IMG/VR virus record: IMGVR_UViG_3300046007_008174 | Location: 1 to 37,670 of that record | Length of the DNA: 37,670 nt | From: a virus | Strand: one strand, 5' to 3' | In this document: positions 1 through 37,670 of the stretch, piece by piece | How positions within the stretch are numbered: position 1 is the first letter of the stretch | Layout: every line of letters begins with the position of its first letter | Notes under the pieces: model-generated | Told to the model about the DNA's origin: nothing | Seen by the model: only the letters and a program-made list of their open reading frames with translations | Database searches by the model: none | Made by a program: the position numbers and the translations under genes

Positions 1-47
1 TGCGAGATATTATACACGAAATTGTTAAAATTCTTGATGTAAAATAA
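1..47 (+). CDS. Possible 3' end of an upstream gene
   Basis: Reading from base 3, the frame gives a short amphipathic tail ending in ILDVK and a TAA stop at 45-47. The composition (alternating Ile/Val and charged residues) looks protein-like, but only 14 residues are visible, so neither identity nor reality can be proven. It would be the gene before the small-gene cluster on the same strand. Bases 48-94, before the next start, are AT-rich; I see no hairpin and no TAnnTTTG box there. Confidence 0.3.
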   Translation, partial: RDIIHEIVKILDVK

Positions 48-94
48 TTTTTTACTATTATCACTAACGTTTTACAAATAAAAAAATTATAGAT

Positions 95-328
95 ATGACA
101 AACGAAACACTTGAAGAAGCTGCTGACAATTATGGATTTCAAGTTCCTTATAATGGAACTAATGATTTTTATGATATGACAAAAGTAAAATATTTTATAG
201 CAGGTGCTAAATGGCAACAAGAAAGAATGTATAGTGAGGAAGAAGTAATTGCAATAGTAGAAAAAAGCAGAGTAACAGGATTAACAGCTGAATATCTACT
301 ACTGACTGAACAATTTAAAAAGAAATAG
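95..328 (+). CDS. Small phage protein of unknown function (77 aa)
   Basis: Unrecognised function. It is a soluble, acidic, mostly helical protein with no signal peptide or membrane segment. The central stretch with AGAKWQQERMYSEEEV resembles a segment I know from many small early proteins of Bacteroidota phages, in which a W..ERMYSEEEV helix follows a short aromatic N-terminal part; this is family recognition from memory, not a search. The A-rich sequence before the ATG, without a clear GGAGG, is usual for Bacteroidota translation starts. It is the first complete gene of the plus-strand cluster and is followed after one base by the next ATG, so the two are probably translated from one message. 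It ends with TAG. Confidence 0.75.
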   Translation: MTNETLEEAADNYGFQVPYNGTNDFYDMTKVKYFIAGAKWQQERMYSEEEVIAIVEKSRVTGLTAEYLLLTEQFKKK

Positions 329-329
329 T

Positions 330-563
330 ATGAAAAATAAACAAACAGCCGTTGAGTGGTTAATTCAAAGAATTTATATGAGTGATTTTGAAATCTATAA
401 TTTTATGAAAGAAAATGGAGATTTTGAACAAGCCAAAGCAATGGAGAAAGAGCAGATTATAGATGCTTTTGGTATTGGTTGCCATCATGAATCTAAAAGA
501 TTAGTTGGCTATCATCATATTGCAGAACAATACTACAACGAAACTTATAGAAAGGAAGCTTGA
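330..563 (+). CDS. Small phage protein of unknown function (77 aa)
   Basis: Unrecognised function. The sequence is helical and soluble, with a FEQAKAMEKEQIIDAF segment and a tail ending in EQYYNETY. Small early proteins of this layout (short W-containing N-terminus, QAK..EK.QI helix, QYYNETF-like tail) are frequent in Bacteroidota phages, to my recollection always unassigned. Two neighbouring histidines (CHHES and YHHIAEQYY) are visible but do not form a known metal motif. The start is the first ATG one base after the preceding stop. The TGA stop is followed directly by the ATG of the next gene, pointing to coupled translation. Confidence 0.75.
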   Translation: MKNKQTAVEWLIQRIYMSDFEIYNFMKENGDFEQAKAMEKEQIIDAFGIGCHHESKRLVGYHHIAEQYYNETYRKEA

Positions 564-941
564 ATGAATAAATATAAAATGAAACGTAAATTAGGTATTG
601 ATGATTTGCTTTGTGAATTTGCTTTTCAAGGTAATTCTCAAGGTGATACAACAGCTACTAATGAAATTTCAGAATACATAGCTTCAAAAGGTTGGTTATC
701 TGTAACTAGAGGTTTTGAAGATATAATGTTGGATCAAGAAGCTATATATAAAGAATCTCTTAGAAGATACGAGGTTAATATAGCTTATATTGAAAAGTTA
801 AAAGCTGAAGGTAAATACGGAGAAGAATATGAAATAGATATTAATTTACATCCACATCCTGAATTTGATACTCCTACAAATAAAGGCGGTCCTCCTTTAA
901 GTAGTTATAGAATGATATTTTTAGATACAAATAATAATTAA
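564..941 (+). CDS. Hypothetical protein (125 aa)
   Basis: No family recognised. The protein is soluble and mixed in charge, with no membrane segment. The N-terminal third is basic (MNKYKMKRKLG), the middle is helical and Glu/Lys-rich, and the C-terminal part has a HPHPEFDTPTNKGGPPL stretch that looks like an exposed loop. The ATG follows the TGA of the upstream gene directly, and the stop is separated by five bases from the exonuclease gene downstream. This places it in the same transcript as the DNA-repair genes; nothing in the sequence gives its role. Confidence 0.7.
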   Translation: MNKYKMKRKLGIDDLLCEFAFQGNSQGDTTATNEISEYIASKGWLSVTRGFEDIMLDQEAIYKESLRRYEVNIAYIEKLKAEGKYGEEYEIDINLHPHPEFDTPTNKGGPPLSSYRMIFLDTNNN

Positions 942-946
942 ATAAC

Positions 947-1753
947 ATGAAAATAGCATGTATAGATGTAGATCACGTATTTTATTTATCACTTACTGGA
1001 GAGAAGATATTAGATGAAAATGGTGAACCGGTTAAAGTAGATGGTAAATTTACTTACAGAGAAAGAACATTTGAAGAATCTTGTAAAGTAGCAGATGATT
1101 ATATTACTAATATTCTAAATGTAACTGAAGCTACTGATTACATAGGATTCTTTGGAGGTAGTTCTAAATCAAGAAAAGATATATATCCTGAATATAAAGC
1201 TAATCGTAAAGATTTAGAACCATTAAAGAATCTTACAGAAATGAAATCCTATTTAGCAGATAAGTGGAATTTTGTATACATTAGAATTAAATTAGATATT
1301 GATTTTCCATATGAAACAGATGATTTAGTAGCTAGTTTTGTAAAACAAACTCCTAATAGTTTTATAATTAGCCCAGATAAAGATTTACTTGGATTAGTAG
1401 GTAATCATTATAATCCTAGAAAAAATGAATGGGTTTATGTAGCAGGCAGTACAGCAGAAAATAATTTTTGGTGTAGTATGATTACTGGAGATACATCTGA
1501 TAATATTAAAGGTATACCAGGTAAAGGTATTAAATATGCTGAAAATCTTATAAAAGAAGATGAAGAAGGAACACCTTATCAATCTTTAATATTACAAGAA
1601 TATGTAAATTATTTTGGTGAGTATAAAGGAATTGAAGAGTTTTACAAAAACTACAAATGTCTTAAAATCAAAAACGATTTAGATATAAGCATGTTTACAC
1701 CTATTGAATGGGAATTACCTAGTATTGAAGAACAACAACTTAATATAGAATAA
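947..1753 (+). CDS. FEN-family 5'-3' exonuclease / flap endonuclease (268 aa)
   Basis: A structure-specific 5' nuclease expected to remove RNA primers and flaps during phage DNA replication, with two metal ions. The acidic ligands are visible: D7 and D9 in CIDVDH, E123/D125/D126 in ETDDLV, D144 and D146 in SPDKDL, and D182/D185 in TGDTSDNI. The last group runs into the helix-3-turn-helix DNA-binding element GIPGKGI (189-195). The basic YPEYKANRK segment (80-88) matches the helical arch region of T5/T7-type exonucleases (R-x-x-YPxYKxxR). Length fits phage exonucleases of 260-300 aa, and no polymerase domain is fused. It lies in a same-strand run with a lyase-type repair enzyme and a uracil-DNA glycosylase. 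The family is clear; whether it acts as flap endonuclease or exonuclease in vivo is not visible. Confidence 0.92.
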   Translation: MKIACIDVDHVFYLSLTGEKILDENGEPVKVDGKFTYRERTFEESCKVADDYITNILNVTEATDYIGFFGGSSKSRKDIYPEYKANRKDLEPLKNLTEMKSYLADKWNFVYIRIKLDIDFPYETDDLVASFVKQTPNSFIISPDKDLLGLVGNHYNPRKNEWVYVAGSTAENNFWCSMITGDTSDNIKGIPGKGIKYAENLIKEDEEGTPYQSLILQEYVNYFGEYKGIEEFYKNYKCLKIKNDLDISMFTPIEWELPSIEEQQLNIE

Positions 1754-1957
1754 ATGATAATATTACCAAAAGATATTTCAAGATGCACCGGAGAAACAGA
1801 ATCTGGTGTATCTTGTCATATGAAACAAAATTGTAAAAGATATTTAGCTTATAAATTAAAAGATGCAGATTATGTTTCTGTAATTACTGCACCTGAATGT
1901 ATAGAACATACTCCTTTAGAATGTCCACTTAAAATTATAGCAAGTAATGAGGTATAA
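1754..1957 (+). CDS. Cysteine-containing small protein (67 aa)
   Basis: Function unknown. Five cysteines at residues 11, 21, 27, 49 and 57 and two histidines (22, 52) are spread over a short soluble chain. The spacing C-x9-C-x5-C, followed by two later cysteines, could bind zinc or an iron-sulfur cluster, but it is not a named motif. The ATG starts right after the TAA of the exonuclease gene. Its 3' end overlaps the next start by 11 bases, so it is embedded in the repair operon. Nothing in the sequence indicates a catalytic role. Confidence 0.7.
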   Translation: MIILPKDISRCTGETESGVSCHMKQNCKRYLAYKLKDADYVSVITAPECIEHTPLECPLKIIASNEV

Positions 1958-2129
1958 TATTGTTTTTACACTAAAAAAAGATAAAGAAGTTATAAAAAAG
2001 TTTGAGATTGTTGAACTTAACAGTAATGATAAAAGACAAATACTAAAGTATTTATCAAATAAATATCCTGACTATAAGGTAAACATTCAAAAAATAAATC
2101 AATCACTAAATGGATTATCAAATACATGA
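1947..2129 (+). CDS. Hypothetical small basic protein (60 aa)
   Basis: Unrecognised. The sequence suggests a small alpha/beta fold: a beta strand (YNIVFTLKKD), a second strand (KKFEIVEL), a helix (SNDKRQILKYLSNKY) and a third strand (YKVNIQKI). This layout is common in tiny phage accessory proteins. The start overlaps the upstream gene by 11 bases. The stop overlaps the next ATG in an ATGA arrangement, so translation of the radical-SAM gene is probably coupled to it. A role together with the neighbouring repair enzyme is possible but is inferred only from position. Confidence 0.65.
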   Translation: MRYNIVFTLKKDKEVIKKFEIVELNSNDKRQILKYLSNKYPDYKVNIQKINQSLNGLSNT

Positions 2130-2995
2130 TAGTTGAAAAAAGTACCAGAAAAGCTCTGGAAATTAAATATAGTGGTAGGAGCACAGATTTTCTTACTCCT
2201 ACTATTATATTTGGGTGTGGTTTTCAATGTTTATACTGTTATTGTAAAAGACATAAGGTAGATGGAGTAAATATAGCAACTAATTTAGGTGATATACTTA
2301 CTGAAGTTAATAATCATGCATATTTTACAATAGTAGATAAACCTAATCAAACACATCCTGAATATACAACGTATGATCTCGGATGTAATTCCGATATGGC
2401 TTTACATACTAAACATTATGATTGGGTAAGAACATTTGAGTTTTTTAAGAATCATCCTAAAGCTATGGGTAGTTTTGCTACTAAGTATGTAAACAAAGAA
2501 CTTTGTACGTATAATCCTGAAAAAAAGATACGTATAAGGTTTAGTCTTATGCCTCAATCTTATTCAGATTTATTAGAACCTAACACTAGTAAAATAAATG
2601 AAAGATTAGAAGCAGTAAAATTATTTCAAGATGCAGGTTATGATGTGCATTTAAATTTTAGTCCAGTAATTGTATGTTTTAACTGGTTACAAGAATATGA
2701 GCAATTATTTAAAGATGTTAGAGAATATGCTAAAACATATGATTGGGATAATGATTCTGTAAAATGTGAAGTAATATTTCTTACTCATAATGAAGGTAAA
2801 CATCAGAACAATTTAAAAATTAATCCTGTAGCAGAAGAATTGTTATGGAAACCAGATATACAAGAAGCTAAAGTATCTCAGTATGGTGGTGAAAATCTAA
2901 GATATAATCATAAGCTAAAGCATGAGTATATTAAACAATTTACTAAACTACATGATGATATAATCCCGTGGAATACAATAAGATATATATTTTAA
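2126..2995 (+). CDS. Radical-SAM protein, spore photoproduct lyase-like (289 aa)
   Basis: Carries the radical-SAM cluster motif C31-x3-C35-x2-C38 (CGFQCLYC), which would hold a 4Fe-4S cluster used to split S-adenosylmethionine. The rest resembles the SplB family, which reverses the UV lesion spore photoproduct. Matching pieces are the DLGCNSD segment, the RIRFSLMP strand, and the RLEAVKLFQDAGYDVHLNF helix-strand followed by SPVIV and W..EYEQLF. Length (289 aa) is slightly below the roughly 340 aa of bacterial SplB. The spore enzyme has an additional conserved cysteine; C239-type residues here would need an alignment. The gene is tightly coupled upstream (ATGA) and lies two genes before a uracil-DNA glycosylase, which fits DNA repair. 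Substrate is inferred; it could act on another thymine-derived lesion or modified base. Confidence 0.85.
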   Translation: MIVEKSTRKALEIKYSGRSTDFLTPTIIFGCGFQCLYCYCKRHKVDGVNIATNLGDILTEVNNHAYFTIVDKPNQTHPEYTTYDLGCNSDMALHTKHYDWVRTFEFFKNHPKAMGSFATKYVNKELCTYNPEKKIRIRFSLMPQSYSDLLEPNTSKINERLEAVKLFQDAGYDVHLNFSPVIVCFNWLQEYEQLFKDVREYAKTYDWDNDSVKCEVIFLTHNEGKHQNNLKINPVAEELLWKPDIQEAKVSQYGGENLRYNHKLKHEYIKQFTKLHDDIIPWNTIRYIF

Positions 2996-3005
2996 TAGTT
3001 AATTT

Positions 3006-3230
3006 ATGATAAAAAATTTATTTGAACAACTAAAACCTCAATATAAAAACATGTTTAATAATTTTAGTAATGAATACCCTAATTATACAAACACATTAAT
3101 TGAGTATTTAAAATTACATTATGAAATGACTGATGTAAGTTATTTTACAGCATCAATGATTTGCTCTATAACTAAAGTAAAATTAACAGAATTTTTAACA
3201 TTATTTGAAGACGAAAATGAAACAAGTTAG
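3006..3230 (+). CDS. Hypothetical small protein (74 aa)
   Basis: Unrecognised. It is an all-helical, Phe/Tyr/Asn-rich soluble protein with no metal motif and no signal peptide. The C-terminal part (FTASMICSITKVKLTEFLTLFEDE) could form a small helix-turn-helix-like bundle, but the pattern is too weak for a call. It starts ten bases after the lyase gene. Its TAG stop lies inside the next gene, an overlap of 14 bases if the ATG at 3217 is used. Position suggests only membership in the repair transcript. Confidence 0.65.
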   Translation: MIKNLFEQLKPQYKNMFNNFSNEYPNYTNTLIEYLKLHYEMTDVSYFTASMICSITKVKLTEFLTLFEDENETS

Positions 3231-3408
3231 TAAATGTAATTACTGCAACGGTGAAGGTAATCTTTTTATCTCTGATTGTTGTGGTGCAGAACCAAGAAGT
3301 AATGGTGACTCCGATAGTTCAGATATAGGTATATGTTCTGAATGTGGTGATCACTGTGATTATGATATGGAATGTGAAGATTGTAATGGAACAGGTTATA
3401 AAAATTAA
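3217..3408 (+). CDS. DnaJ-type zinc-finger mini-protein (63 aa)
   Basis: A short cysteine-rich protein with the CxxCxGxG pattern at both ends (CNYCNGEGN and CEDCNGTGY), as in the zinc-binding repeats of DnaJ/Hsp40. Between them are a CCGAE segment and a CSECGDHC segment, giving at least ten cysteines, enough for two zinc ions. There is no J-domain, so it is not a full chaperone; phage zinc-ribbon mini-proteins of this type usually have unknown partners. I take the ATG at 3217 as start; a TTG in frame at 3205 would add four residues but has no advantage. The start overlaps the upstream gene by 14 bases, and the stop is one base before the glycosylase ATG. Confidence 0.75.
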   Translation: MKQVSKCNYCNGEGNLFISDCCGAEPRSNGDSDSSDIGICSECGDHCDYDMECEDCNGTGYKN

Positions 3409-3409
3409 T

Positions 3410-3922
3410 ATGAAAACATTAGAAGAAAGATTCGGTAATTGGTGGAGATTAGTTAAAAATGAGGTTGATAAACCTTATTTTAAAAAACTAGCTAACTATA
3501 TTGCTAAAAGAAGAAAAGAAATTGAAGTGTATCCTGTATCTGATAATGTGTTTAGGGCTTTTGAATTAACTAATCCCGATGATGTAACAGTTATCTGGAT
3601 TGGTTTAGACCCTTACAATAATTTCAGTGCATGGACAAATGCTCCTGTAGCAGACGGTTTATGTTTTAGTACAAATAGTCAAGATAGAACTCCTCCAAGT
3701 CTATCTAAGATACATCAAGCTATTGAAGAAGATTGTTATAATGATTTAAATTTAGAACTTGATAACAACTTAGAATATCTTGCTAAACAAGGTGTATTAT
3801 TACTAAATAGTTATTTAACTGTTGAGAAGTTTAATAGTCTATCTCATTCAAAAATAGGATGGGAAGAATTTAATGTTAGTATTCTTAATCAGTTATTTAA
3901 CGATAATTTGGTAAGAAACTGA
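3410..3922 (+). CDS. Family-1 uracil-DNA glycosylase, C-terminally truncated (170 aa)
   Basis: Resembles Ung. The water-activating loop reads GLDPYN (family: GQDPYH), followed by the pocket segment ADGLCFS, the Pro-rich loop PPSL, and the strand LLLNSYLTV with the uracil-recognising Asn, then SHSKIGWEEF. The chain stops about 15 residues after GWEEF. The final strand and the HPSPLS motif, which carries the catalytic histidine and the intercalating leucine, are therefore absent. No HPSP-like piece is present downstream in any plus-strand frame. Ung is usually about 220 aa. I chose the ATG at 3410 because upstream in-frame codons overlap the zinc-finger gene and are not Ung-like. It is the last gene of its strand, before a terminator. 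It may be impaired, work with a different histidine, or have a regulatory role. Confidence 0.85.
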   Translation: MKTLEERFGNWWRLVKNEVDKPYFKKLANYIAKRRKEIEVYPVSDNVFRAFELTNPDDVTVIWIGLDPYNNFSAWTNAPVADGLCFSTNSQDRTPPSLSKIHQAIEEDCYNDLNLELDNNLEYLAKQGVLLLNSYLTVEKFNSLSHSKIGWEEFNVSILNQLFNDNLVRN

Positions 3923-3959
3923 CGATAAACTATTTTAGATTAGTCATTAAAACTAAAAA

Positions 3960-4029
3960 ACAGGATTGGTCAGCAACTCCTGTATAGGTTAATATATCAA
4001 AATGGTTAAACATTTCGACTATGATGTTT
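3960..4029 (+). other. Two inverted repeats in the convergent intergenic region
   Basis: The 146-base gap between the two convergent gene blocks holds two inverted repeats before the terminator. The first, 3960-3983, has arms ACAGGA/TCCTGT with an inner TTG/CAA pairing around GTCAG and one bulged base. The second, 4008-4029, has arms AAACAT/ATGTTT. Neither is followed by a T run, so they are not terminators by themselves. They could stabilise the 3' end of the plus-strand message, form part of a small RNA, or be protein-binding sites. The first is the stronger structure. Confidence 0.4.
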
Positions 4030-4044
4030 GGGTTTATCTGACGG

Positions 4045-4070
4045 AGGAGGGGGTGGTTCCCCTCCTTTTT
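4045..4070 (+). terminator. Strong rightward intrinsic terminator
   Basis: Perfect 8-bp stem AGGAGGGG (4045-4052) / CCCCTCCT (4059-4066) with the six-base loop GTGGTT, followed by TTTTT and a further T-rich stretch. It ends the plus-strand replication/repair transcript. On the minus strand the hairpin has no T run after it, so it is not an intrinsic terminator for the converging message. Its T run overlaps the stop codon of the 1450-aa gene, showing how compact the junction is. Confidence 0.88.
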
Positions 4071-7000
4071 ATTTTATTTGATCAATATCCCAATTATAGT
4101 TATCTGCATTAAATATGTTTAATCCTACATTTTTTCCAGTACGAGTATTATTTAATGCTCTATCTATATCATAAACTGTAGAAAAGAAAGGAAGTGTTTT
4201 AGCAATTTCATTACTACCTTTATATTCACCATATTTATTTACTTCTCCTGTAGCTATACCATAACTAAATTCTGTTACTGCTTTAGTTAAATTATAAAGT
4301 TTATGTACAGATACACTACTATAACGGAAATTTTCTATTAAATCTATAGGTCTCATTCCTTCAGATAAATCTCTAAATACTTTAATCCAAGATTGAGCAA
4401 TCCATTTTTCTTCTTCATCATCGTCAAAAGCTATTGTAGCAAGTAAACCACCCATATAAGAAATAAGTAATGTAAACAAACCAGCAACAAGATCTTGTTT
4501 TTCTCTATTACTTAAAGAATCCCAATATTTTTGACCTTGAGCTGTAAATGCAGTACCTTTTATTAAAAAGTCAAACATTAATGCCATTCTACCTCTAATA
4601 ATTTGTGGTTCCCAAACCATTAATTTGTTATTATTTTGGTCTAACATTTCTTTCCATTGTCCAAAACTATAAGACATTTGTCTACTTTGAAGTAAGTTTA
4701 TTAATTGTTGAGGTACAAACCTTTTGAATTGCATTATTAATCTACCCCAAGCATATAGTTCAATAGCTCCTTTTTCATCATCACGGTAGTTACCGTGAAT
4801 CATAGCACTAATAGATTTAAATTTATTTAACTCTTCATAAGTTAAACTTGTAATTTCACTACCATCAGCTCTTTTACCCCTAACTCCACCTTCCCAAACT
4901 AATTGACCATCTTTTACAGTATAACTATCATATAACGATTTACCGTTATGTTTGTTATGTAACATTAAAGCTGTAAATATTGACCCTGTACCCCAATCTT
5001 CAAATATTGAATGGAAGAAATACAAGTAATCAGAGTTCATAAATTTATTTTTTTCAGATATTAGTTTTGATTTTATAACTCTAAAATCATAAGCATCCGG
5101 TAAATAGTTATACTGTTTTAGTAATAAATGAAGTTTGTTTTCTTCTTCTTTACCTGCAATAATATCGTAATAGTATTGCATCCAAAGTTTATCAGCTTTA
5201 ATTAAATCTGATTCTGTAAAATCTAATTCTTCAGGAGGAACTCCGACTCTTTTAGCTATACTTCTAGATACTGCATTTTTATGGTTTGTCATTAAAGTAT
5301 AAACACCATTTCGTAAACCTGCAAAAGGTTTTAACCACATAGTTCCGGCTGTTACTATTTCTTTTAATCCACCTAGAATTGCATCAAAATCAAATCCGTA
5401 TTTTTCTATTTTTCTTAAAGACGAATACTTACTTTGACTAAAATCAGTTTTTCTTTTCATACCTGTAACTTCTACCATGATCCTATCATTGATAAATTGT
5501 TTATCAAATTCCCAATCATTGTTTCCAAATATTACAGATATACCATTACCTATAGCTTGTATTTTATCAAGATGTTTTTTTCTTAATAAATTTTTGGCAA
5601 ATTCTTTATATGCTCTTTCAGCATTAAATGTATAATTTCCAGTACCAATTATAGCAGCATTACCTAAAAATTTAAAAGGAAGAACTTCATTTGCATTATT
5701 AGCATAAAAATCTGTACGTAAATATTTATTTTTAAATTTATGATATTCTAATGCAGCAGTTTTACCAACACCAAAGTGTGACATATATTCTCCAAAATCC
5801 ATATAAACTCTTGGCATAAAATCTTCAGGAAGTTCTGTACCAAAATCAACTTTTGAAAACTCAGCATTATTTAACTCTTGTCCTGTAGCTGTAATAAATA
5901 CCTTTTGTTTAGCTACTTCGTTGTATAATTTTGACAACGATTCTGAAAAAAATTTGACGTATGCTTTTTGAGTTTCGGTAAGAGTATCCCATTCAGCATC
6001 TTTTTCTGTTATACGATAATAACCAATTGCTCCTGATTTATTTTTTTTAACCCACATAAAATCATATAAACCAGACCCATCAGCAGTTTTATATTTTAAT
6101 CCTATATTACCTGGTCTAGAATCGTATTCTTTCATTAGTTTTTCTTGTAACTTATCAAATTCATTAAATAAAGCTTTTTCTTCTGTTATCATTATCATTT
6201 TAGCTTTATCAATAAGCATTTTATAAGTTCTATAAATAGGATTTGACATATTACCTAACTTTCCAAAATGTCTTTTCCAAAAACCAAGTTCACTTTTTTG
6301 TTCAGTTAAATCTATACTAGCCATTCCTGCTAACTCTAATCTTTCTCTAGTTAAATCTTCTAGTTTTTGTTTATATTTATTCTTTTTATAACTAGATTTT
6401 TCTTGAATCATTCTGTTTTTAGTTAAAAGAATTTCTTTATCTAATTCTTCTATACGTTCTTGAACATTAACAGCTGATTTTTCATCAACTACAGGCATTA
6501 AAGAATATTCTAAAGGATCAAAAAGATTTTTAGCTTTCATCTTTTGATAAGCTTCCGGATTTTTATTTTTAAAAAACTCTTCAAGCATTGGTAAAAATGC
6601 TTCAAGATTTATATTATGAGTTTCTACAAGATTAGATCTATTAAGTTGTTCAATGCTTAACTGTCTAAATTTAGCAGCAGGATTATTATATTTAATCATC
6701 ATTGCCCTTAACACAACTTCAGCTTTAGCTCTATCTAATTTACTATCTATTATATTTTCTATTTGTCTAGAAAACTCATTCATTAAATAAGGTCTTAATG
6801 AATCACTTAATAGATTACCAGTTTTCCAGTCTTTGATAGATAATCTACCATCTGAGTGTTGTATAAGTCCGTCTATTGTAGTTGCAATACCCAAAGGTTC
6901 AAAAGAATATTTTATTTCAGAAAGTATTTTATCTCTTTTATCTTTATCTACCCGTGAATCTAAAGCATTAGTTCCTGTTAAAAGTAATATAGATTCAATA

Positions 7001-8421
7001 TTATCTTTTATCCAATTTAATCTTTTTAAATCTATAGCATTTTGATCAGGTTTACCTTCAGCTTCAGCTTGTATTTTTAAACTTAATTCTGTTACATCTT
7101 CACCCATTTTTTCTTTAATAGATTTATCTATAATTAAGTGGGCAATTGTACCAAAAGCTCTTGAGGTATTAAAGTCTATAAGAATTTCTCTAGTTAAATT
7201 TTCTAATGTTATTTCAGAACCGTCAGGTTGTTTTAAAACTTCTACACCAGAAGCATTTAAATTAGTGTTACCGTTTTGGAATCTTCTTTTGGCTTCTAAA
7301 GCAGCCCATTCTTCTATTGATAAACTTTTTTCTTTAGTTGATAAAACATTTCTTACCCATTCAGTAAGACGTTCATAGATTGTACCGTTTTTATCTTTAT
7401 AATTATCACCATCAATATAAAGTCCTTGAGCTCTAGATTGAGTTTGTACATCATCTAGCAAACTAAACATGGGTTGATAAGTAAATGATACAGGTAATTC
7501 TAAGTTTTCAGTATTTATTATTTGTGCAAGAGTACCTAAAGATAGTTTTGGCGGTAATATAATTGCATCTAATTTTTGTTTACCTCCTAATATTTTATAA
7601 AAGAAATTTGATAATTGGTCAAATACTTTTTTTATTAAACTTTTAGTTTCCTCAATTTTCCTTTCAGGAACATTTTTAAGTTCGTAATTCAAAAGTTGAG
7701 TTAATTTTTGAGTAACTAATTCTTTTTTAATATCGTTTACGTTTTTAGTTACTTTAGAATATCTATCAATAACAGATCTTTTTAATTCTTTATCTTGACT
7801 AGCTTCTTCATATAAATTATCAAATAATGATTTGTTATATTGGTATAAGTATTCAATAAAAGGATGTAAAAATTCCTCAATTACAGTTTCATCTGTAATT
7901 TTACCATCAATAAAGTATACAATGTTATCTAATATAAATGCATTAGCTTTGTAAGCATTTTCCCCAACCATATCTACAGCTTCTTGCATTGATATAACTT
8001 TTCTTCTAATTTTAGGAAAAAGGCTTTTCATTTTATCCAATACCTTTTGCTGAACATTAACTAGTTCTTTTCTTTCAATTGTTATTCTGTATCCTGTATC
8101 TTCATCACCATATACTCTTGCTATTATAGATTTAAAAACTTTATTAATAGTAAAAGCAGTATCTATAGCTTTTTTATACGGTAAATCTTTACCAATTACA
8201 TCACCATATTTTTCATATAAAGACTTATATTCTTCATCAATAGAAAACTGAACTTTTGGTTTTTGTATATCAGAAAGTAGTTTTTTAGCTTGTTCTACAG
8301 TAGGTATAACGGGTTCTTTAGAATCTTTGTTAAATTTAAACCAGGCATTATAAGCATCTATTTCTCCAAGAGATTTTTCAAGTTGTTTATAGGCTTCTGT
8401 ATTTTTATTAGGACAAAACAT
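4069..8421 (-). CDS. Giant virion-type protein with RecB-like nuclease domain (1450 aa)
   Basis: Probably packaged and ejected with the DNA. The N-terminus (MFCPNKNTEAYK) resembles a start segment seen in other phage giant proteins. At about 150-250 lies a zincin-like segment with EEFLHPF (H186) in place of HExxH. Residues 420-560 form a PD-(D/E)xK nuclease of the RecB/Cas4 type: H428 (FGTIAH), D517 (TTIDGL), D531-x-K533 (KDWKTG) and a following Q-containing helix. A hydrophobic segment at about 1312-1333 (VAGLFTLLISYMGGLLATIAF) is followed by an acidic DDDEEE and could enter a membrane. It begins one base after the 4337-aa gene and ends the transcript. The nuclease target (host or phage DNA) cannot be told. 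An alternative view is a purely structural inner-virion protein with a vestigial nuclease. Confidence 0.85.
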   Translation of the reverse strand: MFCPNKNTEAYKQLEKSLGEIDAYNAWFKFNKDSKEPVIPTVEQAKKLLSDIQKPKVQFSIDEEYKSLYEKYGDVIGKDLPYKKAIDTAFTINKVFKSIIARVYGDEDTGYRITIERKELVNVQQKVLDKMKSLFPKIRRKVISMQEAVDMVGENAYKANAFILDNIVYFIDGKITDETVIEEFLHPFIEYLYQYNKSLFDNLYEEASQDKELKRSVIDRYSKVTKNVNDIKKELVTQKLTQLLNYELKNVPERKIEETKSLIKKVFDQLSNFFYKILGGKQKLDAIILPPKLSLGTLAQIINTENLELPVSFTYQPMFSLLDDVQTQSRAQGLYIDGDNYKDKNGTIYERLTEWVRNVLSTKEKSLSIEEWAALEAKRRFQNGNTNLNASGVEVLKQPDGSEITLENLTREILIDFNTSRAFGTIAHLIIDKSIKEKMGEDVTELSLKIQAEAEGKPDQNAIDLKRLNWIKDNIESILLLTGTNALDSRVDKDKRDKILSEIKYSFEPLGIATTIDGLIQHSDGRLSIKDWKTGNLLSDSLRPYLMNEFSRQIENIIDSKLDRAKAEVVLRAMMIKYNNPAAKFRQLSIEQLNRSNLVETHNINLEAFLPMLEEFFKNKNPEAYQKMKAKNLFDPLEYSLMPVVDEKSAVNVQERIEELDKEILLTKNRMIQEKSSYKKNKYKQKLEDLTRERLELAGMASIDLTEQKSELGFWKRHFGKLGNMSNPIYRTYKMLIDKAKMIMITEEKALFNEFDKLQEKLMKEYDSRPGNIGLKYKTADGSGLYDFMWVKKNKSGAIGYYRITEKDAEWDTLTETQKAYVKFFSESLSKLYNEVAKQKVFITATGQELNNAEFSKVDFGTELPEDFMPRVYMDFGEYMSHFGVGKTAALEYHKFKNKYLRTDFYANNANEVLPFKFLGNAAIIGTGNYTFNAERAYKEFAKNLLRKKHLDKIQAIGNGISVIFGNNDWEFDKQFINDRIMVEVTGMKRKTDFSQSKYSSLRKIEKYGFDFDAILGGLKEIVTAGTMWLKPFAGLRNGVYTLMTNHKNAVSRSIAKRVGVPPEELDFTESDLIKADKLWMQYYYDIIAGKEEENKLHLLLKQYNYLPDAYDFRVIKSKLISEKNKFMNSDYLYFFHSIFEDWGTGSIFTALMLHNKHNGKSLYDSYTVKDGQLVWEGGVRGKRADGSEITSLTYEELNKFKSISAMIHGNYRDDEKGAIELYAWGRLIMQFKRFVPQQLINLLQSRQMSYSFGQWKEMLDQNNNKLMVWEPQIIRGRMALMFDFLIKGTAFTAQGQKYWDSLSNREKQDLVAGLFTLLISYMGGLLATIAFDDDEEEKWIAQSWIKVFRDLSEGMRPIDLIENFRYSSVSVHKLYNLTKAVTEFSYGIATGEVNKYGEYKGSNEIAKTLPFFSTVYDIDRALNNTRTGKNVGLNIFNADNYNWDIDQIK

Positions 8422-8422
8422 A

Positions 8423-11400
8423 TTAGCATTTATTTTTTATTTTATGTAAAGCTGCTTCTGGAATATATCCTTCAACCAAAAGATCTTGAAATTCTTTAGA
8501 ATCTAATATTTCCTGATCAGTTTGAACGGTACTAACTTCAACTTTATTTGTAACAGTATAAAGAGTTTTACCAGACTTATCTACCTGAGCATCAGATATT
8601 TCAGTTTCAACCATATTTATTCTTGTATAATCAGCAAAGTTAACCATTCTAACCTTTTGTCCAACATTAAATTGTCTAGTGTCTAAGAATGTATCATTGT
8701 TAACATTTTTAACAGAAACTATAGGAACTCCTTTTTCAAAAGCTTTATCTATTTTATAGTATCCAACTAAAATATTTGGACTAAAAGCATAGCCTTTTTT
8801 ATCTTTAGTATCTATAATTCTATTATATCTTAATTGTTCTGAAGTTAAAGAAGCTTTGTCAATATAATACAGAGTATCAAAAACTTTTACAAAATAGCTA
8901 ACTTCAACATTTTCTTTATTTGGTATACGAATAACTCCTGTTGCTTCATCTTTTTCAAACTCATCTTTCTTTAAAAACTTAACATTGTCCATATTGTTTA
9001 TAGCAAATTGTAACAAGAAGTTTTCTTCTAATCTTTTTAACATGTCTTTATACATTACAGGATTAACACTAAGTCCATTCATGTAACGATTAAACTCTAG
9101 CATTAAAGGTTCATACATTTCAGAAGGTATAATAAGAGAATAATTAGTAACTCCAAATCTTAAACCTGATTTAATTACTGCATATTTTATAAATTCATAT
9201 TGTAATTTAGTAAATTTATTATCTGGTAAATCACTTAATTCTTTAAAAGCTAATTCATAAGTAATCATATCAGTTTGGTCCATATTTTTAGCAACATCAA
9301 ATCTCCATTCTCTAGTTTTATTGTTCCAATAAAGTTTCTTTAAAAATGCATTTTCAGGATACATTTTTTTAAGTTTTCTTACTTCGTCACTAAATCTATT
9401 TAAAAATGCATCCATACCAGTATAAGTAGTACCATCTTCTTTAGTATATTCTTCTTCGTTATTTACATCATTATCTATAATATAACCCTCTTTAGTTTTA
9501 TACTTTAATCCTGTCAAGAAGTAATTCATCAAACTTTCTCCTACAAGACTTTCATCTTGATAGGTTTTTTTAGTTCTTAAATTAGCCATTTTAACAGTAG
9601 CATCAGATGAAATAGGAACTTCATAACTTGCAAAAAGATTTTTAGCAAACTCTTGAATTACAGGGTTGTATTGGAAAAACAAGTATTCTGTTTTAGTTTT
9701 TAAAGTTAATAATACTTTAAATGCAGCTTTAATATGTGGAAGTTTTACAGGATCTACATTTTCAAATACCATTTGAGGAGTTGTTTTTGCTTCTTTATCT
9801 TTAGCATCATAGTTATATGATATAGTGTCTATTTCATCTACTACTGCTTTAACAGTAGGATAATCAATAGGCATACTCTTTAATATACTATAAGCCGTAA
9901 CACCTTTGGCAATAGAACCGTTTATTGATTCAGCTTTAAATATTAATTGTTTAGCTACAGCTAATTGAAACATCATTTGATCTTTATCAGCAAACAAATC
10001 TTTCTTTGTAGCTTCTTCAAGTTTTTCTGAAGTTATTTCAATTTTTTCAACTTGCTCCATAAGATCATCAAAATCTTCTTTAGTTACAAGTTGTAATCTT
10101 GATTTAATTTCATCTAGAAAATTATAGTATCCTTTGTTAAAACTTTTTGATGAACTAATATATTGAGATACAGGTTGTATCATTGTTCTAACAACATCTT
10201 TTAAAGGTATACCCATAGCTACCATAGATACTGCTGCTCCACCTAAATTATTAGTAAAACCTATAATAGGTAAAATTTGTTCTTTTACATTATCAATAGC
10301 AGCATTTACTAATGAGTCTATAGTTTCTGTAATAAGAGGTTGGTTTTTAACAGGTTTACCTTCTTTATCATAGTTAACAGTAATTTCTTTTCCTTTTTCT
10401 CTATAGTTAAAATCATCATACGTTTCACCATTTAAAGTAATATGATAGTTTTCTTTTAACTTAGGATTTTTACCGTCAACAGTAGACTGGAAATAATAAG
10501 CTATAACTTTAGCCATATTAGCATAAACACCTGTAAGTTTTGTACCGCTAAAATTATCTTTATGCATTAGCATTTGATCATTTAAATCGTACAAATTACG
10601 TTTACTAAATATTATAGCATTACGTTTTTCTTCCCATTCTTTTACAGCATTTTGATATAATTTTAAAGTAGTATAATTTTTATACTCAGGTTTAGGTTCA
10701 TTAAAACCTTTTAATCTTGCAACTAAATCAAAAGCAGATTCATCTTCAATACCCATTCCTTTAAACCTATCCATACTAATAGGTGACATCATTAAATCTT
10801 CATTAACTTTAGAAGTAGTTACTTTAATAAATGATTCAACAATTACATTTTTATAATATAATTCACGTAAATCATTTAACTGATCTAGTTTTTTTTCTAA
10901 TTGAATCCGTGTTGCATTATTTAAAGCTTCTCTTGCAATATTTACTTGAGCCCTTAAATTATTTCTTTCTGATTCAATCTTTTTAATAAAGTTTGGATCA
11001 ATATTAGTTCCTTTATAACCAACAGGAGTATTAGCTTTATACATTACATTACCTTCAGAATCTACTACATCTTTGTTGTAAAGTCCTCTACGCATTACAT
11101 AAAGTTTATCTACGTCATAGTCAGAACCGTGGAAGAATACAATTTCTTTAGGAGCAATAATTACGTTTTTGTTATTAGGATAAAATCCTACTACTTTAAT
11201 TGGAACAGCAGAGTGTAATTCTGTTGAAGGAATACGAAAACCTAATTGGGTATCAAAAAGTATTTTATCTCCAACTTTAAATTGATCTTTCCAAAAATCA
11301 GGTAAAATTACTTCAGCAAATCCATCAGCATCTCTCCATTTTAAATCACGTTTTACTAAATTACCATCTTTATCGGTAAATTCAGCAGTGCCATAAGCTG

Positions 11401-14400
11401 ATTGCAATACCAGCCCTCCTCCAGGAATACGTATACCAACAGTGGCTTTTGAGAAAATAGATGCCATGTTTGTAATTGCTTTCTTTACTAAGAAAGGTGT
11501 ATTTATTCCTAAATTACGATTTAAAATAAATTGGATTTGACGATTATCCCTTTCTTTAGACATTGAGTTAGCTATTTTACTTCTAACATTTTGTCTTTGT
11601 AATTCTACAATTTGAGGAGATTTTTCATCAAATCTTGAGCTCATTCCAAATGATACAAGTGTGTCATATAAACCATTGTTTATTAATGATGACATTGCAT
11701 CAAATAACTCATTTGCTAATTCATTATTTTTTAAACTAAAGTTAAAGAAATAACCTAGCTGAGTAGGAAAAGCTACTTCTTCATCTTGTACGTCATGTTC
11801 TGGATTAGACTGTATTCTATAGTTTTCATTTTGTAAAGTAAGTATAGACTCAGGATTAATGATTGCTGGTAAAGTACCATCTTCATTAGGTTCAACTATT
11901 GTTTTAGGTTTACCAACTTTAACAGCTGATTCAAAGACCATTTCATCTATTTCATTAGCTACAAGTATGTCTCTTACTTGTTTTAGTTTAGGGAACATAC
12001 TAACAAGTTCATCACTTAATTCAATACATGAATATTTTACAGCTCTTGGTATACCATTTTCGTCTATTTCAAAATGTACAGGTTTAATAACAGAACCAAA
12101 ATTAAATGCTTCACCAAATCCTTCTCTTAATTCTTTTGCTCTTTTTGGTGTCATAAAACCTTGAGCATCAGTTAGATCAAAATCTTTACCCCATATTTTA
12201 GAAAATGCAATAAAATCATCTCCTAAAATACCCTTAACATCTTGTACTACAAGTGATTTATAAGTTTTTGGTAAACCAAAGTTTTTAATATTTGTTACTA
12301 ATCCTTTATATCCTGTAGCAAATGCTATTGACATACGTTTAATTACATCAAATTCATTTTTATAAAACTGTTCTGGACCAGCCATTAGTTGATTTAACTG
12401 ATGAAGATTGATGTAAAAGTTAGCATAATATAAAGAGCTAAGTAGTTTTGTTGAAACATCAAGTTGCTGATCTATTGTTAATTCAGTTAATTTATCTTCT
12501 TGAGTTTCATTTAATTTATCTACTTCTACTTCAATAGCTTTAGTAATTTTTGATTCAGGAACATGATATTTAATAACTTCATTTAGTTTTACTTTATCTA
12601 TTGGTAATTCTAAAACTGTAGGAGCTAATTCTTCTCCACGTTCCATCATTTTATCAAATACCTGTTGAGCATATTCAGAATCAGATATTCCTTTTTTACG
12701 TTCTACAAGTTTACCAAAAGCATTGTTATCAGTATTGTATTTAACTTTAGAATTTTCAAAAGTTTTTACAAATTCATTTTCTTGTTTAATAATATCTAAA
12801 ATAGCTTGTTTAATTTTAGATTCATCTAAAAAGTCAATTTCAGCACCTATAATATTAGGTTTATTTGAAATTGTAACTACTTGCTGAACATATTTTTTAC
12901 CTTTATTATCGGAGTTATGTGCTATAAAAAAGTAATGGAAGTTTCTTGCAAACCAATCACTTTCTGTTTCATTTTTATATCTAGTACCTTCTTCAGTATA
13001 TTCTCCTGTAACACCATCATAATTAATATAGTTATGAATAGTATTAAGTCCTTTTATAAAAATATTATTTTTAAAATAAGGACTGTTTAAAAACTCAGGT
13101 TTCTTTACAAAACTTTTCTCAACAAAGCTTTGAAGAGTATTAACTGCTTGAGAACCTAACGTAAACACATAAGCTATTTTGTTATCTATACGTCTATAGT
13201 TTGAAGGACGTAACTCTCCAGCAGGTTTTATTAAATATGAAGCAAGATTATTTAAACGTGATCTTTGAGTTTCAAAAATGTTATTGATAATTTCATTTGG
13301 TTGTAAATTATCATTTTCAGCTTTTTGATATTGTTTAAATATTTCTTCTAATGCATCAAAATCTTTTATTTGTGCTCCATCAGGTACTTTAATTTCATAA
13401 CCTAAAAGATTATTTGTTATTTCAATAAAAGCATTATTACGTTTAGTTTGATCAGCAGCTTTAGTTAAAGATTTAGCTTGTTTAATTTTACCTAAAGCCC
13501 AAATAATACTGTTTTTACCGTCAACTTTATTTCTAGCATTAACAACTAAATTATCAAGTATGTTATTAATTTTTGTGGTTACTTCTACATCTACAATAGC
13601 ATTTCTTAAACTTTGATTAGGATTATTTCTTTTACCTGTATAGTAACCAAAATGTACATTTTGACGATACAGTGAAGAAGCTTGAGCATTTAGTTCTGTA
13701 AATAAATTTCTATTTTGATAACTTATAAAATCAGCTGAAATTTGTTTAAGACTTTTACCAGTAGTTTTAGAAATACGGTTAAAATAATTCCAGTTACTTT
13801 CACCTTCATTTCTTCTAATACCTTTTTTATTTTCAGGAAATACATAAATATTTTTAGTTGTAAATGAAGCATCTGTAGATTTAACTTGATCTTGAATACT
13901 ATCTGAATATGCTTGATCTATAACTTCTTTAATATACTTTTCAATAACAGAAACATCTTTATTATTAGAGTATACCCTTTTAAAATAATTAAATCGTTCA
14001 GTTAAAGATTTGGATATGTTTTCCCAACTAGATGTATCAAGTCCTGAAAAAGTTTCTAATGTTACAAGATAAGCAAATCTAGGATTAACTTGAGCTTGAT
14101 CACTAGTAAAAATCATTGACAAAAACTGTTTTACTTGTTGAGAAAGTTTTTGTTCATGATTTATTTCTTCAGAGTCTTTAATATCATCTGTCCAATCTGA
14201 ACCTATTATATCTTCAGTATTTTGATTAGCTTCATTATCTTTTGGTTTAGCTTCTGTTTTAAAAGTTAAACCATTAAACATGTCTAAAGAAAGTTTATTA
14301 AAAACTTTAGAATTACTTAAAGATTTTATTGCTTGAAAATATACAACATCATCTATTTTTTGATCTTTTAACTCTTCGTATTCAGCTAAAATAGATTCAT

Positions 14401-17400
14401 ATGTTAAACGTAATAATGTATTATCGTCTTCTGGTACAGTATCTGAAGAATTAATATTTGAATATTCTTTCTTTAAGTCATCAAATGTACCAAGTATAAT
14501 TGTTTCAGCTTCTCTAAATGCTGTTACTGAACCAAAGTCTTCAATAATTTCAGCATAAGACATTTTTCTATCACTTAAAGAAACTATTTCATTAAACAAT
14601 CCACTATCAATATTATTAAAGAAAGTATTAATATCAGGTATTAAATTAACACTCATACCTAACCATTTACGAATACGGGTAAATAATATATTGAAAAAGT
14701 TTGATAATGGTTTTTTGTTTCTCCATTCTTGATATTCTTCTGCTATTCTTTCTTCAAGAGATTCTAAATCAGTATTAGGATCTAATCCAAATTCTTCAAT
14801 AGCTTTTTGGTAAACTAATCTCTTTTGAGAATCGTTTAACATCATATCAAAGATTCTATGGAACAACTCATGTCTTGCTACATTTAAGTAAGCTTTGTTA
14901 AAATCGTCTTCTAACAAATAGATTATACCATTCTGATACAATCCCCAAGATTCTTTACCTTCATTTAATGCCATCATTTGAGCAGATGTAACAAATTTTA
15001 TTTCTTCATCTGTCAATGTTTTATCTATAGATTTTAGATAAGAAACTATTTCTTTTTTATTTAAACTTTCTCCTAATTCTCTTCTAACACTTTTTAGTAA
15101 TCGTTTAGTACGTCTGGAAGGTTTAACTAATTTTTTACCTCCTGTTGGAGCTTCTTCAATAGGTTGTTCTTTAACATTATTTATTGTAACAACAGCAGAT
15201 GCAGGAGAAACACTTTCAAGACTATCTTCAAAGAACATTTCATCAATCTGACTATTGTTTATATATGCATTAGTATAATTTATAACACCACTACCATAAG
15301 TACCGTCATTAGATTCTCTTGGTACTGGTACTTGTAAAGTACTTAAATTACCTTCACTATCTGTTTCAAATATAAAATCTAAATCTTCAGGGGTTAAAGA
15401 AGAATATACTAATCTTTTTAATAATTCAGCATCATCACTTGTAGCTGTCCTGTTATATTTTTCTTCAAACTCTTTTAATATTTTTTCTTGTTTATCAACA
15501 GAATATTTAGAAAATTCAGCAATAAATTCTTCATTACTAATATTATTATACCTTGGTAAAAGAGATTTACCATAAGTAATTTTCATTCCTTTTTTATCTG
15601 TTTTTGATACTCTAATTGTTAAACCATTTACAGCATTATTAGATCTTGCTATTAAATTAAATATATGTTGAGCTTTTCCCGGTTTTCTTCTAGTAACAGT
15701 TTCTAGTTCAGTAATATCCTGTACTATTTCATTACCATTTTTTAATTTTACAGTTACATTTGAACCGTCAATTTTTGTAACTTCACCTGATACAACCTTA
15801 TCATCTATTATAAAAGGATTAATTAAATTTTTAACTTTAACACCTACTATAACTTCTTTTTGTTTTTCAGTTAAAGGTTGATGTAATAAGTTATCTATTT
15901 CTTTACGTAAAGTAAGTATATCATTAGTTAACTTAATTTCAAGTCCTGTTTTAGTTTTTATTTTTTCAATTAATTTTGGTAAATAAACATCAGAAGATGA
16001 AATTATATCAGCTATATCATCTGCTTCATTTATACCAATATCATTAAACAGCTTTGTTATCTGTTTATACTTTTCAAGAAAACTCATTAAAGGTGTTAAA
16101 AACTCGGCATGAGTATTTACATTTAATCTTTTTCTTTTCAATGCAATTACTTGAGGTGCTACTTTTTTAGTACCTTCTTGTGTAGGATTTTCAATTAGTA
16201 CATAAGGAGCTCCTGCATATATTACTCCGGTAAAACCTTGATTCTTTAACTCAGTTATTTCTTTTTCAGTAAAAATTCTAATTTTTGCCTGAGATGAATC
16301 AAAAGTTGGAGTTTTAGTAAAAAATCCTTTAAACTTATTTAAAATATTTTCCCAACTAAATGGCTGACTTACAGATGAATAAGTATATGTTAATTTAGAT
16401 GCTTGTTTAACTTTACCTTCAGCTAAAACTATAGGTGTACCAACAGGTACTAAATAACCTGTATTAATATCAGTATTAAATTTAGTTAGTTGACCTTTTT
16501 TAGCTTCTATAAGTTTAGCATATATTTTTTCTTTACCTTTTGGAGGATCATTTAATTCTGCTTCAGATAACATCCCTACTTCAATATAACCATCTGGTCT
16601 TTCAACATATACACCAATAATAGGATATTTTTGAGAAGATAATGTTGGTATATAAACTACTTTTTCTCCGGCTGTAATTGGTTCAGTTAAAACATTTCCA
16701 TCAGCATCTCTTAATCCGATAATATTTTTATTTTTTACATAAAGTAATTTAACTTCACCATCTTCAACTACAACTTCTACTTGAGGTTCTGGTTCTAAAG
16801 GATCAGGTATTATTTCTTCATCTTCTGTAAAAAATTCTTCATCTTCATCTTCAGGATCAGGTTGATCAGAAGGTGCATCTGTTGGAGGAGGAGTCGTTGG
16901 TATAACTGTTGCAGGTTTTTGAGCAGTAGGTACAAAATTACTATCTTGTTGTTTCATTTCTGCTTCCCTATCTTCTTGGAATTTTTTACGTCCTTCTTTA
17001 ATAGCTTCTATGTTTTTACTAGTTAAAGCGTTAACATTAGGATCATTAACATGTTTAATATTTAATCCTTGAACAAAAATGTAATTTGTAGCTCTTGATA
17101 AAGCTGTATACATAGCCTGGTTAAAAGGCATTATACCTGGTATTCTATTAGGATTAATATAAACATATACCTCATCTATAGTTCTACCTTGTACATCTAC
17201 ATAAGATACTACTTCAACACCAAGATTTTTAGCTTTCCATTCAGATACATCATCAGGATGAACAATAACTGCTCTGGTTTTTCCGTCAGATAAGTTTTTA
17301 GTTTTTAATTCTTTTTCAATAGCATCAGAAGCCATTGATCCATTAGCACCTAAAGTATTTTCAGGATTTGATGTAAAGTATATTTCTTCTTTACGTAAAT

Positions 17401-20400
17401 CTTTTGGTTGATCAATAAACAAATCCTGAGCATCAACAACGGCTGATACATTAGTACGATACCTAATAGTTAATGGTGTAATAACAGTATATCCACCAAA
17501 ATAAGTATCTAATATATCTTCTAAAGGAATAATAGTATTACCAAATCTAGCAGCATTATCAGTAATCTGATTAGGATCACCTAAACCTACTAGTTTTAAT
17601 TTTTTACCAGTTCTTGCATTATAATTATCTATTTCTTCAATTAGTTTTCTTACTTTAATACCTTCTATAGCATTTATTTCATCTACAATTAATAACTTTA
17701 TTTTATCAGATAAAGTACCTGATTGTAATGCTACTATCAATTCATCTAAAGATGGAGATTTACCTGTTTCTAAAGAATCATTAATAGCTTTAGATGAAAA
17801 CTCATTATGCCCTGTAGCAAATACTTCATCTGTATTAAGTTTAGATAGTTTAAAAAACCATTTAAGAACTATGTTAGTTTTACCAGTACCAGCATATCCT
17901 TTTAAATATGCCATTACTTCAGAACCACTTCTAGCTGTTGTAGATAAAAAGAATCTTAGTAAATCTCTTATTGCAAAAAGTTGTTGAGCAGATGGTACTA
18001 TATATTTATCATCTTTAGATAACTGATTTTCATTTACCGTTTCTACGACAGGATTGTATTCAGAATTTAAAGCATCAAAAAACTCTAAATATCCTAAAAC
18101 TTTTTCATGTAAATCTATTAATCTTTCAAGTTTATCAGTAGGTATTCTAGTATCAGGTTTTTCTGCAAGAATGTATTCTTTAAATTTCTGAAAATCAAAG
18201 TCTTTTAAAAAGTCCTTTTTAATTGGAGTACCACCTTTTTTAGATAAGTATTGTACAATTTTAGCAAAAGCTAATTTAGGATTTTTAGGATATACTTGAT
18301 TAATATAAGAAACTAATTCTTTTAAAGAAGTATTAGATTGTAATGAAGTAACTACACCAACAAATTCATTTGTAACTTTATTTGCTTCGTTTAATAGAAA
18401 TAATTTTTGTTCATCACTTAATAAACCTTTTAGCTCATATAATACATTATTAATGTATCCAATTCTTTCAATTGGTGACAAAGATTCAAGATCTTTTTCA
18501 ATATCTTTACCTATTAATGATTTAGCTAGTTCATATATTTCTTCAATTACAACACCTTTATCGTTTAAACCAATAGATGTTTTTGCTTGATTTGATTTAG
18601 AAATAGTTATTTTTTCTTGTTGCTTTTCTTTATCAGCAAGACGTTCTTTAACAACAGAAATTAATTCTTCTGTTTTAGCTAGTAAGTCTTCATATTCTTT
18701 AATAACCCCATTATAATCTGAATCAGCTTTTTCTTTAAGAACCTTAATCATATTGGTAAGATTCTTCTTTACTTGTTCTAATTGAGGTAAATTTACATAT
18801 TCTTCAGTATTACTAGCATTAAAAACAGCTGAAGAAGATTGATTTGTTAATGGTGCTAAAAGACTTTCCTTAACAGTTTTCTTATTTACATTTCTTTTAT
18901 TCTCAATAGTTAAAGAATTAATTTTATCTTTTGCTTGAGAATATGTTTCGGCAACAGTATTAATGTCTTCTTCACCTTTTAAAATTCTATCAGCTGTAGC
19001 TAATTGCTCTGGTGTAAATATAGAAGTATCACCACCATAAGTTAAAGCATCTGCTGCTTCCATGATTTTACCTAACTCATCTAACTTAGTATCTATCTGA
19101 GATTCAAGTAGTTGTTTTGTTTTATCTGTAACAGATATATTTTCAGAAAGTAAATCATTTAATATTTCAGGAGCTTCTTCTCCATCAGCTAATTTTTCTT
19201 CAATACCTTTTTCAAAAAATTCAGCATCTATATTAGCTCCTTTCATTTTAAGCTCTTGACCAAACAATTGAGAGTTTTCAAAATTTGTAAACTGTTCAAC
19301 AGTTGTATTCTCAGGATTAAAAGACTTTACTTTTTTAGTTATTGATTTTTTATAGTCTTTATTATAATATGTCTGTCCTTTATTAATATCAGATAGTTTA
19401 GCATATTCATTCATAAATTTTTCTTCTACTTGTTCAAGTTCAGAAATTTTTAAATTTAAATATGCTAACCTTCTTTGAGAATCTAAACTAGCTAAAGGAT
19501 CAGATTCTAATTGAGATTTTTCAGCAGTAAGTTTATTTTTTTCAGTTTGTACACTAGAAAGTGTTGCACCTATATTATATAATTCGTTTTTACGTTTTCT
19601 AAAGTTTGCAGCTCCTTCTTTACTAGTATCTTTAGTTAATAAATTTGCATCTAATCTTGCTGCAAGTTTTGTAAACTGAGCTACTTTATTTTTCATTGAA
19701 GCTATAGTTTGATCTTTAGTAGAAGGATCAAAACCTTCTTTTAAGAAATCTTCATCTGAAAGATTTTCTAGATATTTAATTTTATTATTTAAAAGATTTT
19801 CAGTTCCAGTATCGTAATGCATTTTTACCCATTTAGCTAAAGCAGAATCTTTTGCTAATTGAGCTAATACATCATTACCGTTTTCTTCAGCTAGTGTTGC
19901 AATATCATCAAGATATTCAATATGTTCTCTATCAGCTAAAACAGCATTAGCTTTTGTTTGATCAATTACAGGATTACCATTACCATCAAGTTTGATACGT
20001 TGTTTAACTACAGGTTTTCCATCTACTTCTTCTGTATAGTCTTCTCTTTCAAATACATCGTTATTAAATCTTAAAGCAGCTCTTCCTAAAATTGAAGCTT
20101 CTTTAGCAGCCTTTTTAGCTTCTTTATTACGATTGTAATCTATCATTCCTGATCTTCCTCCCGATAATCCACCAATTATACTTCCAAGTAACATTGATTT
20201 TTTACCTTCTTCTGTGCTAAAGTTATTTATACCTTCATTAAATATTCCAGTATAAGTATCAATATCAAAAAGACTTGAGTCAGGGTTATTTTCAAAAAAG
20301 TTTGAAACTGCTAATTGAAGGTTTTCTTCAAAAATACCTTCTCTTGCCATACCTTTAGCAGCTTCTAATAAAGTACTTCCTGTTTTACCAGCAGCAAATT

Positions 20401-21436
20401 TTTCAAAACCTTTTATTGTAGCACCAAGATAAGGTACTTTACTTGTTGGTATTTGTTTACCAAAAACAGATATATCTCCTGTAGGTATTTTCTCAATAGT
20501 TTGTAAACCTTCTGAAGTTAATCCTTTTGGAGCTGTAGCTAATCTACCTGCATTTTTCATTAAACTCTTCATTTCTAAAAAGTTAGGTCCTGCAAGTAAA
20601 GCCATGTTCGTAGCAAAAGTTTTAGCAGCAGCCGGAGCTACTTCTCTATTTATTTCAAGTTGTTGTTCAGGATTTAATGTATCAAAATTTACCCCATATC
20701 TTTCTAGAGCCTTATCTTCTCTTAGTTTATCTCTAACATCTTTAGCTTCAAACATAGATTCAGAAGCTGTTTGTAAAGCTGTAGCTGTAATCCAATCTGT
20801 TGTTTTTGCAACTTTGGCAGCATTGGCTACAGGTCTTCCTATTGCAGATAGTCCTCTAACTAATCCAGCCCCAGAACCTATAGATGATACACCCATACCT
20901 GTTAAATAAGCTGAAGCTAAAAAAGCTCCTGCATCAACAGCATCTCCTGCCCAAAAATCAGCATCTAATAAATTATTAAAAACACTAACCTTATTAGCTG
21001 CTCTGTCTTCTAAACTATTATATAAAGGTAATGATTCTTCTAAATCTTTTTCTAGATCAGTAGCTAAAACCGATAATCCATTGTCAGCTGCACCTGCAAT
21101 CCATGCAGCTAAACCTTCACCATAATTTTCAGATTTATTATCTATACCAACTAAACCACCTACAAATCCAGCTCCAGCAGCTGTTTTAGTTAGAGTTTTA
21201 CCTGCTAATCTTGTTAAACCAATTCCGGTTTTTTCCCAAAATCCTTGATTTCTACTTCTTCTGTTTTCTACTTCTTCATAAATACTTTGTCCTAAGTCTT
21301 TTGAAGAAAAAGGTATATCTTGTTCTTCAGCAGCACCAAAACCAATATTAATATTTTCAGGTGTAGGTTTTACTAAAAATTTACTCTTTTGAGTATTTTG
21401 ATTATAATCTGCTAATAATTCTTCTAGTGTAGGCAT
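8423..21436 (-). CDS. Giant multidomain virion RNA polymerase with SF1 helicase and metallopeptidase-like domain (4337 aa)
   Basis: One uninterrupted 13-kb frame. Residues about 70-230 are Ala/Gly-rich and hydrophobic; 440-1010 are long helices. An SF1 helicase spans about 1150-1460: Walker A GYAGTGKT (K1186), VDEIN (D1252), GDPNQ (about 1286), LTIRYRTN and YTALSRA (1443). A Pro/acidic linker lies at about 1511-1554, and an SH3-like stretch near 1890. HELFH (2189-2193) with a later EERIAEEY suggests a zincin. The polymerase occupies about 3040-3620. Its first barrel segment has TDAQG (D3090), KP (K3118), KYS (K3134) and ESAVKVG (from 3169). The second has RIPSTELH (R3401) and DYDVD (3439-3443), matching the RAPTLH...DFDGD order of bacterial beta-prime. 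This resembles the YonO-like virion polymerases of crAss-like phages, which transcribe early genes after ejection. It is placed between the 678- and 1450-aa genes with one-base gaps. The helicase-peptidase-polymerase fusion is unusual. Whether the chain is processed is unknown. Confidence 0.93.
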   Translation of the reverse strand: MPTLEELLADYNQNTQKSKFLVKPTPENINIGFGAAEEQDIPFSSKDLGQSIYEEVENRRSRNQGFWEKTGIGLTRLAGKTLTKTAAGAGFVGGLVGIDNKSENYGEGLAAWIAGAADNGLSVLATDLEKDLEESLPLYNSLEDRAANKVSVFNNLLDADFWAGDAVDAGAFLASAYLTGMGVSSIGSGAGLVRGLSAIGRPVANAAKVAKTTDWITATALQTASESMFEAKDVRDKLREDKALERYGVNFDTLNPEQQLEINREVAPAAAKTFATNMALLAGPNFLEMKSLMKNAGRLATAPKGLTSEGLQTIEKIPTGDISVFGKQIPTSKVPYLGATIKGFEKFAAGKTGSTLLEAAKGMAREGIFEENLQLAVSNFFENNPDSSLFDIDTYTGIFNEGINNFSTEEGKKSMLLGSIIGGLSGGRSGMIDYNRNKEAKKAAKEASILGRAALRFNNDVFEREDYTEEVDGKPVVKQRIKLDGNGNPVIDQTKANAVLADREHIEYLDDIATLAEENGNDVLAQLAKDSALAKWVKMHYDTGTENLLNNKIKYLENLSDEDFLKEGFDPSTKDQTIASMKNKVAQFTKLAARLDANLLTKDTSKEGAANFRKRKNELYNIGATLSSVQTEKNKLTAEKSQLESDPLASLDSQRRLAYLNLKISELEQVEEKFMNEYAKLSDINKGQTYYNKDYKKSITKKVKSFNPENTTVEQFTNFENSQLFGQELKMKGANIDAEFFEKGIEEKLADGEEAPEILNDLLSENISVTDKTKQLLESQIDTKLDELGKIMEAADALTYGGDTSIFTPEQLATADRILKGEEDINTVAETYSQAKDKINSLTIENKRNVNKKTVKESLLAPLTNQSSSAVFNASNTEEYVNLPQLEQVKKNLTNMIKVLKEKADSDYNGVIKEYEDLLAKTEELISVVKERLADKEKQQEKITISKSNQAKTSIGLNDKGVVIEEIYELAKSLIGKDIEKDLESLSPIERIGYINNVLYELKGLLSDEQKLFLLNEANKVTNEFVGVVTSLQSNTSLKELVSYINQVYPKNPKLAFAKIVQYLSKKGGTPIKKDFLKDFDFQKFKEYILAEKPDTRIPTDKLERLIDLHEKVLGYLEFFDALNSEYNPVVETVNENQLSKDDKYIVPSAQQLFAIRDLLRFFLSTTARSGSEVMAYLKGYAGTGKTNIVLKWFFKLSKLNTDEVFATGHNEFSSKAINDSLETGKSPSLDELIVALQSGTLSDKIKLLIVDEINAIEGIKVRKLIEEIDNYNARTGKKLKLVGLGDPNQITDNAARFGNTIIPLEDILDTYFGGYTVITPLTIRYRTNVSAVVDAQDLFIDQPKDLRKEEIYFTSNPENTLGANGSMASDAIEKELKTKNLSDGKTRAVIVHPDDVSEWKAKNLGVEVVSYVDVQGRTIDEVYVYINPNRIPGIMPFNQAMYTALSRATNYIFVQGLNIKHVNDPNVNALTSKNIEAIKEGRKKFQEDREAEMKQQDSNFVPTAQKPATVIPTTPPPTDAPSDQPDPEDEDEEFFTEDEEIIPDPLEPEPQVEVVVEDGEVKLLYVKNKNIIGLRDADGNVLTEPITAGEKVVYIPTLSSQKYPIIGVYVERPDGYIEVGMLSEAELNDPPKGKEKIYAKLIEAKKGQLTKFNTDINTGYLVPVGTPIVLAEGKVKQASKLTYTYSSVSQPFSWENILNKFKGFFTKTPTFDSSQAKIRIFTEKEITELKNQGFTGVIYAGAPYVLIENPTQEGTKKVAPQVIALKRKRLNVNTHAEFLTPLMSFLEKYKQITKLFNDIGINEADDIADIISSSDVYLPKLIEKIKTKTGLEIKLTNDILTLRKEIDNLLHQPLTEKQKEVIVGVKVKNLINPFIIDDKVVSGEVTKIDGSNVTVKLKNGNEIVQDITELETVTRRKPGKAQHIFNLIARSNNAVNGLTIRVSKTDKKGMKITYGKSLLPRYNNISNEEFIAEFSKYSVDKQEKILKEFEEKYNRTATSDDAELLKRLVYSSLTPEDLDFIFETDSEGNLSTLQVPVPRESNDGTYGSGVINYTNAYINNSQIDEMFFEDSLESVSPASAVVTINNVKEQPIEEAPTGGKKLVKPSRRTKRLLKSVRRELGESLNKKEIVSYLKSIDKTLTDEEIKFVTSAQMMALNEGKESWGLYQNGIIYLLEDDFNKAYLNVARHELFHRIFDMMLNDSQKRLVYQKAIEEFGLDPNTDLESLEERIAEEYQEWRNKKPLSNFFNILFTRIRKWLGMSVNLIPDINTFFNNIDSGLFNEIVSLSDRKMSYAEIIEDFGSVTAFREAETIILGTFDDLKKEYSNINSSDTVPEDDNTLLRLTYESILAEYEELKDQKIDDVVYFQAIKSLSNSKVFNKLSLDMFNGLTFKTEAKPKDNEANQNTEDIIGSDWTDDIKDSEEINHEQKLSQQVKQFLSMIFTSDQAQVNPRFAYLVTLETFSGLDTSSWENISKSLTERFNYFKRVYSNNKDVSVIEKYIKEVIDQAYSDSIQDQVKSTDASFTTKNIYVFPENKKGIRRNEGESNWNYFNRISKTTGKSLKQISADFISYQNRNLFTELNAQASSLYRQNVHFGYYTGKRNNPNQSLRNAIVDVEVTTKINNILDNLVVNARNKVDGKNSIIWALGKIKQAKSLTKAADQTKRNNAFIEITNNLLGYEIKVPDGAQIKDFDALEEIFKQYQKAENDNLQPNEIINNIFETQRSRLNNLASYLIKPAGELRPSNYRRIDNKIAYVFTLGSQAVNTLQSFVEKSFVKKPEFLNSPYFKNNIFIKGLNTIHNYINYDGVTGEYTEEGTRYKNETESDWFARNFHYFFIAHNSDNKGKKYVQQVVTISNKPNIIGAEIDFLDESKIKQAILDIIKQENEFVKTFENSKVKYNTDNNAFGKLVERKKGISDSEYAQQVFDKMMERGEELAPTVLELPIDKVKLNEVIKYHVPESKITKAIEVEVDKLNETQEDKLTELTIDQQLDVSTKLLSSLYYANFYINLHQLNQLMAGPEQFYKNEFDVIKRMSIAFATGYKGLVTNIKNFGLPKTYKSLVVQDVKGILGDDFIAFSKIWGKDFDLTDAQGFMTPKRAKELREGFGEAFNFGSVIKPVHFEIDENGIPRAVKYSCIELSDELVSMFPKLKQVRDILVANEIDEMVFESAVKVGKPKTIVEPNEDGTLPAIINPESILTLQNENYRIQSNPEHDVQDEEVAFPTQLGYFFNFSLKNNELANELFDAMSSLINNGLYDTLVSFGMSSRFDEKSPQIVELQRQNVRSKIANSMSKERDNRQIQFILNRNLGINTPFLVKKAITNMASIFSKATVGIRIPGGGLVLQSAYGTAEFTDKDGNLVKRDLKWRDADGFAEVILPDFWKDQFKVGDKILFDTQLGFRIPSTELHSAVPIKVVGFYPNNKNVIIAPKEIVFFHGSDYDVDKLYVMRRGLYNKDVVDSEGNVMYKANTPVGYKGTNIDPNFIKKIESERNNLRAQVNIAREALNNATRIQLEKKLDQLNDLRELYYKNVIVESFIKVTTSKVNEDLMMSPISMDRFKGMGIEDESAFDLVARLKGFNEPKPEYKNYTTLKLYQNAVKEWEEKRNAIIFSKRNLYDLNDQMLMHKDNFSGTKLTGVYANMAKVIAYYFQSTVDGKNPKLKENYHITLNGETYDDFNYREKGKEITVNYDKEGKPVKNQPLITETIDSLVNAAIDNVKEQILPIIGFTNNLGGAAVSMVAMGIPLKDVVRTMIQPVSQYISSSKSFNKGYYNFLDEIKSRLQLVTKEDFDDLMEQVEKIEITSEKLEEATKKDLFADKDQMMFQLAVAKQLIFKAESINGSIAKGVTAYSILKSMPIDYPTVKAVVDEIDTISYNYDAKDKEAKTTPQMVFENVDPVKLPHIKAAFKVLLTLKTKTEYLFFQYNPVIQEFAKNLFASYEVPISSDATVKMANLRTKKTYQDESLVGESLMNYFLTGLKYKTKEGYIIDNDVNNEEEYTKEDGTTYTGMDAFLNRFSDEVRKLKKMYPENAFLKKLYWNNKTREWRFDVAKNMDQTDMITYELAFKELSDLPDNKFTKLQYEFIKYAVIKSGLRFGVTNYSLIIPSEMYEPLMLEFNRYMNGLSVNPVMYKDMLKRLEENFLLQFAINNMDNVKFLKKDEFEKDEATGVIRIPNKENVEVSYFVKVFDTLYYIDKASLTSEQLRYNRIIDTKDKKGYAFSPNILVGYYKIDKAFEKGVPIVSVKNVNNDTFLDTRQFNVGQKVRMVNFADYTRINMVETEISDAQVDKSGKTLYTVTNKVEVSTVQTDQEILDSKEFQDLLVEGYIPEAALHKIKNKC

Positions 21437-21437
21437 A

Positions 21438-23474
21438 TTATTGATTTAATAATATTTGTAAATAATCTGTTACAGGATATTTTATATTAGAAGAATTATT
21501 AAATCCTTCTAACCATCTATTAAAATTGTCTGGAGAAATTGGTGCTGATTTTTTACCATTTCCTTCAACTATAACATTTCCTGAAAAATCAGAACTAACT
21601 TTTATAATTTTACCGTCTGTAGTTCTATATTCTTTTGGACTTCTACCAAATCTTGCAAAAGAAGCTAAATCATTAATTTTAGCAGCATTTGAATTTAATG
21701 TATCTGGACCTCTTTTAGCTACAATAAATTGTTTACCGCCTACATTAACCGGGTATCCTGCACCAAAATATGATAAATCTTGTTGAGCATTTTCACTATG
21801 AGCATGTGCTAAAGATCCGGGTAGAACTCTACCATTAACTTGAATAGTATTAGATTTATCAAAAATTTTACCCTGATTTATATCCCATTTATTTTTTTCA
21901 ATAGCTTCTTTTAAAGATATAGCTTCACCTGTTTCAGGATTCATTATATCGTAACCTTCAGCATTTCCGGCAGTAAATTTACCATCTTTATCTATAACAA
22001 GACCTTGATTATTTCCAAATACTCTTCTATTTAATGCTTGTTGAGCTTTTTCAGTATCTACTCTACCATCAGCTGAAACAACAGAAGGATCGGTTCTTTT
22101 TAATTCTTGTAATAATCTTGTATCACTAGTTGAAACCCATTTATATGCTGTTGGAGGAACATAATTATTATCTTTTAAAATGTTCATTATATTCCACCAT
22201 TCTCTTTCATTAATAGGTTCATTATCTCTAACTTTATTATAAAGACTATAAACATTAGCTTTATTTAATTCATTATAAAGTTTTTGTTGTTCAGGAGTTC
22301 CGTTTTTCATTTTTTCTAAATTAGCAACAGATAGTCCTGAAAATAAAAGTCTTACTTTAGGTTTATAATCTTCTTTTAAATTAAATTCATATAATCTTCC
22401 CGGTAAATAAGTTGCCCAAGATCCTTGTGCTTTTTCTGCAACATCAGATACCATTGCACTTTGTTCTCCAGGATTCATAGTACTTACATACTCATCCCAA
22501 AAAGGTTGATTATCAGATGGTTGTTGACCAAAACCATAAGCTTTTTGAGCTCCTTCTGAAGCAAATTTTTCATCATAAACTCTTTCTTTTTGTTTAAAAG
22601 ATTCTTTTTGACTAGCAGCTTCAACAGCACCTAAAACTTTTTCTTTAAATATTTTATCGTAAACCTGTTGTCTGTTTTCTTCCGGAATTTGATTTTTCCA
22701 CATATAAACATTAACGTCTTCATTTAAAGATTCCATTGCACCCGGACTACTTTTTATAACTTTTAGAAGATTATTGTAAACTTCAGGAGCTTTAACTTCA
22801 CTAATTTTTTGACCAGTTGTTACATCATAAACACCAGGAGCTTTAACTAAATTACCATTTTTATCATAAACAGGTGCATTAACAACTTTTAGATTACCAC
22901 TTGTATATCCTTCTGCATCTGCTTTCCAACCTTCAGCAGCACTAAAAGCAAGTTTTGTAAAATCAAAATCACTAACCATTTTAGGTGTAGTAAGTGGTTG
23001 AAACTGAAAAACTTTTCTTTCAGGATCAAATTTTGTACTTGAAATTTGTTGAGCTAATTGATTTTCATAATATTGTTTTTTAACAGGATCATTTATCTTT
23101 TCTGCTTTAGAAATCTCTTCTCTAATTTTAGCAGCTTGTTGAGCTTGATTTTCAAATAGTTTAAGATTATTAGCAGCACTTCTAGCTAAAGCTGCTGTTT
23201 GATGCCTCATATTATGGAAATCACCTCTTTCTGATATAGATTTAATTTCAGGTTCAAGAGATGTAATATAATTTCTAACCGTTTCTTTTTGTAAAGGATC
23301 AGCTATTTGTTCCGTTTGTTTAGCTAATTCTTGGAACATATTATATTGTTCGTAAGATTTGTCGTATCTGTCTTGGAGAATATCTCCTACTTTTTCAATA
23401 GCTGCAATAGGTACTTCTCTTGTTACAATGTCAATTTTAGGACCAGCAAAGTCCAAGTTAAAATTTAAAGGCAT
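21438..23474 (-). CDS. Putative virion cargo/ejection protein (678 aa)
   Basis: No enzyme motif recognised. The N-terminal 150 residues are helical, with heptad-like stretches rich in Gln, Glu and Ala (QDRYDKSYEQYNMFQELAKQ), suggesting a coiled coil. The remainder is mixed alpha/beta and includes a long Asn/Gly-rich C-terminal half. Crassvirales have a conserved protein with an LQ.RYD-type N-terminus next to the giant polymerase gene, and I place this one there by position and that motif; this is recollection, not a search. It is the first gene of the second minus-strand unit, directly behind a candidate promoter, and is followed after one base by the 4337-aa gene. The three proteins are therefore probably made in step and packaged together. 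Confidence 0.75.
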   Translation of the reverse strand: MPLNFNLDFAGPKIDIVTREVPIAAIEKVGDILQDRYDKSYEQYNMFQELAKQTEQIADPLQKETVRNYITSLEPEIKSISERGDFHNMRHQTAALARSAANNLKLFENQAQQAAKIREEISKAEKINDPVKKQYYENQLAQQISSTKFDPERKVFQFQPLTTPKMVSDFDFTKLAFSAAEGWKADAEGYTSGNLKVVNAPVYDKNGNLVKAPGVYDVTTGQKISEVKAPEVYNNLLKVIKSSPGAMESLNEDVNVYMWKNQIPEENRQQVYDKIFKEKVLGAVEAASQKESFKQKERVYDEKFASEGAQKAYGFGQQPSDNQPFWDEYVSTMNPGEQSAMVSDVAEKAQGSWATYLPGRLYEFNLKEDYKPKVRLLFSGLSVANLEKMKNGTPEQQKLYNELNKANVYSLYNKVRDNEPINEREWWNIMNILKDNNYVPPTAYKWVSTSDTRLLQELKRTDPSVVSADGRVDTEKAQQALNRRVFGNNQGLVIDKDGKFTAGNAEGYDIMNPETGEAISLKEAIEKNKWDINQGKIFDKSNTIQVNGRVLPGSLAHAHSENAQQDLSYFGAGYPVNVGGKQFIVAKRGPDTLNSNAAKINDLASFARFGRSPKEYRTTDGKIIKVSSDFSGNVIVEGNGKKSAPISPDNFNRWLEGFNNSSNIKYPVTDYLQILLNQ

Positions 23475-23480
23475 AATTTA

Positions 23481-23513
23481 CAAATTTACTTTACAAATAT
23501 AGGTATTTTTTAT
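23481..23513 (-). promoter_or_regulatory. Candidate Bacteroidota-type promoter for the giant-protein unit
   Basis: On the minus strand two boxes fit TAnnTTTG, the -7 element of Bacteroidota promoters: TATATTTG (23501-23494) and TAAATTTG (23488-23481), just ahead of the ATG at 23474. A T-rich stretch about 19 bases upstream of the first box partly fits the weak -33 TTTG element and overlaps the T tract of the preceding terminator. A start about seven bases after either box would give a very short leader. AT-rich DNA produces such boxes by chance, but this is one of the few non-coding stretches and it follows a terminator, which supports the call. Confidence 0.5.
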
Positions 23514-23546
23514 AAAAAGAAAACCCTAAGATTTGATCCTAGGGTT
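23514..23546 (-). terminator. Leftward intrinsic terminator after the 1783-aa gene
   Basis: Inverted repeat AACCCTA (23522-23528) / TAGGGTT (23540-23546) with an inner GAT/ATC pairing after one mismatch and a TTG loop. On the minus strand it is followed by TTCTTTTT. It lies 19 bases after the stop of the 1783-aa gene and separates the tail/lysis unit from the three-gene giant-protein unit. With modest GC content in the stem, it may be leaky. Confidence 0.75.
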
Positions 23547-23565
23547 ACTTTTAACATTAGTTTAA

Positions 23566-26500
23566 TTACTTTTTTCTTATGGTTTTAATGTATTTTTCTA
23601 TTTCTTTTTTAATTTTTAACCATTCTTGAGCATTTCCTGCATTTTTAGCTTTAATTAAATCTTTTTCCATTTCTTTAAGTTTTAAATCTTTAAAACCAGG
23701 AATTTCCATTTTATTTAATTTATAATTTTGCATTTCATATTGAAGCATTTCATCTTCTTGTTTAGATAATCTTTTAGTTAATTTCTTTTGAAATTCTGGA
23801 GAAGTTGATTCTTCTAAAAATTCAGATTTAACATTTTTTTCCCAATTTTGTTTTCTTGCTTGATTAGCTTTACCCTGTCTTAAATAGTAATTTTTATCAG
23901 CTTTTTCAATAGCTTCTTTATAACCTTCTTCACCAAGTTCTTGATATATGGTTGGTTTTCTAAGTTTACCTTTAGCTATTTCTTCAGCTACATCAATACC
24001 AGCTTTACCTAAATTTTTCTTCATCCAACCCATACCAGCTCCAGCTAAAGCTGCTCCTGCTATTTTGGCTATACCTTCTGGAGTTATAAAATCTTCAATT
24101 ATACTTCCTTGTGATTCAATTGCTTCAGATCTTATATTACCTTGATTATCTAATAAAGGTGTTATTTCCTGATTTCTTCTTAAATTTTCTTGCATTTGAT
24201 AATATGCTTGTTCTTTAGGAGTTAAATTAGCAGGTGTCCAAACTTTATTAATAGCACTAGTATAATCGGCAGAAGTTAATGCATTTTTTACTTCATTAGC
24301 TTTTGTAGATTTAGTGGTTTTACCTTCAATAGCTTTTATTGTAGCTTCTTCTTGTTTTTTAGTAGGAGCTGTTCCATGTATTTCTTTCCACATATTAGCA
24401 GCATACAATCTTTTTTCATTTTTAGGAAGAACTTTATAATCTAGTCCTGTAACAGAAGAAGTATATTTATTTTTACCAGCTTCTAAAGCAGCAGCATATT
24501 CAGCATCCATTAATGATGCTTTATCTATAGTAGGTTGATTAATAACTTGTTGTAAGGATTGACGATATTGATTACCTATAGTTCCTCCAGTAGGCATTTT
24601 TCTTAAACTTCTATACATACCACCATTTTTAAATTCTTTAATCATGCCACCATAAGCAAATGGAGATAAACCTCTATTAACTCTTCTTTGATTAAAGGCT
24701 GCTTTATCAGAAGCAGATAAAGTATTAAAATAACTTTGTTGTATATTTTCAGGAAGAGTATCTACATTTACAGAACCTTCTCTAGCTTTAGCTAAAATAT
24801 TAGCCATTTCTGTTTGATTCTTAAATTGTTGAACACCACCAAATACATCACCAGCAGTACCCATTAAATCTTGAACAATAGCGTTTTGTTGTTGTGCTTT
24901 CCAAGCATCGTAGTTATATTGATTTTCAAGATTTTGTCTATCAATATCTTGATTAGCAACCATTTCTCTCATTCTTAAATCAGCATTTCTAGTTCTTGCT
25001 TCGTTAAGAAGTTGAGTATTAGCATTTTCCTGAGCTTGATATATTTTACCAATTTGTTCAAGTTGATTTAATCTAGCTTTATTTTTAAATGCTTGAGCAG
25101 CAGCTGAAGAACCAAACCCTCTTTGTGCTTGATCCATAGCAGATAATGCTGTTCTATTAGCTTCATTAATGTTAGCTGAGTAATCAACAAGATTAGGATT
25201 ATACATAGATCTTGAAAAGTCTAAACTTCTTATTTTTCCAGGGGCTTTTACTTTACTTAAATTATAAGCTCTTAATGCAGCACTACCTAAACCTGCACTT
25301 ATTTGACCAATAGTTCCTATATTTTTTGAGAAGAAACCTTCTGTTGGAGGAGTAGTAGAAGTTTTAGTTGAAGCAGGACTAGTACTTAATTTAAATTCTT
25401 GATCAGGAGTTAATTGTTGACCAGCTGTTACAGAAGGAACATTATTTGGTTGCATTGTTGTTAAAGGAGGCTGAGTCTTATATAAATCAGTTCTATCTTT
25501 AAAACCAAAAGTAGGATTATCCATTACAAAAGGTACTGTAATATCTTCTGCCACTGGAGTATAATTTAAATTTCCGTTTACAGGTTGAAGACCAAAATTA
25601 GTATTAACATTTGGTTTTAAACTTTTTTGATTTATTGGATCTATTGTTAAATTATTATATGTAGGATTTTTTTGACTTACATCTTCATAATTTCCAAAAA
25701 GCTGTTTACCTTGATTATCTAATCCACCATATTGCATACCAAAAGGATCAGGTAACATGTCTGAATAATTATAATAACTTGATACTTCATCTCTATTATA
25801 AGGTTGTCCGGTTCTAGGATTTATTTTACCTAAAGCTGGACCACCATTAACATAATGAATTAAACCACCATGATAATGTTTCCAACCAGCAGCGTTCTTT
25901 GCAAAGTTTGCACGTTTAACAATAGTAGGAGAATAATCTTCTTTATTAGCCATTACGTGACTAGCAGCTTCTTGTACACCCATACCATGAGATTTAGCCC
26001 AAGCAGTAAATTTACCTTTGTTTTCAGGTTTAATGTGAATACCACCTTTAGCATATTCCATATAGTCTTCTCCTTCTGTAGGAATATAAGTTGTATTAAG
26101 ATCTGTTAATACACCACCTTCTTCCCAAGTAGCTCTAGCATAAGCTCTAAAATATGGATTGTTTTTTAAATTCTTTGCATGACGAGCATAAAAAGCTTCT
26201 TTACCATATTTAGATTTACTTTTTTCTCCCATTTTAGGATCACCAAAATATTTCTTAGTTCCATCTGGTCCAATTACAACATGGGTTTTACCTTTACGTT
26301 CATTTGTTTTTCTAACAGTATAACCTCCACTACCATATTCTTCAAGGTATTCATCTACTTCAGCAGGTGACATATGTGCTTGAAGTCTTGGCATTAATAC
26401 TTCTTTAGGTAATTTACCACCTTCAGCAAACATAGGGTCATTCATTAATTTACCACCAATAGGGTACATATATCCACCCATTTCCATATTAGCAATAATC

Positions 26501-28917
26501 TTTTCCTGAACATATTCAGGTAAAGCTCTAAAACCAGGATTATTTATACCTCCTTCGGCATACATATAACCACCCATAGCTTTTTCTTGAGCTTTAATTT
26601 TACGTTCTTGTTCTAACATTTCTTTAGTAGGTTTCTTTCCAGAACCTTTGTTAGCTCTAATGTTATCCCATAGACCTCTACGAGAGTAGCTACCATCAGC
26701 ACGTTTAACCATACCACCACTAGCCATTTTTAAAGTACGTTTTATTTCTTTCATTGATTTATTGGTTTCTTGATCATCAAAGTAATGATCAAGTTGTTGA
26801 TTTAAAAGATATACAGTATTAGCACTAGCTACGTCTTGAGGGTTATCTTGTAATTTCTTTTCAAGTTTAGCTATCTTAGTAGTAATAGGTTTAGTTATTT
26901 GAGCATATGTTCTGCCATTTTTATACTTTAATCTATCACTAAATATTTTTGTACCTTCTGGAAGGTTAACTTCAATACCACCATTATCATGTGATGGACC
27001 ATCTACTCTACCTACAGTTCCATCAGGAGTTTGAAAAGTTTCTTCAAGTTCTAATTCAGCATTAGGATTCATCATATGTTGGTCTATAATACCACCATAA
27101 GGAAAGTTAAAATTCTTTTGAGTTACATCAACATACGGATTTTCTTGTTTAGGTCCGTATTTAATTCTATCAACAGTTTCTTGTTGTCTTTGTAATTCTT
27201 GTTCATTTGGACCTCCATTTTCATCAAACATACCACCTACCATAGAACCTAAAGCACCTGTTACAGGAGCAGCAGCAAATCCTAATCCAGGAACAACTAA
27301 ATTTAAAGCTAATCCTGCACCAGTACCTACAGCACTACCAACAGTAGCACCTGTACCATGTTGAGGTAATTTTCCTCCGTATTTATATACGGTTTTACTT
27401 AAAGTTCTTTTTTTCATAGTATTATTTATTAAGCCACCATCAGGATACAAAGTAGGTTTCCATTTTTCACCTACTATTTGTTCTGTTTCAGATTGTTTAG
27501 GTCTTGGATACTGATACTTTTGTACTATATTTTTTACTTCAGGACTTTTTTCAAGTACATTTTTTTGTAAATCCAATATATGTTTACCATATAAAGGATT
27601 TTTATCCATATCTAAACCTTCTTTTGGAATTAGAACTCCATAAAAAGCTTTAGATTTAAACTTATGATAATCTTTTTCAGTATTAGGTGTTAATTTACCG
27701 TACCTGTTATATCCTTGTATTATATCTTCTTCTTTAGTTTTACCTCTTTTAGCTGCTAAAGCATCTCCTTCTTTAATAGCATCCATCATGTCTGAATAAG
27801 GACTTTCACCTTTTCCGTATAATGTATGACCTATATTTTCATCTGTAGCCCCAAGGTTTGTTTCAGCTAATCCTTGAGCTATAGCTCTATAAGGATTAAT
27901 GCCTTTTTCAATAGCTGTTCTTGCTAAAGAATCTATAACGTCTTGTCTATAATATCCTGATATTAAATCTCTTGTAGGTTTTATTTTTTTACCTGTAGTA
28001 GCTCTTATTTTTCTAGAGTCTTTAATATAAACACCGGGAATATTAGGAAACATTTCTTTATATTCACCACCATTAGGATATTTTTTTATATTTTCTATTT
28101 TATTTGTATAGAGTTTATTATTTTTTAGATAAGGTAAATAAACATTTCCTTCTTCATCAACATCATTTAATGCTTTGTTTAAAGTAGGATGTAATTTACC
28201 TTTTAATATTTCTCCTGTTTCTGGATTTCTACTAAAACCATGATATAAAAATTCACCATTAGGTCCATCATATTCCCCACCATATAAATCATAATTAAAT
28301 GGTTCAAATTTTTCAGGTTTACCTAAAGATTCCCAATACCCTCTTAAATTATAACTAGGGGATTCACTTTGTAAATTTTCAGGTAAACTTCTTCTCCATC
28401 TATCATAAGCAAAATCTTCACCTGTAGTTCCACCGTTAGCATATTGCATGTTAGGATCAACAACATCTTTTACATCTACACCCTTATTTAAAGTATTAAA
28501 TCCTCTTAAAGATTTATATGCTTTATAATAATCAGTTCCAAGTTTTGCTCCTTTAACCATTCTACCATATGGAATAGCTCCTAAAGCTGCTTCCGTTAAT
28601 TGATTATTTCTTTCTCTAGGTGTTTGTGCATTATAAGCATCATATAAATCAATTGCAGATCCAGCTAATCCAAAACCATAATTTATTGGAAAAGGAGTTA
28701 CTAAAGAAGCTGCTGCTAATGTTGATTCTAAATTATCTTTAAAAGATGGTCTATCGTTAGAATAATTAGAAGGAAGATTTACATTTGATTTTGTATTATC
28801 AGAAGGTAAACTTGGATCTAAATCTCCAGGAAATTTACGTTTAGATACAGCTTTAGGTAAAGATTTTTTACCTGCTGTTTTACCACCTTTAGGATATTTA
28901 GATAACTTTCTTTTCAT
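23566..28917 (-). CDS. Large Gly-Gly-motif virion protein with lysozyme-like domain (1783 aa)
   Basis: Probably an inner-virion or cargo protein. Some two dozen copies of an aromatic/acidic-x-GG pattern (YPNGG, YPDGG, AEGG, YAKGG, FAYGG) are scattered from residue 9 to about 1445. Residues about 315-430 look like a lysozyme-fold glycan-cleaving domain: AIAQGLAETNLG with candidate catalytic E352, and a YNRYGK segment near 401. A segment with GPSHDNGGIEVNLPEG follows further on. At about 863-933 is a YFGDPKM...FYARH domain, and at about 958-1010 a basic GKFTAWAKSHGM...RANFAKNA segment; I recall both from other phage virion proteins. Residue 501 begins MKKRTLSKTVYKYGG, echoing the N-terminus MKRKLSKYPKGG. 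It overlaps the upstream gene by four bases and is followed by a terminator. The C-terminus is a Lys/Glu-rich coiled coil. The cell-wall role at entry is inferred. Confidence 0.85.
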   Translation of the reverse strand: MKRKLSKYPKGGKTAGKKSLPKAVSKRKFPGDLDPSLPSDNTKSNVNLPSNYSNDRPSFKDNLESTLAAASLVTPFPINYGFGLAGSAIDLYDAYNAQTPRERNNQLTEAALGAIPYGRMVKGAKLGTDYYKAYKSLRGFNTLNKGVDVKDVVDPNMQYANGGTTGEDFAYDRWRRSLPENLQSESPSYNLRGYWESLGKPEKFEPFNYDLYGGEYDGPNGEFLYHGFSRNPETGEILKGKLHPTLNKALNDVDEEGNVYLPYLKNNKLYTNKIENIKKYPNGGEYKEMFPNIPGVYIKDSRKIRATTGKKIKPTRDLISGYYRQDVIDSLARTAIEKGINPYRAIAQGLAETNLGATDENIGHTLYGKGESPYSDMMDAIKEGDALAAKRGKTKEEDIIQGYNRYGKLTPNTEKDYHKFKSKAFYGVLIPKEGLDMDKNPLYGKHILDLQKNVLEKSPEVKNIVQKYQYPRPKQSETEQIVGEKWKPTLYPDGGLINNTMKKRTLSKTVYKYGGKLPQHGTGATVGSAVGTGAGLALNLVVPGLGFAAAPVTGALGSMVGGMFDENGGPNEQELQRQQETVDRIKYGPKQENPYVDVTQKNFNFPYGGIIDQHMMNPNAELELEETFQTPDGTVGRVDGPSHDNGGIEVNLPEGTKIFSDRLKYKNGRTYAQITKPITTKIAKLEKKLQDNPQDVASANTVYLLNQQLDHYFDDQETNKSMKEIKRTLKMASGGMVKRADGSYSRRGLWDNIRANKGSGKKPTKEMLEQERKIKAQEKAMGGYMYAEGGINNPGFRALPEYVQEKIIANMEMGGYMYPIGGKLMNDPMFAEGGKLPKEVLMPRLQAHMSPAEVDEYLEEYGSGGYTVRKTNERKGKTHVVIGPDGTKKYFGDPKMGEKSKSKYGKEAFYARHAKNLKNNPYFRAYARATWEEGGVLTDLNTTYIPTEGEDYMEYAKGGIHIKPENKGKFTAWAKSHGMGVQEAASHVMANKEDYSPTIVKRANFAKNAAGWKHYHGGLIHYVNGGPALGKINPRTGQPYNRDEVSSYYNYSDMLPDPFGMQYGGLDNQGKQLFGNYEDVSQKNPTYNNLTIDPINQKSLKPNVNTNFGLQPVNGNLNYTPVAEDITVPFVMDNPTFGFKDRTDLYKTQPPLTTMQPNNVPSVTAGQQLTPDQEFKLSTSPASTKTSTTPPTEGFFSKNIGTIGQISAGLGSAALRAYNLSKVKAPGKIRSLDFSRSMYNPNLVDYSANINEANRTALSAMDQAQRGFGSSAAAQAFKNKARLNQLEQIGKIYQAQENANTQLLNEARTRNADLRMREMVANQDIDRQNLENQYNYDAWKAQQQNAIVQDLMGTAGDVFGGVQQFKNQTEMANILAKAREGSVNVDTLPENIQQSYFNTLSASDKAAFNQRRVNRGLSPFAYGGMIKEFKNGGMYRSLRKMPTGGTIGNQYRQSLQQVINQPTIDKASLMDAEYAAALEAGKNKYTSSVTGLDYKVLPKNEKRLYAANMWKEIHGTAPTKKQEEATIKAIEGKTTKSTKANEVKNALTSADYTSAINKVWTPANLTPKEQAYYQMQENLRRNQEITPLLDNQGNIRSEAIESQGSIIEDFITPEGIAKIAGAALAGAGMGWMKKNLGKAGIDVAEEIAKGKLRKPTIYQELGEEGYKEAIEKADKNYYLRQGKANQARKQNWEKNVKSEFLEESTSPEFQKKLTKRLSKQEDEMLQYEMQNYKLNKMEIPGFKDLKLKEMEKDLIKAKNAGNAQEWLKIKKEIEKYIKTIRKK

Positions 28918-29324
28918 TTAAGATACTTGAGCTTATATAAAGCAGAATATATTTCCCTTTGAACATTGTCCAATTCATTTTGAATCCAAGTTTCAGGAAA
29001 CATACTATAGCTATTCTCTACAAATTTAACGAAATCTTCTAAATAAGCCACAATGTTATTGTACTCTGAAGCCGGTATTTGAATTTTAAGTAAACCGTGT
29101 TTACCTTGATAACCTTCTATAATTGAGTCGGTTAAATCAAGAATGTCATCATACAAGTCGTTTAAAACTTTATGTTCCCATCCAGATCCTAGTTGTCCAG
29201 GAGATGTTGGGTGAAGATGTCTTGTGTGAAGGATGTCTCTTAGTTGAAACATTTTACCAAAAAATTCAGCAGGATTAGCTTTTGCTTTTGGTTCTGATTT
29301 TTTAATTCTATCTGCTAGTGCCAT
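28914..29324 (-). CDS. Dps/ferritin-like small protein, DUF5856 type (136 aa)
   Basis: A helical protein resembling the phage family DUF5856, which I recall as related to Dps four-helix proteins. The first helix holds FFGKMFQLRDILHTRHLHPTS. After a short loop comes WEHKVLNDLYDDILDLTDSI and then IEGYQGKHG. In Dps the equivalent segments carry the His, Asp and Glu of the iron site; here H, D and E residues occur at similar places, but a complete site cannot be confirmed by eye. It sits between two very large virion genes, overlapping the upstream gene by one base and the downstream gene by four, so it is probably made with the virion proteins. It could be a packaged DNA-binding or structural protein. 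No enzyme activity is claimed. Confidence 0.7.
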   Translation of the reverse strand: MALADRIKKSEPKAKANPAEFFGKMFQLRDILHTRHLHPTSPGQLGSGWEHKVLNDLYDDILDLTDSIIEGYQGKHGLLKIQIPASEYNNIVAYLEDFVKFVENSYSMFPETWIQNELDNVQREIYSALYKLKYLK

Positions 29325-32300
29325 TATCTATAATTTTTAAATATTGTTGGAGATGTTTTCATTAATGCAAATCTTTTTGGAATAAATACATTTACTGTAT
29401 AAAATCCTAAAGTTGGAGGAGTATTTAAAAATACTATCTCTGAACTAACCGTTAAGTTACTTATTGATTTTACTACAAAGTAAGAATTATTCATTTTATA
29501 TACATAGTTTCTTGAAAGACCAATTTGATTAATTACACCTACGTTACCTGCTACACTTAGTAACTGAACATTAACTGTAAGTACTTCAAAATTATCAATT
29601 TGTTTTTTCAATCTTGTTGCATACCAATAATCAGTAAACTTTTTAAGTTTAGACCAATGTTTGTTGTTATCTATATTTAGAGTATTCAAATCATATTCCC
29701 ATACACTGCTGTAAGTTAATAATTGATCATCTTGATTAGCTGTATAATCTCTAAAATCATTAAAGTTCCAAATACCTTCAGCATTACGGGTATTAGAAAG
29801 GGGTACAAGATTTGTAGAAGCTTTAGAAATTTGGTATGAGTCATAAACAAAGTAAGAATCAAAAGTTTCATCGTAAATAGGTACAGAAGCAGGAACTACT
29901 TGACCAGCAGATATTTTTGCAAAGTTTTTATCATCTACTGTTGTTTGAACAGAAGCTAATCTTGTTTTTTCATTGATAGTAAACAATGGTTCTGTTTCAA
30001 AACTAATAGGATCTGTATCATAAAAGAATGGAGATTCAATTATGTTATGTTTATAAATATCACCATTAGATGAATACAATGCTTGTTCCTGAGTAGTAAA
30101 TAATTTAGGTTCATAATCATGCCAACTAACCCAACCTTTAACTTCTGGATAATAGCTAATTGTAAATGATTCAGATTTAAAATCTTCAGGATAATCATCT
30201 AAATCAATAGGAACATACCAATATCCTGTAGTGCCTATTTGTATTCCGTTTTCCGGAGGAGTACCTTCACCTACATTATAATATATACCTAAAGTATTAT
30301 TGTAAGTAATTAAAGTAACACCATCTACATAATTATCAATAAGATTAGTACCAAATATACCTTGATAAAAAGCATTAGTATCAATATAACTATAATCTTT
30401 TTTTCTAAGAATATATCTTAAAAATTTAGGATCATATCCTGCTACTATACCTAATCCTTGTTTATAAACAGTACTTCTAATATCATATTCTGGTAACGGT
30501 TCATTGGTCCAGTCAGTTCCTTCTACAGGATTAACACCTACACTAGTTTGTTTTGCTCTCCACAAATTACCGTTATATTTAACAATATCATATTGGTTGT
30601 AAGTTGTGATACTATCCCATTCAGGTACAAAATTGTAGTTAAGATTATTAAGTTGTTTAGGTAATTTAAAAGGAAGATGATCTTTAAAGAATCTTTCAAA
30701 ACCTTCTTTACTTATTTCATGTAATTCTTCCCCGGTAAAAGCATAAACATTACCTAAGTTAGGGTCAGCATATAATAATCCATAAGGAGTAACTGTTGTA
30801 TTGAATCTTCCAATAGTTCCACCATATTGTCCTGATACTACAGATTTAGGTTTAGCAAGGAAAATATCACCTGCACCAATATAAGCTTCAGCATTTCCTA
30901 CGTCTAATTGTTCCCTTCCAACAGTATACATAATACCGTTTTCAAGTTGAATAATTAACCTATTTACATAGTTATCAAGGTTTTCAATTTTACCTAATTC
31001 CATACCTACATCTATAACATTACCTGCTTGATAGATTAAGTAGTTATCAGAATCTAGTTCAGGATTGTTTTTAGCTGAACGTATAATTCTATTTGTAAAT
31101 AATATTTCATAAGTATTAATATCAAACGTACCTATTAAAGGTTGTTTAATATCATTAATTGAAGAATAATCTATGTTATATCCGTAATAGTTATTATTAT
31201 CAGGAGCTTGAGCTAACATATTATTTGCCGTAGTATACGGAAAAAATGTTTCATTGGCATTTGGTCCTGTATGTCTTAGCTGAGTATTAGAAGTAGATTG
31301 ACAGATGTAGTAATTTAATCCTCTAAGAATAGCTAAAGTTCTATTTTTACCTGCATTTTCTGCTATAGCTGAAAAATCACAAATAGTTCTTTCACCATAC
31401 CAACCAGTAAATGTATCTCCACCAAAAGTATCTTCCTGATCGTAAAGAGTAAAATATACTGTTGTAGTTGCAGTAGCAGGATTACTTATCTGAATAGATG
31501 TAGGATTTACAATACTAACAATAGTTCCAGAAGGAATACCTACACCAAATACTTGCATACCTGGTTTTACTCCTTTAATAGAACTTACATTAGAAATTAT
31601 ATCTGATCCAAATTGTATTCCTCCTAATATTTTAGCTGCTCCATAAGATTGTCCTGTATAACCTAATATTTGATTTTCAAATCCTACAAATAAATCTTCT
31701 TTGTAAGCACATATATTAGATAAATATGGAGAAGCATAACCTGTACCGTATACAGCTCCATTAGCAGGTGGATTTTCTAAATTAACTATAAATAAATCTT
31801 GTCCTTGAGTATTACCGTTTCTAGCAGAAGGTATATTATAGTTAAGTAGTTTATTTGTAAACTGAGTTAATATACCTTTAGTAAAGTTTTTAGTTAATAT
31901 ATTACCTGAAAAACCTAAACCAGCTGCTGATTGATTATTTTCAATATAATTTTTAACATCTAGTTTTCTAATTAAATTATAAGTAGGATTTATTATCTGT
32001 GATTCATTTATCCTATCTATACCGTAGAAATTTATATCTGGTACAAATGTAAAACCATAACTAAAATTTTGAGGTGTACCTACAACATAAGAGCTACCTT
32101 CTGCATAAGACAAATCATATCTACTTTTAATTCTAAATAAGTTTTTAATATAAGCAGCACTATTTACAGACACATTTTGACTCATTAAATCAAATGGTCT
32201 AATTACAGCATAACCAGATGTAAGAGTAAAAAGTGTTTTTGCAGTATTAGCATATTCATAATTAGGAGTATTTGGAGAACCTGAATAAGGAAAGTTTATA

Positions 32301-34195
32301 CCTTGATTATAAACATTACCAGGATGATCATCAGGTATTTCATACAACATATTTGTTAAACCCATTGCATGAATAGCAAAATCGTATTGAGCACTTTCTT
32401 TATACAAATCTTGAGCATTTCCACAACCAAAAGAATTATATAAAGTAGATAAGGTAGCTGTAGAACTTCCTTGATCATGAAATCCATGAGCAGGTGCTAA
32501 CATACCTTGACCTAATATAGTCCTGTTATTTATATCTCTTTTTACATAGTATAATTTATAACCTATAACTTTATCAGCTAATTCATCAGGTATTACTATA
32601 TTATGTAACTTTACTCCTAAAATATTTACTTCACCATAATCACCACCAGTATAATTCTTGTGCATTTTTATATCATGCTGAAAAGGATCAGGAAATTTAT
32701 GGTGTCTTACATTATCATTTCTAAAAGTATCTATAACAGTACCGGTTTCATTTTTAACATCCCAGTTTTCATTATCAGGATACTTTTCATTTTGGTTTTC
32801 CCAATAACCCATATTATCTGTAACAGTGCTATCATCAGCAGTATCAACTGCTTGATAAACTTTAGCTCCTGTATTAACATTATATATTTGACCTCCAGGA
32901 GTTATATCTGTTGAACCACCTCCGTTATAATAACTAAGATCACTTATTAAATTTACAGGATCAGTTTCACTACCTGTCCAAATACCTAATGTAATAGATT
33001 TACTTTGTCTACCAGGTATATGATAAGCTCTAGTTTCATATTTAACATTACTATCTTCTATAAGAAAAGATATGGCAAAACCATATACTTCATCCCACAT
33101 AAAAGATTTATTGTAAAAAGTATTTACAGCATCTTTATAACCACCAGTTAAACCATTAGTTACATCTAATTCTTTAGATACCCATTGAATACCTATGTTA
33201 TTTACATAAGGTTGTAGGTTTAATTGATCAAATGCTCTAAGATGACCTTTATAAAGAACATCATCTAAAGATACAATAGTTAATGCTGATTTATATAAAG
33301 CTGTATTAATTATAATAGAATCTACTGTTACCTCTTCTGAACTAACTAAAGAAGGAATAGCTATATCAATATTACTTCCTGTATTAGCATAAGTAGCATA
33401 TTCATATGCTTTTAATGATTGATTAATTTTAGCTATTACATATATCTTTACAGATTGAAAAGATGTATCTAGATTAGCAGCAGGAATAGTAAGCTGGATA
33501 GATTTATTAGAAATAGTTCCTGCTGGAGCACCCCAATTATCAGCTGCTGATATTTGAATGGGATTTGAAATTGATAAAGAATGTGTTTCATTGTTGTCTG
33601 CTATATATACAGGTACTATAAAATAAACACCTGTTTCTAAACTACCTCCTGTTTCTACATCAACTAAATCAATATTAATTTCACTATTGATTCTGTAACC
33701 AATCATTTGTTGAATCTCATTAGCAACAGCTAATCTTAATTGATTATCAATAGTTACTTGAGGTCTAGTTAGATTTAACCATTTGTCGGTATTTTTACCA
33801 TCTACCCAATATACAATTAAGTCTCCGTTTAATCCTACTTTAAAGCTACCTTGAATTAAATCTTCTACACTAAAACCAAAACTAATATTAATTGAAGTAT
33901 TATCTCTAAGAATAGGTTTATAAATATCATTATCTATAATACCTATTTCAGAAGTATAATCAGAATTATTATTTACAACAGAAAATACAGCTACCTTATT
34001 AGCAATAAGTGGAATAAACCCAATCGGTTCTAAATCAGATTGAGTCAAAACATTGTATTCATATATAATACGGAAACCATACTCATTATGAATTGAGCTG
34101 GTCTCCTTACTGAATACTGTATTTTTATTGAACTGAGAAGAGTTTTGTGGTTTGTTTAACTCATTCCCGTCATTCCACATTTTAATAGGTATCAT
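29324..34195 (-). CDS. Tail stabilisation / muzzle-like protein (1623 aa)
   Basis: A very large, beta-rich, Tyr/Asn-rich protein that by size, composition and order (directly after the tail tubular gene) fits the crAss-like tail 'stabilisation' or muzzle protein, which forms the distal tail around the exit channel. The N-terminus (MIPIKMWNDGNELN) has no signal peptide. Two inserted modules can be recognised. At about 870-920 there is a PGMQVFGVGIPSGT beta-domain, often seen in phage tail proteins. At about 1193-1232 there is a chitin-binding-type or carbohydrate-binding module: W1193, then YNQYDIVKYNGNLWRA, then P and W1229. This suggests glycan contact at the cell surface. It overlaps its neighbours by four bases upstream and one base downstream. 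A receptor-binding role for the module is inferred. Confidence 0.85.
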   Translation of the reverse strand: MIPIKMWNDGNELNKPQNSSQFNKNTVFSKETSSIHNEYGFRIIYEYNVLTQSDLEPIGFIPLIANKVAVFSVVNNNSDYTSEIGIIDNDIYKPILRDNTSINISFGFSVEDLIQGSFKVGLNGDLIVYWVDGKNTDKWLNLTRPQVTIDNQLRLAVANEIQQMIGYRINSEINIDLVDVETGGSLETGVYFIVPVYIADNNETHSLSISNPIQISAADNWGAPAGTISNKSIQLTIPAANLDTSFQSVKIYVIAKINQSLKAYEYATYANTGSNIDIAIPSLVSSEEVTVDSIIINTALYKSALTIVSLDDVLYKGHLRAFDQLNLQPYVNNIGIQWVSKELDVTNGLTGGYKDAVNTFYNKSFMWDEVYGFAISFLIEDSNVKYETRAYHIPGRQSKSITLGIWTGSETDPVNLISDLSYYNGGGSTDITPGGQIYNVNTGAKVYQAVDTADDSTVTDNMGYWENQNEKYPDNENWDVKNETGTVIDTFRNDNVRHHKFPDPFQHDIKMHKNYTGGDYGEVNILGVKLHNIVIPDELADKVIGYKLYYVKRDINNRTILGQGMLAPAHGFHDQGSSTATLSTLYNSFGCGNAQDLYKESAQYDFAIHAMGLTNMLYEIPDDHPGNVYNQGINFPYSGSPNTPNYEYANTAKTLFTLTSGYAVIRPFDLMSQNVSVNSAAYIKNLFRIKSRYDLSYAEGSSYVVGTPQNFSYGFTFVPDINFYGIDRINESQIINPTYNLIRKLDVKNYIENNQSAAGLGFSGNILTKNFTKGILTQFTNKLLNYNIPSARNGNTQGQDLFIVNLENPPANGAVYGTGYASPYLSNICAYKEDLFVGFENQILGYTGQSYGAAKILGGIQFGSDIISNVSSIKGVKPGMQVFGVGIPSGTIVSIVNPTSIQISNPATATTTVYFTLYDQEDTFGGDTFTGWYGERTICDFSAIAENAGKNRTLAILRGLNYYICQSTSNTQLRHTGPNANETFFPYTTANNMLAQAPDNNNYYGYNIDYSSINDIKQPLIGTFDINTYEILFTNRIIRSAKNNPELDSDNYLIYQAGNVIDVGMELGKIENLDNYVNRLIIQLENGIMYTVGREQLDVGNAEAYIGAGDIFLAKPKSVVSGQYGGTIGRFNTTVTPYGLLYADPNLGNVYAFTGEELHEISKEGFERFFKDHLPFKLPKQLNNLNYNFVPEWDSITTYNQYDIVKYNGNLWRAKQTSVGVNPVEGTDWTNEPLPEYDIRSTVYKQGLGIVAGYDPKFLRYILRKKDYSYIDTNAFYQGIFGTNLIDNYVDGVTLITYNNTLGIYYNVGEGTPPENGIQIGTTGYWYVPIDLDDYPEDFKSESFTISYYPEVKGWVSWHDYEPKLFTTQEQALYSSNGDIYKHNIIESPFFYDTDPISFETEPLFTINEKTRLASVQTTVDDKNFAKISAGQVVPASVPIYDETFDSYFVYDSYQISKASTNLVPLSNTRNAEGIWNFNDFRDYTANQDDQLLTYSSVWEYDLNTLNIDNNKHWSKLKKFTDYWYATRLKKQIDNFEVLTVNVQLLSVAGNVGVINQIGLSRNYVYKMNNSYFVVKSISNLTVSSEIVFLNTPPTLGFYTVNVFIPKRFALMKTSPTIFKNYR

Positions 34196-34926
34196 AGACG
34201 ATGGTTACGAAACTTTTGTTGTAAAATTTCAGGTTGATTCAATGTAGCAAAGAAGTTTTGTTCAGCATTAATCTCAGGAATTAACCTTACCCAGCTATTC
34301 TTAAATGCTATCAGTTTAGGTTTATCCATAAATGCTAAATCAGTTTCAGCCTGACCACAATATTTTAACCAGTTAGCTTCGGCTTTTGAATAACCCAATT
34401 CTCTGTTAGGATGCTCAAATCCACCTAACATTAGGTTTCTTAAACATAACCAAAATAAAGCTTCTTTTACAGTTTCCTTGTTAGGAATCTGAGGAAAGCC
34501 TTCATTATCAGTTACATACTTAACATAAGTAATACAGATATATTCTTCATCTGGTACATTAGTTTGTAACCAGTTAGGATTTACAATATATGAATAAGGT
34601 AGATCTTTACCTATACCTTCATTAATACAATCTGTACAATGCAAATCATAGTTAAATGCTTGAGACCCATAAGGTAACCATTTACTATCATGAGCTACTG
34701 ATTCTATAAGATATAGATTACAAGGAATTTCTACTTTACCATTACTAACCTGAAAGTTCTGAGATATTCTTTCCATTGCAGGAAGACATCCTATTTGTTC
34801 TAAACCGTACCCAATCCATTCAATAACATTACCAAGAAACCTATCTGAATCTTGAGATATTGTATTTCCTAATAGACTGAATACACGTTCAACAACTTGT
34901 TTAGCTGAGACAGTAGTGTAATTCAT
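34192..34926 (-). CDS. Tail tubular / ring protein (244 aa)
   Basis: Matches the conserved crAss-like tail tubular (gp4/gp11-type) protein by size, position and a helical N-terminal half (VVERVFSLLGNTISQD, then VIEWIGYGLEQIGC) followed by a beta domain. Such proteins form a ring between the portal side and the distal tail. It has no signal peptide, membrane segment or enzyme motif. Its stop overlaps the start of the muzzle gene in an ATGA arrangement, and it follows the HU-like gene after 12 bases. A CAAAGATA just upstream of the ATG (TATCTTTG on the coding strand) fits a -7 box, but no convincing -33 element is present. Confidence 0.75.
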   Translation of the reverse strand: MNYTTVSAKQVVERVFSLLGNTISQDSDRFLGNVIEWIGYGLEQIGCLPAMERISQNFQVSNGKVEIPCNLYLIESVAHDSKWLPYGSQAFNYDLHCTDCINEGIGKDLPYSYIVNPNWLQTNVPDEEYICITYVKYVTDNEGFPQIPNKETVKEALFWLCLRNLMLGGFEHPNRELGYSKAEANWLKYCGQAETDLAFMDKPKLIAFKNSWVRLIPEINAEQNFFATLNQPEILQQKFRNHRL

Positions 34927-34938
34927 ATAGCAAAGATA

Positions 34939-35436
34939 TTATTTTTTCAAGGGAAAACGTAAATAATTTATGCTGTTTTCCAAGAGATAATCACAGAGTT
35001 TATTAATAGCCCCTGATTTTGAAGTTGTACCGTTAGTTCTAGATGGTTTAAAAGTATAAGCTTTAAATCCTTTTAATTTACGAATACCTTTTCTATGGAT
35101 AAATTTACATTTATATTCACGGATTGAATAAAAGAACTTATCAGAATCTAATTTACCTTCTTTTCTTAATTGTTTAGTTTTACCCCAATTTACATTGTAA
35201 AGAGGTTGGTTATTTGGTCCTAATCTAGGTTTAGCTTTAAACCTCATAACTGTAATGTAACCTAAACTATGACTTAGTTTTTCAGTATTACCCTCAATTA
35301 CAGAATCAACTATAGCTTCATTTAAAGTTTTCCAAATATCTTTGTATATTGAAAATGAGGCTTTTAAGGGTAACTTATCTTTATATTCGTTATATAACCC
35401 TTTAAGGGTTATCGTCTGCTGCGTTGTTTTCTTCAT
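34939..35436 (-). CDS. HU/IHF-like structural protein (165 aa)
   Basis: Corresponds to the IHF-like protein found in the tail gene block of crAss-like phages. The middle part follows the HU/IHF layout: a helix LNEAIVDSVIEGN, then a glycine turn in SLGYITVMRF and a basic AKPRLGPNNQP arm, comparable to the GFG.F.v..R.AR.GRNP region of HU. The rest is strongly basic (Lys/Arg-rich), with a C-terminal tail ending in LRFPLKK. It lies between the ring protein and the tail tubular gene and overlaps the former by 35 bases, so a virion role, perhaps DNA binding near the portal or tail, is more likely than gene regulation. This is an inference from context. Confidence 0.72.
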   Translation of the reverse strand: MKKTTQQTITLKGLYNEYKDKLPLKASFSIYKDIWKTLNEAIVDSVIEGNTEKLSHSLGYITVMRFKAKPRLGPNNQPLYNVNWGKTKQLRKEGKLDSDKFFYSIREYKCKFIHRKGIRKLKGFKAYTFKPSRTNGTTSKSGAINKLCDYLLENSINYLRFPLKK

Positions 35437-36058
35437 CAGGAATTAATGATAGCATATATTTCAATTCTGTTCCCATCACATCTCTGGTAATCAAATCTAA
35501 AATGTCCTGTGGTAGAGGATATTCCATATCATCTGTATAGCATACACCATTTTCACATTTAAAAGCTTTAGCATCTCTTGGATCAACCAAGGCAGCTCTA
35601 ACATTTAATGCAGCAACGTCTTTTGTATATAATCTGTTATTTAAATAGTAAACTGGTTCTGTAAGTCTTGGGTATCTTGTATGACCTACAAAATCAAATC
35701 TTTCAGGAAGTATAATTTCAAACCTTTTGGTTTTGTTAATAGCTGATATTTTTAAACCGTAAGCTAACTTCCAACGTAATACAGGAGGTATTTCTGTAAC
35801 AGTTCTAAATACAGTACAACCTGTTTCAAAATGACAACATTCAGCTGAGTCTACTTCTTCCATTTCAAGACAACCTAGATCCTGGTATATGGTATCCATA
35901 TTAAACCAGTTTTTAGTTTGGTCTTGACGTAAGTATTGGGCTCTTTTATAATTAAGTATAAAATACAACTGAGAATAAGAAGGAAGACTATCATCACTGA
36001 TACGTCCTGCTTCCATCAAGTTTCTCCAGTTATAAATTATTTCTTTTGCTGATGCCAT
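35402..36058 (-). CDS. Conserved head-tail ring/adaptor protein (218 aa)
   Basis: A soluble protein with a helical N-terminus (KEIIYNWRNLMEAGRISDD) and a beta-rich remainder, resembling the conserved ring or adaptor protein encoded just before the HU-like gene in crAss-like phages. Four cysteines occur (CLEMEEVDSAECC, ETGC) and two more in CENGVCY, so metal binding or close packing is possible, although no standard motif is formed. The C-terminus is acidic (DEENNAADDNP). It overlaps the spanin-like gene upstream by 29 bases and the HU-like gene downstream by 35. These long overlaps indicate coupled translation in one late message. The exact ring position in the tail cannot be read from sequence. 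Confidence 0.68.
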   Translation of the reverse strand: MASAKEIIYNWRNLMEAGRISDDSLPSYSQLYFILNYKRAQYLRQDQTKNWFNMDTIYQDLGCLEMEEVDSAECCHFETGCTVFRTVTEIPPVLRWKLAYGLKISAINKTKRFEIILPERFDFVGHTRYPRLTEPVYYLNNRLYTKDVAALNVRAALVDPRDAKAFKCENGVCYTDDMEYPLPQDILDLITRDVMGTELKYMLSLIPDEENNAADDNP

Positions 36059-36527
36059 ATATAATTAACAAAATTACTAATAATAAACCTAAAATCCTAC
36101 CCAACCATATCTGAAACTCTTCTAGTTTGCTTAAACTATAGATAGGATTAGGACAAGGAACTTCAACAGGAACTGTATCATGAACTATAACTTCGTAAGG
36201 TACAAGTTTTTCTTTTACTTTTCCTTTAAGTTTAAAATTCTTTGATAATTGATCATAGTCCATATATATGGACACAAGACTATCATTGTAAACCATAACT
36301 AAACTATCGTTTTGTTTAGCATAAGCTTGTTGAATAGAGTCCATTGTAAACTCAAAGTTATGCTCTGGAATCATAATGGTATCATGAATAGTATCAGTAA
36401 CAATTACAGTTGTTTTATACTTTTGGTTGTTAAGTATATTATGATCTTTTTTAATAGCAGTTTTAAGATGCCATTGAGCAGAACAAGAAGATAGAATTAG
36501 TATAATAAGTAAGTATCTCATAATCAA
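36030..36527 (-). CDS. Putative unimolecular spanin (lipoprotein with C-terminal TM, 165 aa)
   Basis: The N-terminus has a short basic start, a hydrophobic stretch LLIILIL and a lipobox LSSC with the lipid-accepting C15, so the mature protein would be tethered to the outer membrane. A second hydrophobic segment lies at the other end (about 141-158, WLGRILGLLLVILLIIYGI), followed by KRNN. Between them is about 120 residues of beta and coiled segments. An outer-membrane lipoprotein with a C-terminal inner-membrane anchor is the definition of a u-spanin such as T1 gp11, which fuses the two membranes at lysis. It is four genes after a holin-like gene and three after the endolysin, in the lysis cluster. 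An alternative is an unrelated envelope lipoprotein. Start at codon 1 or 3 cannot be decided. Confidence 0.7.
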   Translation of the reverse strand: MIMRYLLIILILSSCSAQWHLKTAIKKDHNILNNQKYKTTVIVTDTIHDTIMIPEHNFEFTMDSIQQAYAKQNDSLVMVYNDSLVSIYMDYDQLSKNFKLKGKVKEKLVPYEVIVHDTVPVEVPCPNPIYSLSKLEEFQIWLGRILGLLLVILLIIYGISKRNNL

Positions 36528-36869
36528 TTATTTATATGTTGTTTTAAATCCAATAATAAACGATAAAACGGTTATAGAACAAATTAGAATATTTTGAAAC
36601 ATATGTAAATTTGTTGCAAAAGCTAATCCCAAAGATAATATAAATAAACACATCATAATGTATTTAAATAAATGCCAAGCATCAAAAGCAGCATCAAATA
36701 TCTTTTCAAACCAGTTAATATCTCCATCATATAATCTTTTCCAAGAACCTTTAGACCAAAAAGGACCCCAATGTTTATAAGCATCATGATATTTAATAGC
36801 ATCCATAAAACCATTACAAATACCGGCTAAATACCAGCAAATAATAATAAGAATTAAATTAAAGCCCAT
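36528..36869 (-). CDS. Small multi-pass membrane protein (113 aa)
   Basis: Three likely membrane segments: residues about 3-20 (FNLILIIICWYLAGICNGF) and two in the C-terminal half (YIMMCLFILSLGLAFAT and ILICSITVLSFIIGF). Between them is an aromatic loop with KHWGPFWSKGSW and DAWHLFKY. I recall membrane proteins with this GICNG(F/I)MD...WHLFK pattern from many Bacteroidota phages and their hosts, without an assigned function. It lies between the one-pass protein and the spanin-like gene and overlaps the former by 11 bases. A holin or antiholin role is possible from context only. Confidence 0.65.
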   Translation of the reverse strand: MGFNLILIIICWYLAGICNGFMDAIKYHDAYKHWGPFWSKGSWKRLYDGDINWFEKIFDAAFDAWHLFKYIMMCLFILSLGLAFATNLHMFQNILICSITVLSFIIGFKTTYK

Positions 36870-37053
36870 TTTTCTTCTGATTATACAATTTTATACAAAA
36901 ATAAACTATTACTGCTAATAGTAATAGATTTATTAGAATATTTACAGATACTAAAGTAAAATCTACTTTTTCAAAATCTAATACATAACTAGATTTGATT
37001 GTTTCGTTTTCTATTATAGTACCGTCTAATTTGTTGTTTTCAATGCCAGGCAT
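36859..37053 (-). CDS. Single-pass small membrane protein (64 aa)
   Basis: A soluble, mostly polar N-terminal 30 residues is followed by one membrane segment (SVNILINLLLLAVIVYFCIKLY) and a short basic tail (NQKKNGL), which predicts N-out, C-in topology. The ATG overlaps the endolysin stop by one base (TAATG). Small one-pass proteins beside an endolysin are often holin- or antiholin-like accessory lysis proteins; no family motif supports a firm call. Confidence 0.6.
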   Translation of the reverse strand: MPGIENNKLDGTIIENETIKSSYVLDFEKVDFTLVSVNILINLLLLAVIVYFCIKLYNQKKNGL

Positions 37054-37505
37054 TAGAATGGTTCGTAAACACTTTTACCATTTACCTTTTTAGCTTTAAG
37101 TATTTGCTTCCTATTACCTGTTGCTTTGTAACTAACATGTACCCAATCAGGGTTTTCAGCAGTTCCAAATTCCCAAATTAACTGATCCCAAGTCAAATTA
37201 GCCTTGATATAATCAAACAACTTCTTGTTGTCAGAGGTGGTATCAATATCCATAGCCTGACCAAAAGAATGTTGGCTTGTTAAACTACTTCCCGGAATTG
37301 CTAAGTTTAATGCTTTACTTCTATAAAAAGAGTTAATCTTTATGGGTTTGCCATACCATTCTCTTAGTGGCTCAAACACTTTTTCAGCTAACAACTTCAT
37401 GTTTTCTAAGTGCTCAGGAGTTGGGCTATTGTCAATACCTTTGGCTTCACCTGTTGCTGAATAGGTGGCTTCTTTTAATGTAATGTGTTTAGATATGTTA
37501 CTCAT
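37053..37505 (-). CDS. Endolysin, peptidase M15 family (150 aa)
   Basis: A zinc-dependent peptidase of the M15 (VanY-like D-Ala-D-Ala carboxypeptidase / L-Ala-D-Glu endopeptidase) type that would cut peptidoglycan stem peptides at lysis. The motif S-x-H-x-x-G-x-A-x-D is present (H79, D86 in SQHSFGQAMD), followed by the third ligand H123 in WVHVSY. The SFYRSKALN segment before it is also typical. Length (150 aa) fits the single-domain phage enzymes. There is no signal peptide, so it needs a holin for export. The gene overlaps a holin-like partial gene upstream by eight bases and a one-pass membrane protein downstream by one. Late expression with the tail genes is expected. Confidence 0.88.
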   Translation of the reverse strand: MSNISKHITLKEATYSATGEAKGIDNSPTPEHLENMKLLAEKVFEPLREWYGKPIKINSFYRSKALNLAIPGSSLTSQHSFGQAMDIDTTSDNKKLFDYIKANLTWDQLIWEFGTAENPDWVHVSYKATGNRKQILKAKKVNGKSVYEPF

Positions 37506-37670
37506 TTGGGGTATTATTATTTTTTTTATTCATCCATTTATCTACTGAGGCAATACCAAATGCACCTAATATGATAACCATAAATCCATCAAATATAAAC
37601 TCGTTTATCACTAATGGATTTCCAACATAACCTGTAATTAAATCTACAGCTAATGCTATTACAAGCACTC
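37498..37670 (-). CDS. Holin-like small membrane protein, 5' end missing
   Basis: The window edge cuts this gene. The visible 56 residues end with TAA at 37500-37498, overlapping the endolysin start. Two hydrophobic stretches are seen: the cut one (VLVIALAVDLITGYVG) and a second (FMVIILGAFGIASV) followed by DKWMNKK and a polar tail. A small multi-pass membrane protein translated directly ahead of an endolysin fits a holin, and the GAFGIASVDKW segment is like the end of Bacteroidota phage holins that I recall. A true start lies beyond the window, so length and the number of segments are unknown. Confidence 0.6.
   Translation of the reverse strand, partial: VLVIALAVDLITGYVGNPLVINEFIFDGFMVIILGAFGIASVDKWMNKKNNNTPNE

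Follow-up and report, generated by a model that had tools for sequence, protein, structure and literature searches.

The virion RNA polymerase (vRNAP) of Cellulophaga phage phi14:2 produces early transcripts (PMC10136315). This protein, gp66 (PDB 6VR4), is encoded between gp67 and gp65, and the products of g065-g067 carry an MS/MS-based virion annotation in the deposited record. Three proteins of crAss001, gp47, gp49 and gp50, are virion cargo (PMC10172136); gp47 contains the conserved N-terminal domain and a zincin, and gp50 the polymerase. The uncultured cr50_1 (Suoliviridae) has a 4774-aa chain annotated as 'DNA helicase', in which a zincin, the polymerase and an SF1 helicase are joined, and next to it comes a 1386-aa gene in the gp65 position. 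Thermus phage P23-45 encodes another giant chain, gp96 (5002 aa), in which a two-barrel vRNAP is joined to another virion protein (PMC10770324). That the transcription block can encode giant polymerase chains and PD-(D/E)XK domains has been described before (PMC7886860, PMC10136315).

The DNA analysed here is a viral stretch of 37,670 nucleotides (the window), and it encodes a single 4337-aa chain with, from the N- to the C-terminus, a gp47/gp67 cargo domain, a complete SF1 helicase core, a zincin-like domain and a two-barrel vRNAP. The DxDxD polymerase core, the gp67-like domain upstream of it, the gp65-like protein downstream and the gene order are the same as in phi14:2, whereas phi14:2 uses three genes, has no helicase, and its gp67 has neither HExxH nor a detected zincin. 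The domains of crAss001 gp47 and gp50 are likewise present in the window, but gp47, gp50 and gp49 are three genes in that phage, with gp47 on the opposite strand, and a helicase was not detected. The helicase of cr50_1 belongs to another SF1 subfamily (about 500 aa) and, unlike that of the window, is C-terminal, behind the polymerase. P23-45 gp96 differs in its partner, which is the tail tape measure, and in its two-barrel branch, and a helicase is not mentioned for it in PMC10770324. The SF1B helicases Dda, RecD2 and Pif1 share the helicase core fold and motifs with the window, but they are stand-alone or repair-complex enzymes outside any polymerase chain.

The earlier note on this DNA knew crAss-like vRNAPs mainly as smaller proteins with other functions encoded separately, which is only partly right; several crassviruses have giant fusions of a gp47/gp67-like protein with the polymerase, and cr50_1 has the chain described above. 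The polymerase, the zincin and giant polymerase-zincin fusions are known crassvirus features, and it is the N-terminal SF1 helicase that stands out. The deposited records of cr50_1 and cr118_1 mention a helicase in a giant protein. In the paper texts searched, we found no description of an SF1 helicase inside a crassvirus polymerase chain, of the clade with an N-terminal helicase or of recurrent fusions; domains of these proteins are depicted in Figure 3 of PMC7886860, which may contain an earlier mention.

The giant gene and its neighbors

The features of the locus are listed in Table 1. The 13-kb frame that the earlier note described as uninterrupted, giving no strand, is open over all 4337 aa and lies on the minus strand, and the motifs were found at the residues given there: K1186, D1252 (LLIVDEIN), GDPNQ at 1286, YTALSRA at 1443, HELFH at 2189 and DYDVD at 3439. 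The possibility raised in that note that the long frame is an assembly artefact was rejected on the evidence of two other contigs. One of them, L002, covers 3961 residues of the giant frame and differs from the window at 2 of 16,405 bases; the other, L017, whose polymerase core is 53% identical to that of the window, has the same domain order in one chain.

Table 1. Coordinates of features in the window
Feature	Position	Strand	Evidence
Giant chain, 4337 aa: gp47/gp67-like N-terminal domain, SF1 helicase, zincin-like domain, virion RNA polymerase	8423..21436	-	Open frame, motifs, domain HMMs
Conserved N-terminal domain, residues 61-336, common to phi14:2 gp67 and crAss001 gp47	20429..21256	-	blastp, HMM
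SF1 helicase core, residues 1133-1475, motifs Q to VI	17012..18040	-	PF01443, motif conservation, AF2, VIA-align
Walker A GYAGTGKT, residues 1180-1187	17876..17899	-	G and GKT invariant in alignment A2
Zincin-like domain, residues 2122-2330	14447..15073	-	HMM common to 46 chains; conserved ligands; VIA-align
HELFH zinc-ligand motif, residues 2189-2193	14858..14872	-	
Two-barrel RNA polymerase core, about residues 3059-3886	9779..12262	-	Profile A4 to 6VR4; tblastn to gp66
DYDVD catalytic motif, residues 3439-3443	11108..11122	-	Sole DxDxD in the chain
1450-aa gp65/gp49-like protein	4069..8421	-	47.5% identity to the L017 equivalent; HMM g65
PD-(D/E)XK nuclease-like domain, residues 411-536 of the 1450-aa protein	6814..7191	-	Pfam PF12705 0.0012, below cut-off
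678-aa protein in place of cargo C2 (gp46)	21438..23474	-	Position only; homologues in L091, L017, L083
1783-aa protein	23566..28917	-	62-70 aa segment matching crAss001 gp45 (cargo C1) and equivalents
Gene with a match to phi14:2 g072	34192..34926	-	Match to g072 and the cr50_1 equivalent

The flanking genes follow the crassvirus order, with a tail tubular protein, a large tail protein, the protein with the gp45 segment, the 678-aa protein in the gp46 position, the giant chain and the gp65-like protein. The block order of Crassvirales was also observed (tail tubular, tail, cargo, polymerase block, convergent replication genes), with MCP, portal and TerL lying outside the window. The gp65-like gene starts one base past the stop codon of the giant gene, and in several relatives it is fused to the chain. 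Its putative PD-(D/E)XK domain gave Pfam matches above the cut-off in three relatives (L018, L022 and L025), while that of the window (PF12705, 0.0012) is below it; the alignment columns G.i.H, D, E, D and D.KtG are kept.

The N-terminal domain and the RNA polymerase

The N-terminal domain matched phi14:2 g067 in blastp with an E value of 5.5e-11 (small database), and residues 134-413 matched the N-terminus of phi14:2 gp67. The HELFH region matched the C-terminal part of gp47-type proteins in crAss001, cr128_1 and Dulem virus 41. The polymerase region gave tblastn matches to phi14:2 gp66 (4e-10) and crAss001 gp50 (2e-10). When the polymerase part of the window was compared alone with the PDB using phmmer, no match was found. 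A profile built from the window's own clade only, with gp66 left out (A4), matched PDB 6VR4, the structure of gp66, with an E value of 1.5e-44 over about 720 profile positions. The sole DxDxD motif of the chain lies in this homologous two-barrel core, so the identification as a virion polymerase holds, and the sequence places the chain in the phi14:2 gp66 family of crAss-like virion RNA polymerases. Taken together, the N-terminal, HELFH-region and polymerase matches indicate that the chain joins a gp47/gp67-type protein to a gp66/gp50-type protein.

The helicase domain

The region from 1100 to 1500 had been proposed to form an SF1 helicase. Motifs Q and I to VI and two RecA-like domains were found there by Pfam, an AlphaFold2 model and VIA-align, in agreement with the proposal. 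The match to Pfam Viral_helicase1 (PF01443) was above the cut-off, with 3.1e-5 for the whole protein and 1e-7 for the segment, and AAA_30 matched the segment with 1e-6. SF1 family matches were obtained for all 13 members of the helicase alignment, and all SF1 motifs are kept in 14 highly divergent relatives with 20-47% identity to the window. The residues that are invariant or nearly so are G-x-GKT, DE, the D and Q of GDPxQ and the arginines of motifs IV and VI. When the helicase and the N-terminal 1100 aa were compared with the phage collection, either directly as DNA or by tblastn, no match was found.

The AlphaFold2 model of the helicase has a pLDDT of 82 and a pTM of 0.79. VIA-align ranked T4 Dda first (Z 22.9, 3.3 Å over 283 residues), with Z scores of 21.7 for RecD2 and 20.8 for UvrD, and the difference between Dda and UvrD slightly favors SF1B over SF1A for the predicted structure. 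The sequence profile of the helicase matched Dda, Pif1 and RecD but not UvrD. Foldseek placed the nuclease-helicase Dna2 first and RecD high. Since SF1B-like helicases would move 5'-3' and the SF1B margin is slight, the direction of travel is a guess.

Three relatives (L025, L117 and L118) carry an intein exactly within the P-loop of the helicase (GLAG^CLSGDV...VHN^TGKT; L117:2699-3931). Splicing restores GLAGTGKT, and the intein of L117 matched Pfam intein and HNH (endonuclease) families. Inteins commonly occupy this site in working ATPases.

The zincin-like domain

The zinc ligands of the domain that was called zincin-like in the earlier note are well conserved, while its fold match is only weak. 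The zincin alignment contained 36 sequences with a mean identity of about 20%, in which H108, E109 and E148 are invariant and H112 nearly so. The third-ligand Glu is located about 40 residues downstream of HExxH and is present in all 36 sequences. The predicted model is fair (pLDDT 77); the best VIA-align Z score was 6.8, which is below the safe level, and the top rows were metallopeptidases. Foldseek gave no significant match for this model, and the zincin profile matched Pro-Pro endopeptidase weakly, with E values of about 0.1. The gp47-type protein of Intestiviridae is annotated as 'putative RNAP associated protein fused to zincin protease' in deposited genomes. Zincin-like is a reasonable name for this putative domain; it owes more to the conserved ligands and to earlier annotation of crassviruses than to the fold.

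Distribution of the helicase in crassviruses

Profile scans of IMG/VR and of a bacterial genome collection gave 133 non-redundant polymerase loci, which include deposited phages and the window. The helicase HMM matched 34 of these loci, within the polymerase frame in 27 and in an adjoining frame in the other seven. Relatives with the helicase in a separate gene include L021, L024, L026, L027, L028, L136 and L166. All 34 fell inside one polymerase clade of 41 tips, with a support of 0.87 (0.995 in the first, smaller tree). Of the seven remaining tips, six lie on contigs that stop short of the upstream region, and in L137 the helicase was detected with an E value of 1e-41 once the HMMER filters were off. 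The helicase is present in all 35 testable members of the clade. The trees were made with FastTree from about 300 columns and are rough, and we do not claim an exact number of fusion events. The combination of helicase, zincin and polymerase noticed in the window is thus kept across a whole branch of the crAss-like phages, in most members within one chain.

Very long chains for phage genes were found, with single frames of about 4900 to 6500 aa containing the helicase, the zincin, the polymerase and the gp65-like PD-(D/E)XK part in twelve loci (L018, L020, L022, L025, L099, L102, L107, L108, L114, L117, L126 and L165). The chain of L107 is complete at 6047 aa and that of L126 is at least 6497 aa, and the gp65-like PD-(D/E)XK part is fused in both. 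The frames of the polymerase block are in pieces in L034/L139, L024/L113, L134, L116 and L130, which could be due to introns, inteins, recoding or sequencing errors. Two members of the clade were binned with bacteria: L165, a 99-kb contig of a Spirochaetaceae MAG, and L166, in a Prolixibacteraceae MAG. The Spirochaetaceae binning indicates either an unusual host for a crAss-like phage or mis-binning.

Outside the clade, 29 chains with the N-terminal domain and the zincin had neither a weak helicase profile match nor a convincing Walker A. The median spacing between the two domains was 1347 residues without the helicase versus 1902 with it, about 550 aa shorter. The missing trace and the shorter interval reject the idea of the helicase as an ancient part of gp47/gp67 that has merely degraded elsewhere, and they favor its gain in the clade or its complete loss elsewhere.

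A second SF1 helicase family was found fused to the polymerase at nine further loci from scattered parts of the tree. The helicase follows the polymerase in seven of them, cr50_1 included, and precedes it in two. Loci recorded for this family are L005, L072, L065, L083, L095, L147, L158 and L161 with the helicase behind the polymerase, and L039 and L047 with the helicase in front. The window and cr50_1 helicases align as SF1 helicases in hhalign (99.3%, over the N-terminal half). Their two search profiles nevertheless remain distinct, and loci with the cr50_1 type are found in many parts of the tree; the idea of one domain that moved was rejected. Since the second family is fused at scattered loci, a helicase has probably been joined to a crassvirus polymerase more than once.

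Possible functions of the chain

The reading we favor, with a little less than even confidence, is that the virion carries a transcription machine whose SF1B-like helicase acts in cis, opening or clearing DNA ahead of transcription by the polymerase. The chain would be packed in the capsid, by analogy with phi14:2 gp65-67 and crAss001 gp47/49/50, and would cross the tail partly unfolded and then refold in the cell. There the polymerase part would make early transcripts, while the helicase joined to it, which most resembles Dda, RecD2 and Pif1 (SF1B, 5'-3'), would translocate on DNA and open or clear the duplex for the polymerase. A 5'-3' helicase on the non-template strand would travel the same way as the polymerase. 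The zincin lies between the two halves, where it may cleave or remodel the chain. The points counted for this in-cis reading are the polymerase family, the conserved SF1 motifs, the P-loop intein, the clade-wide linkage, the second SF1 fusion and the orthology to virion proteins. Several relatives encode the helicase separately, so the covalent linkage is not essential. Nor do vRNAPs in general require a helicase, since these proteins lack one in most crassviruses.

The presence of the helicase, the polymerase and the PD-(D/E)XK part on one chain in L018, L020, L022, L025 and others, the kept nuclease motifs and the Foldseek result with Dna2 first and RecD high would also fit a Dna2- or AddAB-like unit, formed by the helicase and the nuclease of the neighboring or fused gp65-like part. 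Such a unit would act on incoming phage or host DNA in end processing, recombination or counter-defence, and would ride with the polymerase for packaging and delivery only. We consider this unlikely: the order in which Foldseek ranks SF1 helicases carries little weight, VIA-align puts Dda first, the nuclease match of the window is below the Pfam cut-off, and in the clade the link of the helicase to the polymerase chain is no looser than that to the nuclease part. To the same degree we doubt a polyprotein model, in which the zincin would cleave the chain at assembly or after entry, the helicase and the polymerase would act apart, and the fusion would serve stoichiometric packaging only. The zincin does lie between the two halves, its HE and third-ligand Glu are invariant in 36 sequences, and the breaks into separate genes occur just before it (L021, L027, L028) or just after it (L024, crAss001 gp47, cr128); however, breaks at either side equally fit a simple modular boundary, the fold match is weak, and no cleavage site or product is known.

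Two further readings involve the entry of the genome. A single-chain machine for DNA entry and transcription, in which the helicase, the protease, the polymerase and in some phages the nuclease act together and pull or open the entering DNA, and in which helicases were recruited to the vRNAP more than once, seems rather improbable to us. The ejection motor suggested in the earlier note, which would have helicase and polymerase, both anchored at the cell envelope, pull the phage genome in while transcribing it, we regard as improbable. Fusions of vRNAPs, including crAss-like ones, have been proposed to couple DNA translocation with early transcription (PMC10770324), but the chain has no membrane anchor, its sequence speaks neither for nor against such a motor and gives no preference for pulling over promoter opening, and crassviruses without such a helicase also eject their genomes. 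It is hardly credible that faulty assembly or annotation produced the join of helicase and polymerase, or that the helicase is a dead relic, because the order and all catalytic motifs are kept in independent contigs and in dozens of divergent relatives; as far as sequence can tell, this refutes both.

The helicase bears on the role of the large partner proteins of the crassvirus polymerase. Its intact motifs in every testable member of one clade, and the fusion of a second helicase family to the same polymerase elsewhere, suggest that these proteins open DNA or translocate along it as part of their task. A fusion that recurs argues more strongly for functional coupling than one that occurs once.

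A variable site between convergent genes

At positions 3903-3912 of the window, between the ends of convergent genes, contig L002 contains about 193 additional bases, and the identity of contig L003 to the window changes there from near-identical to about 84%. This site is likely a recombination or insertion point. The gene at 3344-3922, at the near end of the plus-strand replication block, resembles the uracil-DNA glycosylases of crassviruses (L012, L014).

Follow-up and report, generated by a model that had tools for sequence, protein, structure and literature searches.

The closest described counterpart of the enzyme reported here is gp66 of Cellulophaga phage phi14:2 (PDB 6vr4), a separate 2180-aa protein without a zincin that carries both polymerase barrels in a single chain. 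DNA-dependent, rifampicin-resistant RNA synthesis is reported for phi14:2 (PMC10136315), and crAss001 virions contain homologous proteins (PMC10172136). The RNA-interference enzymes QDE-1 and RDR2 likewise hold two barrels in one chain, but they are cellular and lack a giant fusion or phage context. A two-barrel virion polymerase, gp96 of P23-45 (fold match at Z 10.0), lies within a giant chain that includes a metallopeptidase domain (PMC10770324); it differs in using DFDGD, in placing the polymerase at the N-terminus of the tape measure, and in occurring without crassviral genes. In Suoliviridae (cr50_1 gp059 of 4774 aa, cr1_1, cr4_1, cr6_1, cr53_1, and cr114_1), gp67-like and gp66-like parts also share one ORF of 4.3–4.8 thousand aa.

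We analyzed a 37,670-nucleotide stretch of viral DNA (hereafter, the window) whose minus strand carries an uninterrupted 4337-aa ORF, P0001 (8423–21436), composed of a gp67-like half, a zincin, and a gp66-like RNA polymerase. The latter almost certainly contains the catalytic core of a DNA-dependent RNA polymerase of crAss-like phages that, like phi14:2 gp66, is packaged in the virion and has both barrels in one chain. Homology, predicted fold, residue order and conservation, and gene context form the basis presented here; packaging, ejection, promoter use, and activity we infer from phi14:2 and crAss001.

Pairwise comparison by blastp aligns P0001 with phi14:2 gp67 over aa 134–413 (E = 3e-11) and with phi14:2 gp66 over aa 2978–3448 (E = 7e-14). 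The gp67-like half delimited by blastp spans approximately aa 1–2100 (15137–21436, minus strand), its downstream limit being approximate, and the gp66-like module, delimited by structure and profile matches to 6vr4, spans aa 2295–4337 (8423–14554, minus strand). When a 67-row profile of the family is searched against the PDB, 6vr4 is the sole RNA polymerase found (hmmsearch, E = 4e-225, 977 profile positions); QDE-1 and RDR2 give no sequence match to it at E up to 10. A tblastn search of annotated phages matched 50 of 50,697 records, the best being phi14:2 g066, ‘Catalytic RNA polymerase subunit’ (E = 5e-11). Single-sequence searches return less: the whole ORF has no PDB match at E up to 1 (phmmer), P0001 has no match in PHROGs, its N-terminal 2156 aa have none among annotated phages at E = 1e-5, and a scan of viral contigs with the protein alone retrieved only the same virus. 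The phmmer result and the unmatched N-terminal region were counted against the assignment, as was a non-significant likeness to cellular beta/beta-prime.

Within the gp67-like half lies a superfamily 1 helicase-like domain (aa 1172–1452; 17081–17923, minus strand) with the Walker A sequence GYAGTGKT at aa 1180; its Pfam match to Viral_helicase1 (E = 3e-5) is above that family’s cut-off, while the match to AAA_30 (E = 2e-5) is below its own. A membrane anchor tethering this half to the ejection channel was also considered and dropped, as a simple hydropathy scan found no peak of at least 1.3 before aa 1233 of P0001.

The predicted structure of the polymerase core (pLDDT 88.5, pTM 0.88) contains two putative double-psi barrels in one polypeptide. 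The model of aa 2974–3938 superposes on residues 843–1835 of 6vr4 with a VIA Z of 18.7 over 799 residues, and the model of aa 2295–2968 on residues 95–855 with a Z of 10.2. QDE-1 is the next-best fold match (Z 15.6 over 459 residues). In each of the two barrel regions, the model aligns with 6vr4 as well as with QDE-1. The first, beta-like barrel region (approximately aa 3058–3222; 11771–12265, minus strand), assigned from model strands and conservation, contains Lys3118, Lys3134, and Lys3173. The second, beta-prime-like region (approximately aa 3334–3466; 11039–11437, minus strand), assigned from the model and structure comparison, contains the candidate catalytic aspartates.

The first-pass annotation had read positions 12319–10579, which correspond to aa 3040–3620 of P0001, as a two-barrel polymerase aligning in order with bacterial beta-prime. 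RIPSTELH (aa 3401–3408; 11213–11236, minus strand) and DYDVD (aa 3439–3443; 11108–11122, minus strand) lie exactly where it placed them, as do TDAQG at 3089, Lys3118, Lys3134, and ESAVKVG at 3169, which includes Lys3173. Arg3401 precedes Asp3439 by 38 residues, and in Escherichia coli K-12 rpoC, where RAPTLH is followed by DFDGD, Arg425 precedes Asp460 by 35. D[FY]DxD occurs once in the 4337 residues, as DYDVD. Judged by residue order, the R.P...D[FY]DxD arrangement exceeds chance: shuffled versions of P0001 place R.P at a similar distance before such a motif in 2 of 2000 cases.

Relatives’ loci were fetched with a pattern containing the DxDxD motif but neither the R.P stretch nor the lysines, and motif counts are biased for that reason. 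The resulting motif-fetched set comprises 67 non-redundant rows, one of which is the window’s. The three candidate metal-binding aspartates are invariant in it, as are Arg3401, Pro3403, Ser3409, and Lys3173, while Lys3134 is kept in 66 rows, Lys3118 in 65, and Asp3090 in 63. All 50 rows used for the tree have R.P 37–42 residues ahead of DxDxD, and two of them contain one extra R.P. The first-barrel lysines proposed for nucleotide contacts are conserved and are candidates for a catalytic role. A five-row alignment had suggested that Lys3118 is unconserved, with Gln in phi14:2; the larger alignment overturned this, and the profile alignment sets Lys3118 on the Lys of phi14:2 PLKG. Common to P0001 and phi14:2 gp66 are both barrels in a single chain, the motif G-S-D-[FY]-D-[VI]-D-K with R.P at 37–42 residues, the conserved lysines, and an alignable N-terminal region. 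They differ in that the two share approximately 25% identity, DYDVD stands against DFDID in gp66, and the P0001 polymerase is joined in one chain to a preceding gp67-like half, which has the helicase-like domain, and to a zincin.

The usual crAss-like motif is reportedly DFDxD, as the abstract of Drobysheva et al. 2021 is said to give it. The deviation of DYDVD from this form was likewise counted against the assignment, although the DxDxD pattern itself is present with Tyr in place of Phe. The earlier suggestion that Val in place of Gly marks a distinct subgroup does not survive comparison: Val or Ile is the crassviral rule (22 of 23 named phages, bajarodcaudo virus 1 and cr108_1 lying outside this count as their motifs are not readable), ProJPt-Bp1 is the only one with Gly, and both Val and Ile are found on either side of the tree. 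The rarer feature is the Tyr, seen in 9 of 67 rows that do not all lie together in the tree.

These deviations bear on whether the protein is a relic of a crassviral RNA polymerase that has lost activity and is now just an ejected structural protein. Besides the Tyr, position 3408 is His in just 36 of 67 rows, and the second zincin of the gene block lacks its first histidine. We nonetheless regard a relic as very improbable, since the three aspartates, Arg3401, Ser3409, and Lys3173 are invariant, the reading frame is intact over 4337 codons, the three nearest relatives (56–64% identical) retain DYDVD, and the Tyr variant is found in Fpv1 and several other loci as well.

The order of the barrels, beta-like and then beta-prime-like, and the spacing of 38 against 35 residues could instead suggest derivation from the multisubunit cellular beta/beta-prime clade by fusion of its subunits. 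The fold argues otherwise. Bacterial beta-prime matches at a Z of approximately 7.3, and Pol I/II and beta-prime together at approximately 7.3–7.6, on the second-barrel side only, with matches beginning at model residues 375–388; on the modeled structure, phi14:2 gp66 and the eukaryotic RNA-interference polymerases are far closer. We found no significant sequence homology to the multisubunit class by hhalign with the 67-row profile against single E. coli templates, a weak test, for either rpoC (E = 0.64) or rpoB (E = 0.67), although the best rpoC columns pair DYDVD with DFDGD. The enzyme further differs from E. coli in that beta and beta-prime are separate subunits there and the motif contains Gly. 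A published comparison groups crAss-like enzymes with RNA-interference and phage single-chain polymerases (PMC10770324). We regard a subunit fusion as very improbable. The first-pass reading holds for the single-chain two-barrel layout and the order of Arg and DxDxD; the likeness to beta-prime does not reach significance in sequence.

The surrounding genes are crassviral. P0002 (4069–8421, minus strand) encodes a gp65-like RNA polymerase-associated protein of 1450 aa (blastp to crAss001 gp49, E = 5e-7) whose zincin motif is degenerate (EEFLH, aa 182–186; 7864–7878). P0005 (29324–34195, minus strand) is a crassvirus muzzle protein (Pfam crAss_MUZ PF25731, E = 2e-21, above cut-off), alongside crassvirus tail ring protein 1 (34192–34926, minus strand; CrAss_Ring_1 PF24228, E = 3e-31, above cut-off) and a virion protein homologous to phi14:2 gp74 (35402–36058, minus strand; blastp, E = 4e-12). 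The muzzle, ring, and virion genes adjoin the polymerase gene in phi14:2 order. Among the contigs of 20 relatives, homologs of the phi14:2 major capsid protein occur in 11 and of the portal in 14, the contig of a close relative (L009) being among these. A scan of genome contigs returned 25 loci, mostly on MAG-binned contigs, and none indicates this virus’s host.

In the RNA polymerase tree, the window groups with metagenomic contigs in a clade of 29 rows that includes none of the sampled named phages and lies outside Steigviridae, Intestiviridae, Suoliviridae, Crevaviridae, and Darmviridae. The clade has a support of 100/100, or 99 once Crevaviridae and Oafivirinae (assigned to Darmviridae in NCBI taxonomy) are added; Crevaviridae, a single row on a long branch, adjoins it (94). 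The P0001 polymerase is a known enzyme type in a divergent lineage without a named member sampled. A literature search covering few subscription journals found no published description of this metagenomic clade or of the joint zincin.

P0001 carries this putative zincin-type metallopeptidase domain at the joint of its gp67-like and gp66-like parts (aa 2125–2278; 14603–15064, minus strand), as do all 35 non-redundant fused relatives. Its HExxH (HELFH, aa 2189–2193; His131, Glu132, and His135 in the model) is invariant across these 35 rows, and Glu2229 (Glu171 in the model), the putative third ligand, is conserved in at least 90%. Model residues 67–220 align with Pro-Pro endopeptidases at Z 6.2–7.2, below the Z 8 mark; Foldseek finds no PDB match for the model at E up to 0.001, and the window’s zincin row has no Pfam peptidase match. 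One structural match of the model is the protease domain of a toxin. GenBank annotation already includes the name ‘RNAP associated protein fused to zincin protease’. A joint zincin is also present in cr50_1, although the Suoliviridae fusions occupy a separate branch of the tree and the P-loop motif of cr50_1 lies behind the polymerase (aa 4275), whereas that of P0001 lies in the first half.

Two readings of this domain differ in what it does. Rather than a processing enzyme, it could be a constant part of the RNA polymerase subunit that serves structure or ejection, to which we give slightly less than an even chance. Five relatives with a separate gp66 (L030, L038, L040, L044, and L053) keep the zincin near its N-terminus, the N4 virion polymerase contains a zincin HExxH (PMC12633501), and the tape-measure polymerase protein of P23-45 has its metallopeptidase domain (PMC10770324). 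Conservation of HExxH and the candidate third ligand, however, suggests catalysis, and since crAss001 and cr11_1 carry the motif on the preceding gene, the zincin does not have to be part of the polymerase chain. Alternatively, the giant transcription proteins of crassviruses may act as polyproteins that cut or release themselves, a speculative proposal that we rate as rather unlikely. In this view, the zincin at the gp67/gp66 joint, and a second one between gp66 and gp65 where gp65 is also fused, would free or activate the polymerase while it is being ejected.

For the virion polymerase itself, the model would place two double-psi barrels in the last half of the 4337-aa protein, with Asp3439, Asp3441, and Asp3443 of the second barrel predicted to hold the catalytic magnesium, Arg3401 taking the place of beta-prime Arg425, and the first barrel contributing Lys3118, Lys3134, and Lys3173. 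By analogy with phi14:2 and crAss001, P0001 would most likely be packed in the capsid together with the gp65-like P0002, ejected with the DNA through the muzzle, and refolded in the host, where the polymerase would most likely transcribe early genes without the host polymerase. The zincin at the gp67/gp66 joint may cut or loosen the fused chain.

These results fix the identity of the locus as a crassviral virion RNA polymerase rather than a new polymerase class, and they indicate that a deep branch of such polymerases exists in metagenomes without a named or cultured member sampled. The relatives that have diverged furthest from phi14:2 gp66 are useful for testing the proposed link between phage and RNA-interference polymerases. 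The conserved joint zincin offers a straightforward way to examine the maturation of proteins 4,300 to more than 6,000 residues long, or their threading into the host. If the polyprotein reading is true, metallopeptidases, counting the domains joined to the N4 and P23-45 virion polymerases, would recur alongside the RNA polymerases that phages inject.

The 4337-residue open reading frame P0001 (window 8423-21436, minus strand) holds a polymerase core at window 12319-10579, and every motif named there by the first-pass annotation lies within this single frame at the residue assigned to it. RIPSTELH (R3401) stands 38 residues ahead of D3439 of DYDVD with lysines upstream, as claimed, compared with a spacing of 35 between R425 and D460 of E. 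coli K-12 rpoC; the distance from R.P to DxDxD is 37-42 across 50 tree rows. A comparable arginine/aspartate motif pair arises in 2 of 2000 shuffles of P0001. Conservation was read from 67 aligned rows, comprising the window and relatives from a viral_contigs scan after removal of near-duplicates and of rows without one readable motif. The scan, queried with a five-sequence alignment, found 438 relatives among 599 stretches kept, and the best 80 of the 438 were used. The three aspartates, R3401, P3403, S3409 and K3173 are invariant, the aspartate counts being biased because DxDxD was the search pattern of the scan; the R.P stretch and the lysines lie outside that pattern. K3134 is present in 66 of the 67 rows, K3118 in 65, D3090 in 63 and H3408 in 36. 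The valine of DYDVD had been proposed to mark a distinct subgroup, a reading that does not hold: V or I lies between the second and third aspartates in 22 of 23 named phages read, and Y replaces F in 9 of 67 rows plus Fpv1, dispersed across the tree. Neither letter defines a single subgroup. The Azobacteroides phage ProJPt-Bp1, with DNDGD, is the sole named crassvirus of the 23 to carry G at the former position.

Sequence searches identify the enzyme as a known kind, a crassviral RNA polymerase. A tblastn search with residues 2813-3619 matched 50 of 50,697 phage records, and the 40 matches listed are mostly named or annotated as crAss-like; the best one, phi14:2 g066 (E 5e-11, 25% identity), carries the annotation “Catalytic RNA polymerase subunit”. 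Against the PDB, the 67-row profile retrieves phi14:2 gp66 (6vr4) at E 4e-225; no further RNA polymerase appears up to E 10, where the remaining entries are coiled-coil (short), designed or chimeric proteins. Alignment of the profile to E. coli rpoC and rpoB with hhalign is not significant (E 0.64 and 0.67), although the best rpoC columns nevertheless set DYDVD against DFDGD. The enzyme type given by the first-pass annotation stands, while its likeness to beta-prime was overstated.

The structural comparison proposed there also favors gp66. An AlphaFold2 model of residues 2950-3949, built with the 67 rows (pLDDT 88.5, pTM 0.88), matches 6vr4 best, both in Foldseek (E 3e-26; QDE-1, E 8e-6) and in VIA-align (Z 18.7 across 799 residues), and crassviral proteins are the top named matches in a viral structure library. 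VIA-align scores are lower for QDE-1 (Z 15.6 across 459 residues), RDR2 (14.9), P32 gp64 (10.8) and P23-45 gp96 (10.0), whereas Pol I, Pol II and bacterial beta-prime reach Z 7.3-7.6 solely from model residue 375-388 onward, the second-barrel side. According to PMC10770324, two-barrel families have little sequence in common outside the DxDxD region, and crAss-like enzymes group with RNAi polymerases; the scores for the predicted model and the non-significant hhalign results fit that description.

The surrounding genes make the virus, whose IMG/VR record comprises the 37,670 bases of the window, a crassvirus. The gp65-like P0002 lies beside P0001. Pfam places a muzzle protein nearby by its match to PF25731 (E 2e-21) and tail ring protein 1 by its match to PF24228 (E 3e-31), and the gp65-like, polymerase, muzzle and ring genes follow the phi14:2 order. 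Among 20 relatives' contigs picked from 80 loci, several of them fragmentary, 11 encode the phi14:2 major capsid protein and 14 the portal. Elsewhere, window 2126-2995 encodes a radical SAM protein resembling spore photoproduct lyase (PF20903, E 5e-21), unusual beside a phage transcription block, and window 37053-37505 a Peptidase_M15_3 protein (E 2e-14) that is likely a lysis enzyme. A shortened frame at window 3344-3922 resembles uracil-DNA glycosylase by motif, with no Pfam match; in contig L008 (99.99% identical) it is intact, with ~193 extra bases at window 3903/3909, either a strain variant or an assembly difference.

In the 50-row tree, the window and contigs L009-L011 form a four-row clade (support 100/100). 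It is nested in a larger clade of metagenomic contigs (29 rows, support 100/100, stem length 1.0), and none of the 13 named phages sampled falls inside that larger clade. When further named rows were added, among them one from Crevaviridae and two from Oafivirinae, a quick 43-row tree still recovered the larger clade (17 rows, support 99); the named row closest to it is Crevaviridae cr127_1, which nevertheless has a long branch. Phage-collection matches of clade members L014 and L021 are all distant (<60% identity; best listed 33%). Because no named phage sampled falls inside the clade and these matches are distant, the lineage has no named member among the phages sampled, a sample outside which the Zeta and Epsilon crAss-like phages fall.

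P0001 is a fusion, with residues 134-413 matching phi14:2 gp67 and residues 2978-3448 matching gp66, a type of fusion already known, for instance in Suoliviridae. One review (PMC10136315) describes polymerase genes reaching about 6000 residues; some relatives' frames exceed 6000, and that of L039 has at least 6596. Eight contigs (L012, L015, L016, L020, L026, L028, L033 and L039) each carry one frame of ~6050 to >6590 residues that appears to join gp67, gp66 and gp65 equivalents. The gp67-like half of P0001 contains a helicase-like P-loop domain (window 17081-17923) that in cr50_1 gp059 is found behind the polymerase (residue 4275), and so seems to have shifted place between lineages. In L054, L023 and L049 the polymerase frame is fragmented around the core, a pattern that introns or inteins, both reported in crAss-like phages (PMC7886860), would produce. 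The cultured isolate Spirosoma oryzae DSM 28354 (L133) carries a crassviral-type polymerase frame, FGVRIPSQDKHS...GSDFDIDKLY, on a 228,862-base contig, possibly as part of an integrated element.

At the gp67/gp66 joint of P0001 lies a zincin motif, HELFH (residues 2189-2193, window 14858-14872, minus strand). In 35 rows picked for HExxH at the joint, its two histidines and its glutamate never vary, and E2229, a glutamate farther along, is kept in at least 90%. In a model of residues 2059-2968 (pLDDT 77.7), model residues 67-220 align with Pro-Pro endopeptidases (Z 6.2-7.2) and the remainder with 6vr4 95-855 (Z 10.2), which suggests that the zincin is an addition ahead of the gp66-like module. 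A joint HExxH occurs in all 35 non-redundant frames with >2200 residues ahead of DxDxD, 1150-1700 residues ahead of it in 32 and 1988-2057 in the other three. A second, 880-1320 residues past DxDxD at the gp66/gp65 joint, occurs in 12 of 15 frames extending >1700 residues beyond. Overall, 52 HExxH motifs fall in 38,379 residues of position windows set after inspection of the data, versus 4 in 207,284 elsewhere. P0002 carries a second zincin with its first histidine changed to glutamate (EEFLH, residues 182-186, window 7864-7878), as in L009 and L011; L021 retains HEFLH. Five relatives with a separate gp66 have the zincin near its N-terminus, and in crAss001 and cr11_1 it lies at the end of the gene ahead, which argues that it belongs at the gp67/gp66 boundary, fused or not. 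It is not universal, since phi14:2 has no HExxH in gp67 or gp66 and one in gp65.

This analysis shows homology, a predicted fold, residue order and conservation, and a crassviral context. By analogy with phi14:2 and crAss001, as described in PMC10136315 and PMC10172136, the polymerase would be packed in the virion, ejected along with the DNA and refolded in the host, where it would carry out rifampicin-resistant early transcription. Our guess is that the zincin cuts or loosens the gp67/gp66 joint. Since the virion polymerases of N4 and P23-45 also carry metallopeptidase-type domains, according to PMC12633501 and PMC10770324, the pairing of metallopeptidase and virion polymerase may be more general, and the joint zincin is the feature most deserving of testing.
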